From Desulfobacterales bacterium (GTDB taxonomy: Bacteria; Desulfobacterota; Desulfobacteria; Desulfobacterales; JALSRD01), in NCBI GenBank assembly GCA_026984935.1, contig JALSRD010000036.1:1-64000 (forward strand): a stretch of DNA of 64,000 nucleotides, written 5' to 3'. Below are positions 1-64,000 of this stretch, piece after piece. The position numbers were made by a program, and so were the translations under genes. The notes below the pieces were generated by a model. That model saw only the letters and a list, made by a program, of their open reading frames with translations. It searched no databases and was not told the origin of the DNA. Within the stretch, counting starts at the first letter, position 1. Each line of letters starts with the position of its first letter.

Positions 1-58
1 CGAAACACCCGACGCCTGCACACGGAAGCATGATTCCAATCAGAAACCAACATGCATG

Positions 59-88
59 GTGTACGCTCACAAAGTGTACGCTCACAAA
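59..88. repeat. Perfect tandem repeat, 2 x 15 bp
   Basis: The unit GTGTACGCTCACAAA occurs at 59-73 and again, without a mismatch, at 74-88. It ends 38 bases before the first clear start codon, in the 126-base leader, which is otherwise featureless. The leader is less GC-rich than its surroundings. One frame (2-136) is open through the repeat and reads VYAHK twice, so the repeat could lie in the tail of an upstream gene. It could equally be a doubled regulatory site. Nothing in the window decides between the two. Confidence 0.85.
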
Positions 89-126
89 GAACGCCATGGC
101 AATGACCAAGAGGGAACCAGAGGCCC

Positions 127-1875
127 ATGCTGCTGAAAGCTGACCCATCCCACCGGCTGCCGCTGCTGATCCCCTGCTCAACCGGGTATACCCTGGAGAA
201 CAAAACCGGCAGCTGGCGTTTTTTCCGTCCGCGCTATGTGCAAAAGACCGCGCCCTGCCGCGCAAGCTGTCCGGCGGGCGAGGACCTGGCGCGCATCCAG
301 ACGCTCGTCTCCCGGGGGCTGGTGAAAAAGGCCTGGGAACAGCTGGTGCTCGAAAATCCCTTTCCGGCCGTTTGCGGACGGGTCTGTTTTCACCCCTGCG
401 AAAAGGCCTGCAACCGCGGCCGGCTGGACGAGGCCGTGGCCGTGCACGCCCTGGAGCGCGGCATCGGCGATGCGGCCCTGGACGTGCAGCGTTTTCCGGC
501 GCCGGCACCGGCCAAGAGCGCCCGGCGCGTGGCCATCGTGGGCGCCGGCCCGGCCGGATTGGCGGCGGCCTATTTTCTGTCACGTCTGGGCCACCGCTGC
601 GAGATCTTCGAATCCCGGGCGCAGCCGGGCGGGCTTCTGCGCTGGGGAATTCCGGCCTACCGGCTGCCGCCGGCGGTCGTGGAAAAAGAAATTGGGCGCA
701 TCGCGCGCCTGGGCGTGGCCATCCACTGCCGCACGGCGGTGGACGAGGCGCTTTTTCAAAAGCTTGTCTCCTCCCATGACGCCTGTCTGGTGGCCTGCGG
801 CTATAATCGGCCCATTGCCTTGAATATCGCCGGCGGTCACTACGCGCGTGACGGGCTGCAGTTTTTGGAGGACCTGCGCGGTGGGAAAAGGCCTTCTTTC
901 AACGGCCCGGCGGCGGTCATCGGCGGCGGCAACACGGCCATCGATGTGGCGCGCGGCCTGGTGCGCTGCGGGGCCAAGCCCATCCTGGTATACCGGCGCA
1001 CGCTCGCTGACATGCCGGCTTTTGCCCCGGAAATCACCATGGCGCTGGAAGAGGGCGTCAAGCTCATGGAACTGGCGGCACCGCTGGCCATCGAAAAAAC
1101 CGGTGCGGGCGCAGCGCCGGCGGCGCAGTACATCCTGAAGCTGCAAAAAATGGAAGTCAGCGACCGGCCCATCGGCGGACGCGCGCGCGTGATTCCTGCC
1201 AAAGGCCGCCAGGAAAGTTTGCGCGTGCAGCAGGTTTTTGCCGCCATCGGCGCGGCGGCCCACGGCATCGCCCAAGCACCGGCCGCCGCCGGCGATGGCC
1301 TGGTTCTCAGCCACTGCCAATTTCGCGTAAGGGAAAAGCCGTTGGTGTTCATCGGCGATCCGGCGACGCCGGTAAAAAGCGTGGCGCACGCCATTGGTTC
1401 GGGCAAGCAGGCCGCACTGGCGCTGGACACGCTGTTTCGCAAAGGGTACACCAAAATCGAAGACGAGCTGGCCGCCTGCCAGATAGGGCCCGGACCGGCG
1501 CTTTCCATGGCCGCCTACCAGGGTATCGAAGCGCCGCCGGCACGCCGCGTTGTGGCTTTTGAAGAGCTCAACTGTGCTTATTTCGAAAGCGCCGCGCGGG
1601 CCGCGCTCCCCAGACTCGGCGCCGGGCTGCGCCGGACGCGGTTTGCCGAAATCGAAGCCGGCCTTTCCGGAGATGCGCTGCAGGCCGAGGCCCGGCGCTG
1701 CTTTGCCTGCGGCACGTGCAACGCCTGCGACAACTGCCGCCTGTTCTGCCCGGAAATGGCCGTGGTGGCTGAAAAGGGCACGCGGCGCATCGATTACGAT
1801 TACTGCAAGGGGTGCGGTATCTGCGTGGCAGAGTGCCCGCGCAGTGCCATGACCATGGAGGAGGAGCCCCGATGA
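127..1875 (+). CDS. FAD/NAD(P)-dependent oxidoreductase (GltD-like) with C-terminal ferredoxin domain
   Basis: 582 residues. The N-terminal Fe-S module is of the glutamate-synthase small-subunit type, with Cys 44, 48, 83, 87, 91 and 95 and the segment CGRVCFHPCEKAC. A dinucleotide-binding glycine motif for FAD (VGAGPAGLAAA, about residue 137) follows, then a second one for NAD(P)H (IGGGNTAIDVA, about 265). The C-terminus carries a Cys-rich [4Fe-4S] pair (about 526-572, including YCKGCGICVAECP). The stop overlaps the next start as ATGA, so it is translationally coupled to the 2-oxoacid oxidoreductase alpha gene. It probably passes electrons between that enzyme's ferredoxin-type clusters and NAD(P)H. 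FAD-containing third subunits are known in 2-oxoglutarate:NADP oxidoreductases of aromatic degraders, so an analogous role is inferred. Stand-alone GltD activity is unlikely because of the fused ferredoxin domain. Confidence 0.85.
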   Translation: MLLKADPSHRLPLLIPCSTGYTLENKTGSWRFFRPRYVQKTAPCRASCPAGEDLARIQTLVSRGLVKKAWEQLVLENPFPAVCGRVCFHPCEKACNRGRLDEAVAVHALERGIGDAALDVQRFPAPAPAKSARRVAIVGAGPAGLAAAYFLSRLGHRCEIFESRAQPGGLLRWGIPAYRLPPAVVEKEIGRIARLGVAIHCRTAVDEALFQKLVSSHDACLVACGYNRPIALNIAGGHYARDGLQFLEDLRGGKRPSFNGPAAVIGGGNTAIDVARGLVRCGAKPILVYRRTLADMPAFAPEITMALEEGVKLMELAAPLAIEKTGAGAAPAAQYILKLQKMEVSDRPIGGRARVIPAKGRQESLRVQQVFAAIGAAAHGIAQAPAAAGDGLVLSHCQFRVREKPLVFIGDPATPVKSVAHAIGSGKQAALALDTLFRKGYTKIEDELAACQIGPGPALSMAAYQGIEAPPARRVVAFEELNCAYFESAARAALPRLGAGLRRTRFAEIEAGLSGDALQAEARRCFACGTCNACDNCRLFCPEMAVVAEKGTRRIDYDYCKGCGICVAECPRSAMTMEEEPR

Positions 1876-3050
1876 AGCAGGTGCACGAAGGCAGCCACGC
1901 GGTGTCCGAGGCGGTCCGGCTGGCCCGCGTCCAGGTGATATCGGCCTATCCCATCACCCCGCAGACGCACATCGTGGAGGCTTTGTCCGACTATTGCGCC
2001 GACGGGCGCCTGGACGCGCGCTTTTTGTGCGTGGAAAGCGAGCATTCGGCCATGGCGGCCGCCATCGGGGCGTCTTTGGGCGGCGTGCGCGCCTTTACGG
2101 CCACGTCCTCCCACGGCCTGGCCTACATGCATGAACTGCTGCACTGGGCCGCCGGCTCGCGCCTGCCCATCGTGATGGCCGAGGTCAACCGCGCCCTGGG
2201 GCCCGGCTGGAATATCTGGACGGACCAGACCGACAGCCTGTCCCAGCGCGACACCGGCTGGATTCAGCTCTACTGCGAAGACGGCCAGGATGCCCTGGAC
2301 ACCACGCTGATGGCTTTCGGCCTGGCCGAGATGCTGAATCTGCCGGTGATGGTGGTGCTGGACGCCTTTTTCCTGTCGCACACCTACGAGCCGGTGGATG
2401 TGCCGGACCAGGACAGCGTGGACCGCCTGCTGCCGCCCTTTGCGCCGCGCTTTCGCCTGGACTGCGAACATGCCTTCAACTTCGGCCAGATGGTGCCGCC
2501 GGCGCGCTACATGGAGATGCGCTACAACCTCCAGCTGGCCATGCAGGCCGCCGAAGCTGGGTTTGCGCAGCTTGCCGCAAAATTCGAAGAGCTTTTCGGC
2601 CGGCGGCCGCAGGCCGTCGAGGCACTGGCATGCGCGGACGCGCAGATCGTGCTGGTGACCTCCGGCACCGTGACCAGCACCTGCCGCCAGGTGGTGCGCG
2701 ACCTGCGCCGCAACGGGGAGAAGGTGGGGCTGCTCAAGATCGGAATGTTTCGCCCCTTTCCGGCGGACAGCGTGCGCCGTCACCTGAGCCGGGCCGCCAA
2801 GGTGGCGGTGGTGGACCGCAATTTCTCCTTCGGCGCCGGCGGCATTTTTGCACAGGAGGTGCGCGCCGCCCTGTGCAACCGGCAGGGGCATGCGCCGGTT
2901 TTCAGCTACGTGGCCGGTCTGGGCGGCCGGGACATCACGCCGCGGACCCTGATGGAAATTTACGACCAAACCCGCCGGACCGCTACGCCGCCCGACGAGA
3001 GCATCTGGATCGGGCTGGACGCAGAGCAGGTGAAGACATGGCGCAACTGA
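1872..3050 (+). CDS. 2-oxoacid:ferredoxin oxidoreductase, alpha subunit (PorA/KorA type)
   Basis: 392 residues. The start ATG at 1872 overlaps the previous stop and is followed directly by the domain-I signature (ISAYPITPQTHIVEAL). An open-frame start 60 bases upstream lies inside the preceding gene and is less likely. The length matches the alpha chain of four-subunit pyruvate-type enzymes, not the longer gamma-alpha fusion of KorA. With the beta subunit it would cleave a 2-oxoacid with CoA to acyl-CoA, CO2 and low-potential electrons. Substrate (pyruvate, 2-oxoglutarate or an aromatic 2-oxoacid such as phenylglyoxylate) cannot be read from sequence alone. No gamma subunit gene is visible here. 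It may lie upstream of the window or be dispensable. Confidence 0.88.
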   Translation: MKQVHEGSHAVSEAVRLARVQVISAYPITPQTHIVEALSDYCADGRLDARFLCVESEHSAMAAAIGASLGGVRAFTATSSHGLAYMHELLHWAAGSRLPIVMAEVNRALGPGWNIWTDQTDSLSQRDTGWIQLYCEDGQDALDTTLMAFGLAEMLNLPVMVVLDAFFLSHTYEPVDVPDQDSVDRLLPPFAPRFRLDCEHAFNFGQMVPPARYMEMRYNLQLAMQAAEAGFAQLAAKFEELFGRRPQAVEALACADAQIVLVTSGTVTSTCRQVVRDLRRNGEKVGLLKIGMFRPFPADSVRRHLSRAAKVAVVDRNFSFGAGGIFAQEVRAALCNRQGHAPVFSYVAGLGGRDITPRTLMEIYDQTRRTATPPDESIWIGLDAEQVKTWRN

Positions 3051-3922
3051 CGCTCGACAAAGAGAGCCCCATGCTCTCCGGCCACCTGGGCTGCCCCGGC
3101 TGTGGGGCCGCCATCGCCATGAAATTCGCGCTGCAGGGCCTGGGCGAAAAGACCATGGTGGTGCTGCCGGCCAGCTGCTGGGGCGTGATTTCGGGGCCCT
3201 ACCCGCAGTCGTCGCTGAAAATTCCCATCATGAACATGGCGTTTGCCACGGCCGGCGCCGCCGCCAGCGGGCTGCGCGCCGCGCTGGAGATGACCGGCCG
3301 CGGCGACACCACGGTGTTGTCCTGGGCCGGTGACGGCGGCACCTTCGACATCGGCCTGCAATCTTTGAGCGGGGCGGTGGAGCGCAACGAGGACTGCATT
3401 TTCGTGTGCTACGACAACGAGGCCTACATGAACACCGGGGTGCAGCGCAGTTCGGCCACCCCCTTTGGCATGCGCACCACCACCACGCCCGGCGGGCGCT
3501 GGAAGCGCACGCGCAAGAAGAACATCGTCGAAATCCTGGCGGCCCACCGTATTCCCTACGCGGCCACGGCCAGCATCGGCTTTGCCGCCGACATGATCGC
3601 CAAGTTCAAAAAAGCCGCCGCGCTGAAGGGCGGGTCGCGCTTCATCCATGTTTTCGCCAGCTGCCCCACGGGCTGGCGCATTCCCTCGGAAGCCTCGGTG
3701 AAAGTCGCCCGCCTGGCCGTCGAGAGCAACGTGTTCCCGCTCTACGAGGTCGAAGACGGCGTGCGCTACACCATCAACCACCACGGGCGGCGCAAGGTGG
3801 CGGAGTACCTGGAGGGCCAGGGGCGTTTCCGGCACCTTTCGGCTCAGGACATCGCAACCATCCAGGCGCAGGTGGACGCGCAGTGGGCGTTTCTGCGGCG
3901 CCGGGCACAGGAAGAGACCTAG
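3038..3922 (+). CDS. 2-oxoacid:ferredoxin oxidoreductase, beta subunit (thiamine-diphosphate-binding)
   Basis: 294 residues. ATG at 3038 overlaps the alpha gene by 13 bases. The N-terminus has the Cys motif GCPGCGAA, and a conserved SCWG follows. The thiamine diphosphate signature starts at GDGGTFDIG and ends near CYDNEAYMNTGVQ. All are typical of PorB chains. This subunit holds the thiamine diphosphate and a [4Fe-4S] cluster, and forms the catalytic heterodimer with the alpha chain. It is the last gene of the three-gene unit. The 121 bases to the convergent phosphatase gene hold no obvious terminator. Confidence 0.9.
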   Translation: MAQLTLDKESPMLSGHLGCPGCGAAIAMKFALQGLGEKTMVVLPASCWGVISGPYPQSSLKIPIMNMAFATAGAAASGLRAALEMTGRGDTTVLSWAGDGGTFDIGLQSLSGAVERNEDCIFVCYDNEAYMNTGVQRSSATPFGMRTTTTPGGRWKRTRKKNIVEILAAHRIPYAATASIGFAADMIAKFKKAAALKGGSRFIHVFASCPTGWRIPSEASVKVARLAVESNVFPLYEVEDGVRYTINHHGRRKVAEYLEGQGRFRHLSAQDIATIQAQVDAQWAFLRRRAQEET

Positions 3923-4043
3923 GGCGCTCAAGAAAACTTGACATTTTATTCGCCGATGCATCCCGCCTGGCGGCGTTGCGAAAGCTGGGAATATTCCCGA
4001 TATGCCTGCACTTTGGCGGCTTGCCAGCCGGTCCGGCTGCGGG

Positions 4044-5729
4044 TCAGGCCGCGGCGGGGTCGATCTTGATGATCACCAGCGTGATGTCGTCTTCTGCGGG
4101 AACCCCTTCGGAAAAGGTTTTGACCGCCTCGAAAACCGTGTCCAAAATCACCGCTGCCGGCTGGCCGGCATTTTCACGGATGACCCTGCGAAAACGCTCT
4201 TTGCCGAAAAAGGCGCCGTCCGGGTTGCGGGCCTCCCAGATGCCGTCGGTGCCCAGGGCGATGACCGTTCCCGGGGCGATGTGGCGCCGGGTGTCGTCGT
4301 TGTAGGTAAAGGACGCGTCGATGCCCAGCGGAATGCCGCCCAGTCCGGAAAGCTGGTCGAAGCGATCGCTGACGGGATCGTAAACGACGGCCGGGTCGTG
4401 GCCGGCGCGCACCCAGCGCACCGAGCCGGTGTCCGGATCGACCTCGATGTAAAACAGCGTCATGAAATGCCCGCTGTCCGACAAATCCAGTGCCAGGTCG
4501 CGGTTCATGGACGAAACGATGTGCGCCGCGCGCTGTGTCTGGCTGGCCCGGCTGCGGATGAAGGCGCGTGCCGTTGTCATCAGCAAGGCGGCGTCCACGC
4601 CGTGCCCGGAGATGTCGCCCACCACGATTTTCAACGGGTTGCGACCATTTGCCGGGCCGGTGAGAAAATCAAAGTAGTCCCCGCCGACCTCGTCGCAGGA
4701 GTCGCTGCGGCCGGCGATGTCCAGGCCCGGTATCTGCGGCGCGTGGCTGGGCACCAGGCTGCGCTGCACGCGGCCGGCCAGCTCCAGCGCCTTTTTCTGT
4801 TCGGTCAGGTCGGTGACAAAGGCGATGTTGCCCAGTTTGCGGCCGCGGCTGTCGCGCAAGGTGTTGCCGTGGATGAGCACCGGCACGCTGCGGCCGCTTT
4901 TGGCCCGCAGGCTGCCCTCCATCTTGCGGGAGTCCATCGAAAGAAAGCGCTGGTGGTTGACGCGCATGAAATGGTGGAATTCCTCGGTGGCCAGGTCGTA
5001 GGGGCTCTTGCCCACGATTTCGGCCGGCCGGTACCCCAGCATGCGGCAGTAGGCCTCGTTGGCATAGTGGATGGTGAGGTTGTCGTCCATCATCAAAAAC
5101 CCCTCGCCGGTGGTTTCCACGATGCGGCGGAACTTTTCCTCGCTGCGGCGCAGCTTTTCTTCGGCCAGTTTACGCTCGGTGATGTCCACCACGATGCCCT
5201 GGTTGTAGCGCTTGTGGCCCTGGGCGTCGCGCACCACCGAGGTCTGGTCCTCCACCCAGCGGATCTCGCCGCGCTTGGTGAGGATGCGGTAGGACTGGGT
5301 GTAGCTTTCCACGTCCTTTGCCGCGTAATCGCTGAGATCGGCCTGCATGCTTTTGAAATCGTCGGGGTGCAGGATGTCGCGGAAGTGGATCCGGCCGGAG
5401 TAAAAATCCTCCGGGCTGTAGCCGAACTGGATGATGTTGTCGGACACGTAAAGCAGACGGTGGTTGCCGCCGGCCTCGCGCCGGAAGAGGATCACCGGAC
5501 TGCGGTCGATGATCACCTGGGCCAGTTTCAGGGCCTCGATGGCCTCGTCGCGGAAGGTACACTCGCGTTCGAGCGACTGCGTGCGCTCCCGGCAGCTGTT
5601 CTTGAGGGACTGGTAGTCTTTTTCCAGGGCCTGCATGCGCCGCTGCAGGGCGTCCGCCTTCGCGGCGCGCTTTTTCCAAGATTCAAGCTCACGGAGCAGC
5701 GCGTCTTTCGTTTTGTCTTTGTCTGGCAT
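4044..5729 (-). CDS. PAS-domain PP2C-type (SpoIIE/RsbU-like) serine phosphatase
   Basis: 561 residues from ATG 5729, preceded by GGAGA eight bases upstream. The longer open frame (start 5855) begins inside the predicted -35 element, so it is rejected. Domain order: a charged coiled coil (1-65); two PAS domains (about 65-185 and 195-310, the first ending in the PAC-like VVDITERKLAEEKL); then a PPM/SpoIIE phosphatase. Metal-binding motifs are visible: DEVGGDYFDF, VVGDISGHG and LALGTDGIWEARN. Such proteins dephosphorylate anti-sigma-factor antagonists or act as response-coupled phosphatases. No STAS or anti-sigma partner is adjacent, so the target is unknown. It is probably cytoplasmic, since no membrane segment is seen. 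Confidence 0.88.
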   Translation of the reverse strand: MPDKDKTKDALLRELESWKKRAAKADALQRRMQALEKDYQSLKNSCRERTQSLERECTFRDEAIEALKLAQVIIDRSPVILFRREAGGNHRLLYVSDNIIQFGYSPEDFYSGRIHFRDILHPDDFKSMQADLSDYAAKDVESYTQSYRILTKRGEIRWVEDQTSVVRDAQGHKRYNQGIVVDITERKLAEEKLRRSEEKFRRIVETTGEGFLMMDDNLTIHYANEAYCRMLGYRPAEIVGKSPYDLATEEFHHFMRVNHQRFLSMDSRKMEGSLRAKSGRSVPVLIHGNTLRDSRGRKLGNIAFVTDLTEQKKALELAGRVQRSLVPSHAPQIPGLDIAGRSDSCDEVGGDYFDFLTGPANGRNPLKIVVGDISGHGVDAALLMTTARAFIRSRASQTQRAAHIVSSMNRDLALDLSDSGHFMTLFYIEVDPDTGSVRWVRAGHDPAVVYDPVSDRFDQLSGLGGIPLGIDASFTYNDDTRRHIAPGTVIALGTDGIWEARNPDGAFFGKERFRRVIRENAGQPAAVILDTVFEAVKTFSEGVPAEDDITLVIIKIDPAAA

Positions 5730-5827
5730 GCAATTTTCTCCGGGATTAGCGGCTGAAACGGGCCGGCCCGTAAAAAAGCGGCGGCGCGACAAAATCCCTC
5801 CGGGCCATGCTTCGAAGTATACCTGAT

Positions 5828-5855
5828 AAAATAGTACATCAATGATGTTCGTCAA
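5828..5855 (-). promoter_or_regulatory. Sigma-70-like promoter for the PAS/PP2C phosphatase gene
   Basis: Read on the minus strand, TTGACG (5855-5850) is followed after 16 bases by TATTTT (5833-5828). Transcription would begin near 5821, about 90 bases before the chosen start codon. It supports ATG 5729 over the longer frame. Called by eye. Confidence 0.45.
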
Positions 5856-5969
5856 ACCCTATTTGGAGCGCGGCTTTCGTGTACCGGTGGCCGGGCGCCC
5901 CGGGGTTCGAGGAGATGCGCACCCCGGCGCCAGCCGCCGCCGGAAGGATGGGGCGAATCCCGACACCGG

Positions 5970-5997
5970 TTGACAGATGCCGGGCCGTCAGCATAAA
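5970..5997 (+). promoter_or_regulatory. Sigma-70-like promoter for the outer-membrane protein gene
   Basis: TTGACA at 5970-5975 and CATAAA at 5992-5997 are separated by 16 bases. They lie 80 bases upstream of the ATG at 6077. The leader downstream is comparatively AT-rich. Called by eye. Confidence 0.5.
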
Positions 5998-6076
5998 AAG
6001 CAGGTACCACGGTTCTTTGGGTTTGTGGGGTTCATGTTTTAGTCATAATTCACAATTCGAAAAGAAGGGGGAGGGG

Positions 6077-6727
6077 ATGCGGAAATTTGACCTGCCGCGC
6101 ATGCTGCTGGTTGTGGTTGCCGGCATTGCAATCGGCGCAACGGCGGCGCATGCCGGCAGCGGGTTTTACATCGGCGTGGGCGGATCGCGGACGTTTGCCA
6201 GCATCGACGACGGCAGTATCGCCGATATCGCGAACACGGATCTTTCCGTGGATTTCGACGATGCATACGGATTCAACGCCCGCCTGGGCTTCCGGCTGAT
6301 GGACCTGCTGGCGCTGGAGCTTAATTTCGACTATTTGCCGGGCTTCGACGCGGGCAAGTCGCTGACCGTTTTCAATATCCCCGCCGATGTGGATGCCAGC
6401 CTGGATGTCACGACCGTCATGGTGGACGCCAAGCTGATTCCACTGCGCATCGGTCCGGCCGAATTGCGGCTTTTCGGCGGGCTGGGGGTGATGCGGGCCG
6501 ACCTGGAGGGCAGCGCCCGCACGGCGCTGGCACCGGCAAGCTTCGACCTTTCCGCCGACGACACGCTGGGCTGCGGTGAACTGGGCCTTGGCATCGGCCT
6601 GTGGCTGGGGGAGAATGTCGCGCTGGGCGTGGAGGGCAGCTATGTGGCCGGTTTCGGGGACTTCGCCGACCAGGATTACGCCATCGACTATTTTCTGCTG
6701 ACCGCCGGGATCGATTTTTATTTCTGA
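6077..6727 (+). CDS. Small outer-membrane beta-barrel protein
   Basis: 216 residues from ATG 6077, with a GGGGGAGGGG ribosome-binding site. A frame open from 5879 upstream is untranslated leader overlapping the promoter. A clear signal peptide (1-26) has a hydrophobic core and an AHA cleavage site. The mature protein begins GSGFYIGVGGSRTF and shows alternating hydrophobic strands with glycine/aromatic turns. The C-terminus ends in aromatic residues (AGIDFYF), a hallmark of barrels inserted by BamA/Omp85. It resembles the OmpA-like/OmpW-like 8-stranded family. The ligand is unknown, and it appears to be monocistronic. Confidence 0.78.
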   Translation: MRKFDLPRMLLVVVAGIAIGATAAHAGSGFYIGVGGSRTFASIDDGSIADIANTDLSVDFDDAYGFNARLGFRLMDLLALELNFDYLPGFDAGKSLTVFNIPADVDASLDVTTVMVDAKLIPLRIGPAELRLFGGLGVMRADLEGSARTALAPASFDLSADDTLGCGELGLGIGLWLGENVALGVEGSYVAGFGDFADQDYAIDYFLLTAGIDFYF

Positions 6728-6816
6728 AAACCGTCGCACGCGGCCGATGAGCTTGTGCGCCAACTGCAAGCCCGCCGCGCACGGCCGCCGCTGCGGAATG
6801 CACCGCGAGGTTTGGC

Positions 6817-7632
6817 ATGCGCATCGTTCTGGTGATGTCCGCGTTGTACGCACTGGTGGTCCTGGCGGCATATGTTTTTCAGCATCGCCTGCTCTATTAT
6901 CCGGACGCCGTGGGCGCCGGTGAAATCAGGCGCATGGCCGCCGGGGTCGGGCTTGCACTGTGGCCGCCGGATGTGCCGGACCCGGAATACCGGGCGCTGG
7001 TCAGCGCCGGCAGCGGCCACCGGTACCGCGGCAGCGTGGTGGTCTTTCACGGCAACGCCGGTTCCGCCATCCAGCGAACCTGCTATCCTGCGGCGCTGGA
7101 ACCGCTCGGTTTCAGGGTGATCCTGGCCGAGTACCCAGGCTACGCCGGCCGGCAGGGGAATCCCGGTGAAAAGGCCTTCGTGGCCGATGCCCGCGAAACG
7201 GTGCGCCTGGTGCGCCGGTCCTTCGGCGGACCCGTTTACCTGTGGGGCGAATCTTTGGGCTGCGGCGTTGCCGCCGGTGTTGCCGCCGATTCCCGGATCG
7301 ACGGGCTTGTGCTGGTCACCTGCTGGGATTCACTGGTCAGCGTCGCCCGGGCCCACTACCGCTATTTGCCGGTAAACTGGCTGCTCAAAGACCGCTACGA
7401 CAGCGTGGCCAACCTGCGGCATTTCAACCGGCCCGTGGCGGTCGTCATGGCCGGGCGCGATACGGTCATCCCCAACGCCGCCACGCGCAACCTCTATTCC
7501 AGGTTGCACGCGCCAAAACGCCTGTGGATTTTCGAAGAGGCCGCGCACAATAGCTGGCCGACAGCCCCCGGGCTTGCCTGGTGGCGGGAAGTCATGAACT
7601 TTGTCAGCCGGACCAAACCCGCAGGGCGTTGA
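6817..7632 (+). CDS. Membrane-anchored alpha/beta hydrolase
   Basis: 271 residues. The N-terminal hydrophobic segment (about 3-20) looks like an uncleaved membrane anchor. Oxyanion-region motif HGNAG, nucleophile elbow GESLG (Ser), acid in AGRDTVIP and His in AAHNSW complete a catalytic triad in the expected order. The protein belongs to the BEM46/YqkD-like family of serine hydrolases. The substrate (ester, lipid or thioester) is not predictable. It lies 89 bases after the barrel gene on the same strand, and a strong GC-rich hairpin follows it. Confidence 0.8.
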   Translation: MRIVLVMSALYALVVLAAYVFQHRLLYYPDAVGAGEIRRMAAGVGLALWPPDVPDPEYRALVSAGSGHRYRGSVVVFHGNAGSAIQRTCYPAALEPLGFRVILAEYPGYAGRQGNPGEKAFVADARETVRLVRRSFGGPVYLWGESLGCGVAAGVAADSRIDGLVLVTCWDSLVSVARAHYRYLPVNWLLKDRYDSVANLRHFNRPVAVVMAGRDTVIPNAATRNLYSRLHAPKRLWIFEEAAHNSWPTAPGLAWWREVMNFVSRTKPAGR

Positions 7633-7660
7633 AGCGCACACCGCTTCCCGGCAGCGGCCC

Positions 7661-7699
7661 AAGGGCACCGGCGGCGCTTTTTGCGCGCCGCCGGCCCTT
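7661..7699. other. Strong GC-rich stem-loop between hydrolase and UbiB-like genes
   Basis: AAGGGC plus CGGCGGCGC (7661-7677, with a two-base bulge) pairs with GCGCCGCCG plus GCCCTT (7685-7699) around a short T-containing loop. No T-run follows on either strand, so it is not a classic intrinsic terminator. It may be a weak terminator or an mRNA-stabilising structure at the hydrolase 3' end. Confidence 0.6.
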
Positions 7700-7874
7700 A
7701 AGGCCGTCGGAGCGCGCCTGCATCGCTGGCGGCCGGATGCCGGCAGGGGTCTTTTTTAAAAATGCACACCGGTGCGGTGAGGGGCTGTTTTGCGGCGTTG
7801 TGCTTTGGCGGGCGCAATGCTAAGAAACACGCAACAGGGGTACTTTCCCAAGTCCGGCGAGAACGGAGGGAACC

Positions 7875-9569
7875 GTGACGTTTCTGAAGATTACCAGTAT
7901 CGGGCGCACCTATCGGCACGTGCAGCGCTACCGCCAGATTCTCATGGTCCTGATCAAATACGGTTTCGGCGACCTGGTCGACACCCTGAAAATCGAGCAG
8001 TACCTGGAAATCGGCCGGCAGATGATCTCGCGCAAGCGCCGCGAGAAAATCGAAAAGCTTTCGCGGGCGGTGCGCGTCCGCATGGTGCTCGAAGAGCTCG
8101 GCCCCACCTTTATCAAGCTGGGCCAGATCCTTTCCACACGGCCGGACCTGCTGCCGGTGGAGTTCATCCGCGAGTTCCCCAAGCTCCAGGACGAGGTGCC
8201 GCCTTTTGCGTTTTCCGAAGTTGCGGACATCATCGAAACAGAATTCAAACAGCCTTTGCAGGCACTGTTTCTGAAGTTCGAGGCAAAGCCCCTGGCGGCG
8301 GCGTCCATCGGCCAGGTGCACCGGGCCCGGCTCAAAGACGGCCAGCAGGTGGTGGTCAAGATTCAGCGCCCGGGCATCCGGCGCACCATCGAAGTCGACC
8401 TGGAAATCATGATGCACCTGGCCGGACTGATGGAGAAACACCTCAAGGGCTGGGAGATCCAGCGGCCCACCAAGATCGTGGCGGAATTTGCGCGCACCCT
8501 GGGAAAAGAGCTGGACTACACCCTGGAGGCCGCCAACATGGAGCGCTTCGGCCGGCATTTCGCCAAGGACTCCCGCGTTTACATCCCCAAAGTCTACCGG
8601 CAGGTCTCCACCGGGCGCGTGCTGACCATGGAGTGCGTCAGCGGCATCAAGGCCTCGGACATCGAACGTCTGGAGAAAGCCGGGCTCGACCGCCGCAAGA
8701 TCGCCCGCCGGGGGTTCGATCTGATCATGAAACAGGTGTTCATCTACGGTTTTTTCCACGCCGACCCCCATCCGGGCAACATATTCGTCCTGCCCGCCAA
8801 TGTCATCTGCTACCTGGATTTCGGCATGATCGGGCGCATCGACCTCAAGACGCGGGAGATGTTCGCCGACCTGATAATGGCGCTGGTGCACCTGGACGAG
8901 ACCAAGGTCGCCCACACCCTGCTGAAGCTGACGCAGTACGAGCAGGCGCCCGAGTTCAAGGACCTGGAAAAAGACGCCGCCGAATTCATGGACCGCTACT
9001 GTTACCGGCCGCTGAAGGAAATCGACCTCGGCAAGCTGCTGCACCAGCTGCTGGATGTCGCCAGCAAGCATCGTCTGACCATCCCGCCGGACCTCTTTTT
9101 GATGATGAAGGCCTTGAGTACGGTGGAGGGGCTGGGCCGCACCCTGGACCCGGATTTCGACGTCATCAGACAGGCGGCACCCTTCATCCGGCGCGTGCAG
9201 CTGAACCGCGTCAACCCCTACCGCCTGGCAAGCGACGCGGCCCACTCGGGCATGGAGCTGGTCTCTCTGTTGAAGGATATCCCCGGAGAACTGCGCGAGA
9301 TCATGAAAATGGTCAAGCGCGGCCAGGTCAAGATCGAGTTCGAGCACCGCGGCCTGGGGCCGCTGATATCGACTTTCGACCGGCTCAGCAACCGCATTGC
9401 CTTTTCCATCGTACTGGCCTCGCTGGTGATCGGTTCTTCACTGGTGGTGCTGGCGGGCATCCCGCCCAAATGGCACGAGATTCCCGTGATCGGCATCGTC
9501 GGCTTCCTGGTGGCCGGCGCCATGGCCTTCTGGCTGCTGATATCGATCATGCGCAGCGGCAGGATGTGA
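7875..9569 (+). CDS. UbiB/ABC1/COQ8-family atypical kinase
   Basis: 564 residues, GTG start with GGAGGG five bases upstream. The family KxGQ motif appears as FIKLGQILSTRPDLLP. An Ala-rich nucleotide loop (PLAAASIGQVHRA) is followed by the VVVKIQRPG lysine. HADPHPGNIF (catalytic-loop analogue) and CYLDFGMIG (metal-binding DFG) follow. Two hydrophobic helices at the C-terminus (about 510-560) anchor it to the membrane. UbiB proteins act as ATPases in isoprenoid-quinone biosynthesis. In an organism expected to use menaquinone the exact client is uncertain. It is apparently transcribed alone. Confidence 0.88.
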   Translation: MTFLKITSIGRTYRHVQRYRQILMVLIKYGFGDLVDTLKIEQYLEIGRQMISRKRREKIEKLSRAVRVRMVLEELGPTFIKLGQILSTRPDLLPVEFIREFPKLQDEVPPFAFSEVADIIETEFKQPLQALFLKFEAKPLAAASIGQVHRARLKDGQQVVVKIQRPGIRRTIEVDLEIMMHLAGLMEKHLKGWEIQRPTKIVAEFARTLGKELDYTLEAANMERFGRHFAKDSRVYIPKVYRQVSTGRVLTMECVSGIKASDIERLEKAGLDRRKIARRGFDLIMKQVFIYGFFHADPHPGNIFVLPANVICYLDFGMIGRIDLKTREMFADLIMALVHLDETKVAHTLLKLTQYEQAPEFKDLEKDAAEFMDRYCYRPLKEIDLGKLLHQLLDVASKHRLTIPPDLFLMMKALSTVEGLGRTLDPDFDVIRQAAPFIRRVQLNRVNPYRLASDAAHSGMELVSLLKDIPGELREIMKMVKRGQVKIEFEHRGLGPLISTFDRLSNRIAFSIVLASLVIGSSLVVLAGIPPKWHEIPVIGIVGFLVAGAMAFWLLISIMRSGRM

Positions 9570-9687
9570 GCATCCGGCCGCCGAAGCGAGCGGCAAAGCG
9601 GAACCTTGCCGGTGCACGCTGTTCAAACTATTTCAGCTATGGGCGCCATGGGCGGTAAAAACCCGGGGCTGCTTTTCAGCGCACTGT

Positions 9688-10197
9688 TCACCCGGCTTTC
9701 AAACGCTCTGCCGAGAGTTCGATGTAGTTTTGCGCCGAGCTGCCCAGGTTTCGCATCTGGTCGTCGGTGAGGGGGCGTTTGATGCGCGCCGGAATGCCGG
9801 CCACCAGCTGGTGGGCGGGAAATTTCGTGTTTTCCATGACCACGGCGCCGGCTGCGACGATGCAGCCTTCGCCGATGACGGCGCCGGTGAGCACCACGGC
9901 GCCGATGCCGATCAGCGCCAGATCCTCCACGATGCAGCCGTGCACCACGGCGTTGTGGCCCACGGTGACGTTTTCACCGATGATGGCCGGTTTGCCGGCG
10001 TCGGTGTGCACGGTGCAGTTGTCCTGGATGTTGCTGTTTCTGCCCAACCGGACCGGCGCCATGTCGCCGCGCAGCACCGCCCCGTGCCAGACGCTGGCGC
10101 CGTCGCCGATCTCCACGTCGCCCTCGATGACCGCCGTGGGCGAGATGTACACCCGCTTTCCGATCCTGGGCTTTATCCCCTTATAGCTCATCAGCAT
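9688..10197 (-). CDS. Gamma-carbonic-anhydrase-like hexapeptide-repeat protein
   Basis: 169 residues. The ATG at 10197 has AGGA ten bases upstream; ATG 10191 and an earlier frame start at 10224 are alternatives. Left-handed beta-helix repeats are evident as regular I/V-G-x-x-x steps (GDVEIGDGASVWHGAVLRGD, then IGENVTVGHN). The three metal-ligand histidines of the gamma-carbonic-anhydrase family are present in TVHTD and GHNAVVHG. Relatives include CamH, YrdA and PaaY. PaaY is a thioesterase helping phenylacetate catabolism, so a CoA-ester housekeeping role near an aromatic pathway is possible. The gene is divergent from had-oah, and the shared operator lies in the 235-base gap. Confidence 0.82.
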   Translation of the reverse strand: MLMSYKGIKPRIGKRVYISPTAVIEGDVEIGDGASVWHGAVLRGDMAPVRLGRNSNIQDNCTVHTDAGKPAIIGENVTVGHNAVVHGCIVEDLALIGIGAVVLTGAVIGEGCIVAAGAVVMENTKFPAHQLVAGIPARIKRPLTDDQMRNLGSSAQNYIELSAERLKAG

Positions 10198-10292
10198 GTC
10201 AGTTGTCCTGTCTAATGCCCGCATGGCTCTGGTCGCAGGCTGCCGTTTGCGGCGCCTTTATCGCACTTGCCGGCCGGGCTGTAAATAAAAGA

Positions 10293-10321
10293 TTGACATA
10301 AAAAACCAGTTTAGTTACATT
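10293..10321 (+). promoter_or_regulatory. Promoter of the had-oah unit
   Basis: TTGACA at 10293-10298, a 17-base spacer, then TACATT at 10316-10321. The -10 element lies inside the 22-bp palindrome at 10315-10336, so a protein bound there would block RNA polymerase. The region is markedly AT-rich against a GC-rich background. Distance to the ATG at 10433 is about 110 bases. Confidence 0.65.
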
Positions 10322-10336
10322 ATAGCTATATTGTAA
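10315..10336. promoter_or_regulatory. 22-bp palindromic operator, copy 1 (had-oah)
   Basis: An inverted repeat with half-site TTACATTATAG, symmetric except for one base pair in each arm (20 of 22 positions). It overlaps the -10 region of the had-oah promoter. The second copy at 25164-25185 in front of bamB shares the 16-base core AGTTACATTATAGCTA. Size and symmetry fit a TetR-, GntR- or MarR-type dimer, but no candidate regulator gene is in the window. Confidence 0.75.
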
Positions 10337-10432
10337 AGTGCAATGGGCGGGCTTTGCACGGCCGGCTTTTGGGCCGACGGCAGCGGATGGCGCAACAACA
10401 GTTTAATTTTTCAAGGGGTGAAGGAGGTTAAA

Positions 10433-11539
10433 ATGGCAGCAGTACCGGACAAGATCCTCACGTGGCAGATGGTTCAGCCGACGACCTACAACCGGGAAAC
10501 CAAGGAAGTGACGCCCGGCAAGATCGAAAAGGCCGAACTGCCCGTGCCCGAGCTGAAGAGCGGTGAAGTACTGGTCGAGGTCGCCGGCTGCGGCGTGTGC
10601 CACACCGACCTGGGCTATTTTTACGACGGCGTGCCCACGGTTTCCAAGCCGCCCCTGACCCTGGGCCATGAGATCGCCGGTACGGTGGTGGCCGGCGATG
10701 AGAAATGGGTGGGCAAGGAAGTCATCATCCCGGCCGTGATGCCCTGCCGGCAGTGCATCTTCTGCAAAACCGGCCGCGGCAACCGCTGCCTGGGCCAGAA
10801 GATGCCCGGCAACAGCCTGGGGCCCTATGGCGGCTTTTCCAGCCACATTCCGGTGCCCAGCGTGGATCTGTGCGCAATCAAAGACCGCGGCGACGTGCCG
10901 CTGGCGCACCTGGCCGTGGTCGCCGATGCCGCCACGACGCCCTACCAGGCCGCCAGGCGCGCCGACCTGCAGCCGGGCGACAACGTGGTGGTCGTGGGCA
11001 TTACCGGCGGTGTGGGCCAGTATATGGGGCAGACGGCCAAGGCCCTGGGGGCGCACACGGTGGTGGGCATTGCGCGCAACCAGGAAAAGCTCGACCGCGC
11101 CCTCAAGTACGGCGCCGATTTCGTGATCAATTCCACCGACAAGGACGCCCGCGCGGTTTCCAAGGAGTTCAAGGGGCTCTGCAAGCAAAACGGCCTGCCG
11201 GGCTACGGCTGGAAGATCTTCGAGGTTACCGGCGCCAAGGCGGGGCAGGAAATCGGGCTGTCGCTGCTGAGCTTCATCGGCAAACTGGTCATCGTGGGCT
11301 TCGGCATGGCCAAGGCCGAGTACGCCTTCGGGCGCCTGATGGCCTTCGACGCCGAGATCATCGGCACCTGGGGCTGTCTGCCGGAATATTACCCGGTGGT
11401 GCTGGACATGGTGCTGGCGGGCAAGATCAACATCGCCGATTTCGTGCAGACGCGGCCCATGAGCAGTATCGCCGAGACTTTCGCAGAAGCCCACAAGGTT
11501 TCGCCGGCCAGGCGCATCGTGCTGACGCCGGACTTCTAG
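10433..11539 (+). CDS. had: 6-hydroxycyclohex-1-ene-1-carbonyl-CoA dehydrogenase
   Basis: 368 residues. ATG 10433 follows a strong AAGGAGG; the frame is open 90 bases further upstream but has no such site. It is a zinc-dependent medium-chain dehydrogenase: catalytic zinc ligands Cys56 (GCGVCHTD) and His79 (LGHEIAG), and structural zinc ligands Cys105, 108, 111 and 119. A Rossmann nucleotide site follows (VVGITGGVGQYMGQTAKALGA region, about 181-203). The length and adjacency to oah identify it as the NAD-dependent enzyme (Had, BamR) that oxidises 6-hydroxycyclohex-1-ene-1-carbonyl-CoA to the 6-oxo compound after ring reduction. The preceding pathway gene, dienoyl-CoA hydratase (dch/bamQ), which is often adjacent, is absent here. 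Confidence 0.92.
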   Translation: MAAVPDKILTWQMVQPTTYNRETKEVTPGKIEKAELPVPELKSGEVLVEVAGCGVCHTDLGYFYDGVPTVSKPPLTLGHEIAGTVVAGDEKWVGKEVIIPAVMPCRQCIFCKTGRGNRCLGQKMPGNSLGPYGGFSSHIPVPSVDLCAIKDRGDVPLAHLAVVADAATTPYQAARRADLQPGDNVVVVGITGGVGQYMGQTAKALGAHTVVGIARNQEKLDRALKYGADFVINSTDKDARAVSKEFKGLCKQNGLPGYGWKIFEVTGAKAGQEIGLSLLSFIGKLVIVGFGMAKAEYAFGRLMAFDAEIIGTWGCLPEYYPVVLDMVLAGKINIADFVQTRPMSSIAETFAEAHKVSPARRIVLTPDF

Positions 11540-11616
11540 GGTCATCGATTCGGCCGGGATGTCCCCGGCCACCGAGATAAAACATCACGAAGCAACAACA
11601 ACCAGAAGGAGGACAC

Positions 11617-12753
11617 ATGGCACTGGAGTGGATGCCCCGCGACAACGAGATCAAGGACCATATGCTGCACACCGATGTTCACTGGGGCAGCGAGCCCCCC
11701 TGCGTGGTGTACGAAAAACGGCCGCTGACAGACCCCAAGGGCAAGGTGGTGGACGGCCTGTTCGTATCCTGGATCCGGTTGAACAATCCCCGGCAGTACA
11801 ACTCCTACACCACCGAGATGGTCAAGGGCGTGATCGCCGGTTTTGAAAACGCCTCGCTGGACCGCAGCGTGGTGGCGGTGGTTTTCACCGGCACGGGCCC
11901 CTATGCCTTCTGCACCGGCGGCAACACCAAGGAGTACAGCGAGTTCTACAGCCTGCGCTCGGACGAGTACGGGCAGTACATGGAGCTTTTCAACCACATG
12001 GTGGATGCCATCATGGCCTGCAAGAAGCCGGTCATCTGCCGTGTCAACGGCATGCGTGTGGCCGGCGGCCAGGAAATCGGCATGGCCTGCGACATCGCCG
12101 TGTCTTCGGACCTGGCCATTTTCGGACAGGCCGGACCGCGGCACGGATCGGCCCCGGACGGCGGCTCCTCCGATTTCCTGCCCTGGTACCTGGGGATCGA
12201 GGACGCCATGTGGAACTGTGTCTCCTGCGAGATGTGGTCGGCTTACAAGATGAAGGCCAAGGGGCTGATCAGCAAGGTGGTGCCGGTGCTCAAAGTGGAC
12301 GGCCAGTGGGTGCGCAACCCCATGATCATCACCGACCGGTACGTGCAGGACGGCGAGATCGTCTACGGCGAGTACCAGAGCGGCAGCGCCTTTAAAGAGG
12401 CGCGCGCCTTCGTCAAGGAACACCAGCCCAACGCCGATTTCGAGCTGTTGGACAAGGAAGTGGACAAGATCGTGTGGCAGTTCGCCAACCTTTTCCCGGG
12501 CTGCCTGATCAAGTCCATCGACAGCATCCGCGCCAAAAAGAAGTTCTTCTGGGATTACTCCAAGAACTACAACCGCCATTGGCTGGCGGCCAACATGGGC
12601 GGAGAGGCTTTCCTGGGCTTCGGCGCCTTCAACACCAAGAAGATCACCGGCACGGACACCATCGACTTCATCAAGTTCCGCCAGAACATCGCCCAGTGCC
12701 GGACCTGGGATATGGAGATGTTCGCCGAAGTCATGGGCAAGCCCAAGGAATAG
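11617..12753 (+). CDS. bamA: 6-oxocyclohex-1-ene-1-carbonyl-CoA hydrolase (ring opening)
   Basis: 378 residues. ATG 11617 follows AGAAGGAGG. A crotonase-fold protein with the family's CoA/oxyanion segment (FTGTGPYAFCTGGNTKEY, from about residue 89) and the VNGMRVAGGQEIGMACDIAV helix region. The length and the extended C-terminal part match Oah/BamA, the widely used marker gene for anaerobic aromatic degradation. It adds water and cleaves the alicyclic ring hydrolytically, giving 3-hydroxypimelyl-CoA. It lies 77 bases after had in one transcription unit. Two intrinsic terminators follow. Confidence 0.95.
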   Translation: MALEWMPRDNEIKDHMLHTDVHWGSEPPCVVYEKRPLTDPKGKVVDGLFVSWIRLNNPRQYNSYTTEMVKGVIAGFENASLDRSVVAVVFTGTGPYAFCTGGNTKEYSEFYSLRSDEYGQYMELFNHMVDAIMACKKPVICRVNGMRVAGGQEIGMACDIAVSSDLAIFGQAGPRHGSAPDGGSSDFLPWYLGIEDAMWNCVSCEMWSAYKMKAKGLISKVVPVLKVDGQWVRNPMIITDRYVQDGEIVYGEYQSGSAFKEARAFVKEHQPNADFELLDKEVDKIVWQFANLFPGCLIKSIDSIRAKKKFFWDYSKNYNRHWLAANMGGEAFLGFGAFNTKKITGTDTIDFIKFRQNIAQCRTWDMEMFAEVMGKPKE

Positions 12754-12830
12754 ATGCCCGTGTTGCCGCAAGGCGAGGTGGACAGAGATCCATAATCCGG
12801 CGCCTTCCGGCTTTTGCGATGCCGGGGGCC

Positions 12831-12850
12831 GTCCGCTTGCGCGGACTTTT
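12831..12850 (+). terminator. Intrinsic terminator 1 of the had-oah unit
   Basis: GTCCGC (12831-12836), loop TTGC, GCGGAC (12841-12846) and TTTT. A perfect six-base-pair GC-rich stem with a four-base loop, 78 bases after the oah stop. Confidence 0.75.
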
Positions 12851-12852
12851 CC

Positions 12853-12904
12853 GATCGGCAGGCAGCCGACCGCCACACGGCGGCCTGCCTGCCGATCTGC
12901 TTTT
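12853..12904 (+). terminator. Intrinsic terminator 2 of the had-oah unit
   Basis: GATCGGCAGGCAG (12853-12865) pairs perfectly with CTGCCTGCCGATC (12885-12897). The inner bases add a second CCGCC/GGCGG stem. The sequence continues TGCTTTT. Directly behind terminator 1, it would insulate the pathway unit from the acetyltransferase genes downstream. Confidence 0.75.
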
Positions 12905-12972
12905 AGGGGCGGCGTGCGCCGCGGCAGGATCTGCGGCCGCTGCCCAAGAGCACCGGAATATGCCGGAATCGG

Positions 12973-13013
12973 TTGACAGGCTTTGAAATACCCTGATAGA
13001 CCGGTTAGTCAGA
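12973..13013 (+). promoter_or_regulatory. Possible promoter with ACCGGT-centred inverted repeat
   Basis: TTGACA at 12973-12978 is followed by a weak -10 (TAGACC, 18-base spacing). Over it lies an imperfect dyad around ACCGGT, with outer arms TGA and TCA (12994-13011). Dyads of this type occur at some TetR-family operators of fatty-acid or acyl-CoA genes. It would drive the acetyltransferase gene from about 13008. Called by eye and weak. Confidence 0.35.
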
Positions 13014-13054
13014 TCACTTGCTGCAAGGCATCTCTTTCAAGGGGGGTTTTTGCG

Positions 13055-13609
13055 TTGAGATATCCCAAGGAGTGCATACTCAAGGAGTGTGAAGAGGCCA
13101 CCATCCGGCCTTTGGAGAAGTCGGACGAGAAACTGCTGCGGCGCTTCTATGAACAAACTTCCGAGGCCGACCGCTGGTACCTGCGTTCCGACGTGTCAGA
13201 CCCGCATTTCATCGAAAAACGGCTGCAGAGCATCGACAGCGGAACGGCGGCTTCGATTGTCGGAATCTGCCATGGCGCCATCATCGGCATCGGCACCCTT
13301 TTCCAGCGCACCTTCGGCGCCACCCGGCACATCGGCCAGTTCCGTATCATCGTCCTGCCCGCGTACCGCCAGAAACGGCTGGGCACCTGGCTGCTGCTGG
13401 ACCTCATCCAGCTCTCCATGGACAAGGGCCTGGAGGCACTGCGCACCGACCTGGTGGTGGACGTCGAGGATCCGGCCATCGAGGCGGTCACCAAGTTCGA
13501 CTTTTTCAAGGAAGCGACCCTGCAGAACTACGTCAAGGATCCCGCGGGGAACTACCATGATCTGGTCATCATGATCAAACGGCTGCACCGCGGCTGGAGT
13601 GACTATTAG
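13055..13609 (+). CDS. GNAT-family N-acetyltransferase
   Basis: 184 residues from TTG 13055, with an AAGGGGGG ribosome-binding site nine bases upstream. A frame open from 12983 would overlap the putative promoter and is less likely. GNAT motif A is visible (IIVLPAYRQKRLGTWLLLDL, about residues 92-111), followed by a conserved hydrophobic strand with acidic residues (TDLVVDVEDPA). It is followed 41 bases later by a second, different GNAT gene. Protein lysine acetylation of acyl-CoA ligases by GNAT enzymes is known in aromatic degraders, but nothing in this sequence fixes its substrate. Confidence 0.78.
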   Translation: MRYPKECILKECEEATIRPLEKSDEKLLRRFYEQTSEADRWYLRSDVSDPHFIEKRLQSIDSGTAASIVGICHGAIIGIGTLFQRTFGATRHIGQFRIIVLPAYRQKRLGTWLLLDLIQLSMDKGLEALRTDLVVDVEDPAIEAVTKFDFFKEATLQNYVKDPAGNYHDLVIMIKRLHRGWSDY

Positions 13610-13650
13610 GCCTCGGCCCCGAAAACGATCGCCTCAATCCAGCGGATTTG

Positions 13651-14286
13651 ATGACTGAGAAGCTGCCACGCCGGAAAATCTGGGCGACACCCAACGGCCA
13701 GCTGCGGTTGTGCGCCTTCTGCACGCCGGAGCAGATTCGCGCCTATACGTTCAGTCCGCGTTTCGGAACCTACGCGCGCTTCAAGTCGCTGTACACGCGC
13801 CGGGAAAGCCTGGAGGAAAAGGCCGCCCAGCCGGGGGCCAACGTGGTGCTGGCCTTAAACGCCGCCGATCATATCGTGGGCTTCGGGGTGCTGGCGGAGC
13901 CGGACCCCGACGAGCGCTGGGCGCAGCTGGGAGCGGGGGTGATGATGGAGGTCAAAGCCATCGAAGTCAGCCGCAACTGGCGTGCCGGCGGCGTCGCCAA
14001 ACAGCTTCTGGAAATGATGCTCGAACACCCCCGGCGCGAAGAGATGATCGTTTACATGGTGGGCTACTCATGGACCTGGGACCTCGACGGCAGCGGCTAC
14101 AGCGCCCAGCAGTACCGCCGCCTGCTCATCCGCCTTTTCGAGCCCTTCGGTTTCAAGGAATACCAGACCAACGAACCCAACGTCTGCTTGAAACCCGAAA
14201 ACCTCTTCATGGCGCGGGTGGGCCGACGGGTCTCCAAGGAGATCCGGAACCGCTTCAAATGGCTGCTTTTCGGCATGTCGCCCTGA
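13651..14286 (+). CDS. AcuA-like GNAT acetyltransferase
   Basis: 211 residues from ATG 13651. Length and several segments recall Bacillus AcuA, the acetyltransferase that inactivates acetyl-CoA synthetase: DPDERWAQLGAG, KAIEVSRNWRAGGVAKQLLE (acetyl-CoA loop), the aromatic YSWTWDLDGSG, and a C-terminal LFMARVGRRVSKE. That resemblance is from memory of the family, not a search. Its position between ring-opening genes and a solute transporter makes CoA ligases of the aromatic pathway candidate targets. It probably forms an operon with the preceding GNAT gene. No clear Shine-Dalgarno site is seen. Confidence 0.72.
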   Translation: MTEKLPRRKIWATPNGQLRLCAFCTPEQIRAYTFSPRFGTYARFKSLYTRRESLEEKAAQPGANVVLALNAADHIVGFGVLAEPDPDERWAQLGAGVMMEVKAIEVSRNWRAGGVAKQLLEMMLEHPRREEMIVYMVGYSWTWDLDGSGYSAQQYRRLLIRLFEPFGFKEYQTNEPNVCLKPENLFMARVGRRVSKEIRNRFKWLLFGMSP

Positions 14287-14496
14287 ACGGCTGAAAAAAA
14301 AGTTGGCAGAAGTCCGCCGGCGGTTATGGTTCGCAAAAAGGTGGCGTAGGGAATCAGGCGGATTGGCGCAGTGCCGTAAAAGCAAGTCGGCGGGTTTCAC
14401 AGCCCGGCAGCTGACGCCGGGAAAGGATCCATTGCGATTTATAGCGGTCGGGCACGGAATCCAAGTGGTGGAAACCAGCAAAGGGGAGGGAAGATC

Positions 14497-15711
14497 ATGA
14501 AAAGGAAATCGTTGATTGCCATTTGTCTGGCGGTGGGAATGGCCGGATTGCTTTGCAGCCCGGCGGCCTGGGCGCGCAGCATCAAAGTCGGCATCGTCGA
14601 CTGTTACAGCGGCCCGCCCAGCACGTACACCAACGATGTGCGCGACGCCTTCAAGCTGGTCGTGGACCAGGTGAACGCCGCCGGCGGCGTCCTGGGGCGC
14701 AAGATCGAGTTTTTTGCGCGTGACAGCAAGTTCAAGGTCGACCTCGGCCTTGCCGAGGCCAAGGAGCTGATCATGCGCAAAGACGTGGACATCATGATGG
14801 GCACCATCAACAGCGCACTGGCCCTGGCCATATCCAACTTGTGCAAAAAAGAGAAGGTGCCCTTTTTCGTGACCTTTGCCAAAAGCGCCAAGATCACCGG
14901 CGCCAAGGGGCATCGCTACGTCTTTTCCATGAACGAAAACACCGCCATGGCCGGCAAGGCCGGTGCCGAGGGCCTTGCCAAACGGCCCTATGTGAAATAC
15001 TGGATCGCCGGGGACGATTACGAGTACGGGCACGCCATCGCCGGCGGTGTGTGGTCCAACCTGAAAACGATCAAACCGGGCGTCAAACTGCTGGGACAAT
15101 CCTGGTGGAAGGTGGGGGAACCGGATTTTACGCCGTACATCACGGCCATTCTCTCCGCCAAACCCGATGCCGTCATCGTGGCCACCGGCGGGCGCGACTG
15201 CGTGCCGTTTCTAAAAGCCGCCCAGGCCACCGGCTTCAACCGGCGCGTCCCGTTTTACATGCACACGGCCACCGAACTGGCGACGCTCAAACCGCTGGGT
15301 CTGCAGGCGCCGGAGGGCGTTATCGGCACGTCGAACTATTACTACTACTACCCGCAGACGGCGGCCAACAAGGCGTTTGTAAAATCTTTCAAGGCGGCCT
15401 ACGGCCGCAACCCGGCCGTGGGTGCGCTGTACGGCTACGTGGCGGCGAAATTCATGATCCGGGGGTTTAACAAGGCCGGCAAAATCGACACCGAGAAGTT
15501 CATCGACGCGCTGGAAGGCATGCGCATCGACAGCCCGGTGGGCCCCCTGACCTTGAGGGCTTTCGACCACCAGGTGATGTATCCCATGTTCATGGGCGTC
15601 ACGCACAAGGTCCCCGGCATGAAATACCTCATGGCCGCCGATATCGTCACCCTGCCGGGCAAAGATGTCATGCCCGCCGTTGCGGAAATCAAAAAGGCCC
15701 GGGCCAGGTAA
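14497..15711 (+). CDS. ABC transporter periplasmic substrate-binding protein (LivJ family)
   Basis: 404 residues, ATG after GGGGAGGG. The signal peptide (1-26, cleavage after AWA) precedes a type-I periplasmic binding fold beginning RSIKVGIVDCYSG, with the usual VNAAGGVLGRKIE segment. It is the first gene of a complete five-gene Liv-type system. Members of this family bind branched-chain amino acids, but also benzoate, 4-hydroxybenzoate and other aromatic acids. The location next to benzoyl-CoA pathway genes favours an aromatic carboxylate, by inference only. The 210-base gap upstream contains no recognisable promoter or gene. Confidence 0.88.
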   Translation: MKRKSLIAICLAVGMAGLLCSPAAWARSIKVGIVDCYSGPPSTYTNDVRDAFKLVVDQVNAAGGVLGRKIEFFARDSKFKVDLGLAEAKELIMRKDVDIMMGTINSALALAISNLCKKEKVPFFVTFAKSAKITGAKGHRYVFSMNENTAMAGKAGAEGLAKRPYVKYWIAGDDYEYGHAIAGGVWSNLKTIKPGVKLLGQSWWKVGEPDFTPYITAILSAKPDAVIVATGGRDCVPFLKAAQATGFNRRVPFYMHTATELATLKPLGLQAPEGVIGTSNYYYYYPQTAANKAFVKSFKAAYGRNPAVGALYGYVAAKFMIRGFNKAGKIDTEKFIDALEGMRIDSPVGPLTLRAFDHQVMYPMFMGVTHKVPGMKYLMAADIVTLPGKDVMPAVAEIKKARAR

Positions 15712-15746
15712 AGCGCCTGGCCGGTGCGCGCGAAAGGGCTGGAGCG

Positions 15747-16643
15747 ATGGGATTTGCCGGGCATGTCACGCTGGCGGCTTTCTGCCAGCAGGTTCTGGTG
15801 GGCTTAAGCCGCACCACGATTCTCTTTATCGTGGCTTCGGGCCTGAGCCTGGTGCTGGGGGTGCTGCGCATCCCCAATATCGCCCACGGTTCGCTGTACA
15901 TGATCGGGGCTTTTCTGACCTACAGCCTGGTGAGGCTGGGCGGCGGCGGCAGTGCCGGCTTCTGGATGGCGCTGCTGGCGGCGCCGCTGGGGGTGGCGCT
16001 GCTCAGTTTCGTCGTCGAGCGGGGGCTTTTGTGCCGGCTGTACGAAAGAGAGCACCTCATGCTTTTGCTCTTCACATTTGCCCTGATGCTGGTTTTCGGA
16101 GACCTGGTCAAGATGATCTGGGGCGCTGATTACCGCAGCTTTGCCGAGCCGCCCTTTCTGCAGGGGTCCGTGCTGATCTTCGGCCTGCCGTTTCCGCGTT
16201 ACAACCTGTTTCTGCTGGCCGTCGGTCCCCTGGTGGCCATCGGGCTGTACCTGTTGACCAACAGGACCAAGATCGGCAAAATTGCGCGTGCCGCCGCCGT
16301 GGACCGCGAAATGGTCGGCGCCATGGGAATCAACGTCAGCTGGGTCTTTGCCTCCGTTTTCGTGATCGGCTGTTTCCTGGCGGGGCTGGGCGGCGCCCTG
16401 GTGGCCCCCACCCAGAATATCACCCAGGGAATGGACCACGCCATCATCATCGAGGCCTTTCTGATCGTGATCATCGGAGGCCTGGGAAACATCTGGGGCG
16501 CCCTGCTGGGCGCTTTGATCTTCGGTTTGACCGATGCCGTGGGCATCCTGATCTGGCCGCAGTTCGCCATCGTTTTCCCGTACATGGCCGTGGTCGTGGT
16601 GCTGGTCTTTTGCCCCAAGGGGCTGCTGAAATCCATATGGTAG
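15747..16643 (+). CDS. ABC transporter permease (LivH family)
   Basis: 298 residues, ATG with GGAG upstream. A strongly hydrophobic protein with about eight membrane helices. It has the LivH-type features: an N-terminal VASGLSLVLGVLRIPNIAHG and a C-terminal EAFLIVIIGGLGNIWGALLG coupling region. It pairs with the LivM-type permease encoded next to form the inner-membrane channel. It lies 35 bases after the binding-protein gene. Confidence 0.9.
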   Translation: MGFAGHVTLAAFCQQVLVGLSRTTILFIVASGLSLVLGVLRIPNIAHGSLYMIGAFLTYSLVRLGGGGSAGFWMALLAAPLGVALLSFVVERGLLCRLYEREHLMLLLFTFALMLVFGDLVKMIWGADYRSFAEPPFLQGSVLIFGLPFPRYNLFLLAVGPLVAIGLYLLTNRTKIGKIARAAAVDREMVGAMGINVSWVFASVFVIGCFLAGLGGALVAPTQNITQGMDHAIIIEAFLIVIIGGLGNIWGALLGALIFGLTDAVGILIWPQFAIVFPYMAVVVVLVFCPKGLLKSIW

Positions 16644-16656
16644 GAGAAGCCTGATC

Positions 16657-17616
16657 GTGTCACCCCCCGGCATGCGCTTCAAATCGGCGGGTTTTGCGTT
16701 TGCCGCACTGGCCGTGCTCTTCCTGCTGCCGGCGGTTTTGCCGCGCTATTACCTCTACCTGCTCTCTCTGGTCCTGGTCACCGGGCTGCTGGCCACCAGC
16801 CTCAACCTGGTGCTGGGCTTCGGCGGGATCTACCAGTTCCACCACGCCGTATTTTACGGCGCCGGGGCCTATGTCTTCGCCCTGATGCTGATGAAAACCG
16901 GGCTGCCGGCCTGGCTGGCCTATGTGTCGGCGCCGGCCGCCGCTGCGCTGCTGAGCCTGCTGATGGGACTGATCTGCATACGGCTGTCCAAACTGTACTT
17001 CGGCATGCTGCAGATTTCGCTGGGCTCGCTGGTCTGGGTCGTCGTCTACCGCTGGTACGGTTTCACCGGCGGGGACGACGGGCTGCAGGGTATTCCCGTA
17101 CCCGGGGCGCTGTCTTCCACCAGCGGCGCCTACATCTTCGTCCTGGCCGTGTGCCTGCTGTGCCTGGCGCTGATGTACCGCATCGTCAATTCCCCCTTCG
17201 GCCGCATTTTCCAGAGCATCCGGGACAACCCCGAGCGCAGTGCCGCCATCGGCGTCGACGTGCGGCAGCACCAGCTCATCGGCCTGGTGCTGGCGGGCGC
17301 CTTTGCCGGCGTGGCCGGAGCCCTGTTCGTAACCGTCGAGGGCAGCGCCTTTCCAGAGATGCTCTTCTGGACGCTTTCCCTGGAGATCCTGGTCATGTGC
17401 CTGCTGGGCGGCTGGCTCACCTTCTGGGGGCCCATGCTGGGGGCGGCCATCATCGTGGTCCTCAGGACCTGGGTAGGCATCTACACCGACTACTGGACCC
17501 TGATTCTGGGAGTTATCCTGATGCTGCTGATCTACTTCCTGCCCGACGGCGTGCTGGGAAGGGCCCGGAAAAAGAAAACGATCGAAAACCCCGTGGCCGG
17601 GGCCGGAAAGGTCTGA
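16657..17616 (+). CDS. ABC transporter permease (LivM family)
   Basis: 319 residues from GTG 16657, with AGGAG at suitable spacing; ATG 16672 is a possible alternative. About nine hydrophobic segments. LivM-type signatures include NLVLGFGGIYQFHHAVFYGAG and SIRDNPERSAAIGVDV (the EAA-like cytoplasmic loop contacting the ATPases). The stop lies two bases before the LivG start. Confidence 0.9.
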   Translation: MSPPGMRFKSAGFAFAALAVLFLLPAVLPRYYLYLLSLVLVTGLLATSLNLVLGFGGIYQFHHAVFYGAGAYVFALMLMKTGLPAWLAYVSAPAAAALLSLLMGLICIRLSKLYFGMLQISLGSLVWVVVYRWYGFTGGDDGLQGIPVPGALSSTSGAYIFVLAVCLLCLALMYRIVNSPFGRIFQSIRDNPERSAAIGVDVRQHQLIGLVLAGAFAGVAGALFVTVEGSAFPEMLFWTLSLEILVMCLLGGWLTFWGPMLGAAIIVVLRTWVGIYTDYWTLILGVILMLLIYFLPDGVLGRARKKKTIENPVAGAGKV

Positions 17617-17617
17617 A

Positions 17618-18361
17618 ATGCTGCAGATCGAGCATCTCAGGAAGTGCTTTGACGGTTTTGCAGCCGTGCGTGACGCCAGCCTGCAGGTGGCCCCCGGCGA
17701 GATGGTGGCCGTCATCGGCCCCAACGGCGCCGGGAAAACAACGCTGTTCAACCTGATCACCGGCCAGCTGACGCCAGACAGCGGGCGGTTGTTCTTCAAG
17801 GGCGAAAACATCGCCGGCCTGCCGGCACACCGCATCTGCAGAAAAGGCATCAGCCGCTCGTTCCAGGTGGTCAATATCTTTGCGCGCATGACGGTTTTTG
17901 AAAATGTTCAGGCCGCACGGCTGTCGCGCCTCGGAAAAACCAGGCAGCTTTTTGCCGCCGCCTGCAGCATGGCCGTGCCGCAGACCATGGAAATCCTCGA
18001 GAGCGTCGGTCTCGCAGACAAGCGCGACCGCATCGGCGGTTCGCTCTCGCACGGAGACCAGAAAGTGCTGGAGATGGCCATTGCCCTGGGCGTCGATCCG
18101 GACCTGCTGATCCTGGATGAACCCACGGCCGGCATGTCGCCCGAAGAAACCGCCGTGGTGCTCGAACTCATGAAGCGCCTGAACCGTGAAATGGGGTTGA
18201 CGATCCTGTTCTGTGAGCACGACATGGAGCTGGTGTTTTCCATCTCGCAGCGCATCATGGTCATGCAGCAGGGCCGCAGCATCCTGGAAGACACCCCGCC
18301 GCGGGTGCGCTGTGACGCCCGCGTACAGGCGGCCTACCTGGGAGGCGGCGACGTATGCTGA
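17618..18361 (+). CDS. ABC transporter ATP-binding protein (LivG family)
   Basis: 247 residues. Walker A GPNGAGKTT, an ABC signature degenerated to LSHGDQK (family norm LSxGxQR), Walker B LLILDEPTAGMSPEE and the switch His in FCEHDMELVF. The LivG-specific ISRSFQVVNIF segment is present. One of two ATPases energising the uptake system. It overlaps livF by seven bases. Confidence 0.92.
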   Translation: MLQIEHLRKCFDGFAAVRDASLQVAPGEMVAVIGPNGAGKTTLFNLITGQLTPDSGRLFFKGENIAGLPAHRICRKGISRSFQVVNIFARMTVFENVQAARLSRLGKTRQLFAAACSMAVPQTMEILESVGLADKRDRIGGSLSHGDQKVLEMAIALGVDPDLLILDEPTAGMSPEETAVVLELMKRLNREMGLTILFCEHDMELVFSISQRIMVMQQGRSILEDTPPRVRCDARVQAAYLGGGDVC

Positions 18362-19053
18362 TAGTTGAACACATCGACACCTATTACGGGTTGAGCCACA
18401 TCCTGTTCGATGTGTCGCTGGAGGTGTCGGCCGGTGAAATCGTCTGCCTGCTGGGGCGCAACGGCGCCGGCAAGAGCACCACCTTGCGCAGTATCATGGG
18501 CCTGGCGCGCCTGCGCAGCGGCCGTATTCGGTTCCAAAACGTGGACTGTACGGCGGAAAAACCCTATCGCCGGGCGCGCCGCGGCATCGGCTACGTGCCC
18601 GACGACCGCCGTGTTTTCGCCGACCTGACGGTGGGCGAGAACCTGGAAATCGTCATGCGCCGACAGGCGCACGCAGGAAAGTGGGACAAGGCACGGGTCT
18701 ACGATTTTTTCCCCGCGCTGCGCAAGATCGATGCGCGCCGTGCCGGTTTCCTGTCCGGCGGCGAGCAGCAGATGCTGACCATCGCACGCGCCCTGATGAC
18801 CAACCCGGCGCTGCTGCTGCTGGATGAACCCACCGAAGGACTGGCGCCTCTGATCGTCAACACCCTCGCCGAGCAGATCGCGCGCCTGCGCCAAAACGGC
18901 CTCACCGTGCTGCTGGCCGAGCAGAACCTGAAGGTGGCGCTGGCCTTAAGCGACCGCGGCTACGTGATCGACAACGGCCGCATCCGCTACCAGGGAAATA
19001 TTCAAGACCTGCGGGACAACGATGAAATACGCCGCAGGTATCTGCTGGTGTGA
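18355..19053 (+). CDS. ABC transporter ATP-binding protein (LivF family)
   Basis: 232 residues. Walker A GRNGAGKST, signature LSGGEQQ, Walker B LLLLDEPTEGLAP and LAEQN switch. LivF-type GIGYVPDDRRVFADLTVGEN is clear. It closes the transporter operon. The next bases are a decayed coding remnant and then a terminator (19512-19545). Confidence 0.92.
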   Translation: MLIVEHIDTYYGLSHILFDVSLEVSAGEIVCLLGRNGAGKSTTLRSIMGLARLRSGRIRFQNVDCTAEKPYRRARRGIGYVPDDRRVFADLTVGENLEIVMRRQAHAGKWDKARVYDFFPALRKIDARRAGFLSGGEQQMLTIARALMTNPALLLLDEPTEGLAPLIVNTLAEQIARLRQNGLTVLLAEQNLKVALALSDRGYVIDNGRIRYQGNIQDLRDNDEIRRRYLLV

Positions 19054-19380
19054 CCCCGCCCCGGGGCCCTGACGTCCGAAAGTCGGGAAAGCGCCGGGCT
19101 GCCGTGCCGCATTTGCGCCGACGGCTGGTTCGTGGTTTTCCAGTCCGAGGCCGCAAACCTCGTGAACCCGGACACGAACAGCGCGGTGGATGTCTTTGTC
19201 CGCAACCGTCATCCCGGGCCCAATCCCGGCCGGCTGATCCGGATTCTGCAGGTCTTGAGCGCTGTCGCCGGCATCGACCTGTCCGGTATCCTGGATGCAA
19301 CGCCCAACGGGCGTCTGGATATGGGCGATGCGGTTTACTACCTGCAGGTTATCGCCGCACTGCGGGCACCCGCCATATAG
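19054..19380 (+). pseudogene. Remnant of a secreted repeat protein with dockerin-like tail
   Basis: The frame is open from immediately after the livF stop to the TAG at 19378-19380, with no plausible start or ribosome-binding site. It reads CADGWFVVFQSEAANLV and NPDTNSAVDVFVRNR, a close match to one blade of WD40-like/TolB-type propellers (usual form SADGRFVAFxSxAxNLV, then DTNGxxDVFVRDR). It ends with DATPNGRLDMGDAVYYLQVI, which resembles one dockerin-type calcium-binding repeat. Only the last part of such a protein remains, so it is interpreted as a gene fragment left by deletion. If GTG 19132 were used, it would encode 82 residues. Confidence 0.6.
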
Positions 19381-19511
19381 GCCGGTGCACCTTTGTCGAC
19401 TGGAAGGTGCCTGGAAAGCGTTGGAGGAAATGCACGGGCGGCAGTGGAGCGGTTGCCCGGGGCGGACTGTCTTCTGATGGTGTGCCGCTGCGGGGCGGCT
19501 TGCGGGAAAAG

Positions 19512-19545
19512 AGGCGGCTTGGCCGGTTCGGCCGGCGCCTTTTTT
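19512..19545 (+). terminator. Intrinsic terminator after the ABC transporter operon
   Basis: Outer stem AGGCG (19512-19516) with CGCCT (19536-19540), inner stem GGCCG with CGGCC, then a run of T ending at 19545. It lies between the transporter region and the convergent minD-like gene. Confidence 0.75.
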
Positions 19546-19570
19546 GCGCACCGCACGCGGCCTTTTGGGA

Positions 19571-20548
19571 CTAGGCCTGCATGCCGGCGTACAGGGGCTG
19601 CGTGTCCGGCGGGATTTCCGCCGGCTTTTGTGCCCGGGACTGTTTGAGCACCTTGGCGGCGATGTCGTACATGCCCATGTTGGCCGAACTGCCCGAACCT
19701 TTTTTGAGAAAATCGGCCATGTTGTTGATGGAGCGGTCCAGCATGGCATCGAAGTTGACGAATCCCATGGGCTTGAGTGAGAGATCCAGGTACTTTCGGG
19801 AAACCTCCTGGACGATGCGCCCCACATCCTGCTCCTTGCGGTCCCGCACCATGTTGACCACGATACCGGCCTGCATGTCCTCGAAACAGGCCTCCAGCCG
19901 TTCGCGGCGGCCGTCCAGATTTTTGAAGACCTCCTTGAGTTCCGTCATGAACTCCATTTTTTCCCCGCTCTCGCCGCCGATGGCACGCCGGATGATCTCC
20001 AGCGCTTCGGGGTCGGTGGAAAAGCTGCGGATCAGCTTGCGGTGCAGGCAGCTCTTGATAAAGCCGTAGGCATTCTGAATGGAGGTGACCTGGGGGGTCA
20101 GCACGATGATCTTGTTGCCGGCATACAGAAAAAAATCCATGGTGGTGAACGACGTGCCGGCACCCAGGTCCAGCAGAATGATATCGGCGTTGAGCCGCCG
20201 CAGGTGCCCCAGCAGCCGGATCTTCTGGCCGTACTTGGGGTTGGCGATTCCCAGGATGTCGTCGGCACCGCACAAAAGCTTCAGATTGTCGATGGCAGTG
20301 GGCAGTAAAACGTCCTCCAGGTTTTCGGCCTGGCGGTTGATAAAATCGCCCAGGGTGTACAGGGGATAGCGGATGCCGAACAGTAAGTGCAGATTGGCGC
20401 CGCCCAGGTCCGCATCCACCAGCACCACCCGCGCACCGAGCCCCGCCAGGCGGGCGCTCAGCATGGCCGTAAACACACTCTTGCCGACACCGCCCTTGCC
20501 GCCGCCCACCGCCCATAGTTTTTTTCTCAAAAGGTCCTGCATGTTCAT
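19571..20548 (-). CDS. MinD/ParA-family P-loop ATPase (FlhG-like)
   Basis: 325 residues; ATG 20548 directly abuts the stop of the PilZ gene (TAGATG). A deviant Walker A (GGGKGGVGKS, 15-24) is followed by VVLVDADLGGANLH and the DIILLDLGAGTS Walker B region. It belongs to the FlhG/FleN/MinD group of membrane- or pole-associating ATPases. The long C-terminal part after residue 250 is not the short amphipathic MinD tail. No flagellar or division gene is adjacent. Pairing with a PilZ protein suggests control of a polar surface structure or signalling process by cyclic di-GMP, which is inference. Confidence 0.85.
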   Translation of the reverse strand: MNMQDLLRKKLWAVGGGKGGVGKSVFTAMLSARLAGLGARVVLVDADLGGANLHLLFGIRYPLYTLGDFINRQAENLEDVLLPTAIDNLKLLCGADDILGIANPKYGQKIRLLGHLRRLNADIILLDLGAGTSFTTMDFFLYAGNKIIVLTPQVTSIQNAYGFIKSCLHRKLIRSFSTDPEALEIIRRAIGGESGEKMEFMTELKEVFKNLDGRRERLEACFEDMQAGIVVNMVRDRKEQDVGRIVQEVSRKYLDLSLKPMGFVNFDAMLDRSINNMADFLKKGSGSSANMGMYDIAAKVLKQSRAQKPAEIPPDTQPLYAGMQA

Positions 20549-20977
20549 CTACCTGCTTTCTGCCTGCATGAAATTGTCCCACAGGGACCAGAGCATCTTG
20601 TGGTCTTTGCCTTTCAGTTGGATCAGCCGCTCGAGGCGTGCCATCTGCCAGTCGAGCAGCCCTTCGAATTCAACCCCGATCAGGACGAGCTGCCCGTCGG
20701 ATGACTTGGGTCGCCGGACCCAGCGCACGGATGCCAGCAGAATCAATTTTTCTCCCTCGGGTTCGAACAGCTTGAGCTTCATGCGCAGGCCGCCGATCTG
20801 CTTGCGGTCGATGAGGCCGTAATGGTCCTCCAGCCGGATGCAGGCCCCGCCCATGGAGATATCTTTGAGGTTGCCTTCGATCCAGTTGTCGCCGAAATCC
20901 TGGGAAAAAAGCTTGAAAGCCAGGGGGTAGGCAAACTCATAGCGATTGTGCTTGCGCGAAACAAATTCAGAATTCAT
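20549..20977 (-). CDS. PilZ-domain protein (cyclic di-GMP receptor type)
   Basis: 142 residues. The two PilZ ligand motifs are recognisable: the basic RKHNRYEF near the N-terminus and the D-x-S-x-x-G motif in LKDISMGGACIRLE. Between and after them come the beta-barrel strands, and the C-terminal third is charged and helical. It probably binds cyclic di-GMP and acts on its operon partner, the ParA-like ATPase. No strong Shine-Dalgarno site precedes ATG 20977. The 194-base region upstream holds no other recognisable feature. Confidence 0.82.
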   Translation of the reverse strand: MNSEFVSRKHNRYEFAYPLAFKLFSQDFGDNWIEGNLKDISMGGACIRLEDHYGLIDRKQIGGLRMKLKLFEPEGEKLILLASVRWVRRPKSSDGQLVLIGVEFEGLLDWQMARLERLIQLKGKDHKMLWSLWDNFMQAESR

Positions 20978-21171
20978 ATAACCATCGGCGCTTTTTTACG
21001 GAACATTTTGGAGTCTGTGGGGTGCGCACCATTCAGTGCCCAGAGCCTTCCGACGATTGTGCTCAGTGTTTCTTCTGATCTTATCATCGGCCCGAAGGAA
21101 GGCTGACTTTAGAACTAAATTCAGGATGCATGTTCACGGGGAGCAGCGGGTTGGCTGATGGCGGCCGGCGT

Positions 21172-22020
21172 TCAGGATGACGGTGTTGTTTCCATGACCG
21201 CCCGTATCACGCGCAGCCGGCCTTCTTCCAGGCTGCGCACCAGGTTGGCCGATTTGCGACCGGCCGCAGCGCCCATGAGCAGCCTGAGACTGAGCGAGGC
21301 CCGGCCGCTGTCCGGTCTTTTCCGTCTGGCGGCGGCCGCTTTTTTCAGGCGCGCGGCGGCAACCGCACTGACGTCCTGCCATTTTCCGGGGACGAAACCG
21401 GCCTGCGCGAGCATCGTCCTGAAATCCTCGGGTGCGGACAGAAAACTGATCTGCGGCCCGCCGGCCCAGGGAAGCGGAAAGTGCGGCGGTGAAACCTCGC
21501 CGGCACAGACTTCGTACAGGGCCCAGCGTCCGCCGGGGCGCAGCACACGGCGGATCTCAGACAACAGGCGCTGTTTGTGGCGCACGTTCATGATTACGTG
21601 CTGGGTGACGACGGCGTCGAAGGCCCGCCGGACAAAGGGCAGTGCGGCGGCGTCCGCACAGCAGACGGCGATGCCGGAAGGCATGCCGGCAAGGCCGGAA
21701 AGCAGGCGGGCCGTACGGCAATACCCGAACACCAGGTCCATGCCGGTCACGCGGCAGCCGAATTCGGCCGCCAGGGTGCGGGCCGGGCCGCCGATGCCGC
21801 AGCCGATGTCCAGGACCTCCTGCAAAGGCCGCAGGCCGGCCAGCTGCGCCAGTTCGCGGGTGGCGCCGCGGCCGCCGATGTGGAATTCGTCAAAGGCCGC
21901 CAGAACCTCGCGGCTGAGAGCTTCCGGTGCGGCCTGCGCGGCTTCCAGCGCGCTTAAAATCCTGCGGTCCATTCCGGCCTGAAAATAATGTGCCTTGATG
22001 GCGCCGGTGTCGGTGGACAT
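21172..22020 (-). CDS. SAM-dependent class I methyltransferase
   Basis: 282 residues. ATG 22020 is preceded by AAAGGAG six bases upstream; a GTG at 22035 overlaps the LutC stop but would place that Shine-Dalgarno site inside the gene. S-adenosylmethionine motif I is VLDIGCGIGGPARTLA, with downstream motifs DAVVTQHVIMNV and LRPGGRWALYE. It resembles the small-molecule (UbiE/sarcosine-type) methyltransferases. It is the last gene of the lutA-lutB-lutC operon, with tight spacing, yet has no known role in lactate use. The substrate is unknown. Confidence 0.82.
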   Translation of the reverse strand: MSTDTGAIKAHYFQAGMDRRILSALEAAQAAPEALSREVLAAFDEFHIGGRGATRELAQLAGLRPLQEVLDIGCGIGGPARTLAAEFGCRVTGMDLVFGYCRTARLLSGLAGMPSGIAVCCADAAALPFVRRAFDAVVTQHVIMNVRHKQRLLSEIRRVLRPGGRWALYEVCAGEVSPPHFPLPWAGGPQISFLSAPEDFRTMLAQAGFVPGKWQDVSAVAAARLKKAAAARRKRPDSGRASLSLRLLMGAAAGRKSANLVRSLEEGRLRVIRAVMETTPSS

Positions 22021-22031
22021 CGATGCTCCTT

Positions 22032-22832
22032 TCACGACGTCGTGCGGGGTTTCCCGGAAGTTTCCGGCTGCGGTGCATCTATTGGCGCAGCCAGGATGAC
22101 ATACAGGTAAAGCGCGCGCGGGCCGTGGGCGCCCTCCACCATGACGGCTTCGATGTCCGCCGTCTTGCTCGGCCCGCTGATCAGGGTCATGCAGTGCGTC
22201 AGGCCGCGTTTCCCTTCATCCGCACCGGAACTCAGCAGCCGGCACAGGCGGCTGAAATCGGGAAGAAGCTGTCCGGCTTCGATAACGGCGGCGTGAATGT
22301 CGGGCAGCAGGGACACACTGCGGGGCTGGCCCGGCCGGCTGCGCATCACCAGCGTGGCCGTGTCGGCCAGGCAGTAGTCGGCGGAAGTCACGCCCACGGC
22401 GGCGGCTTCCAGGTCGCGGTAAAAGCGCCGCCGGGTGGCATACGTCCGGTCGGCGGCGGCCGTTGTGCGGCAAGTGATCGCGGCGCCGGCCAGCCGTTGG
22501 GGCAGCTCCAGGCGCGCAACGAGCGGATGCCGCCAGATCGCCACCTCGCGACGGCCGTTGCGCGGCGGCGCTTTTCGGGTGATCATGGCCGCCATGCAGC
22601 GGCCGGCCGATGCCGGGCTGTCATGCAGCGACAGGTGGATATTCAGTTCGGCGGCGGCTTCCTGCAGCCGCTGCAGCAGTTCTTCGGGACGTCCGCAGGG
22701 TCTTGCGCCTGCCGCCCCTTGGTGGTGCGGGCCCGCCTTTGACGTCGCGTGCGCGGCGGCAGGGGCGCCGCGGCCGGAGTTCGGGTGATTGAGGGCGCTG
22801 CGGATGCGGTTGAGGAAGCGGTGACGTTGCAC
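22032..22832 (-). CDS. lutC: LutC-like lactate utilisation protein (LUD domain)
   Basis: 266 residues from GTG 22832, with GGAG upstream and four bases after the LutB stop. The frame runs further upstream inside lutB, but that part lacks family similarity. The LUD-domain core includes a TSADYCLADTATLVMRS segment (norm: T.AD..IADTGT) and the C-terminal LISGPSKTADIE, typical of LutC/YkgG. An atypical proline-alanine-rich stretch (about 28-50) separates the N-terminal helix from the domain. It works with LutA and LutB in the Fe-S complex oxidising L-lactate to pyruvate. Confidence 0.83.
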   Translation of the reverse strand: MQRHRFLNRIRSALNHPNSGRGAPAAAHATSKAGPHHQGAAGARPCGRPEELLQRLQEAAAELNIHLSLHDSPASAGRCMAAMITRKAPPRNGRREVAIWRHPLVARLELPQRLAGAAITCRTTAAADRTYATRRRFYRDLEAAAVGVTSADYCLADTATLVMRSRPGQPRSVSLLPDIHAAVIEAGQLLPDFSRLCRLLSSGADEGKRGLTHCMTLISGPSKTADIEAVMVEGAHGPRALYLYVILAAPIDAPQPETSGKPRTTS

Positions 22833-22836
22833 GGGG

Positions 22837-24294
22837 TCAGCTCCGGTTTCGGTCCGCGCCGCTTTCAGGCGCTTCACGGTGCCTCCGCGGCTGCCGGCTG
22901 CAGCGGCGCAGAAACGGTCTGCGGGCCAGGGGCTCCAAGTCGCGGCTCGACGTCCAGCCGGAAAAAGGCGGCGGCAGGCGGTGCAGCATGCCGTTTTTTC
23001 GCGGCAGCAGCAACTGGCAGAAGCGGGCGCAGGCCAGGGCGGCATCATAGCGCCGCCGGTCCGAGACGATCCAGGACCAGATGTCGCAGAGGCGGCCTGC
23101 GAGGGGGTTCAGCGGACGAATCTGCCAGTACCGATCCCCCTCGGCCAGACAACTGCGCAGCGCCAGCAGCATGCGGGGGATGTCGATATCCACCGGGCAG
23201 GCCGCGCGGCAGGCGCCGCACAGGCTTTCGCCCAGGCACAGGTCGCTTGCCCGGCGAATGCCCTTCATCAGGGGCGTGAGCACCGCGCCCAGCGGTCCCG
23301 AATAAGCAGAGCCGTAGGCGTGCCCGCCGATCTTGGCGTAGACCGGGCAGACGTTCAGGCAGGCGGCGCAGCGGATGCAGTACAGGATTTCGCGAAAAGT
23401 ACGGTCGGCCAGGATGCGGCTGCGGCCGTTGTCCACGATGACCAGGTGAAAGGATTCGGGACCGTCGGTGTGGCCCGGCTGGCGCGGGCCGCCGATATAC
23501 GAAATGTAGCCGGCCATTTTCTGGGCCGCGGCGCCGCGGGCCAGCAGGCGCAGCAGGATGTCGTGGTCGGTGAGCTGCGCGGCAATGCGCTCCATGCCCA
23601 TGAAGGCAACATGCACGCGCGGCAGCGTGGTGGCCATACGGATGTTGCCCTCGTTGGAGAGCAGGGCGATGTGGCCGGTGGCGGCGCAGGCCAGGTTGAC
23701 ACCGGTGATCCCCATGTCGGCGGTCAGGAATTTTTTGCGCAGCGCCCGGCGGGCCGCCCGGGTGAGCGTCGGCGGATCGTCGGTAAGGGGGATGTTCAGC
23801 TTTGCGGCGAACAGGCGGCCGATTTCGGCCCGCGTCTTGTGAATGGCCGGGGCGATGATGTGCGAGGGATGTTCGCCGGCCAGCTGGACGATGTACTCCC
23901 CCAGGTCGGTTTCCACGGTTTCGATGCCGGCCGCCGTCAGGGCGGCGTTGAGGCCGATTTCTTCGGTGACCATGGACTTGCCCTTGACGGCCAGCTTGAC
24001 CCGGTGGCGCCGGGCGGTTTCCAGGCAGTAGGCGACGGCTTCGGCGGCGTCGGCGGCAAAGAAGACATGCCCGCCGCGCCGCGTGATGCGGTCGGCCAGC
24101 TCGGCGAGCAGCACGTCCAGGTCGGCGATGGCCTTGGCGCGGATGGCGTGGGCGCGCTGCCGCAGGGCAGGACCCTCGGGAAGCGCCTGATAGGCGGCCG
24201 CCGCGGCCGGTCCCAGGCGGTGCTGCAAATTGGCCAGGGCGCCCTGCAGCACGGGGTCGCCGATGGTGCGGTATCGGCGGCGCACTTCAGCCAT
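22837..24294 (-). CDS. lutB: LutB-like Fe-S protein of lactate utilisation
   Basis: 485 residues from ATG 24294, overlapping lutA by eight bases. An N-terminal LUD domain contains GKSMVTEEIGLN and the conserved VNLACAATGHIALLSNEGN region. It is followed by two [4Fe-4S] motifs, CIRCAACLNVCPVY and CGACRAACPVDIDIPRM, and a C-terminal tail. This architecture is that of LutB/YkgF, the electron-transferring component. The extreme C-terminus is arginine-rich and lower in similarity. Confidence 0.87.
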   Translation of the reverse strand: MAEVRRRYRTIGDPVLQGALANLQHRLGPAAAAAYQALPEGPALRQRAHAIRAKAIADLDVLLAELADRITRRGGHVFFAADAAEAVAYCLETARRHRVKLAVKGKSMVTEEIGLNAALTAAGIETVETDLGEYIVQLAGEHPSHIIAPAIHKTRAEIGRLFAAKLNIPLTDDPPTLTRAARRALRKKFLTADMGITGVNLACAATGHIALLSNEGNIRMATTLPRVHVAFMGMERIAAQLTDHDILLRLLARGAAAQKMAGYISYIGGPRQPGHTDGPESFHLVIVDNGRSRILADRTFREILYCIRCAACLNVCPVYAKIGGHAYGSAYSGPLGAVLTPLMKGIRRASDLCLGESLCGACRAACPVDIDIPRMLLALRSCLAEGDRYWQIRPLNPLAGRLCDIWSWIVSDRRRYDAALACARFCQLLLPRKNGMLHRLPPPFSGWTSSRDLEPLARRPFLRRCSRQPRRHREAPESGADRNRS

Positions 24295-25066
24295 GGATGA
24301 GGTCCCCGCGGCCGCGCGCGGCCAGTAGCTGGGCGATGTGCAGCACGTGCAGCGCAAGACCGCGGCGCCGGGCCATGCCCGCGATATGCATCAGGCAGCC
24401 GATATCACATCCCACCACGGCTTCGGCGCCGGTTGCAGCGATGTTGTCCAGCTTGTCGGCCAGCATGGCCGATGAAATTTCGGGGTACCTGACGGCAAAA
24501 GCCCCGCCGAACCCGCAGCAGCGCTGAGAATCCCGCATCTCGACGCGCACCGTGCCCCGGACGTGGTCTATCAGCTGGCGCGGCTGCCGCGAAATCCCCA
24601 GCCCGTACAGCAGGTGGCAGCTGTCCAGGTAGGTGAGGCGCAGCGTGCAGCGTGCGCCCAGCGCTTTTACGCCCAGGATGTCCACCAGGTATTCGCTGAG
24701 TTCGAAGGTCCTTTCCGCCAGGCGGCGGCTGCGCGCCAGCCAGGAGGGGCTGTCGGCGAAAAGCAGCCGATAGTGATGGCGCACCATTTGCACGCAGGAC
24801 CCCGACGGGCAGACCACGGCGTCCGCATTTTCGAAAACGCGCACGAAATGCTGCGCCGCCCTGCGGGCCTGCCGGCGGTAGCCGCTGTTGTAGGCCGGCT
24901 GCCCGCAGCAGGTCTGGCCCGGCGGACAGTCCAAAGGAATGCCCAGGCGTTTGAAGACGGTCACGACGCCGGCGGCCACACCGGGATGGAAGGCATCCAC
25001 CAGACAGGGGACGAAGAAGCTCACCGGGTGCCGGGCTTTCGGCAGTTTTGCGTGCGCGCCGGTCAT
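24287..25066 (-). CDS. lutA: LutA-like CCG-domain Fe-S protein of lactate utilisation
   Basis: 259 residues. Two cysteine-rich CCG domains, as in LutA/YkgE and heterodisulfide reductase HdrB: CCGQPAYNSGY near residue 53 and CCGFGGAFAVRYPEIS near residue 182. Each has a preceding lone Cys (FVPCLVDAF, YLDSCHLLYG). First gene of the lutABC-methyltransferase operon. It diverges from bamB across a 241-base gap that holds the bam promoter and operator. A perfect TATAAT lies on the minus strand within that operator, so lut expression may be linked to the same regulator. No clear Shine-Dalgarno site precedes its ATG. Confidence 0.87.
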   Translation of the reverse strand: MTGAHAKLPKARHPVSFFVPCLVDAFHPGVAAGVVTVFKRLGIPLDCPPGQTCCGQPAYNSGYRRQARRAAQHFVRVFENADAVVCPSGSCVQMVRHHYRLLFADSPSWLARSRRLAERTFELSEYLVDILGVKALGARCTLRLTYLDSCHLLYGLGISRQPRQLIDHVRGTVRVEMRDSQRCCGFGGAFAVRYPEISSAMLADKLDNIAATGAEAVVGCDIGCLMHIAGMARRRGLALHVLHIAQLLAARGRGDLIHG

Positions 25067-25133
25067 TTGAAATCTGCAGCACCGTCGGCGGGGTCGGTGG
25101 GTCGTGCGCCGCCGGACAGCATGGTTTTTTTTC

Positions 25134-25161
25134 TTGACAAGAGGGCGCCTTCGGATTTAAT
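25134..25161 (+). promoter_or_regulatory. Promoter of the bam operon
   Basis: TTGACA at 25134-25139, a 16-base spacer, then TTTAAT at 25156-25161. The palindromic operator begins three bases downstream, so it would cover the transcription start. The leader to the bamB ATG is about 140 bases. Confidence 0.7.
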
Positions 25162-25163
25162 AG

Positions 25164-25185
25164 TTACATTATAGCTAAAATGTAA
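25164..25185. promoter_or_regulatory. 22-bp palindromic operator, copy 2 (bam operon)
   Basis: An inverted repeat of the same design as at 10315-10336: outer arms TTACAT and ATGTAA, centre AGCT, one mismatched pair (20 of 22 positions symmetric). Sixteen consecutive bases (AGTTACATTATAGCTA) are identical between the copies. It sits at the start site of the bam promoter and within the divergent bam/lut intergenic region. Confidence 0.78.
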
Positions 25186-25307
25186 CCAAATTGATATTTG
25201 TCAAAGGGAAACCAGACCGTTACCCTGATTTCGATCCGCTGTAAAGTTTTTTAATCACCGCTTTCAGACCTTTGGGATTTCAGGGAAGATATGAGAAGGG
25301 GTAAAAG

Positions 25308-27335
25308 ATGAGGTACGCCGAAACTGGGTTTAATTTGGAAATCGATCTGACCCGGGGAAACATCGAAAAAGTCGCCACCGACCCCAAGGACACCGCCATG
25401 CATCTGGGGGGGCTGGGCACCAACGCCAAGATCCTGTGGGACCGTGTTCCCCCGGAGGTGGATCCCTTTTCTCCGGAAAACCTGCTGATCTTCAGCACCG
25501 GGCTGTTGTGCGGCACGCCGGCCACGGGCTGCAACCGCACCATCGTTGCCACCATTTCCCCCCAGACGCAGCTGCTGGCGTATTCGATGATGGGCGGCTT
25601 CCTGGCCCCGGAGTTGAAATACGCCGGCTATGACAAGGTGATCTTCCGCGGCAAGTCGCCGGGCCTGGTTTATCTGTGGATCCACGATGACAAGGTGGAG
25701 ATCCGGGACGCTGCACACCTGCAGGGGATGGGGACGTTGGAGACCGCCGAACGGATTCGCGAGGAGCTGGGAGAGCCCAAAGCCCAGGTGGCGGCCATCG
25801 GCCTGGCGGGGGAAAAGCGGGTCTATTACGCTTCCATCGAACACGGCCGGTCCAGCGCCAGCCGGGGCGGAATCGGCGCCGTGATGGGGGACAAGGGCCT
25901 GAAGGCCATCGCCGTGCGCGGCACCAAAGATGTCAACATCGCCAGTCCCGAAAGGTACTTCGAGCTTTGCAACGAAGTGCTGAAATACATCCAGCACCGC
26001 GCGGAAAACCCCATCAAGGGCGTTCCCCCCATTCTGGCCGGGATCGGGTCGCCGCAGGAGATGGCCATCCATGACGAAAAGTGGCACACCACCAGTTTCG
26101 CCTGGGGCAATGCGCGCCACCGCAGAAAGGACTTCTGGACCAAAGAAATCGCCAGGCAGTGGCGCGAGACCCAGGAAAAGGCGGTGGAGCGGCTGATCAG
26201 CTGCTACAACTGCCCCATGAAATGCGGGGCGATCATCAGCTACCCGGCGCTGGGGGTTTCCAAGTACATGATGAAATGCTACTCGAAGCTCACCTACGTC
26301 ATGGGGGCCATGGCGGACGACCTGGAGTTCGGTTTCAAGATCGCCGGCCTGGCCCAGGAGTACGGCGTGGACGGGTACACCGCACCGCAGGTCATGGCTT
26401 TCGCCGTCGAACTGTACGAGGCCGGTATCCTGACGGACAAAGAATTGCCGGGGTTTCCGGCCGACAACCAAGAGCGTTTTTTCTGGCTGCTGGAAAAAAT
26501 CGTCCGGCGGGAGGGCATCGGCGAGGTGCTGGCCAAGGGCACCTACTGGGCGGCACGCGAAATCGGCAACGGAGCGGAAGCCTACGACCGCAACACGATC
26601 AAGAAACATGAGCAGATCCCCATCAAGCTGGGCATGCTCAACCCGGTCTACTTCCTGATGTATTCCACCGGTGCGAAGATCAACATCACCCAGATCGAGG
26701 GCCAGATGCCCCAGGTGCCTTTTGCCACGCGCGAGGAGCGCGAAGAATTCGTGAAAGACTGGATCCAGGCGCCCAATGAAAAGATCAAGGAATTTTTCGT
26801 CAACTGGGAGCTGCGCGGCGAAAATTCGTTTCCCTATTACCCGACGCCTGAAATGACCTGTGAAATCGTCGAGTGGCAGGAAACCATGCACTACATCGAT
26901 GACGCCGTCGGGCTGTGTGCGGGGCTGTCTTCCTTTCCCATAAAACCCCCCTACCACATCCACAATATACCGCAATTCATCGCCGCGGCGACGGGGATGG
27001 AGATGGACGAAGATAAGCTGTGGGAGATCACCCGCCGGAACCGCACGCTGATCCGGGCTATCAATGCCAGAAGGGGCCTGCGTCGCAAAGACGAAAAGCC
27101 CCCCCAAGACCATTGGAAGAAACGCTTTCCCGAATTGGAGGCCAAGCTGCTGGACAGCTACTACCGGTTCAAGGGCTGGAACGAAGAGGGGATCCCCACC
27201 AGAGAGACGCTGGCAAAGCTGGGCCTGGATTACGTGGGTGCGGATTTGATGGAAAGGGGCATCCTGGCGGACGGCGAGGATGCGGCATCCGCCGAGGCAC
27301 CGGCGGAAGCTCCGGCGCAAAAAGAGACGAATTGA
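25308..27335 (+). CDS. bamB: Class II benzoyl-CoA reductase, tungsten active-site subunit
   Basis: 675 residues, aldehyde:ferredoxin oxidoreductase family. The [4Fe-4S] ligands Cys299, Cys302 and Cys306 (CYNCPMKC) and a fourth, Cys537 (GLCAGLSSF), are in the family positions. The N-terminal domain carries the pterin-binding segments (HLGGLGTN, MMGGFLAPELKYAGYDK). Family knowledge: BamB binds a tungsten-bis-pyranopterin and reduces benzoyl-CoA to cyclohexa-1,5-diene-1-carboxyl-CoA without ATP hydrolysis. Next-gene content (bamC-F) identifies it over other AOR-family enzymes. A short alanine/glutamate-rich tail ends the protein. First gene of the large operon. Confidence 0.95.
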   Translation: MRYAETGFNLEIDLTRGNIEKVATDPKDTAMHLGGLGTNAKILWDRVPPEVDPFSPENLLIFSTGLLCGTPATGCNRTIVATISPQTQLLAYSMMGGFLAPELKYAGYDKVIFRGKSPGLVYLWIHDDKVEIRDAAHLQGMGTLETAERIREELGEPKAQVAAIGLAGEKRVYYASIEHGRSSASRGGIGAVMGDKGLKAIAVRGTKDVNIASPERYFELCNEVLKYIQHRAENPIKGVPPILAGIGSPQEMAIHDEKWHTTSFAWGNARHRRKDFWTKEIARQWRETQEKAVERLISCYNCPMKCGAIISYPALGVSKYMMKCYSKLTYVMGAMADDLEFGFKIAGLAQEYGVDGYTAPQVMAFAVELYEAGILTDKELPGFPADNQERFFWLLEKIVRREGIGEVLAKGTYWAAREIGNGAEAYDRNTIKKHEQIPIKLGMLNPVYFLMYSTGAKINITQIEGQMPQVPFATREEREEFVKDWIQAPNEKIKEFFVNWELRGENSFPYYPTPEMTCEIVEWQETMHYIDDAVGLCAGLSSFPIKPPYHIHNIPQFIAAATGMEMDEDKLWEITRRNRTLIRAINARRGLRRKDEKPPQDHWKKRFPELEAKLLDSYYRFKGWNEEGIPTRETLAKLGLDYVGADLMERGILADGEDAASAEAPAEAPAQKETN

Positions 27336-27351
27336 GCGGAGGGTGCAAACC

Positions 27352-27897
27352 GTGACGGATGAGAAGAAAAAGAAGATCATCAAAACGATCCGCATCGATG
27401 TGGACAAATGCAATGGCTGCCGGGCATGTGAGGTCATCTGTTCCGCCTTTCACGCAGAGCCGAAGTACAGCAGCAACAACCCGGCGCGGTCCCGGATCCG
27501 TGTGATCCATGAACCCCTGAGGGACATCTATATCCCCGTTTACGCGGGGGAGTACACGGTGGCCGAATGTGCCGGACGCGACAAATACACCATCGACGGC
27601 AAAGAATACGATGAGTGCGCCTTCTGCCGGGCTTCCTGTCCGTCACGGGTGGAGTTCAAGGAACCTGATTCCGGCCTGCCCCTGAAATGCGACATGTGCG
27701 AGGGCGAGGAGGAGCCCCTGTGTGTGCGCTGGTGCCTCGCCGACGCCCTGATCTACGAGGAGCGCGAGGAAGAGGTCGCGGAAGAAGACGTGTTGACGGA
27801 GCAGGAGGACCTGGAGCTCGGCCTGGAGTCACTGGCCAAAAAATACGGGCTCAAGCAGATCATAGACACCGTGGCCCGGATGTCAAAAGAAGACTGA
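27352..27897 (+). CDS. bamC: Benzoyl-CoA reductase electron-transfer subunit, ferredoxin-like
   Basis: 181 residues from GTG 27352, with GGAGGG eight bases upstream. The frame is open earlier, inside bamB, but without a signal. Several [4Fe-4S] motifs: Cys20, 23, 26 and 30 (CNGCRACEVIC), CAFCRASCP and CDMCEGEEEPLCVRWC. It forms a complex with BamB and carries electrons to its cluster, as in the Geobacter Bam complex. The C-terminal third is highly acidic and helical. The gap to bamB is only 16 bases. Confidence 0.92.
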   Translation: MTDEKKKKIIKTIRIDVDKCNGCRACEVICSAFHAEPKYSSNNPARSRIRVIHEPLRDIYIPVYAGEYTVAECAGRDKYTIDGKEYDECAFCRASCPSRVEFKEPDSGLPLKCDMCEGEEEPLCVRWCLADALIYEEREEEVAEEDVLTEQEDLELGLESLAKKYGLKQIIDTVARMSKED

Positions 27898-27934
27898 AAA
27901 ATTCAAGCGCCATGCAAGAGGATCGATAGATATC

Positions 27935-29086
27935 GTGGAAACCGTAGCCCCTTTCAAAGAAGTCGTCGATGAAATCAAGGATGCCGGCGGAGACCCTTTT
28001 AAACTGTGCTTTCAATGCGGATTGTGTGATGTGGTCTGCCCATGGAACCGGGTCAGGCCCTTCAGCATGCGCAAGATCATCCGCCAGGCCGCCTTCGGCC
28101 TGACCGAGATCGACGGCGAGGATATCTGGCGCTGCACCACCTGCGGCAACTGCGTCAGCCAGTGCCCGCGGGGCGTCGACCAGATCCAACTGGGAGTCTC
28201 CATACGGCGGGTGGCAACGGAATATGAAGTTTTCCCGGCTTCGGTGCGTTCCGCCCGCAGTGCGCGGGCCAGCATCATTTCCGAGGGTAACCCGCTGCAG
28301 GGAGAACGCGGCAAACGTGCGGACTGGGCCAAGGATCTGCCCGTGAAAACCTTTGCCGAGGGCATGGAGGTCTTATATTTCGTCGGATGCTACCTCAGCT
28401 ATGACCCCAGGATGAAGAAAGTGGCCGTCGCCACGGTCGACATCCTCAACCGGGCGGGGGTCGATTTCGGCATACTGGGCGCCTCCGAAAGCTGCTGCGG
28501 CGAAAGCATCCGCAAGACCGGCAGTGAGGAGGTCTTCAGAAGGCTGGCCAAAGACAACATCAAGACCTTTATCGACCACGGTGTGAAGAAGATCGTCGTG
28601 TCATCGCCGCACTGCTACCACACCTTCAAAAACGAATACCCCGAATTCATGGTGAATTTCGAGGTGGTGCATTTTGCCCAATATCTATATGAACTGGTTC
28701 AGGCGGGCCGCCTCGCGCTGACCGGCGAATATGCCGGCAGGGTCGCCTATCACGACCCCTGTTACCTGGGCCGGCACAACGGCGTCTACGACGAACCGCG
28801 CGCGGTGCTGCAGATGATACCGGGCCTGGAGCTGATCGAGATGACGGATGCCCGCAAAAACAGCCTCTGCTGCGGCGGGGGCGGCGGCAGGATCTGGATG
28901 GACACCCCCAAACAGGAGCGGTTTTCCGATCTGAGGCTGAAACAGGCCAGAGAAGCCGGCGCGCAGGTGCTGGCGACCTGCTGTCCGTATTGCATCACCA
29001 ATTTCGAGGAAAGCCGGCTGAATTTGGAGTATGATGAAGTCCTGGAGGTCAGGGACATTACCGAAATCGTCCGGGAAGTGATCTAG
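27935..29086 (+). CDS. bamD: Bam complex heterodisulfide-reductase-like subunit (CCG domains)
   Basis: 383 residues, GTG start after AGAGGA. Two N-terminal [4Fe-4S] motifs (Cys25, 28, 31, 35 and Cys67, 70, 73, 77) are followed by two CCG domains: FVGCYLSYDPR with ESCCGESIRKTG, and HDPCYLGRHN with SLCCGGGGGRIW. The layout equals HdrD/HdrB-type fusions. Within the Bam complex it is proposed to link the HdrA-like BamE to the reductase. Confidence 0.92.
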   Translation: METVAPFKEVVDEIKDAGGDPFKLCFQCGLCDVVCPWNRVRPFSMRKIIRQAAFGLTEIDGEDIWRCTTCGNCVSQCPRGVDQIQLGVSIRRVATEYEVFPASVRSARSARASIISEGNPLQGERGKRADWAKDLPVKTFAEGMEVLYFVGCYLSYDPRMKKVAVATVDILNRAGVDFGILGASESCCGESIRKTGSEEVFRRLAKDNIKTFIDHGVKKIVVSSPHCYHTFKNEYPEFMVNFEVVHFAQYLYELVQAGRLALTGEYAGRVAYHDPCYLGRHNGVYDEPRAVLQMIPGLELIEMTDARKNSLCCGGGGGRIWMDTPKQERFSDLRLKQAREAGAQVLATCCPYCITNFEESRLNLEYDEVLEVRDITEIVREVI

Positions 29087-29117
29087 CGGCTTAAAAAACG
29101 GATTGAGGAATAGAGAA

Positions 29118-32100
29118 GTGGAAAAAGAACAGATCAAGGGACTTTGCGAAAGTTCTGGGAGCCGAAATTTTGGCGACGTACTGGTGGTCGGGGGAGGGGT
29201 TTCCGGTATTCAGGCCTCCCTGGACCTGGCCACGGCCGGTTTCAAGGTTTACCTGGTGGAGCAATCGCCGGCCATCGGCGGCCACATGGCCCAGCTGGAC
29301 AAGACCTTCCCGACCAACGACTGCTCCATGTGAATTCTGTCTCCCAAACTGGTCGAGGTCGGCCGGCATCCGAACATAGAGGTCCTGACGTACACCGAAG
29401 TTGAAAGCCTGTCGGGCCAGGCGGGGAATTTCACCGTTCAGCTGGTGAAAAAGCCCCGGTACATTATCGAAGACCGCTGCACCGGGTGCACGACCTGTGT
29501 CGAGTACTGCCCGGTCGAGTACCCGGACCCGTACAATCAGGAAATATCGCAGAACAAGGCGGTCCACATTTACTTTTCGCAGGCCATCCCCCTGGTCACC
29601 TATATCGATGCGAGCTGCCTTTTTCTCAAGGAAAAGAAATGCCTGATCTGCGAAGGCGTATGCAAGAACAAGGCCATCGATTTCAGCCAGACGGAACAGA
29701 CCGTCGCGGTCAATGTGGGGGCCGTCATCCTGGCGCTGGGCTATGCGCCGTTCGACCCGCGGGTGCGGGATGAATACGGCTACGGCCGGATACAAAACGT
29801 GGTTACCAGCATGGACTTCGAACGCCTGCTGTGTTCCACCGGTCCGTACGAAGGCCGGATCCTGCGCGCATCCGACAAAAAGCACCCCCGCCGGATCGCC
29901 TGGATCCAGTGCGTCGGCTCCCGCCGGGTCACCCCCGGCGACAACAGCTACTGTTCGGCCGTGTGCTGCACCTACACCCAGAAGCAGGTGATTTTGGCCA
30001 AAGAGCATGACGCCGAGGCCCAGTGCACCGTATTCCACAACGACATCCGCTCCCACGGCAAGGATTTCGAACGCTATTACCAGCGAACCGCACAGCTTCC
30101 CGGCGTCCGCTTCATCCGCAGCTACGTCTCCATCGCCGGTGAGGACCCCCAAACCGGGAACGTGACCGTAAGATATGCCACCGACGACGGCGTGAAGGAG
30201 GAGGAATTCGACATGGTGGTGTTGTCCGTCGGATTGAACCCTCCGGCGGATTATGGACAGCTGGCGCACAAGTTCGGCATCACGCTCGATGAACACGGGT
30301 TCTGCGAGGCGGATTCCGCCAATCCCATGCAAACCAGCCGTGCCGGAATTTTCGTAAGCGGCGGTTTCCAGGGGCCCATCGACATCCCCGAGTCGGTTTT
30401 CAGTGCCAGCGGCGCCGGTGCCCAGTGCGCCCAACTGCTGGACCACCGGAGGGGGAAACTGACCACCGAAAGGCAGTATCCGCCGGAGAAGGACGTTTCC
30501 GGCGAAGAACCACGCATCGGTGTTTTCGTGTGCCACTGCGGGGCGAATATCGGCAGGATCGTGGATGTGCCGGCCGTCGTCGAATATGTCCGCAGCCTGC
30601 CGCATGTGGTCTACGCCCAGGAACAGCTGTTCTCGTGCGCCACCAATTCCGCCGATGAAATCACGGAGCTGACCAGGGAAAAAGGGCTCAACCGGGTGGT
30701 CGTGGCGGCCTGCAGCCCACGGACGCTGGAGCCGCTGTTCCGCGACACGCTGCGCGAAGCGGGCATCAACCAGTACTACTGCGACATGGCCAATATCCGG
30801 GAGCACTGCTCCTGGGTGCATGCCAAGCAGAAGGACGAGGCCACGCAAAAGGCACGCGACATCATCCGCATGTCGGTGGCGCGCGCCTGCCATCTGGAGC
30901 CGTTGCAGGAATTCGAACTGCCCGTCAACAAGGCGGCGCTGGTGGTGGGCGGCGGTATCGCCGGTATGACCTGCGCCCTGTCAATCGCCAACCAGGGCCA
31001 CGCGGTCTGTTTGGTCGAAAAAGAGGCCGATCTCGGCGGAACCGCGCGCCGGCTGCACTACACCCTGGAAGGGCTGGATGTCCAGGCCTACCTGCAAGAC
31101 CTCATCGAGCGGGTCTACCGGCATCCCCTGATCCAGGTGAGCCACGCGGCAACCATCACCGCGGCGACCGGCTATGCCGGCAATTTCGTCACCCGGGTGA
31201 AGACCGAAGGCCGGATCAGAGAGGTCAAGCACGGCGCCGTCGTGCTGGCCGTGGGTGCCGATGAATACCGTCCCGGCGAATACCTCTACGGGCAGGACGA
31301 CCGCGTGCTGACCCAGCTGGAGCTTGAGGAGCGCATCAGCAGGGAAGAAGAGGCGCTGATGCGCGCCCGCACGCTGGTGATGATCCAGTGTGTCGGCTGC
31401 CGCAATGAGGATCGCAATTACTGCAGCCGGGTGTGCTGCAGCCATGCCGTGAAAAACGCCCTGAAGCTGAAGGATTTGCGGCCGGAGATGGACATCAGCA
31501 TTCTCTTCCGCGACATGCGCATGTATGGCCTGCGCGAGGACTACTATCGTGAGGCGGCGGAAAGGGAAGTCAAGTTCATCCGCTGGCAGCCCGCGGACCC
31601 GCCGCAGGTGGAAGCCATCGCCCGGCGCGGCAAATCGATTCTGCAGGTCACCGTGGCCGATCCCATTTTAGGGCAGCGGCTGGAAATCGACACCGATGTG
31701 CTGGCTTTGTCCGCCGCCGTGATCCCTTCCGCCGGCAGCCGGGAAATCGCGCAGCTGTTCCGCGTGCCGCTGGATGCAGACAGCTTTTTCAAGGAGGCGC
31801 ATGTCAAGCTGAGACCTGTGGAGTTTGCCACCGAAGGCGTCTTTCTGTGCGGTACGGCGCACTATCCCAAGCATATACCGGAAGTCATCAACCAGGCTTA
31901 TGGTGCGGCCGGACGGGTGCTGACGCTGCTTTCCCATGACAAGATCATCGCCTCCGGCTCGGTCTGCGAGGTGGATGAGAAGAAGTGCATCGCCTGCGGC
32001 GCATGTGTCGCGGCCTGTGCCTATGGCGTCATCGAATTGCGTGCGACGCGCAAGGGGGAAAAGGCTGTTGTCAACCCGGTGATCTGCAAAGGCGACGGCC

Positions 32101-32198
32101 TGTGCAACGCCCTGTGCCCCACCGGGGCGATTTCGCTGAAGCACTTCACCGATGAGGAGCTTTTGAGCCAGATCGATGCAGCCGTTGATGAGGTTTAG
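29118..32198 (+). CDS. bamE: Bam complex HdrA-like flavoprotein, selenoprotein (UGA read at 29331)
   Basis: 1026 residues if TGA 29331-29333 is read as selenocysteine (residue 72). Start GTG 29118 follows GAGGAA. The stop interrupts the conserved HdrA segment NDCSM-U-ILSPKLVEVG, where relatives carry Cys or Sec, and the frame then runs on for 955 codons. Domains: first FAD site (about 15-50); [4Fe-4S] motif from Cys121; HdrA CHCG motif (472-475); second FAD site VVGGGIAGMTCA (about 608-619); and a two-cluster ferredoxin (about 957-1001). It is in effect a fused double HdrA. In HdrA proteins the flavin bifurcates electrons, and here it is thought to drive low-potential benzoyl-CoA reduction. 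A naive annotation would split this gene at 29333. Confidence 0.92.
29349..29366 (+). promoter_or_regulatory. SECIS-like hairpin in bamE
   Basis: CTGGTC (29349-29354), loop GAGGTC, GGCCGG (29361-29366): a six-pair stem counting G-U pairs. The loop starts 22 bases after the UGA, inside the usual bacterial range. It resembles the AGGUCU loop recognised by SelB in E. coli fdhF. Confidence 0.65.
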
Positions 32199-32282
32199 CC
32201 GCGTGTTGAATGCTCGCAACAAGTTCCGGCAGCCTTATATTGATTAAACAGACCGCGATGACTGAAAAAGAGGTGAGCTTAA

Positions 32283-33128
32283 ATGAGCGGTAGTCTCGAA
32301 TTTAGACCGAAAATACTGGGTTTCGTGTGCCACTGGTGAGGATACGGCGCTGCTGACCTGGCTGGAGTTTCCAGACTGCAATATACCACTGAAATGAGGC
32401 TGGTGCGCGTCATGTGTTCCGGCAGGGTCGACCTGGAGTTCGTGCTGCGGGCTTTTGCCAACGGCATGGACGGGGTGTTTATCGTCGGCTGCCGCTTAAA
32501 TGAATGCAACTACATCACCCACGGAAACTACAACGCCCTGAACATGGTGTCGTTGTGCCGCCGGATCATGGCGCATGCCGGGGTGAACCCGGACCGCCTG
32601 GGGATCCGGTTCATGTCCGCCGCCGACGGCATTCTTTTCGCCGATGCCAACGATGAATTCGTCCGTCAAATAAAGGCGCTGGGGCCGCTGGGCCAAAGCG
32701 AGGGAATCGACACGCAAGATCTGAAGGCCGGTCTGGAAAAGGCCAGAAAACTGATCCCCTACATCAAGGTCATGAAAAGGGAAAAGCTGGCGCTGCACCT
32801 AGACAGCGAGGAAGCCTACCAAGAGCTCTACAGCCGTGAAGAGGTTGACAGCCTGCTGGATGAACCCGTATCGTACTACATCGACCCGGGCAAGTGCCGG
32901 GCCTGCATGATCTGCGCCCGAAGGTGTCCGGTGGAGGCCATTTCCGGCGGCAAGAACCGCATTCACGTCATCGACCAGGAGAAGTGCATCAAATGCGGCA
33001 CCTGTTTTACGGCCTGCCCCGATCGCTTCGAAGCCGTCGAAAAGATCTCCGGCGCTTCCGTTCCACCGCCTGTTCCCGAAGAGGAAAGGCAGATCAAGAG
33101 AAAGCGCCGGCAGGTGCCGGCCGGCTGA
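32283..33128 (+). CDS. bamF: Bam complex MvhD-like subunit, selenoprotein (UGA read at 32337)
   Basis: 281 residues if TGA 32337-32339 is read as selenocysteine (residue 19). ATG 32283 has AGGTGA six bases upstream. The in-frame stop lies in VCHW-U-GYGAADLAG, matching the [2Fe-2S] motif CxxC of MvhD/VhuD hydrogenase delta subunits, with Sec in place of the second Cys. The rest of the domain (MCSGRVDLEFVL, VGCRLNECNY) follows. The C-terminus carries two [4Fe-4S] motifs (CRACMICARRCP, CIKCGTCFTACP). It would pass electrons into BamE. The shorter frame beginning at ATG 32394 lacks the cofactor site. Confidence 0.92.
32362..32374 (+). promoter_or_regulatory. SECIS-like hairpin in bamF
   Basis: CTGG (32362-32365), loop AGTTT, CCAG (32371-32374), with a possible fifth A-U pair. 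The loop begins 27 bases after the UGA. A second CTGG at 32358-32361 offers an alternative register. The stem is shorter and the loop less typical than in bamE. Confidence 0.5.
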
Positions 33129-33164
33129 CCCACCGGTTTTGCACCTGAAGCGGGCAGCGGTCAA

Positions 33165-34016
33165 ATGGGGCGTGCAGCGGAGTTGAGGAACCAACCATTG
33201 AATGCAGGCAGGAAAACCAGCGCCTATCAGGCGCTGCAGTATAAAGGCGGCGCCCGGAAAACCCGGTCCATCGAACTGATCGGGGAAGAGCCGCTTTTGA
33301 TCCGCGTCGACGATAAGCCCTATTCCGTGGTGATGCGCACGCCCGGTGAAGAACTGTTCCATGCGGCGGGGTTTTGCCTGGGAGAGGGGATCGTCGATGC
33401 CCCCGATGACTTCACCACCATCGGCTTTTGCAAGGATCTGGATGCCAATGTCGTCGATGTCCGGCTGAAACCGGCGCGCGCCGGCAGGATCCGCGATATT
33501 CTTGAGCGCCGAAGCTTCGTCAGCCAGACCAGCTGCGGCATCTGCGGCAAGGAGATGATCGCGGATCTGAACCAGATATTGACGCCGGCCGAAGATGGTT
33601 TTGTGATCGCAATCGAGCACATTTTCGATTGCGCCGACAAGCTCGTCGAAAGCCAGAGCTACTATCCGCGAACCAAGGGGTCCCACGCGGCCCTGATATT
33701 CGACGACCGGCTTGAGATGATCGCCTTCGCCGAGGATGTCGGCCGGCACAATGCGCTGGACAAGGCCATCGGCAAAGCCTTCATGAACCGCAAACTGCCC
33801 GGCGCCGGCCTTTTGGTGATGTCTTCGAGAATCAGCTACGAGCTGGTTCAAAAGGCCGCCCGCGCCCACCTGCCGATGATGGTCAGCAAATCGCGGCCGA
33901 CTTCCCTGGCCGTCGAAATGGCGCGCGCGCTCAACATGACGCTGGCCTGTGCCTTTGACCAATCCGAGCTTCTCGTGGTCTGCGGCCAACAGCGCATCGC
34001 AAAAGCCCTGGACTGA
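33165..34016 (+). CDS. fdhD: FdhD-family sulfur carrier for pterin-cofactor enzymes
   Basis: 283 residues from ATG 33165; TTG codons at 33184 or 33197, nearer to GAGG, are alternatives. The redox-active CxxC is Cys124-Cys127 (SCGICGKE), and the cofactor-binding AEDVGRHNALDK follows near residue 189. FdhD carries sulfur from cysteine desulfurase to the molybdenum/tungsten bis-pterin cofactor of formate dehydrogenases. No formate dehydrogenase is encoded nearby. It lies 36 bases after bamF within the operon, so maturation of the BamB tungsten cofactor is a plausible client. That is an inference. Confidence 0.88.
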   Translation: MGRAAELRNQPLNAGRKTSAYQALQYKGGARKTRSIELIGEEPLLIRVDDKPYSVVMRTPGEELFHAAGFCLGEGIVDAPDDFTTIGFCKDLDANVVDVRLKPARAGRIRDILERRSFVSQTSCGICGKEMIADLNQILTPAEDGFVIAIEHIFDCADKLVESQSYYPRTKGSHAALIFDDRLEMIAFAEDVGRHNALDKAIGKAFMNRKLPGAGLLVMSSRISYELVQKAARAHLPMMVSKSRPTSLAVEMARALNMTLACAFDQSELLVVCGQQRIAKALD

Positions 34017-34209
34017 AGCTTCAGATGGCGGAAAAGAATGCCGGCTGATGGCGGTTGGCGGATATGGGTCGCGGGTCGACGAAGCAGAGAAGTTGGCGGA
34101 CAGGATGCGCCAAGGGACGGAGCGGGAAACGCCCTTTCTGGAAATTGGCGGGGCAAAACGATATGCCGGGAATTCAGACCGGTGCGTTTGAAGAGCAAAG
34201 GAGGGCAAC

Positions 34210-34992
34210 TTGAAAATTCTCACAACCGTTAAAAAAGTCGTCGATGTGGAATTGAACATCCACGTGAAGGACGGCGCCATCGTCGAGGACGGGCTGCAGT
34301 ATGTGATCAACGCCTGGGATGAAAACGGCGTGGAGACCGCCGTGCAGCTGAAGGAAGACAGCGGTGCGGAGACGACGCTGGTCAGCATCGGCGGCGGGGA
34401 CAACACCGATGTCATCCGCCGCTGCTACGCCATGGGCATCGAAAGCGGCATGCACATCGATGACCCGGCGCTGGAAAAGGCCGACGCCTTCATTTATGCC
34501 CGGGTGCTGCAGAAGGTTTTCGAAGCCGGCGACTACGATCTGGTCATCACCGGTAAGCAGGCCCAGGACACGGACAACGGTCAGACCGGGATCATCCTGG
34601 CCGAGTACCTGGGCCTGCCGTGCGTCAGCAATGTCATCGGCATCGAAGTGTTGGACGACAAGCATCTCAAGGTATCCCGGTCCGGGGATGCCGGAACCGA
34701 AATCGTCGCGCTGGAGCTGCCCGCCGTGGTGACGGTGGATGTCAGCATCAACGAGCCGCGGCTGCCCCAGATGCGCGGCCTGATGATGGCCAAGAAAAAG
34801 GCCATCGAAAAAATGGATCTGACGGCCCTGGGCACTTCCGCGGACGAAATCGGGTGCGCGGCGCCCAAATCGGAGATCGTCGCGTTCATGGCCACCGAGA
34901 AGCGCAGCGGGGGGCGGAAGTTCGAGGGCGATGCCGCCGAAATCACCGCCCGGGTCGTGGATCTGCTGGCCAATGAGGCCAAGGTGCTGTAG
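34210..34992 (+). CDS. etfB: Electron transfer flavoprotein, beta subunit
   Basis: 260 residues from TTG 34210, with AGGAGGG immediately upstream. It begins MKILTTVKKVVDVELNI and contains the EtfB adenine-nucleotide loop (DLVITGKQAQDTDNGQTG, about 116-133). Together with EtfA it accepts electrons from acyl-CoA dehydrogenases. The 193-base gap after fdhD contains no terminator and no recognised gene, so co-transcription with bam is likely. Whether the complex bifurcates cannot be decided by inspection. The adjacent EMO gene favours a conventional quinone-linked role. Confidence 0.9.
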   Translation: MKILTTVKKVVDVELNIHVKDGAIVEDGLQYVINAWDENGVETAVQLKEDSGAETTLVSIGGGDNTDVIRRCYAMGIESGMHIDDPALEKADAFIYARVLQKVFEAGDYDLVITGKQAQDTDNGQTGIILAEYLGLPCVSNVIGIEVLDDKHLKVSRSGDAGTEIVALELPAVVTVDVSINEPRLPQMRGLMMAKKKAIEKMDLTALGTSADEIGCAAPKSEIVAFMATEKRSGGRKFEGDAAEITARVVDLLANEAKVL

Positions 34993-35055
34993 CCGGCGCG
35001 CACCCCGCCGGTGATTACCGAAAACCAACCGGATGTATACGGAGATAAGCATATC

Positions 35056-36015
35056 ATGGCCAAAGTACTTGTAGTTGCAGAGATCAAGCAGGGCGTGCTG
35101 AAGGGCAGCACCGCCGAACTTTTATCCAAGGCCAAAGCCATCGGGGCCCAGACCGCCGTGGTGGCGATTGGCAGCGATATCGAATCATTGCTCCCCGACC
35201 TGGTGGGCGCCGGCGCAGATCAGCAGTATATCGCCGACGATGCGCGCCTGGCGCTTTTTTCAGCCGGCCCGTTTGCCGCCTGCGTGGTCGATGCCGCCCG
35301 GCAGTTTGACGCCGACCAGGTCTGGTTCGGTTTCTCCGAAAGCAGCAAGGCCGTGGCGCCGCGGGTGGCCGCACAGCTGGATGCCGCCTGCGCCACCGAA
35401 ATCACCGACGTGATGTTCGAACAGGGGCACATCGAAGTCATCCGGCCGGCCATCACCAACAAGGTGCTGCAGCGCGTCCGGATCAATACCGAGCGGATGG
35501 TGGCCGTGGTGCGGGCCGGTGCCTTTGCGGCGGACCCGGAGCTTGCCGGCAGCGAGAATGTCGTCAGGCTCGCGCCGCCGCCGGCCGATTTGAAGGCCGT
35601 GATCAAGGAGCTCGTTTCCGAAGCCGGCAGTGAAATCGACCTGGCCGACGCCGACATCGTTGTTTCCGTGGGGCGCGGCGCCCGGAACCAGGACGGTGTC
35701 GAGCTGGTGAAAGCACTGGCCGAAGAGCTGAATGCCGGTTTCGGTGCTTCGCGCGCCATGGTGGACGCCGGCTTCATGGCCCACAACAAGCAGGTCGGCC
35801 AGACGGGCAAAATCGTGGCCCCCACGCTTTACATGGCCATCGGGATCTCGGGTGCCATTCAGCACCTGGCCGGCATGAACGGCTCGAAAGTGATCCTGGC
35901 GGTGAACAAAGACCCCGAGGCCCCCATATTCAATGTGGCCGACTACGGTATCGTCGGCGACCTGTTCGAAGTGGTGCCGATTCTGCGGCAAGAGATCAAG
36001 AAAATCAGAAGCTGA
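35056..36015 (+). CDS. etfA: Electron transfer flavoprotein, alpha subunit
   Basis: 319 residues from ATG 35056 (MAKVLVVAEIKQG); a frame start at 35011 lacks a ribosome-binding site. The C-terminal FAD domain is complete: GRGARNQDGVELVKALAEEL, then AHNKQVGQTGKIVAP, then GISGAIQHLAGMNGSK and NKDPEAPIFNVADYG. It forms the heterodimer with EtfB. 112 bases separate it from the EMO gene, its likely membrane acceptor. Confidence 0.92.
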   Translation: MAKVLVVAEIKQGVLKGSTAELLSKAKAIGAQTAVVAIGSDIESLLPDLVGAGADQQYIADDARLALFSAGPFAACVVDAARQFDADQVWFGFSESSKAVAPRVAAQLDAACATEITDVMFEQGHIEVIRPAITNKVLQRVRINTERMVAVVRAGAFAADPELAGSENVVRLAPPPADLKAVIKELVSEAGSEIDLADADIVVSVGRGARNQDGVELVKALAEELNAGFGASRAMVDAGFMAHNKQVGQTGKIVAPTLYMAIGISGAIQHLAGMNGSKVILAVNKDPEAPIFNVADYGIVGDLFEVVPILRQEIKKIRS

Positions 36016-36127
36016 AAACAGCGGCCGGGGCGGACTGCCCGCCGCGTGTTTTCCCGGCCGTCGGCTTTTTCTGAAATTCCGGTTGCCGGCCGGCGGCGGC
36101 CGGCTTCCGTTACGGCGAGGTAGCCAT

Positions 36128-38236
36128 ATGAACCCCATTGCCATGTCGCTTCTGCTCACCGTTGCGCTGGGCGTTTTCGGGCGCACGATGGCCCGCAAAA
36201 TCCAGCTGCTGCGAGCGCTTGCGCCGGCTGACAGGACCAATCACCTGAAGCAGCGCCTGGCGAATATGTTTGTCTTCGCCATCGGCCAGAAACGCCTGAT
36301 CGGAAGGGCCCGCGAGCGCAGCTCGGGCATCATGCATGCCTTGATCTTCTGGGGGTTCTGCGTGCTGCTGATCCGCAGCCTGACGCTGTACGGACAGGGG
36401 TTTTACGAGGGGTTTCAGCTGCCGTGGCTGGGCGGTGGACATCTGGCGGGCTATCTTTACCTGGCCGTGAAAGATGTCATGGAGGGGATCGTCCTGCTGA
36501 TGGTCCTGTATGCGGTTTTCCGGCGCGCCGTGCTGAAACCCCGGCGGCTGCACAATACTTTCGAAGCCTATCTGGTACTGGCCTTGATCGGCATTTTAAT
36601 GGTGTCCGATCTGCTGCTGGACGGCGCGCGCTACAACCTGGTTCACCTCTACCACAACGCCAAGACGATTCCCTTTTTCAACCACCCGCGGTACGGGTCG
36701 GAATTCCTCTGGACACCGGTGGCGGTCGGCGCATCCGCCCTGATTTCGGGATTGGGCGCCAGCGCCAACGCCGCCATCCTGGCCACCATGTTCTGGCTGC
36801 ACATCTGCACCCAGCTGGTCTTTTTGAACATCCTGCCTTTGGGCAAGCATTTTCACGTGATCACCGCACTGCCCAACGTCTTTCTGAAGAGCCTGGGCTA
36901 CCCCCACGAAAAGGCGCAGCTGCTGGACCTGGAGGACGAGGCCGCCTGGGAAGATGAATCCCTGGGCGTCAACCACATCCATCAGCTCAACTGGAAGCAG
37001 GGGCTGGACCTATACACCTGCACCGAGTGCGGCCGCTGCAAGGAGGTCTGCCCGACCTACACCACCGACAAACCGCTGAACCTGTATGAGTTCAATGACA
37101 AATTGAAGCATGCCCTGCTGGCCAATGCCGACAACATCATCCGGCGGTCCGGGCTGGCGGCCGCGCGGGCCCGCTGCGGAGACGACGAACAGGCTGCCGG
37201 GCTCGCAGAGCAGATGTCCGCCTTGAACAGCGAAAAACAACTGATCGGCGACATCATCGCCGCAGACACGCTCTGGGCCTGTACCACCTGCCGCGCCTGC
37301 GAAGAGGTCTGCCCGGTGACCATCGAACATGTGCCGCGCATCATTGCCATGCGCCAGGGGCAGACCTTGATGGCGGAGGCCTATCCCAAAGAGCTGAACC
37401 CGGCTTTGAAGGGCCTCGAGCGCAACGGCAACCCCTGGGGCATCGGGTATGACAAGCGTGCCGACTGGGCCGACGGGCTGGGTGTTCAAACCATGGCCGC
37501 AGATGCCGACGTCGATTACCTTTTCTGGGTGGGCTGCGCCGGCTCCTTCGACGACCGTGCCAAAAAGGTCTCCCGCAGCCTGGTGAAGATTCTGCAGCGG
37601 GCGGGTGTTCGTTTTGCGATCCTGGGCGTGGAGGAAAAGTGCACCGGCGATTTTGCCCGGCGCGTGGGCAACGAAATGCTGTTTCAGATGGCGGCACAGG
37701 AAAACATCGCCACTTTGAACCGCTACAAGGTCAAAAAAATCATCACCGCCTGCCCGCATTGCCTCAATACACTGCGGCACGAATACCCGCAAATGGGCGG
37801 AAATTACGAAGTGATTCATCATTCCGAGTTCATCGCCCAACTCGTCAAAACAGGCCGAATCGAACTGCAGCCGTCGCTTGCCGGTGCTCTGGCCTACCAT
37901 GACCCCTGTTACCTGGGGCGCTACAACGAAATATTCGAGCAGCCGCGTTCGATCCTGGCGTCCGTCTGCCAGGACGCGCCCAGGGAACTCCCGCGGCACG
38001 GCCGCGAAAGTTTCTGCTGTGGCGCCGGCGGCGGCAGAATGTGGATGGAAGAGACCATCGGCAAGCGCATCAATCTGGAACGCGCCGAAGAGATTGCCGG
38101 CCAAAACGTGGCCCACGTAGCGGTGGCGTGCCCCTTCTGCCTGACCATGATCGAAGACGGCATGAAAGAGCTGGAAAAGGAAGAGCTCATCAAAACCCGC
38201 GACATCGCGGAACTGGTGGCCGAAAGCATGGCCTGA
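36128..38236 (+). CDS. Membrane Fe-S/cytochrome b oxidoreductase (ETF:menaquinone oxidoreductase, EMO type)
   Basis: 702 residues from ATG 36128 (GAGG upstream). The N-terminal third is a NarI-like membrane domain with about six helices and histidines suited to b-type hemes. Two [4Fe-4S] motifs follow (Cys298, 301, 304, 308; and CTTCRACEEVCP from Cys385). Two CCG domains then appear: FWVGCAGSFDDRAKK, and HDPCYLGRYN with SFCCGAGGGRMWMEE. This architecture, directly after etfBA, matches the EMO enzymes proposed to pass ETF electrons to (methyl)menaquinone in syntrophic and sulfate-reducing bacteria. It probably oxidises the ETF reduced in ring-fission-product beta-oxidation. A DsrK/HmeD-like role is the alternative. 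Confidence 0.87.
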   Translation: MNPIAMSLLLTVALGVFGRTMARKIQLLRALAPADRTNHLKQRLANMFVFAIGQKRLIGRARERSSGIMHALIFWGFCVLLIRSLTLYGQGFYEGFQLPWLGGGHLAGYLYLAVKDVMEGIVLLMVLYAVFRRAVLKPRRLHNTFEAYLVLALIGILMVSDLLLDGARYNLVHLYHNAKTIPFFNHPRYGSEFLWTPVAVGASALISGLGASANAAILATMFWLHICTQLVFLNILPLGKHFHVITALPNVFLKSLGYPHEKAQLLDLEDEAAWEDESLGVNHIHQLNWKQGLDLYTCTECGRCKEVCPTYTTDKPLNLYEFNDKLKHALLANADNIIRRSGLAAARARCGDDEQAAGLAEQMSALNSEKQLIGDIIAADTLWACTTCRACEEVCPVTIEHVPRIIAMRQGQTLMAEAYPKELNPALKGLERNGNPWGIGYDKRADWADGLGVQTMAADADVDYLFWVGCAGSFDDRAKKVSRSLVKILQRAGVRFAILGVEEKCTGDFARRVGNEMLFQMAAQENIATLNRYKVKKIITACPHCLNTLRHEYPQMGGNYEVIHHSEFIAQLVKTGRIELQPSLAGALAYHDPCYLGRYNEIFEQPRSILASVCQDAPRELPRHGRESFCCGAGGGRMWMEETIGKRINLERAEEIAGQNVAHVAVACPFCLTMIEDGMKELEKEELIKTRDIAELVAESMA

Positions 38237-38315
38237 AGCTTGCCGGCGCCGATCCCCGTCCCCCTTTTGAACCCCTTCCGGCGCCGCCGCAGGTCCGGCC
38301 ACCACGCGGCGGCAG

Positions 38316-38343
38316 CTGCAAAAATATTCGGCCTGCAGTTTTT
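38316..38343 (+). terminator. Possible intrinsic terminator after the bam-etf operon
   Basis: CTGCA (38316-38320) pairs with TGCAG (38334-38338) around a 13-base AT-rich loop, then TTTTT. The stem is short, so termination may be partial. Confidence 0.4.
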
Positions 38344-38472
38344 ACTTGAAATTTGATGCCGATTCCGGTTGTATTTCGCATGGACAGAATAGATGCCCTG
38401 ATCATAAGCCGCCGTTGAGGCGTGCGGTCCTCCCGGCAGTGCCCGCGCCCCGCACGGCTTCCGGGAAATGCG

Positions 38473-41400
38473 ATGCCCTTTGACCCCCCCATGCGGCGCT
38501 CCAGGGCCCTGCAGGCCCTGTTTTTGGCGATGATGCTCGTGGTCATGTGTGCGCTGGTGCTGCTTTTTTTAGCCTATCGGCACGAAAAGGCCAGAACCCT
38601 GCACGCGCTTCAAAGCGCCTATATCGAGCGCGTGGATGCGCTGGACCGCTGCCTTTTTCTCGCCCGCGAAAACGTCTCGCTGATGGAGGACTGGGCGCGC
38701 AGCTACTGGCAGGATGCCGGGCGGCGCGACGAACCGCCGGGGCTGGTGAACCTGCTGCAATACGACCGCGGCGGCGACTTCTTCGAAATCAGCAGGGCCG
38801 CCATAGAAACGCTCGGCGATCCCACCGGCAATGTTTTCGGACCCGGACGCCCGTTGGGGCGCAGTCCCCAATTCATTCGCGAACTCAATCTGGTTGCCGG
38901 GCTGATGCCGCTTTTACGGGTGGCCGTCAGCGACTCCGGCGTCATATCCGCTGGTTATTTTTTTTCCGTGCGGCATGTTTCCGTCATTTATCCCCATCAG
39001 CCGCTGAAGGTCCTTTGCGGTTCCGGTGCAACGGGCCCCCGGCTGAAAGCAAAGGTTGACGTTTTTTTTCGTTCCCACCGGGAGCTGTACGGCCATGCCG
39101 CCCGCAACGGCTACTGGACCGGCGTTTACAGGGGATGCAGCGGCAATGGGCCGGTGGTGACTTTTGCCATGCCGGTTTATGCCGGCAAACGTCTGCTGGG
39201 GCTGCTGGGCGCGGATGTCAAGCTGGCCTTGCTCGCGCGCTTCGTGGCCGGCTTCAGGGGGCCGGACAGCCGGTTGATCCTGATCGGCCGAAACGGACGG
39301 CTGCTGATGGACTCGGCGGATGGTGCGCCCCTTCCGCGGCCCGTGAATACGCCCTTTGAAGAGCGCCTGCCGCCGGCGCTCCGGAAACTCGCCCCGCAGA
39401 TCATCAACGGCAGCGCTCCTCTGACCCTGGCGGCCGGCGGTTACCACGTCGTGTCCCGGCGCCTGCGGTCGGCCCCCTGCAGCCTGGTTCACATCATCAG
39501 CGACAGCAGCCTGCGGTCCTACCTTTCCATGACCTGGGGCACTTTTACGATCCTGGTGCCCATGTTGCTGGCCCTGCTGCTTTTGGGCTATTTTGCCATG
39601 CGCCGCAGCCAGGCCGAACAGGCGCTGCTGGAAACCCAGAAGCAGTGGCAGGAGTTCGTGGAACACTCGGCCATGGGGATTTACCGGGTGCACGATAACG
39701 GCAGCTTCATTTTTGCCAACCCTAAAATGGCCCGGCTGTTCGGCTACCCTTCTCCCGGAGAATTCATGTCCGCGGTAACGGAAGTCGCCTCTTTGTACAT
39801 TGAACCCGACGAGAGGCTCGCCAACCTGGAAACCCTCAAAAAAGATGGCTTCATCGACGGTGCCGAGGTGCAGCTGCGGCACCGGGACGGCCGCACCCTA
39901 TGGGGGCAGCTGTACGTCCGGCAGATCAAGAAGGGTGGCAGTCGCTGCTATGAAGGCTGCATGATCGACGTGACCGCGCGCAAATCCGCCGAATTTGCGC
40001 TGCGTGAAAGCGAGGAGCGCAACCGCGGCCTGATTGAACTTTTTCCGGACGCCGTGCTGGTGCACATTAAGCTGGAGATCGTCTACATCAACCATGCCGG
40101 TGCCCGCATGTTGGGTGCCCGCAAACCTGCCGAGCTGATCGGGCGCTCGGTCATGGACATCGTTCATCCCGACTATCAGCGGCGTATCGAAGAACGCCTG
40201 GCAAGGGTGGAATCCAGCCGGCTGCCCCTGACACCCGAGGAACAGCGCTATGTACGCCTGGACGGGCAGGTCATCGATGTGGAGGCCACCGGCGTGCAGG
40301 TGGCCTACGGAGGGCGGCCGGCGGTCATCAGCGTGCTGCGGGACATCACCGAGCGCAAGCGCCAGGAAGCCGCGCGCTACAAACTGGAGCTGCAGCTGCA
40401 GCAATCCCAGAAGATGGAAGCCATTGGAACACTGGCCGGCGGGATCGCGCACGACTTCAACAACCTCCTGATGGGCATCCAGGGAAACATTTCCCTCAGC
40501 CTGCTGGAAATCGACGCCGGGCACGCCGCCTACGAAAACCTGAAAAACATTGAAACCTACATACGCCGGGCCACACGCCTGACCCAACAGATCCTGGGGT
40601 TTGCCCGTGGCGGCAAATACCAGGTGGAAAGCCTGGACCTGAACCGTCTGATCCAACAGAGCGCGCGCATGTTCGGCCGCACGCGCAAGGAGATTCGCAT
40701 CGCGCTGCACCTTGACGGGACGCTGCAGGCGGTCAAAGCGGACCGCAGCCAGATCGATCAGGTGCTCTTAAACCTGTTTGTCAACGCCTGGCAGGCGATG
40801 CCCGCCGGCGGGCGCCTGGATATCTCCACTTGTAACGTGTCGCTGGATGCGGATTTTGTGCAGCCCTACGGCCTTGCGCCCGGCAAATACGTCAAGGTGT
40901 CGGTGACCGACAGCGGCGTCGGGATGGATGAAGAAACCCGGCGGCGGATCTTCGAGCCTTTCTTCACTTCCAAGTCCATGGGCCGGGGGACGGGACTGGG
41001 GCTGGCTTCCGTTTACGGTATCGTCAGCAACCACAAGGGGGCCATTACCGTCAGCAGCCAACCGGGGCATGGCACGACCTTCGACATCTATCTCCCGTCC
41101 GCGGGTAAAATCACCGCGCGGCCGGCCGGGGGAAAAGCGCCCGCCAGACAGATGGAGGGCCATGAAACCATTCTATTGGTCGATGACGAGCAAATGATCA
41201 TTGACGTAGGGAAAAAATTGCTGGAGAGTATGGGATACCATGTCCTGGTCGGCAAAGGGGGCCGTGCGGCGCTTGAAATATACAAAAAGAGCGGCCCGCG
41301 GATCGACCTGGTGATTCTCGATATGATCATGCCGGATATGAGCGGCAGTCAAACCTACGACCGGTTGAAACGCCTGGATCCGGACGTCAAGGTGCTTCTG

Positions 41401-41529
41401 TCCAGCGGCTACAGCCTGAATGACAAGTCCGTGGACATCCTGCACCGCGGCGGCAACGGGTTTATCCAGAAGCCTTACGACCGCCTCGAGGTGGCGGCCA
41501 AAATCCGTGAAATCCTGGACCGCGGGTAG
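38473..41529 (+). CDS. Hybrid sensor histidine kinase, extracytoplasmic sensor-PAS-PAS-HK-REC
   Basis: 1018 residues from ATG 38473; ATG 38491 is an alternative. Order: a membrane helix (about 15-38); a large periplasmic sensor region, probably a double Cache fold; a second helix (about 355-380); two PAS domains (from about 390 and 515, with [10 protein letters not shown] and a [14 protein letters not shown] end); a histidine kinase with H-box [11 protein letters not shown] (about 655) and ATPase motifs ([25 protein letters not shown]); then a receiver domain with the phospho-Asp in [13 protein letters not shown]. No HPt domain or partner regulator is adjacent. Same architecture and H-box as the kinase at 57754-60672. 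The ligand is unknown. Confidence 0.88.
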
Positions 41530-41660
41530 CGTGGCGGGCATGTCAAGCGCCGTCGCCGCTGAAGGCATTTCCGGTTTTCCGGCACCGGTGGGCGGCCAAC
41601 GTCTGGAATGACACCCGGCCGTATGTTTCCGTTTCATCCAAACACCTAAGGAGCCATCAC

Positions 41661-43307
41661 ATGACGATTCGCAAAATCCAGCAGACCCCGTCGGCCTACA
41701 ACTATCCGCTGTTGATCAAGTACCTGTTGCAGACCCCCCTGACCTATGCGCCCGACCAGGAAATCGTCTACCGGGACCTTGTGCGCTATGACTACCGGAC
41801 CCTGAGCCTGCGTATCAAGCGCCTGGGCAGCGCCCTCCGGCAACTGGGGGTCCAGCCCGGCGATACGGTTGCGGTCATGGACTGGGACAGCCACCGCTAC
41901 CTGGAGTGCTTCTTTGCCGTGCCCATGACGGGCGCCGTGCTGCACACCGTCAACATCCGCCTTTCCGCAGAGCAGCTGGTCTACACCATCAACCACGCCG
42001 AGGACGACTATATTCTGGTCAATACCGAGTTTTTACCCATGCTCGAAGCCGTCAAGGACCAGTTCCAGACGGTTAAAAAAATCATTTTGCTGGATGATGC
42101 CAGCAGGATTCCGCAGACCTCCCTGGCCTTGGACGGTGAGTACGAGGCCCTGCTCGCCGATGCCACCGACGATTTCGAATTCCCCGATTTCGACGAAGAC
42201 GCCATGGCCACCACATTTTACACCACCGGGACCACCGGGGCCCCCAAAGGCGTCTATTTCAGCCACCGCCAGCTGGTGCTGCACACCTACGGCATCATGT
42301 CCGGGCTGTGTGCGTACCACAGCCAGGCGCACGTCGACTCCAGCGATGTGTACATGCCCATCACACCCATGTTTCATGTGCACGCCTGGGGTATTCCCTA
42401 TTTAATGACGCTGCTGGGCACCAAACAGGTCTACCCCGGACGCTACGAGCCGGCCATGCTGCTGAAACTGGTCGCCGCCGAGGGGGTCACTTTTTCACAC
42501 TGCGTACCCACCATCATGCACATGCTGTTGAACAGTCCGGCGGCCGAAAACGTCGATCTGTCCGGCTGGAAGGTAATCATCGGCGGCTCGGCGCTGTCTT
42601 CGGGCCTCTGCCAAGCCGGCCTTGCGCGCGGCATCAACCTGTACACCGGCTACGGCATGTCGGAAACCTGCCCCGTGCTGACACTGGCCAACCTCAAGCC
42701 CCACATGCTGAAGTGGGATAGGGACAAACAGGTCGCGGTGCGCTGCAAGACCGGACTGCCGATCACCAACGTCAATCTGGAAATCGTCGACGAACAGGGC
42801 CGGCCGCTGCCCCATGACGGCCAGAGCAGCGGTGAGGTGGTGGTGCGCTCCCCCTGGTTGACCCAGGGCTACGCCAAAGACCCCGAACGTTCGGAAGCCC
42901 TCTGGCAAAACGGCTGGCTGCATACCGGCGATATCGGCCAAATCGACGCCGAGGGCTACCTGCAGATTACGGACCGGGTCAAAGACGTCATCAAAACCGG
43001 CGGGGAATGGGTGTCTTCGCTGGCGCTGGAAGACATCATCAGCCAGCACGCGGCCGTTGCCGAAGCCGCCGTGATCGGGGTGCCCGACGAGAAATGGGGC
43101 GAGCGCCCACTGGCGCTGGTGGTTTTAAAGGAAGAATTTAAGGAAAGTGTGCAACCTGAAGAACTAAAAGACTTTTATAAAAAATACGTAGAGAACGGGG
43201 TTATCCCCGGCTATGCGGTTCCGGATCAGGTGCGCATTGTCGACAGCATTGCCAAGACCAGCGTTGGCAAAATCGACAAGAAAACTTTGCGCCGGCAGTA
43301 TCCGTAG
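41661..43307 (+). CDS. Acyl-CoA synthetase (AMP-forming), fatty-acyl type
   Basis: 548 residues, ATG after AAGGAG. ANL-family motifs: P-loop YTTGTTGAPKGVYFSH (about 188), YGMSETCPVL, HTGDIGQIDAEGYLQITDR and the catalytic lysine region SIAKTSVGKIDKKTLR at the C-terminus. Overall it resembles medium/long-chain fatty-acyl-CoA or DmdB-like ligases more than benzoate-CoA ligases. It is therefore not assigned as the pathway's entry enzyme, although an unusual aromatic acid cannot be excluded. It stands alone, convergent with the next small gene. Confidence 0.88.
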   Translation: MTIRKIQQTPSAYNYPLLIKYLLQTPLTYAPDQEIVYRDLVRYDYRTLSLRIKRLGSALRQLGVQPGDTVAVMDWDSHRYLECFFAVPMTGAVLHTVNIRLSAEQLVYTINHAEDDYILVNTEFLPMLEAVKDQFQTVKKIILLDDASRIPQTSLALDGEYEALLADATDDFEFPDFDEDAMATTFYTTGTTGAPKGVYFSHRQLVLHTYGIMSGLCAYHSQAHVDSSDVYMPITPMFHVHAWGIPYLMTLLGTKQVYPGRYEPAMLLKLVAAEGVTFSHCVPTIMHMLLNSPAAENVDLSGWKVIIGGSALSSGLCQAGLARGINLYTGYGMSETCPVLTLANLKPHMLKWDRDKQVAVRCKTGLPITNVNLEIVDEQGRPLPHDGQSSGEVVVRSPWLTQGYAKDPERSEALWQNGWLHTGDIGQIDAEGYLQITDRVKDVIKTGGEWVSSLALEDIISQHAAVAEAAVIGVPDEKWGERPLALVVLKEEFKESVQPEELKDFYKKYVENGVIPGYAVPDQVRIVDSIAKTSVGKIDKKTLRRQYP

Positions 43308-43321
43308 ATCCCGAGAGGTGA

Positions 43322-43708
43322 TTACAGTTCCAGGATCGTGAGACGCGCGACCTGCGCTTCGAACGCGTCCGGCGCCACCTGCTTCCAGGCCGTGCGCGGA
43401 GCGAACTGCAGCGTCGAGACCACATCCGGTGAAAAGACCTTGCCGGCCTTGAGCTCCGGGGCCGGCAGAAGGTACTTGAATTCCTGCCCCAGATCGAGCA
43501 ACAGATCGATGACGTCGTGGTCATCGAGCAATTCCACCAGCAGGACGTTGCGGATGTTGCCCCAGCCGCGCAGGTGCCGTATGCCGCGGGCGTCCGCGAA
43601 AACCTCGATTACAGTCTCGTCGACCGGGACCGCCGAACCGTCCGGCGCCACCAGGAATGCACGTTCCACCAGGTATTCCCCTTCTGCAAACGGTACCCAT
43701 TGTGCCAT
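43322..43708 (-). CDS. Hypothetical protein, 128 residues
   Basis: Not recognised. ATG 43708 is preceded by a perfect AGGAGG at good spacing, and codon use matches the neighbours, so it is probably real. It has no signal peptide, membrane segment or cysteine motif. It is rich in acidic and hydrophobic residues, with a repeated leucine-aspartate stretch (VELLDDHDVIDLLLDLG) near the middle. Its stop lies 14 bases from the acyl-CoA synthetase stop (convergent). Confidence 0.65.
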   Translation of the reverse strand: MAQWVPFAEGEYLVERAFLVAPDGSAVPVDETVIEVFADARGIRHLRGWGNIRNVLLVELLDDHDVIDLLLDLGQEFKYLLPAPELKAGKVFSPDVVSTLQFAPRTAWKQVAPDAFEAQVARLTILEL

Positions 43709-43771
43709 GGCCGCATACCTCCTATACCCCCCGGGGCCGGCGCCCCCCGATCCGCCGGCGGGCCTTTTCCA

Positions 43772-43801
43772 TTGACGCCGGGTGCGTTAAGATCATATAC
43801 A
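43772..43801 (+). promoter_or_regulatory. Sigma-70-like promoter for plsC-ppi
   Basis: TTGACG (43772-43777), 18 bases, TATACA (43796-43801). Transcription from about 43808 would exclude the earliest possible start codon of the next gene (43806). Called by eye. Confidence 0.45.
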
Positions 43802-43862
43802 TGAGTTGTGCATGTTACGCAAATGGCCGGCGGCAGGTGTGCGGCAGAAAGAGAAATCGGAC

Positions 43863-44549
43863 GTGCTTCAGACATCGGATACGCCGGGGCGCGCAAGCCG
43901 TGTGACCGAAGGCAGCTGCCGCTATGCGGGCCGTCAGGCGGGGTACAACCGCCTGCTGGCAGCTGCGGTGCGCGCTGCGGCCGGGTTGCTGTTGAGGCCG
44001 TTTTTCGGGTTGCGCGTGACCGGCGCTCAAAACCTGCCCCGCGAAGGTCCTTTGGTGCTGCTGCCCAAGCATCAGCGATGGGAGGATATCCCGCTGCTGG
44101 GCCTGGCGTGCCCGCGGCCGCTTTTTTATGTGGCCAAACAGGAACTTTTCAGCTGTCCGATCTGCGGCTGGTTTTTCAGATCCATAGGTGGCATTCCCCT
44201 TAACCGCAGCAGCCCGCTGAAGAGCCGGGCGCATTTGCGCACCCTGGCGCAGTTGCTGGAGCAGGGGAAGGGTGTCGTCATTTTCCCGGAGGGCACCTAC
44301 TTTGAAAACCGCATGGGGCCGGCCCGTAGCGGTCTGATCCGGTTTGTCCGGGCGCGTCTGCCTCAGGTACCGTTCGTTCCCGTGGGCATGCGTTACAGCG
44401 CGGTACGGCACAGGTGCCGGGTGCAGATTACCTTTGGGCGCCCCATCCGCGACCTCAAGGCGCCGACGGAAGCATTTGTCGTCCGGATGATGACTGAAAT
44501 TGCCGCCCTGTCGGGTATGCCGGCAGCCGGCCGCAACGCAAAACCTTAA
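43863..44549 (+). CDS. plsC: 1-acyl-sn-glycerol-3-phosphate acyltransferase (PlsC family)
   Basis: About 228 residues if GTG 43863 is used. The frame is open from 43806, and GTG 43839 or 43902 are alternatives. The predicted promoter argues against the longest form. Acyltransferase motif I is HQRWED (H-x4-D), motif II is near GGIPLNRSS, motif III is VVIFPEGTYF and motif IV is VPFVPVGM. It would add the second acyl chain to lysophosphatidate at the membrane. The start is the main uncertainty. Confidence 0.82.
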   Translation: MLQTSDTPGRASRVTEGSCRYAGRQAGYNRLLAAAVRAAAGLLLRPFFGLRVTGAQNLPREGPLVLLPKHQRWEDIPLLGLACPRPLFYVAKQELFSCPICGWFFRSIGGIPLNRSSPLKSRAHLRTLAQLLEQGKGVVIFPEGTYFENRMGPARSGLIRFVRARLPQVPFVPVGMRYSAVRHRCRVQITFGRPIRDLKAPTEAFVVRMMTEIAALSGMPAAGRNAKP

Positions 44550-44567
44550 AAATAAAGAGAGGACCGC

Positions 44568-45092
44568 ATGTCGATTCAGAAATCCGATTACCGTGAAGAC
44601 GCCGAGCGTCTGACTGCCGAATTTGACACCAGCATGGGCACCTTTGAAGCCGAACTCTACGCCGGGAAATGCCCGCAAACGGTGTGGAACTTCGTGAACC
44701 TGGCCGAAGGCCGGCAGGCCACCGACAGAAAGGGAAACTTTTACGACGGGCTGAATTTCCACCGCGTGATCAAGGGGTTCGTCATCCAGGGGGGCTGCCC
44801 GTTGGGAAACGGCACCGGTGGTCCGGGCTACAGTTTTGCCGATGAATTTGATGCGGACCTGAAGCATGACGGCCCGGGGATACTCTCCATGGCCAATGCC
44901 GGCCCGAATACCAACGGCAGCCAGTTTTTCATCACGCTGGCAGCCACGCCGCATCTCGACGGCCGGCACGCGGTGTTCGGGAAAGTGGTCAAGGGGATGG
45001 ACGTCGTTGAGAAAATCGGAGCGGTGCCCACCGGCCCCATGGATCAGCCCATCGAGCCGGTGGTGATGAACCGCGTGACCATACGGCGCTAG
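44568..45092 (+). CDS. Peptidyl-prolyl cis-trans isomerase, cyclophilin type
   Basis: 174 residues, ATG with GAGAGGA upstream. A single cyclophilin domain without signal peptide: NFVNLAEG, then [20 protein letters not shown] (catalytic Arg in FHRV), [26 protein letters not shown] and [18 protein letters not shown]. Cytoplasmic foldase. It is 18 bases after plsC and probably co-transcribed. Confidence 0.92.
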
Positions 45093-45142
45093 ACTCTCAG
45101 TGCGCCGGGTGCACCACCGGCGGAGCCAGGAGTGCAAAATCC

Positions 45143-45505
45143 ATGTGGGTATTTACCAGAGACGGCTTTTTTTCTGCGGTCTGGGACAAATTCTGCGGGG
45201 CCGACGAGATCATGATCCGGGCCCGCTGCCGGGAGGACCTCTGCCGGCTGTCCAAAAAGCTGCGCGGTTTCTGCGACCCGTCGCAGATCCTCGAGATTCC
45301 CCACGTGGACTACCTCTACCGCATTAAAATCTCCAAGCAGGAGTGGTCGGCCTACCTGGCGCGCTGTGCCCTGGATATCGATTATGCCAGCGTCAAAAAA
45401 AACATCATTCCGGCAGACGACAAGCTGCGCGAACGCGCCTACTACGGCGTCTGGCAGACCCTCTACCGCTGGCAGTCCAGCGTCCGCAAAAAAATAAACG
45501 ACTGA
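45143..45505 (+). CDS. Conserved hypothetical protein beginning MWVFTRDGFFS
   Basis: 120 residues, ATG 45143 with AGGAG upstream. No assigned function. The N-terminal MWVFTRDGFFSAV and the middle VDYLYRIKISKQEW recall a small family of uncharacterised proteins that start with the same motif and are widespread in proteobacteria and phages (from memory, not a search). The C-terminus is basic and aromatic (YGVWQTLYRWQSSVRKK). It is 50 bases after the cyclophilin gene and is followed directly by a strong terminator, so it ends that operon. Confidence 0.75.
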   Translation: MWVFTRDGFFSAVWDKFCGADEIMIRARCREDLCRLSKKLRGFCDPSQILEIPHVDYLYRIKISKQEWSAYLARCALDIDYASVKKNIIPADDKLRERAYYGVWQTLYRWQSSVRKKIND

Positions 45506-45550
45506 GCGGGCCTTTGCCGGCACCCGGCCGGAGAGGCCCGCTTTTTTTTT
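45506..45550 (+). terminator. Strong intrinsic terminator after the plsC-cyclophilin-hypothetical unit
   Basis: GCGGGCCT (45506-45513) pairs with AGGCCCGC (45534-45541), with additional CCGG pairing inside the loop, followed by nine T. It begins immediately after the stop codon of the 120-residue protein. Confidence 0.9.
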
Positions 45551-45577
45551 GGATGCGGCCGGTGCGGCCGGCGGAGC

Positions 45578-45751
45578 TTAATCCCCCAGGGAGTAGTAAC
45601 AGCGCTTGGGGGAGATCACCTGGCCGCTTTTTTTCAGCTTGCTGATCACCTTGGAGACCTCCTTGCTGTCCGCATCGATCATCTTGGCCACCTCGCCGGG
45701 CCTGACCGGCTTGCCGGCCTTTTTCATGGCATCGAGTACTTTGGCTTCCAC
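45578..45751 (-). CDS. Small winged-helix-like DNA-binding protein, 57 residues
   Basis: GTG 45751 is preceded by AAGGAGG, and the frame ends with TAA at 45578. The protein begins MEAKVLDAMKKAGKPVRPGE, continues VAKMIDADSKEVSKVISKLK and ends SGQVISPKRCYYSLGD. It reads as helix, helix-turn-helix (EVAKMIDADSKEVSKVISKL), then a beta wing (GQVISPKRCYYSL), typical of minimal winged-helix domains. Function is unknown; it may be a regulator or nucleoid-associated factor. It is convergent with the operon upstream and has a 16-bp perfect palindrome 31 bases before its start. Confidence 0.78.
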   Translation of the reverse strand: MEAKVLDAMKKAGKPVRPGEVAKMIDADSKEVSKVISKLKKSGQVISPKRCYYSLGD

Positions 45752-46088
45752 CTAAATCACCTCCTTATGCATGGTTTTTGACAAAAAGATCTTTTTGCGC
45801 CCTTATCGAATCATGTTTGTCGGATTTCAAGCCCGCAACCACGACCACCCGGCACAGGAAATACCACTGCGCATCAGGGCATCTTCCCCTTAGCACAGGC
45901 AATTTGCAGCGATCAAGGGCTTTGTGCAGCGTCTGCCGCGCGCCTCAGGGCTTCGACGGCTTAATCCTGTCCGGCTGCACAGCAAAAAAAAGCGCGACCC
46001 GCGATTTGAAACCGGGGCGCCACCGGCGCAGCCGTGCCATGGTACATTGTCTCTTGCAGCCGGGCGCGGCTGGCGGCCGTCTGCGTTT
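45752..46088. other. Intergenic region with perfect 16-bp palindrome (45782-45797)
   Basis: CAAAAAGATCTTTTTG at 45782-45797 is fully symmetric and lies between the small winged-helix gene and its possible minus-strand promoter (TTGAAA, 17 bases, GATAAG, about 45833-45805). It could be an autoregulatory operator. A 122-codon plus-strand frame crosses the region into the GMP reductase gene; it has no family resemblance or ribosome-binding site and is not called. Nothing else is seen. Confidence 0.5.
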
Positions 46089-47108
46089 TTACATCCGGCC
46101 GTGGGGCAGGCTTTCAATACGTCCTGCCGGCGTGATGCGGATGTAATCCAGCTTGCGCTGGAGCTCACGGATGGTGACCGCGCCGCCGTAAGTCAGGCCC
46201 GACCGCAGGCCGCCGACGATATCGTCGATGATTTCGTCTTCATTTTCGCGGTAAGGAACCTGCGTACAGACGCCTTCGGCGGTTTTCCAGTCGGTCATGC
46301 CGCCCAGGTATTCATCCTGGACCTCCCGTGATGCCATGCCGCGATAGGTTTTCACCTGCCTTTGCGTACCGTCGGCGGCTTGCCGGCTGATCACCGGCCC
46401 GGGAGTCGGCCGGGTTCCGGCCAGCAAACCGCCGATCATTACGAAGTCGGCGCCGAAGGCCAGCGATTTGACAATGTCGCCCGCACTGCGGATGCCGCCG
46501 TCCGCCACGATGGAGCGGTCCACCCGCGCACAATGGCGCACGGCCGTGAGGTTGGGGATGCCGAAGCCGGTTTTGATGCGCGTGGTGCACACCGACCCGC
46601 CGCCGATGCCCACCTTGATGATATCGGCGCTGCAGGAGGCCAGGTAGTCGGCGCCGGCGTAGGTGGCCACGTTGCCGGCCATGATGCAGGTTTCCTTGCC
46701 CAGCATATCGCGAATGTTTTTCAGCGTGCGGCCCACATAGCGGGCGTGCGCATGGGCCACGTCGACGCAGAAAAAATCGGCTCCCGCATCGCGCAGTGCC
46801 GCGGCCCTTTCCAGTTCGTGGGGCGTACAGCCGATGGAGACAAAGCAGGGATAGCGGCAGGACTTGAAAGCGGCCACGTTGTCGGCGATGCTCATGAAGC
46901 GGTGCAGCACCCCGATGCCGCCGCGTTTGCCGATGAAATTGACCATGTCCGCCTCGGTGATGGTGTCCATGTTGGCGGTCATGACCGGCAGCTGCAGCGA
47001 CAGGCGGCCGGACTTGTCGGTCATCGAAATATCCACCACTTTGCGCGATTCCCAGTGGTTGTACGAGGGCACCAGCAGGACATCGTCGAAGGTGATCGCG
47101 GTGTTCAT
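46089..47108 (-). CDS. guaC: GMP reductase (IMPDH/GMPR family)
   Basis: 339 residues from ATG 47108 with GGGAGGA upstream; the frame open to 47168 is leader. TIM-barrel enzyme: FDDVLLVPSYN near the N-terminus, the catalytic loop GIGGGSVCTTRIKTGFG (Cys174), then VADGGIRSAGDIVKSLAFGA and MIGGLLAGT. The length and the absence of CBS domains point to GMP reductase, which converts GMP to IMP with NADPH, rather than to IMP dehydrogenase. A CBS-less IMP dehydrogenase is the alternative. Single gene, divergent from the ferritin-like gene. Confidence 0.82.
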   Translation of the reverse strand: MNTAITFDDVLLVPSYNHWESRKVVDISMTDKSGRLSLQLPVMTANMDTITEADMVNFIGKRGGIGVLHRFMSIADNVAAFKSCRYPCFVSIGCTPHELERAAALRDAGADFFCVDVAHAHARYVGRTLKNIRDMLGKETCIMAGNVATYAGADYLASCSADIIKVGIGGGSVCTTRIKTGFGIPNLTAVRHCARVDRSIVADGGIRSAGDIVKSLAFGADFVMIGGLLAGTRPTPGPVISRQAADGTQRQVKTYRGMASREVQDEYLGGMTDWKTAEGVCTQVPYRENEDEIIDDIVGGLRSGLTYGGAVTIRELQRKLDYIRITPAGRIESLPHGRM

Positions 47109-47387
47109 GGGTCCTCCCTGAAGGAAATCCGGAATCCGGGTTTCAAGATTTGGCATTGATTTTAACACGCTGACTTACGAATACAACCGGAAAAAAGGGT
47201 TTTTGGGGCACCGGCGGCCTGTGGCGGCCGATGGGCGCAACATCTGCAGCCCGTCGCGTTCGTTGCCCCGCAATTGAGAAGCCTGCGCCGATCCCGGCGG
47301 GCATCTTGACATTCTGCGCAGACGGTGACAGATTATGCCGCACTTGGCAGGTGCCTGTTGGCCGGACATGCGATTGCGGAGGGAAGA

Positions 47388-47846
47388 ATGTTTACCGTCA
47401 GGGATCTCAGCGAGTTGGCGGCGCAGCTGGAAAAAAACGGAGAGAAAATTTACCGCCGCGCACTCGAAAAGGTGTCGGATCCCGGGCTGGTGGCGCTGCT
47501 TCAATGGCTGGCCGACGAGGAGGCCGATCATGCGCGCTGGTTCGCCGACCTGGCCAAGTCCGACCGCCGCCGGCCGGTCAGCGACCAGCTGGAGAAAATG
47601 GGCCGCCAAATGATGGCCGATTCCCTTAAGCACCAGGCGTTTTCGCTGGGCGAGGCGGATTTTGACAAGATCGTATCCAAAAAGCAGCTCATCGAACTGG
47701 CCGTGGAATTTGAAGAAGATACCGTGCTTTTTTACAACATGCTGCGGGAATTCGTGGATGACGCGCAAGCCCTCGCGAACCTGGACATCATCATTGCAGA
47801 AGAACAGCGGCACATCAAGCGGCTCAAGGCCTTTTTAGACCAATGA
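47388..47846 (+). CDS. Ferritin-like/rubrerythrin-domain di-iron protein
   Basis: 152 residues; ATG 47388 follows GGAGGGAAG. Four helices with metal-ligand glutamates and ExxH motifs in order: EKNGEKIYRRA, DEEADHARWF, EFEEDTVLFYNM and EEQRHIKRL. No rubredoxin domain. Probably handles peroxide or iron in an anaerobe. The upstream 279-base divergent region contains TTGACA at 47306-47311 with a weak GATTAT 19 bases on. Its stop overlaps the next start (ATGA). Confidence 0.85.
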   Translation: MFTVRDLSELAAQLEKNGEKIYRRALEKVSDPGLVALLQWLADEEADHARWFADLAKSDRRRPVSDQLEKMGRQMMADSLKHQAFSLGEADFDKIVSKKQLIELAVEFEEDTVLFYNMLREFVDDAQALANLDIIIAEEQRHIKRLKAFLDQ

Positions 47847-48244
47847 ATGCTGAACCGCAACCCATCCGCAGCCTGAGGCTGAAAAACGGGCTGGACCTGA
47901 AACTCTACGACGAATCCTGCAAGGTGGCCGGCGACCGCTGGCGTGTGCGCATGGTCGCCAGGATCGAAATCCCCGTTGCCCACCCGTTTCCGGCACGCCT
48001 GGATGACGGGGAAGGCGAAAGTGCACGCCGGCAGATCCTGGGAGCGCACGCCGTCTACCGGCAGGTGCGCGAGCGCAACTTCGTCGATGGCGCTTCCCGG
48101 CACAAAGTGCTGCAGAAACTCTGCCGGGACTTTTTAAATGTCCAGCGCGACTACCTGTCCCATCCCGACTTCGGCCCGCGCTTCATCCTGAAAGCGTACC
48201 GCACCTGCCGTGAAAGAAAATCCTGGTATGCGGATGCACAGTAG
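47843..48244 (+). CDS. Hypothetical protein, 133 residues
   Basis: Not recognised. Translationally coupled to the ferritin-like gene (ATGA overlap). Basic, with strand-rich N-terminal half (LRLKNGLDLKLYDESCKVAGDR begins a beta-like stretch) and helical C-terminal half; no membrane segment or metal motif. It lies 30 bases before recC, so it may belong to the same transcript. No function is proposed. Confidence 0.65.
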   Translation: MNAEPQPIRSLRLKNGLDLKLYDESCKVAGDRWRVRMVARIEIPVAHPFPARLDDGEGESARRQILGAHAVYRQVRERNFVDGASRHKVLQKLCRDFLNVQRDYLSHPDFGPRFILKAYRTCRERKSWYADAQ

Positions 48245-48274
48245 CTTCGCAGCCGAGTGTGTCCCGGAGCACCA

Positions 48275-51200
48275 ATGGCCATTGAGCTTTTTTTCAGCAA
48301 CCGCCTGGAAGCCCTGGCGGACAAATTCCTGGAACTTTTGTACTGCGATCCGCATGCCGACGCCGATTTCCTGCGCCCACTGCCCGTGGTGGTCCCCAAC
48401 CTCAACCTGGGTCGCTGGCTGCAGCTGAACATCGCCTGCCGCCGGAATGTCTGCATGAATGTCGAGTTCGATTTTCTGGACAGCGGGCTGTGGCGCCTGC
48501 TGCACACGCTCGATGGCGGCGCCGGGCCGGCCGCCGCGCTGCACATCGACGAGCTGAAGCTCCTCCTATTGTATGCGCTGCAGCACCTGCCCGCGCAGGA
48601 TGCGCGGCTGGCGCCGCTTCGGCGATACCTGCAGGGCGGTCCCGGCACCGCCCGCCTCTGGCAGTTGAGCGAAATCCTGGCACGGCTCTTCAGCGAATAC
48701 GCGCTTCACCGGGCCGACATGCTGGCGCGCTGGCAGGTCCGGGAGGCGGTCCACGGCCCCCTGGAAGCCTGCCAGCGGCAGCTGTACCTGCAGTTGCAGA
48801 CCTTGAAACAGGCCGGCGGCGAAAACGGCGCTGCGCCCCCGCTGACGCTGGCCGAATATGCGGACCGGGTGTTTGCCTCCTGTCCGAAGCCCGTCCGCGG
48901 GCCGCTGCCGCGCGTGCATTTTTTCGGTTTCTCCCAGATTTCGGAGCTGCACCTGGGTATTTTTGCGCGGCTGAGGCCCTATTTTAAGATTCTCCTCTAC
49001 GTGATGAACCCCTGCCGCGAGTTCTGGGAAGATGTACGCACACCGGCCGAGCAGCGCTGGGTGCGGCGCAAAAGCATGCGGCGCCTGCGGATTCTGCCGC
49101 GTGAGGAAGAAAAGGGAGAACTGCTGGCGCCGGCGGCCCACAGCCTGCTGGCGGCGTGGGGCAAGCCCGGGCGCGAGTCCATCCGCCGTTTCTGTGCGCT
49201 GGCGGATTACGATTTTTCCGAAAACTATGTCCTGGACGCGGCACCAGACAGCGTGCTCAAGGCCCTGCAGCAGGACATCCTGACCCTGGGCGGCGCCCGG
49301 GGCTCGACTGCCGGCCGCCGCCAGGACGACTCTTTGCAGATCGGTGCCTGCCCGGGCATTTTCCGGGAAGTGGAAACCGTCTACAACAGCATTTTGTACA
49401 ACCTTCAGCGCGACGGATCCCTGCAGCTGACCGACATCGCCGTGCTGGTGCCGGAGATGGAGCGCTACAAGCCGGCCCTGGAATCCATCTTCAGCCGGCA
49501 CCCGGAACTGGTGGCGTACAACCTGGTGGATACGCGTGCCGACACCCAGAGCTTTTACGGGCAGGCACTGCTGGCGCTGCTCGAACTGGTGCGCGGAAAG
49601 TTCACGCGCCGTGAGGTCTTCGCCCTGCTGCTAAACCCCTGTGTCATGCAGAAATGGGGCCTGTCCGCCGAAGACCTCCGCACCTGGGCCGTATGGGCCG
49701 ACCGGTTGAACATTTTCCATTCCTTTGACGAAAACGAGCGCCGGGCGCGGGGGTATCCCGCAGGTTCCGGCTATACCTGGAAACAGGGGCTTCTGCGGCT
49801 GCGCCTGGCCCGGGTGCTCAGCGACCCCGGCGACGTGCCCGGCGCCGGCGGCGCACAGTTCCGGCATTTCAAAAACCTGGTGCCCTACACCGATGCCGCT
49901 GCCGGAGATTCCCGTCTGCTCGAACTTTTCTGTGAATGCATCGAAACCCTGCACCGCGGCGTGCAGCGCCTCAAAGGGCTGCGGGCGAGCGGCCTGCGCT
50001 GGCGCGACGCCTTTTTCGGTGTCTGCGACAAACTGATGCAGGTGCCCGAAAATGCCGGTGGCGAGGCAGCGGTACGGCGTGCGCTCATGCAGGCTTTCGG
50101 GCACTTCGCGCTTTACGACCGCCTGGGCGGCGAGGGCCCTGTCAGAGGCGTAGACGCCGCGGTGGTTACGGAATTTGTGAAAAGCACCCTGGGTGCCATC
50201 TCCGGCGGGGAAGGCGAGTATCTGACCGGAGGGGTGACGATCGCGGAGCTGCAGCCCATGCGCCCCATTCCCTTCCGCTTGATTTACGTGCTGGGGCTCG
50301 AGGAAGGGAGTTTTCCGGGCAGAGCCCCGCGCATTTCGCTGGATCTGCGGCTGGCCAAGCGGCGCATCGGAGACGTGAGCCCGCCGGAGCGCGACCGCTA
50401 TCTGTTCTTGGAAACGCTTTTGGCTGCCCGCGAACGGATCTACCTGACTTACGTCGCCAGGGATCTCCAGAAAGACCGTGAGCTGATGCCCGGTTCGGTG
50501 GTTCGCCAGCTGTGCCGCCACCTGGAAAAACACATTTTGGCGCCGGGCCGGCCTTTCGCGGTCACCGACATTGCGTTAAAGGGCAGTGATGCCGTTTTGG
50601 CAAAAAACAGCCCGACCGGGTACAAGGGGGACCTGGGGGTCAATTTCAACTGGGCCGACCGCCTGGCGGCCTACCGCCGGCAGGGCCTCTGGGAACAGGC
50701 CCTCCTGGCCAGTACGCCGCAGGTGCGTGAAAAACTTGAACGCTTCTGCCCGCGCCTGGAAGCCGCCGCCGGAGCGGAGCCGGCCGATGATGCCCTGCGG
50801 TCGCTGACCCTGAGGCGCGTCAGGGCCTTTCTGGTGGACCCGGCGGATTATGCCATGCGTTGGAACCTGGGGCTTTTCGATGCGGAGCCGGCGGTGGAGG
50901 AAATCACGGCCGTCGAGGATGAGCCCGTTTCAACGCCTTTCCCGGCCGATTTCCGGCTGCTCGGCGACCCGCTCGCCTGGTGGCTTGAAAAAGCGCTGGG
51001 CGAAAGCGCGGATGCAGACCCCGCAGGCCTATCCGCCGGGGATTTCTTCGAAGGCTACTACGATCATCTTGCGCGCCAGGGGATGACGCCCGAAGCGCTT
51101 TACGCCGAACTGGACCGCGGGGCCCTGAAGGCGCAGCTGCTGCAGCGCGCCGGCCTGCTCGAAGCGCTCGTGGACGACATGCGTGCGGCGGCGCGTGTTT

Positions 51201-51871
51201 ACCGTGGCGCGGTGATCGGCGATCCCGGCAGCCGTCTGTCCGGTGGGGGGGGACTCGGTGTCAAACGCTTCGATGCCCTTGATCTGCCCGTCGCCCGCAA
51301 CCTGCCGTCCGGCAGGCCCGGGGGGGCGGGAATCCGCCTGCACGGCGAACAGCCCTGGCTGTGGCGCTCGCAGAAAGGCGGCTGGCATACCCTGGTGCTG
51401 ACCGGCGCCAACCGCAGGTCGCAGGCGCCGACGCGCTACGTGGTCGAGGCGGTGCTCTTTTACATGGCCTGCCTGGCGGCGGAGCCCGGCCGCCGCTGGC
51501 TGGGGCGCGGCACTTTCAGTGTTCACGTGGTCTACAACACCTGCCGGCGGATCTTTACCTATGACATTGCACCGCAAGACGCCCGCGACTATCTGGCGGC
51601 ACGGGCCACCGAATTGCTCGACCTGCAACCCGTTGACTGGATGCCCTTCGAAGTGGCGGCACGGATGGAAGACCTGCTGACCGCACCTGCGCAAAAGCTG
51701 CAGCCGGGCGACCGGCGCCGGTTTCGCGAATGGCTGGTGGACGCCTTCGAAAAGGCGGATGCCGACTACCTCACCCGCAAAGCCGTGCCGACCATCGGCA
51801 CCGATGTACTGGAGACGGCCCGTGCGCGTCTGGGCATCTTTTTCGATACCGTAGATCGGAGGAGCGCATGA
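48275..51871 (+). CDS. recC: Exodeoxyribonuclease V gamma subunit (RecC)
   Basis: 1198 residues; ATG 48275 has GGAG five bases upstream. The N-terminal segment VVVPNLNLGRWLQLNIA and the downstream CYEFW-like MNPCREFWEDV, FGFSQISELHLGIF and GLEEGSFPG segments are those of RecC, the inactive helicase-like subunit that recognises Chi. RecC acts in the RecBCD helicase-nuclease that processes double-strand ends. The order recC-recB-recD with ATGA overlaps between all three shows coupled translation. Confidence 0.92.
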   Translation: MAIELFFSNRLEALADKFLELLYCDPHADADFLRPLPVVVPNLNLGRWLQLNIACRRNVCMNVEFDFLDSGLWRLLHTLDGGAGPAAALHIDELKLLLLYALQHLPAQDARLAPLRRYLQGGPGTARLWQLSEILARLFSEYALHRADMLARWQVREAVHGPLEACQRQLYLQLQTLKQAGGENGAAPPLTLAEYADRVFASCPKPVRGPLPRVHFFGFSQISELHLGIFARLRPYFKILLYVMNPCREFWEDVRTPAEQRWVRRKSMRRLRILPREEEKGELLAPAAHSLLAAWGKPGRESIRRFCALADYDFSENYVLDAAPDSVLKALQQDILTLGGARGSTAGRRQDDSLQIGACPGIFREVETVYNSILYNLQRDGSLQLTDIAVLVPEMERYKPALESIFSRHPELVAYNLVDTRADTQSFYGQALLALLELVRGKFTRREVFALLLNPCVMQKWGLSAEDLRTWAVWADRLNIFHSFDENERRARGYPAGSGYTWKQGLLRLRLARVLSDPGDVPGAGGAQFRHFKNLVPYTDAAAGDSRLLELFCECIETLHRGVQRLKGLRASGLRWRDAFFGVCDKLMQVPENAGGEAAVRRALMQAFGHFALYDRLGGEGPVRGVDAAVVTEFVKSTLGAISGGEGEYLTGGVTIAELQPMRPIPFRLIYVLGLEEGSFPGRAPRISLDLRLAKRRIGDVSPPERDRYLFLETLLAARERIYLTYVARDLQKDRELMPGSVVRQLCRHLEKHILAPGRPFAVTDIALKGSDAVLAKNSPTGYKGDLGVNFNWADRLAAYRRQGLWEQALLASTPQVREKLERFCPRLEAAAGAEPADDALRSLTLRRVRAFLVDPADYAMRWNLGLFDAEPAVEEITAVEDEPVSTPFPADFRLLGDPLAWWLEKALGESADADPAGLSAGDFFEGYYDHLARQGMTPEALYAELDRGALKAQLLQRAGLLEALVDDMRAAARVYRGAVIGDPGSRLSGGGGLGVKRFDALDLPVARNLPSGRPGGAGIRLHGEQPWLWRSQKGGWHTLVLTGANRRSQAPTRYVVEAVLFYMACLAAEPGRRWLGRGTFSVHVVYNTCRRIFTYDIAPQDARDYLAARATELLDLQPVDWMPFEVAARMEDLLTAPAQKLQPGDRRRFREWLVDAFEKADADYLTRKAVPTIGTDVLETARARLGIFFDTVDRRSA

Positions 51872-54800
51872 CCGCCGCCCGCAGCATGCCGGACTATACG
51901 CCGGTGGACAAGCCGGACGACATCTGCCTGTCGCGGCACATGCTCATCGAGGCGTCGGCCGGAACCGGCAAAACCTATACCATCGAAAACCTGGTGGTGC
52001 GCTTTCTGGCCGAAAGGCAGGACCTGAGCATCGACAACCTGCTGGTGGTGACCTTCACCGAGAAGGCCACTTGCGAACTCAAGCAGCGTATCCGGGAAAA
52101 ACTGCACCAGCGCCTGGCACAGCTGGATGCCGGCCCGCAGGCCTGTCGCCTGGAAGATGCTCTGGACAGCTTTGACAGTGCCCAGATTTTCACAATCCAC
52201 GGATTCTGCCAGAACGTGCTTTCGGACTACGCTTTCGAAAACGGCGCCCTGTTTCGCAACGAACGCATCAATGACAGGGCGCTTTTTGAAAGTCAACTCA
52301 GGGAACAGATGCGCGCCGGATGGCCCAGGCGCCACGCCGACCACTTGAAGGACATGCTCGGTCTGCTGGGGCTGCCGCGCAACGCGCCGGCACTGGTGGA
52401 CAAACTGCTGCGCGTGGCGTCGGGCATCTACCGGCCCCAGGCCGGGGATGTGCTGCTGCCGGAGATAAAACAGGGATCCTTCGGCGACATCCTGCAGCGC
52501 CTTGAGCAAAACGTGGCCGACCTGCGGGCGGCGGCGGGAACGCGTTTTGCCGAAAACTTTGCGCGCCTCAACTTCAACGCCATCGCCAGAAACAGCATCC
52601 TGGCCAAGATCGTGCTCCCTTTGGTGCAGTACCTGGCCCTGACCGACGGCCGCCGGCTGGATCTGGCCGCTTTGGCGGAACTGATGGGCCGGATCCGCAA
52701 GGTGCACTCCCAACAGAGATCGGGCGTCGACTGCCTGATGCCGGCCAAATGGAACCGCGGGGGACAGAACCTCGATGTCTGCCCTGAACTGAACGCGGTC
52801 ATTGCGGGGCTGAACGCGCTGCAGGCTAACCTGCAGGCGGCCACGCACTTTCTGGAAATCGACACCGTCCGGCACCTGCAGGCGGAAGTATCGCAAATCA
52901 AGGAAACCCACGGCTGGATCAGTTTCCACGACATGCTCACGCAGGTGCACCAGGCACTGGAGGCTCCCGGCGGAAAAGCGCTGCGCGAACAGCTGCGCCG
53001 CCGCTACAAGGTGGCTTTCGTGGACGAGTTCCAGGACACCGACCCGATCCAGTGGCGCATTTTCAAAAGGATCTTTTTGCCAACCGATGGTGCAGCGGAC
53101 GGCATCCTGTGCCTCATCGGCGATCCCAAGCAGGCCATCTACGGTTTCCGGGGCGCCGACGTGTACGCCTACCTGGAGGCCCGTGAGGAAATGCACCGGC
53201 TGGCGGCCGCCGGGGGTGCCAGCCTCTACAGCCTGCAGACCAACTGGCGCTCCGCACCCGGCCTGGTTGCGTCTTGCAACCGTCTTTTCGCATTTTCCGG
53301 CTGGTTCGCAGCGCCGGATGCGGCCGGCTGGACGGACATCGCCTACCGCGATGCACGGGCGGCGCCCGAAGGAGCCCGCCTTCAGAAACTCAGTGCGGAC
53401 GATTCCGGGCGGTCCTGCGTGACGGTGGTCGATCTGCGGTCCAGCAGCGGCCTTGCGGCCGCCCGCCTGGATCTGGCCGCCTTTGTGGGCGCCGAGATAC
53501 ATTTCCTGCTCAACGAAGCCGGCATGCGCATTTCCGGACCCAGGGATGGCGGGCGCCCGCTGGACGCCGGCGACATCTGCATTCTGGTGCGCGGCAAAGC
53601 GGACGTGCCCGTGCTGGAGCAGGCGCTGTCCGCGCGCCGCATTCCGTACACCTATTATAAAAAGCCGGGGCTTTTCCTTTCGCCAGAAGCCACCGGCCTG
53701 TCACTGGTGCTGGATGCCATTTCCGACCCCGCCGACACCGGCGCCGTCAAAAAGGCGCTGTTGACCCCTTTTTTCGGCCTTTCTCCGAATGAAGTCGGCG
53801 CCTACGAGGCGCTTGCCCCGGATTCGGCCATCCGCCGGCTGCTGCTGGCGTGGAACGCGCTGGCCGAAAAACGGCGCTGGCCGCAGCTGTTCCAGTCGCT
53901 GATGGAAGACTCGGGGCTGATCTTCCGCGAAGCGGCCGCTGTGGACTGGGATCGACAGCAGGCCAACCGGCAGCAGATTTTCGAGGCCCTGCAGACCGAA
54001 GCCTGCCGCCGGAACCTGGATTTCCGCTCACTGTGCGCCCTGCTGGACAGTTGGCGCCGTCAGGCCTCCGGGGCCGGCGAAGATGCGGATATCCACCAGA
54101 TCGACACCGACGCGCGCAAGGTGCAGATCATGACCATCCACGTCAGCAAGGGGCTGGAATTCCCGGTGGTGTTCCTGGCCGGGGGGCTGACAAGGCGGGC
54201 TCCCGCGGCGGGCTTCACGATCTATCACCGGGTGCACAGCGGCCGCCGGCGCATCCGCAAGGTTATCGACCTTGCCGCCGCCGGCGGGCATGCGCGGCAG
54301 CAGCTCGAGGCGCAGGAAGAGGAGCAACGCCTTTTTTACGTGGCGCTGACACGTGCGCGCTTCAAGCTGTACGTGCCCTACATGCCTTTCGCGGGCCGCC
54401 AAACCTACGTCGGTCCTGTGCCGCGCCTGCTGGCGGGGGCCCTGGAAAATGCCTTCGACCGCGGCGGCAGCGACATCCCGGTACAATGGATCACGCCGCA
54501 GGCAGCCCTGCGGGATGCTGAAAACAGAAAAACGCGCGGCGCCGCCGACCAGACGGATGGCACGGCCGGCAAAGCGGAGATACCGCGGCCGCCCTTCCCG
54601 GAACCGGTCGACCATCGCTCGAAAAAGCCGCAAATGCATTCCTTTTCACGCCTGCACAGTGCGCTGAAAGCGCCCCCGGCGGGCGGGGGGTTCCAGGACA
54701 TACAGGCGCCGACCCGGGAAGACGACGAAGCCTTTGGCACCGTGGCCGTGCCGGGGGACCCTGCGGACCGGCGCCTGCCCGGCGGTGCGCACACCGGCTC

Positions 54801-55509
54801 CATGCTGCACGCCATTTTCGAGAACATCGATTTCGGCAAGGTGGGCGATCTGACCGGCGGACAGGTGGCCAATGCCGCCGCGCTGCTCGCAGACAGCGGC
54901 ATGCGGACACTTATCGAGGAGCAGATGCGTCTGCACGGCACGCCTGCGCATTTCGCCCGCGAGGTCTGCCGGCTGGTCACCGGCGCGCTGGTATGCCCCA
55001 TTCCCCAGGTGGCCGCCGGGTTCCGTCTGGCCGACCTCGGGCCGGATGCCTGCCGGCGCGAAGTGGCGTTCCTGTATCGCGTGTCTGCCGGACCGGGCGC
55101 AACGCCCGGTGTTCCCGGCTGCTGCAGTTACGGCAACGGCCTTTTTATGCGCGGGTTCGTCGACCTGGTGTTTCGCCGGGGCGGGAAATACTACATCGCC
55201 GACTGGAAATCCAACCGCATCGAGGAGGGCTACGGCCCTGAAGCACTTGCAAACAGCATGCAGCAGGCCGATTACCACCTGCAGTACATGATCTACACCG
55301 TGGCCATGTGCCGCTGGCTGGAGCAAATGTCGCACGGCCGCTTTCAGCCGCAGCGCGATCTGGGAGGGGTTTTGTACCTGTACCTGCGCGGCATGCCGGA
55401 AGAAGAGGGGATTTACTTCGTACCCGGCAGCCGGATTGGCGATATCGGGGACATGGAGCGCAGGATCGACCTGCGCCTGCGGCGCGCCGCACGCAGGGGG
55501 GGCGTATGA
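51868..55509 (+). CDS. recB: Exodeoxyribonuclease V beta subunit (RecB)
   Basis: 1213 residues from ATG 51868, overlapping the recC stop. UvrD-type helicase: Walker A ASAGTGKT (29-36), motif Ia TFTEKATCELKQR, motif II VDEFQDTDP (about 385) and motif V/VI MTIHVSKGLEFPVVF and RLFYVALTRARFKLYV. The C-terminal nuclease domain contains RGFVDLVFRRGGKYYIADWK (about 1095-1115), the metal-binding D...D-x-K core. It provides the 3'-5' helicase and the only nuclease of RecBCD. Confidence 0.94.
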   Translation: MTAARSMPDYTPVDKPDDICLSRHMLIEASAGTGKTYTIENLVVRFLAERQDLSIDNLLVVTFTEKATCELKQRIREKLHQRLAQLDAGPQACRLEDALDSFDSAQIFTIHGFCQNVLSDYAFENGALFRNERINDRALFESQLREQMRAGWPRRHADHLKDMLGLLGLPRNAPALVDKLLRVASGIYRPQAGDVLLPEIKQGSFGDILQRLEQNVADLRAAAGTRFAENFARLNFNAIARNSILAKIVLPLVQYLALTDGRRLDLAALAELMGRIRKVHSQQRSGVDCLMPAKWNRGGQNLDVCPELNAVIAGLNALQANLQAATHFLEIDTVRHLQAEVSQIKETHGWISFHDMLTQVHQALEAPGGKALREQLRRRYKVAFVDEFQDTDPIQWRIFKRIFLPTDGAADGILCLIGDPKQAIYGFRGADVYAYLEAREEMHRLAAAGGASLYSLQTNWRSAPGLVASCNRLFAFSGWFAAPDAAGWTDIAYRDARAAPEGARLQKLSADDSGRSCVTVVDLRSSSGLAAARLDLAAFVGAEIHFLLNEAGMRISGPRDGGRPLDAGDICILVRGKADVPVLEQALSARRIPYTYYKKPGLFLSPEATGLSLVLDAISDPADTGAVKKALLTPFFGLSPNEVGAYEALAPDSAIRRLLLAWNALAEKRRWPQLFQSLMEDSGLIFREAAAVDWDRQQANRQQIFEALQTEACRRNLDFRSLCALLDSWRRQASGAGEDADIHQIDTDARKVQIMTIHVSKGLEFPVVFLAGGLTRRAPAAGFTIYHRVHSGRRRIRKVIDLAAAGGHARQQLEAQEEEQRLFYVALTRARFKLYVPYMPFAGRQTYVGPVPRLLAGALENAFDRGGSDIPVQWITPQAALRDAENRKTRGAADQTDGTAGKAEIPRPPFPEPVDHRSKKPQMHSFSRLHSALKAPPAGGGFQDIQAPTREDDEAFGTVAVPGDPADRRLPGGAHTGSMLHAIFENIDFGKVGDLTGGQVANAAALLADSGMRTLIEEQMRLHGTPAHFAREVCRLVTGALVCPIPQVAAGFRLADLGPDACRREVAFLYRVSAGPGATPGVPGCCSYGNGLFMRGFVDLVFRRGGKYYIADWKSNRIEEGYGPEALANSMQQADYHLQYMIYTVAMCRWLEQMSHGRFQPQRDLGGVLYLYLRGMPEEEGIYFVPGSRIGDIGDMERRIDLRLRRAARRGGV

Positions 55510-57461
55510 AGGACAAGACCTTTTTCGTGCGGCTCCGGGAATTTGGCGTTTTCAGCGGCCTGCCGGCCGAAGACATCGACGCCCTGAGCGGCCTGTTGGC
55601 GCATCTGGAACTGTCCCTGCTTGACTGCCTGACGCTGCGCGACCTGCTGCAGCTCACGGGCCTTGGACACGACAGCGCCCTGTTTGCCGTACTGGCCCTG
55701 ATGTTTGCACTGCTGGCCGAAGGCTCCCTGTGCCTGGACGTATCCTTTCAGAACCTCGCCGCCAGGCTGAAATCCGGCTGCGGACCACAGATGGCCCAGC
55801 GGCTGGCGGGCCTTTTCCGCAGCCGTCTTGCCCAGGGGGGCTATGCCGCACTTATCGCCGAACAGCAGGACGCGTACCTGCCCCTGGTCGTGGCAAAAAG
55901 CGACCGCGTCCGGCTGCTCTACTTCCAGCGGCTCTTCGTTCACGAACAGGGCCTGGCCCGGCGTGTGGCGTCTTTTCTGGCCCAAAGCCCTCTGCCCGCG
56001 CCCGATCAGGGGCAGATCGACGACATCGTGGAGGGGCTTTTTTCGGCGCCGTTCTGCCTGCGGCACACACCGGGAGGTGCGCCGCTGGAAAAGGATGCGC
56101 GCCAGGTCGAAGCGTTGAAGCGCTGTCTGGTGCAGCGTTTCAGCATTATTTCCGGAGGACCGGGAACGGGCAAGACCTCGCTGATGGTCAACCTGCTGCG
56201 GGCCCTGGTTCGCAGCGGCACACCGGCTGAGCGGATCGTCCTGGGGGCACCCACCGGTCGGGCCGCACAGCGCATGAGCGAGGCCCTGCAGCAGGCCGTC
56301 GCCAGCATCGCCGCAGCCGACGACCGGGACCGCCGCCTGTTGCGTCTTACGGGCCGCACGCTGCACAAGATCCTGGGCTACCGGCGCGGCACGAACGAAT
56401 TCCGGTACAACGCCGGCAATCCACTGCCGGCCGCAGCCGTCGTGATCGATGAAGTCTCCATGGTTGACGTGGTCATGATGCACCGTTTTCTGGAGGCCCT
56501 GGATGCCGGAAAAACGCAGCTCGTTTTGCTGGGAGATCGGGATCAGCTGCCCTCAGTGGAGGCCGGTGCGGTTTTTGCGCACATGACCCCGCAGGGCGCG
56601 CACGGGCAGCGTTTTCGCAAACACATGGTGGTGCTTGAGCGGGTATACCGCTCCGGAAAACAACTGGCCGCCCTTGCGGCTGCGGTCAACCGCGGCAAGG
56701 TGCCGCCGAAAGACCCCGTTTCCTTTGAACGGGCCCTGAAAATGCCGGCAGACAGCTGGTGCCGGGTCGCCTATGCGGGGGATCGGCGCTGGCGCCGGGA
56801 TCTGGCCGGCTGGCTGAACTGGCAATATCTCCGGCCGCGCGACGGACGCCCGGGTTTCCGGGAGCTTGTTCTGCAGGCCGGCGGATGCAAAGCGGCGGAG
56901 CTGATGCATGGCGAAGCGGGCCGGGCGCTTCTGTCCGCTCTGTTCAGCAGTGTCGACGGATGCCGCATTCTTGCGTTGGTGCGCCACGGGGCGCTGGGCA
57001 GCAATGCGGCCAACCGCCAGCTGGCTGCCGAGCTGAGCTTTGCCATCGAGCAGGTGTCCGCAGGGCCGGAAGAACTCTTCAGCGGTGCCGTGGTGATGGT
57101 CACGCGCAACGATTACGCCCGCGGGCTCTTCAACGGGGAGGTGGGGCTTGCCCTGCGCGATCCGGACGGCCTGTGCCGGGTGTATTTCAAACGCGCCGGC
57201 GGATTTATCAGTTTTCTGCCGGACCAGCTGCCGGCCTGGGAATTCGGCTACGCCTTGACGGTGCACAAGAGCCAGGGCTCGGAGTTCGACGACGTGCTGC
57301 TGGTGCTGCCCCCCGATGAAAACCACCGCCTGCTCAGCCGGGAAGCCGTATACACGGCGGTGACCCGCGCACGCCGGCGGGTGGTGGTCTACGGCCGCCG
57401 CAGAGTGCTCAACGCGGCCCTGTCCCGCAGGGTCGAAAGGACCTCGGGCCTGTCCTGGTGA
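55506..57461 (+). CDS. recD: Exodeoxyribonuclease V alpha subunit (RecD)
   Basis: 651 residues from ATG 55506, overlapping the recB stop. SF1B helicase: Walker A GGPGTGKTS (about 216), a LGAPTGRAAQRMSEAL motif, DEVSMVD (motif II), LLGDRDQLPSVEAGAVF (motif III) and the C-terminal YALTVHKSQGSEFDDVL and YTAVTRARRRVVVYG. It is the 5'-3' motor of RecBCD. The 292 bases after it hold no recognised gene or terminator. Confidence 0.94.
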   Translation: MKDKTFFVRLREFGVFSGLPAEDIDALSGLLAHLELSLLDCLTLRDLLQLTGLGHDSALFAVLALMFALLAEGSLCLDVSFQNLAARLKSGCGPQMAQRLAGLFRSRLAQGGYAALIAEQQDAYLPLVVAKSDRVRLLYFQRLFVHEQGLARRVASFLAQSPLPAPDQGQIDDIVEGLFSAPFCLRHTPGGAPLEKDARQVEALKRCLVQRFSIISGGPGTGKTSLMVNLLRALVRSGTPAERIVLGAPTGRAAQRMSEALQQAVASIAAADDRDRRLLRLTGRTLHKILGYRRGTNEFRYNAGNPLPAAAVVIDEVSMVDVVMMHRFLEALDAGKTQLVLLGDRDQLPSVEAGAVFAHMTPQGAHGQRFRKHMVVLERVYRSGKQLAALAAAVNRGKVPPKDPVSFERALKMPADSWCRVAYAGDRRWRRDLAGWLNWQYLRPRDGRPGFRELVLQAGGCKAAELMHGEAGRALLSALFSSVDGCRILALVRHGALGSNAANRQLAAELSFAIEQVSAGPEELFSGAVVMVTRNDYARGLFNGEVGLALRDPDGLCRVYFKRAGGFISFLPDQLPAWEFGYALTVHKSQGSEFDDVLLVLPPDENHRLLSREAVYTAVTRARRRVVVYGRRRVLNAALSRRVERTSGLSW

Positions 57462-57753
57462 GGCCCCGGGCCGCTTGCGCCCTGTTCCGGCCTTTCGTTT
57501 CCGTCACGCACAAGCCCGGCGGTGCCGCCTTTCTGCCGGTGCAAACCCCCGCATTTAACGCACCCGCCGCTTTTTTCCCGCCTGTGGCAGACCAGTTTGA
57601 TTTTTGCGTAAAGTCCGGTCCGCAATGTGCCGAAAACGAAACAGAGAACGCGTGCTTGAATTTTCTAAAACCCGCGCACAGACGCGCACAATCGATGTTC
57701 CGGCAACCGGGGAATTTAATTCCAATGATCGTTTTTTTGCATACGAGGCGCCC

Positions 57754-60672
57754 ATGAACGATCAGGAAGCCCATCGGACGCCCCACTCCATGACCCGACA
57801 GTTCGGCCGCAACTACCTGCGGATCTCCCTGATACCCTTTTTGTTGCTGCTGATATCCATGGCCGTCGGGGCGGTGGCGGCCAAGCACTACTGGATGGAT
57901 CCCGTGGAACGCTCCATGCATGCACTGGGGCGCGAGGCCGGAAACGAGCTGCAGCTGCTGGGGGAGAAAATCATCCGTAACAAGGCGCGCGATGTAGCCC
58001 GGGAGGTGGCGATCTACCTGCAGGCCCATCCGGGGCTTTCCGTGGAATCACTGGCGCCCAGAACGGATTTTCGGGACATTGCCACGCAGAAGGTCGGCGA
58101 AAGCGGTTACACCTGCCTGTACGAGGCCGGCACGGGCATCATGCGGGTGCATCCCAACGCCAAGCTCATCAACCGCGACCTGCACGCGCTGGCCGCAAAA
58201 CTGCCGTCCTGGTGGTCTGTTTTCGAACCGGCGCTTGCCGGCCGGGAAACCGCCGGCTATTACGACTGGCTTGAACCGGACGGCTCGCGGCGCAAAAAAT
58301 ACATGGCCATAACACCGGTGCCCGCAAGGCCGGCGGGCAAAACCCTGATGGTGGCGGCCACCACCTATATCGATGAGTTCTACAAACCGATTTATGCCAT
58401 GCACCATAAAGTGGCGCAGACCGCGGCCGCCTACCGCACCTTTTTCAACCGCAGGGGCGCGGCGGTTGCCGGTGCTGCAATTGTACTGCTGCTGATCACC
58501 TTTGCCTGCGTTTATTTCCTGGGCAGCCGGTCGGCGCTGTCCTATATCCGGCCCATCGAGAAGCTCGCTAAAGCAGCCAAATATCTTGCAGCCGCCCATT
58601 GGGAGGCCGTGGATACGGAGGGGCCGATGTTTCAGCGCAAAGATGAAATCGGCATCCTGGCGCAGGAATTTCTGTATATGCAGCAGCAGCTCAAATCCAT
58701 GGTTACCTGCCTGGAGGAGCAGCTTACGGAACTGCGCCGTACCCAGATGGAGCTGGAAAAAAGCGAAAGCCACTATCACAGCCTGTTCGACGGCATGCCG
58801 GTGGGGCTCTATCGCACCACACCGGACGGCAGGATCGTGGATGCCAATCCCAAACTGGTGCAGATGCTCGGCTACCCGGACCGCGAGACCTTTTTGGCCT
58901 GCGATGCAACCGAGGTCTATGCCGATGATGACGGGCGCGGACGCTGGCAGGCGCACATGGAAAAGTCCAGGGACTTTCACCGTGCCGAAATCCGCATGCG
59001 GCGCTACGATGGCGGTGTCATCTGGGTGGAGAACTACTCGCGTGCCGTGCGCGACGCTGACGGCCGCATTCTGTTTTACGAGGGCAGCCTGAAAGACATC
59101 ACCGAAGCCAAGTGCACCGAAGCCGCCCTGATGGAGAGCCAGGCGAAATACAAGGCGCTCTACGAAGAGGCCAAACGCGCCGAGGAAGTCTACCGCTCGC
59201 TGCTCAACAGTTCCGCCGACGCCATCGTCATTTACGATATGCAGGGACGTACAAAATACATCAGCCCCGCCTTTTGCAGTCTCTTCGGCTGGTCGTTGGC
59301 CGAACTCGAGGGCCGCCGCATTCCCTTTGTGCCCGATTCCGAGCAGGAACGTACCGCGGCGGTCATCCGGGACCTGGTCGAAAGCGGAAAGGGGTGCCAG
59401 GGATTCGAGACCAGGCGCTATACCCGGGACGGCAAACTGCTGGAGGTCAGCATCAGTGCATCGCGCTTCGATGACCACGCGGGTGCACCCGCCGGCATAC
59501 TGGTGATGATCCGCGACATTTCCGAACGCCGCAGCCTCGAGATGCAGCTTTTAAGGGCCCAGAAAATGGAGGCCATCGGCACCCTGGCCGGCGGCATCGC
59601 GCATGACTTCAACAACCTGATGATGGGGATCCTGGGCAATATTTCCCTGATGCTGTTCGACACGCCGGAGTCCCATCCGCACCACGTGAAGCTGAGAAAT
59701 ATCGAAAAACAGATTCATCACGGTGCCCGCCTGACCAACCAGCTGCTGGGCTATGCACGCAAAGGAAAGTATGAGATCGAACCTTTCGATTTCAATGAAC
59801 TAATCCGCGAAACGGCCGAAACTTTCGCGCGGACGCACCGCCAGATCAAACTGGACCTCAAGCTCGATGCGCATCCGTCTGCCATCAAGGGTGACGCGGG
59901 CCAGCTGGAGCTGGTTTTGCTCAACCTGTTCGTCAATGCCGGCGATGCCATGCCTGGTGGCGGGCGCCTGAGCATTCAGACCGCCAATCTGAACCACCGC
60001 GAGATAGGCCCCAAACCCTACCGTCCCAAGCCGGGGGATTACGTGATGCTGGAAGTGGAGGATACGGGCACCGGTATGCACGCCGATACGGTGGCGCGGA
60101 TCTTCGATCCTTTTTTCACCACCAAGGAAATGGGCCGCGGCACCGGACTGGGGCTGGCTTCGGCGTACGGGATCATCAAGGGGCACGGGGGGTACATCGA
60201 CGTGGATTCGGTCATCGATCGCGGCACGGTTTTCAGGGTCTATCTGCCGGCTTCCGCAGATGGCACCGCAACGGCTCCCGAACCCGCGGCAGCCATCGAA
60301 AAAGGCAGCGGGACCGTCCTGCTGGTGGATGACGAGGAAACGGTGCTGGAGGTCGGCTGTCAGATGCTCTCGAAATTGAACTACCGCGTGCTTGCGGCCG
60401 ATGGCGGCACTACGGCCATCGAGCGCTACACGGCCGCCAGAGACGAGATCGATCTGGTGATTCTGGACATGGTCATGCCGGATAAAGGCGGCGGTGAAGT
60501 TTACGACGAATTGAAAGCCCTCAATCCGGAGGTGAAGGTGCTGCTCTCTTCCGGGTACAGCCTGGACAGCCAGGCCAGGGCGATTTTGCAGCGCGGCTGC
60601 AACGGGTTCATCCAGAAACCGTTCAACATGCAGGCCCTTTCGCAAAAGATCGCCCAGGTGATGAACGCCTGA
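57754..60672 (+). CDS. Hybrid sensor histidine kinase, Cache-HAMP-PAS-PAS-HK-REC
   Basis: 972 residues from ATG 57754 (the frame is open from 57604, without a ribosome-binding site). A membrane helix (about 25-48) precedes a periplasmic Cache sensor with YTCLYEAGTGIMRVHPNAKL and YYDWLEPDGSRRKKYM. Then come a second helix (about 240-262), a HAMP-like linker and two PAS domains (about 335 and 480; RDISERRS PAC end). The kinase core has H-box [13 protein letters not shown] (about 612) and [13 protein letters not shown]. The C-terminal receiver has its phospho-Asp in LVILDMVMPDKGG (about 908). Very similar from the H-box onward to the kinase at 38473-41529. The output is unknown. Confidence 0.88.
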   Translation: MNDQEAHRTPHSMTRQFGRNYLRISLIPFLLLLISMAVGAVAAKHYWMDPVERSMHALGREAGNELQLLGEKIIRNKARDVAREVAIYLQAHPGLSVESLAPRTDFRDIATQKVGESGYTCLYEAGTGIMRVHPNAKLINRDLHALAAKLPSWWSVFEPALAGRETAGYYDWLEPDGSRRKKYMAITPVPARPAGKTLMVAATTYIDEFYKPIYAMHHKVAQTAAAYRTFFNRRGAAVAGAAIVLLLITFACVYFLGSRSALSYIRPIEKLAKAAKYLAAAHWEAVDTEGPMFQRKDEIGILAQEFLYMQQQLKSMVTCLEEQLTELRRTQMELEKSESHYHSLFDGMPVGLYRTTPDGRIVDANPKLVQMLGYPDRETFLACDATEVYADDDGRGRWQAHMEKSRDFHRAEIRMRRYDGGVIWVENYSRAVRDADGRILFYEGSLKDITEAKCTEAALMESQAKYKALYEEAKRAEEVYRSLLNSSADAIVIYDMQGRTKYISPAFCSLFGWSLAELEGRRIPFVPDSEQERTAAVIRDLVESGKGCQGFETRRYTRDGKLLEVSISASRFDDHAGAPAGILVMIRDISERRSLEMQLLRAQKMEAIGTLAGGIAHDFNNLMMGILGNISLMLFDTPESHPHHVKLRNIEKQIHHGARLTNQLLGYARKGKYEIEPFDFNELIRETAETFARTHRQIKLDLKLDAHPSAIKGDAGQLELVLLNLFVNAGDAMPGGGRLSIQTANLNHREIGPKPYRPKPGDYVMLEVEDTGTGMHADTVARIFDPFFTTKEMGRGTGLGLASAYGIIKGHGGYIDVDSVIDRGTVFRVYLPASADGTATAPEPAAAIEKGSGTVLLVDDEETVLEVGCQMLSKLNYRVLAADGGTTAIERYTAARDEIDLVILDMVMPDKGGGEVYDELKALNPEVKVLLSSGYSLDSQARAILQRGCNGFIQKPFNMQALSQKIAQVMNA

Positions 60673-60896
60673 GCGTCCGAACGGCCGCCGCCGGCAATTT
60701 TAGCGGTATCGGGTGCACCTGACCGGTGGGGGCGCCTGGCCTCCTGCCGGGTGCCGGTGCGAAAGCGCCGACAGCTCCTGCGTCCACCCGCCGTTTTTAA
60801 GCCATCCGACCCGGAAAATCCCGTCAGGATTTTTTCCGTACCGTCAACGGCCGGGGTGACCGAGCTGCGGAAAGATCCGAGGCCCGGGAAAACAGG

Positions 60897-63431
60897 TTAC
60901 TTTGCATCGGCTGATCCGTTTCGGACGTGCTTGGCCAGAAAGGTTGTGGCCAGCTTGCGCGCTGCGGCGGCCCGGTCGGCGGCTATCAGCCGGCGCGCCA
61001 GGTTGACGGCCTGCGCATACGATAGTCCGCGGATGACGGCTTTGGCCGCGCCGATGGCCGCCGGCGCCAGGCTGAGTTCATCAATTCCCAGGCCAACGAG
61101 CACGGGGATTGCCGCCGGATCGGCCGCCAGTTCGCCGCACACCGCCACCGGCTTGCCGTACCGGTGGGCGGCCCGCACGGTTTGCCGGATCAGTTTCAGA
61201 ACCGCAGGCTGCAGGGCATCCGCGTAAGCCGCAAGGTCCGGATGGCCGCGTTCCGCGGCCAGCGTGTACTGCACCAGGTCATTGGTGCCGATGCTGAAGA
61301 AGTCCACCTTGACGGCCAGGCGCGCCGCCAGCAGGGCGGCGGCCGGCGTCTCGACCATGATGCCGATGGGAACCGGCCAGCCATGGGCTTTGTTTTCCTG
61401 CACCAGCCGCCGGTGAACCGCCGTGAGCATTTCCCGGGCCTGCTCGACTTCCTCCACCGTGGATACCATCGGAAACATGAGCTTCAGGGGGTGTTCTGCC
61501 GCCGCTTGCAGTACGGCGCTCAACTGTTGTGCAAACAGTTCACGCCGGCGCAGGCACAACCGGATGGCACGCACACCCAGGTAGGGGTTGGCCTCGGGCG
61601 TTGTCTGCAGGTAGGCCAGGGCCTTGTCGCCGCCGACGTCCAGCGTGCGTACGCAGACGGGTCTGCCTGCCATGGCGCGGCTGATTGCCTGCAGGCCGGC
61701 GATCTGCTCGTCCACCGACGGCGGCCGGCTGCGGGTGAGGTATAAGAATTCGGTGCGCAGCAGCCCGATGCCTTCGGCGCCGTTTTCCAAAGCGGTGCGG
61801 GCCTCGAAGGCGTTTCCCAGGTTGGCGGCCACGGCCACGCGCCGGCCGTCGCGGGTAACCGCCGGCCGCCGGCCGGCCCGGGCGCGGTTTTTGCGCCGCG
61901 CTAACCAGTTTCGGCGGCCGGTTTCCAGCTCGCGGCAAAGTGCCGGTGCAGGCTCGATCCACACGTGGCCGGCTGCTCCGTCCAAGGCCACGCGGGTGCC
62001 GTCGGGCAGGTCGAAAAGCGCGGCATCCGCTCCGCTGACGGCCGGGATGCCCAGCGCCCGGGCCAGGATGGCGCTGTGGTCGGTGGGTCCGCCGGCAGCG
62101 GTGATCACACCCAGTATGCGTGCGGGATCGAGCCTGGCGGTGTCCGTGGGTGTGAGCTGGTCGGCAACCAGGATCACCGCCCGGGGCAGGTCCAGGCGTG
62201 CGGCCGGCGGCCGGCCAGGCAGGTGGTTCAGGACCTGGTTGCCCACGTCGGTCACATCTGCGGCACGCTGCCGGAGATAAGGATCGCCGGTGGCTGCATA
62301 GGCCTGCCGCGTCTCCTGCAGGCTCTGCTGCCAGGCCCAGGCGGCGCACAGGCCGTCTTCCAGGATGCGGCGGCGCGCCGGCGCTATCAGGGCCGGATCC
62401 TGCAGGATCAGCAGGTGGGCGTCGAAGATGGCGGCCGCGGCCTCGCCGGCACGCACGGCCAGTGCCCGGCGTTGCCTGCGAACGGCCGCCGCGGTCATGT
62501 CCAGGGCGTGTTGGAGTGCTTTCCATTCCCGAGCGGGGTTTTGCGCCGGTTGGCGGGAGACCCGCGGTGTGGCCGGGCGGTAGTGGAAAAGCGGTCCCAC
62601 GGCGATGCCCTCGGACAGCGCAACCGCCTGACGGAGGGGTCCATCCTTGCCGGCCGTCGTATCCTGCGGGGGTGACCAAGCCGCTTCTGTACCGTCCTGG
62701 GCAAAGGACTGGATCAGCTCCCGGATGGCCTGAAGCGCCGCCTGGGCCTGCGGCCCGCGGGTGGAAACCAGGATGCGCTCCCCCTTGCGGACCGCCAGGG
62801 TGGCGATGCGGTTGAGGCTGGAGGCGGAAACCGGGGCCTTCGCGGTGCCGTATTTCTTGACGCGCACTTCGGCATCGAAAGCCGCGGCTGTTTGCACCAG
62901 ACGCGCGGCCGGCCGTACGTGCAGGCCGTGGGGCGCGTCGACGGGCAGGCAGATTTCCAGCCAGTCCTGTTCTGCAAAAGGCCCGGATGGCGGCGCAGCG
63001 GTGTCGGCCTGCGGTTCGCCGGGTGGCGCGAGGTGCTGGGTTTTGGGCGCCAGCGCCTTTTGCGCTTCGCGGCAGACGGTATGGCGGTCGCTGCCCAGAC
63101 CGATCTGTACGCCGGCGGCCAGGGCGCCCTCGACAAGCGGGCCGGCGCAGATCGTGACCCTGGCCTGCCGTTGGGGGTCCAGCAGTTCAACGGCGGTTTC
63201 AGCCGCCAGCACCGCGCTGCCCAGGTCCGCCAGCACCACCACGCCGTCGTCGCTGCAGATGGAATCGATGGCCTCGAAAATTTCGACGGCGTCGGTGCCG
63301 AACTCGTTTTTCTGCGGCCCGGCACCTCCCACAGCACACAGGGGCAGCGGCGCAGCGCTCACCTGGCGCACCAGCTCCGCCAGGGCCTGCGCTAATGCCC
63401 GGCTGTGGGAAACCAGTACGAGACCGACCAT
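60897..63431 (-). CDS. dhaM: DhaM-HPr-enzyme I fusion phosphotransferase
   Basis: 844 residues. Residues 1-130 form a DhaM/EIIA-Man-like domain with phospho-His9 (LVLVSHSRALA). Residues 155-245 form an HPr domain with His171 (HGLHVRPAARLV). From about 268 comes enzyme I, with His452 (GGPTDHSAILARALGIPAV), the PEP site (LLRTEFLYL) and the C-terminal FFSIGTNDLVQYT. It would take phosphate from phosphoenolpyruvate through EI and HPr to DhaM, and rephosphorylate ADP bound to DhaL for dihydroxyacetone phosphorylation. It is 82 bases downstream of dhaL. The 224 bases beyond its stop show no clear terminator. Confidence 0.92.
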   Translation of the reverse strand: MVGLVLVSHSRALAQALAELVRQVSAAPLPLCAVGGAGPQKNEFGTDAVEIFEAIDSICSDDGVVVLADLGSAVLAAETAVELLDPQRQARVTICAGPLVEGALAAGVQIGLGSDRHTVCREAQKALAPKTQHLAPPGEPQADTAAPPSGPFAEQDWLEICLPVDAPHGLHVRPAARLVQTAAAFDAEVRVKKYGTAKAPVSASSLNRIATLAVRKGERILVSTRGPQAQAALQAIRELIQSFAQDGTEAAWSPPQDTTAGKDGPLRQAVALSEGIAVGPLFHYRPATPRVSRQPAQNPAREWKALQHALDMTAAAVRRQRRALAVRAGEAAAAIFDAHLLILQDPALIAPARRRILEDGLCAAWAWQQSLQETRQAYAATGDPYLRQRAADVTDVGNQVLNHLPGRPPAARLDLPRAVILVADQLTPTDTARLDPARILGVITAAGGPTDHSAILARALGIPAVSGADAALFDLPDGTRVALDGAAGHVWIEPAPALCRELETGRRNWLARRKNRARAGRRPAVTRDGRRVAVAANLGNAFEARTALENGAEGIGLLRTEFLYLTRSRPPSVDEQIAGLQAISRAMAGRPVCVRTLDVGGDKALAYLQTTPEANPYLGVRAIRLCLRRRELFAQQLSAVLQAAAEHPLKLMFPMVSTVEEVEQAREMLTAVHRRLVQENKAHGWPVPIGIMVETPAAALLAARLAVKVDFFSIGTNDLVQYTLAAERGHPDLAAYADALQPAVLKLIRQTVRAAHRYGKPVAVCGELAADPAAIPVLVGLGIDELSLAPAAIGAAKAVIRGLSYAQAVNLARRLIAADRAAAARKLATTFLAKHVRNGSADAK

Positions 63432-63513
63432 GGTATGCGTATGCCTCCTGTCGCTCGCGGCGTATCGGGGGTGATCGTTATCATGGCGCTTTTCAGCCTG
63501 CGGGCTTCGGATG

Positions 63514-64000
63514 TCAGGCCTTGCGCCGGTTGACCCAGGTGTCCACGGCGGCCTGGATCAGCAGCCCAAAGGACGTGGCGCCGGGGTCCTGGTGGCCGAT
63601 GCTGCGTTCGCCCAGGTAGCTGGCGCGTCCCTTGCGGGCCAGCAGGCCAACGGTGTGCCGCATGCCGGATTCGGCCGCCGCTGCCGCTGCCGGCAGCATT
63701 TCCTCGATGTCCGCCCCGCTGTCGACGGCCTGCTGCATGGCCGCAATGGCCGGCTGCATGGCGTCCACCATGGTCTTGTCACCCGGCGCGGCCCTGCCGC
63801 GCTGTACCACGCCTTCCAGGCCGGCGCGGAAAAGCGCGGCCACATCGGCTGCGGCAAGGGTGTCTTTGCCGGCGCACGCACCAGCGGCACGCAGAAAGAA
63901 AGTCCCGTAAAGGGGCCCGGAAGCGCCGCCGACGGTTCTGATCAACACCATGGCCACGGCTTTCAGAATACCGGCGATGTCCGTGGGCGTGTTTTCCATA
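63514..64000 (-). CDS. dhaL: Dihydroxyacetone kinase ADP-binding subunit DhaL, 5' end outside window
   Basis: At least 161 residues visible; full DhaL is about 210. The visible part starts in the middle of the family alignment: TVGGASGPLYGTFFLRAAG is the conserved nucleotide-pocket segment usually near residue 75. The Met at 63999 is therefore internal, and the gene continues past the window edge. The C-terminal half contains the AR-GRASYLGERSIGHQDPGA segment. DhaK is expected further upstream, outside the window. Confidence 0.9.
   Translation of the reverse strand, partial: MENTPTDIAGILKAVAMVLIRTVGGASGPLYGTFFLRAAGACAGKDTLAAADVAALFRAGLEGVVQRGRAAPGDKTMVDAMQPAIAAMQQAVDSGADIEEMLPAAAAAAESGMRHTVGLLARKGRASYLGERSIGHQDPGATSFGLLIQAAVDTWVNRRKA

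Follow-up and report, generated by a model that had tools for sequence, protein, structure and literature searches.

The analyzed DNA (the window; 64,000 nucleotides of a Desulfobacterales genome) contains the class II benzoyl-CoA reductase genes bamBCDEF in order, followed by a gene for an FdhD protein (Table 1). Judged by its sequence, the ORF that opens this series is a true BamB, and the cysteine that ligates its tungsten (W), C324 (corresponding to Cys322 of Geobacter metallireducens), is the same in all of 16 BamBs compared. In both bamE and bamF an in-frame TGA occupies a Cys-type position (contexts NDCSMU and FVCHWU, respectively), because of which plain ORF calls truncate the two genes; BamE and BamF are probably selenoproteins. 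A search of the window detected no bamGHI in the cluster (a BamH query matched the BamF domain alone), and the benzoyl-CoA reductase complex may be completed by bamGHI elsewhere in the genome.

Table 1. Features of the bam-fdhD region (positions in the window)
Feature	Position	Strand	Basis
bamB	25308-27335	+	full-length 4Z3W match, AFOR_N/AFOR_C, W-ligand Cys324
bamC, ferredoxin-like BamB partner	27280-27897	+	position, tblastn matches to bamC elsewhere
bamD, HdrBC-like	27935-29086	+	gene order conserved in other clusters
bamE, HdrA-like; in-frame TGA (probable Sec) at 29331-29333	29118-32198	+	
bamF, MvhD/ferredoxin-like; in-frame TGA (probable Sec) at 32337-32339	32283-33128	+	
fdhD, 283 aa	33165-34016	+	PF02634, TIGR00129, only FdhD of the genome
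CxxC loop codons, Cys124 and Cys127	33534-33545	+	translation, alignment
AEDVGRHNALDKAIG motif, residues 189-203	33729-33773	+	alignment; contains GRHN core
etfB, next after fdhD; TTG start behind AGGAGG	34210-34992	+	
etfA	35011-36015	+	gene order as in L227, G186
Fe-S oxidoreductase, CCG domains, likely ETF partner; start uncertain, overlaps etfA	35933-38236	+	

Several other genes were noted around the cluster. LUD-domain and CCG Fe-S proteins that are like split LdhH parts are encoded on the minus strand at 22032-25066, divergent from bamB, and a hybrid PAS histidine kinase with a receiver domain, a possible aromatic sensor, lies just 3' of the cluster (38422-41529). Further upstream, at 10343-12753, lie genes for a zinc alcohol dehydrogenase and for proteins of the enoyl-CoA hydratase type, which plausibly supply BamQ and BamA/BamR functions. 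Together with ABC transporter genes of the branched-chain type (14497-19053), they give the window the appearance of an aromatic-degradation island.

The product of fdhD is a genuine member of the FdhD family. It matched FdhD-NarQ (PF02634) in a Pfam search with an E-value of 9.4e-61, scored 148.9 bits with NCBIfam TIGR00129 (curated cut-off 140.9 bits) and aligned with the solved E. coli FdhD (4PDE) over 239 residues (4e-27). According to the translation and alignment, the loop reads QTS-C124-G-I-C127, and the claim of an earlier note that Cys 124 and 127 are both intact was correct, including the numbering. EDVGRHN and SSRISYE are also kept; the GRHN motif presumably forms part of the GDP/bis-MGD nucleotide site of FdhD. 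The protein resembles the FdhD/FdsC/NarQ family (E. coli FdhD 4PDE, R. capsulatus FdsC) in family assignment, CxxC loop, GRHN and length, whereas its gene is situated in a bam operon on a contig without a formate dehydrogenase (FDH) gene. The 36-base distance from bamF given in the earlier note was also found here: the last base of bamF is 33128 and the first of fdhD is 33165, both genes being on the plus strand. Downstream come etfB, etfA and the gene for an Fe-S oxidoreductase of the CCG type. A simple scan of the plus strand from bamF to etfB, which is weak evidence, detected no terminator-like site; fdhD is presumably co-transcribed with the bam genes.

The genome (assembly 99.45% complete) has a single fdhD, which settles the copy number that the earlier note had left to be counted. 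That note had also reported no FDH near fdhD, and this holds for the whole 66.6-kb contig (C36), on which none was found. A Sec-FDH (motif VDHCARLUHS) is encoded on a separate contig (G000:C107). Since the sole fdhD shares the genome with this Sec-FDH, it would be unsafe to take BamB for the only client of FdhD, and its dedication to BamB here is unlikely unless the FDH matures without FdhD. Other Mo/W genes are also present: PF00384 had seven matches (the Sec-FDH and six others), and the AFOR family had eleven including BamB, i.e., ten further ones.

To see how often fdhD accompanies bam genes, we used a phylum sample of 297 genomes, among which BamB was present in 79 and FdhD in 60 of these 79. 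Linkage was defined as fdhD ≤10 kb from bam genes, the latter located by tblastn in FdhD neighborhoods. It was observed in 28 of the 60 genomes, representing about 13 family codes, against a chance expectation of ~1% per genome, or about one genome (a target of roughly 30 kb in 3 Mb). The binomial tail is near 1e-37 if genomes are treated as independent, which they are not, but the linkage does extend over about 13 families. Several arrangements were seen. FdhD is encoded between bamD and bamE in G125, G177, G169, G224, G010, G024 and G266 (the last with bamB on another contig); on the same strand after bamF or the bamGHI region in the window, G293, G186, G285, G225 and G267; convergently after the bam cluster in G282, G118, G089, G103, G295, G184, G053 and G196; and upstream of bam in G176, G097, G095 and G172 and, beside a second bamB, in G200, G021 and G223. 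The window order bamF-fdhD-etfB-etfA-FeS is identical in L227 and occurs in G186 with bamH inserted.

In a scan of a genome-contig collection, fdhD was found in 23 of 80 BamB loci, many of the contigs being short or truncated. By record titles as deposited, which provide the MAG taxonomy of these loci, they include Bacillota (L196, L198), Dehalococcoidales/Dehalococcoidia (L197, L200), Chloroflexi (L262), Latescibacterota (L203) and Desulfotignum (L260). L196, L198 and L262 have fdhD immediately between bamC and bamE, a place where a bamD was looked for without success. AOR_L018 matches antisense to bamB were discarded as a query artefact, the longest ORF having been on the wrong strand. The earlier note had asked whether fdhD stands beside bam genes elsewhere; the answer is strongly positive, with several positions and phyla represented, and the placement is not unique to this strain, as it recurs in about 13 families of the phylum plus other phyla.

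FdhD inside an expressed bam cluster has been described before for benzene-degrading consortia (ORM2a, Peptococcaceae BF). The proteome of ORM2a contained FdhD from within the cluster (PMC13101534), and in BF fdhD was transcribed, under the label bamI in the transcript table (PMC5852087). Both accounts list fdhD between bamD and bamE, the one on BF through its gene numbers, whereas in the window it follows bamF. A search of mostly openly accessible literature yielded no systematic fdhD-bam survey and no proposal of FdhD for BamB.

In a quick tree of 73 FdhDs (no bootstrap, several long branches uncertain), bam-linked proteins were polyphyletic, with 10 parsimony changes, at least 6 of them forced by supported branches, versus 22.6 for shuffled labels. 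Linkage was therefore gained, or lost, several times. These data bear on the possibility that fdhD merely hitch-hikes, with no functional link, in a mobile aromatic-catabolism island. The island-like character of the window and the differing position of fdhD among lineages would suit such a neutral scenario; however, different FdhD lineages were recruited repeatedly, linkage persists within FdhD clades, and insertion between bamD and bamE occurred in several families, so we consider it very improbable. In addition, 12 of the 28 linked genomes possess a further, unlinked FdhD that is 21-49% identical to the bam copy, consistent with a division of labor. A bam-related role of FdhD is thus supported both by the recurrence of linkage in 28/60 genomes, with several independent recruitments, positions and phyla, and by the coexistence of the bam copy with a second FdhD in 12 genomes. 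The suggestion in the earlier note of a dedicated maturation of BamB therefore stands as far as a bam-related role is concerned, but not as to dedication, since the only fdhD of this genome is presumably needed by the Sec-FDH.

The main rival of a recruitment to BamB is that FdhD serves FDH alone and that its placement in the bam regulon co-induces FDH maturation, with reducing equivalents from aromatics leaving as formate. This is consistent with the known biochemistry of FdhD (PMC6239281, PMC10609526), with the Sec-FDH of the window genome, with the retention of the GRHN motif in all 28 linked FdhDs and with FDH-type matches in 77 of the 79 BamB genomes. However, FDH genes almost never adjoin fdhD in BamB genomes: by the same 10-kb test, a true FDH was the neighbor in 1 of 72 loci (L151, 56% identity). 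The apparent FDH neighbors in L162 and L168 proved to be other DMSOR-family genes (28-31% identity). In a set of 80 BamB-negative genomes, FdhD was present in 55, and coordinate comparison placed an FDH-type gene ≤10 kb from fdhD in at least four (G026, G056, G060 and G101); the true number may be higher, as the cut-off used can miss enzymes of the FdnG type. The retention of a second FdhD in 12 genomes and the location of fdhD inside bamBCDEF in several lineages also argue against FDH as the only client.

A further argument comes from G125 (99% complete). Its fdhD is embedded in the bam cluster (bamD-fdhD-bamE), and the FDH profile and PF00384 revealed no FDH in this genome; its sole two PF00384 genes are acetylene-hydratase-like and NuoG-like. 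Because G125 is without FDH, its FdhD has a non-FDH client, unless an FDH is missing from the assembly. As TIGR01591 at strict cut-offs may overlook FDHs of the FdnG type, the argument from FDH absence was limited to the PF00384-checked G125 and G266, leaving out G152, G316 and G317. G266, initially taken as a decisive FDH-free case, was downgraded, as two congeners carry Sec-FDH and the absence may reflect incompleteness. Taken with the points above, maturation of FDH alone appears to us a serious but rather unlikely explanation.

The client in G125 could also be the Cys-ligated acetylene-hydratase-like enzyme. More generally, FdhD might mature another Mo/W enzyme induced by aromatics, for example the DMSOR protein resembling acetylene hydratase or one of the other AORs. 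Candidates are available in the window genome (its ten additional AFOR-family and seven PF00384 matches), a DMSOR-type gene scoring under the FDH cut-off stands at a distance of 0.2 kb from fdhD in G312, and in Cetobacterium FdhD is found beside a YdhV-type AOR (PMC13328260). We regard this explanation as improbable, however, because bam is the recurrent neighbor, whereas among the 45 unlinked fdhD genes other AORs adjoin 3 and DMSOR genes adjoin 7. As a separate observation, in G125:C25 (L086), G007:C34 and G140:C42 a gene for a ~700-aa acetylene-hydratase-like/FDH-like DMSOR-family protein adjoins a BamB paralogue that is 53-64% identical to the window BamB.

The earlier note had further proposed a sulfuration of BamB by FdhD. 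FdhD binds bis-MGD and was crystallized with GDP (PMC6239281); the BamB cofactor is the nucleotide-free W-bis-MPT (PMC12096430). Published work identifies the sixth W ligand of BamB as water (PMC12096430) or, tentatively, as carbonyl (PMC11858030), with no sulfur in structures or EXAFS, although a labile sulfido may be compatible with the published ligand data. We also examined the loop cysteines of the 28 bam-linked FdhDs, all of which retain the GRHN core. CxxC is present in 8, one Cys in 16 and none in 4, which ruled out a conserved sulfur-transfer cysteine as their shared trait. Within the FdhD family the CxxC loop characterizes groups I/II and is not universal, and the loop cysteines are non-essential in R. 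capsulatus (PMC6239281).

Moreover, no FdhD was found in 19 of the 79 BamB genomes, several of them >97% complete, and a profile built here detected no fdhD in the bam loci of eight FdhD-less genomes. In these 19 genomes BamB can thus be made without FdhD. The same absence argues against a need of FDH for FdhD, since most FdhD-less BamB genomes have FDH, and such lineages may be able to mature both enzymes without FdhD. FDH-type genes, in many cases for Sec-FDH, were seen together with no detectable FdhD in G007, G012, G045, G050, G081, G086, G111, G140, G144, G170 and G258; such genomes are concentrated in families f17 and f22. Organisms having FDH but no fdhD were already known (PMC10609526). 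Sulfuration of BamB is unproven, and the lack of a sulfur sixth ligand, the 4/28 linked FdhDs without loop Cys and the 19/79 genomes without FdhD speak against it.

The explanation that we favor, although with only about even confidence, is that FdhD was recruited to the maturation or delivery of the W cofactor for BamB and is shared with FDH in this genome. According to this proposal, fdhD would have become part of the bam transcription unit because class II benzoyl-CoA reductase depends on the ability of FdhD to handle the cofactor. FdhD would bind the tungsten cofactor, sulfurate or protect it, and help load it into apo-BamB, and this sole copy would presumably also sulfurate the cofactor of the Sec-FDH on the other contig. 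A permanent terminal sulfido on BamB would not be needed, as the contribution of FdhD could be W-cofactor delivery. A physical interaction of FdhD with BamB and an effect on BamB activity would be expected. It is also possible, but in our view doubtful, that BamB, and perhaps the whole Cys-ligated YdhV/BamB branch of AORs, needs FdhD, with sulfur delivered to W-bis-MPT as a labile terminal ligand that disappears during purification or in a transient insertion step; FdhD would then not be a factor for FDH only. Sulfuration of BamB to a stable ligand is a bolder and undemonstrated version of the favored reading.

Two known systems are close to this proposal. The tungsten FDH of Methylorubrum, MeFDH1, strictly requires fdhD both to be active and to incorporate W (PMC13197769). 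FdhD of this MoeA1-MobB-FdhD pathway acts on a tungsten cofactor, as proposed here, but its client is a bis-MGD formate dehydrogenase, unlike BamB. In the C. somerae WOR41 locus, which also contains MoeA, FdhD adjoins a Cys-ligated YdhV-type enzyme of the AOR family, and the authors suggested that FdhD might be required for YdhV-type WOR (PMC13328260). That enzyme belongs to a membrane-associated WOR class, whereas the candidate client in the window is a benzoyl-CoA reductase. For YdhV itself, no cofactor chaperone had been identified as of PMC9103625.

For the supply of cofactor to AOR-family tungsten enzymes, the recurrent pairing of fdhD with bam names a candidate together with organisms in which it can be tested. 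If the proposal is true, the role of FdhD would reach beyond formate dehydrogenase. It would also bear on which sixth ligand the W of benzoyl-CoA reductase carries, and it may aid heterologous production of the class II enzyme.
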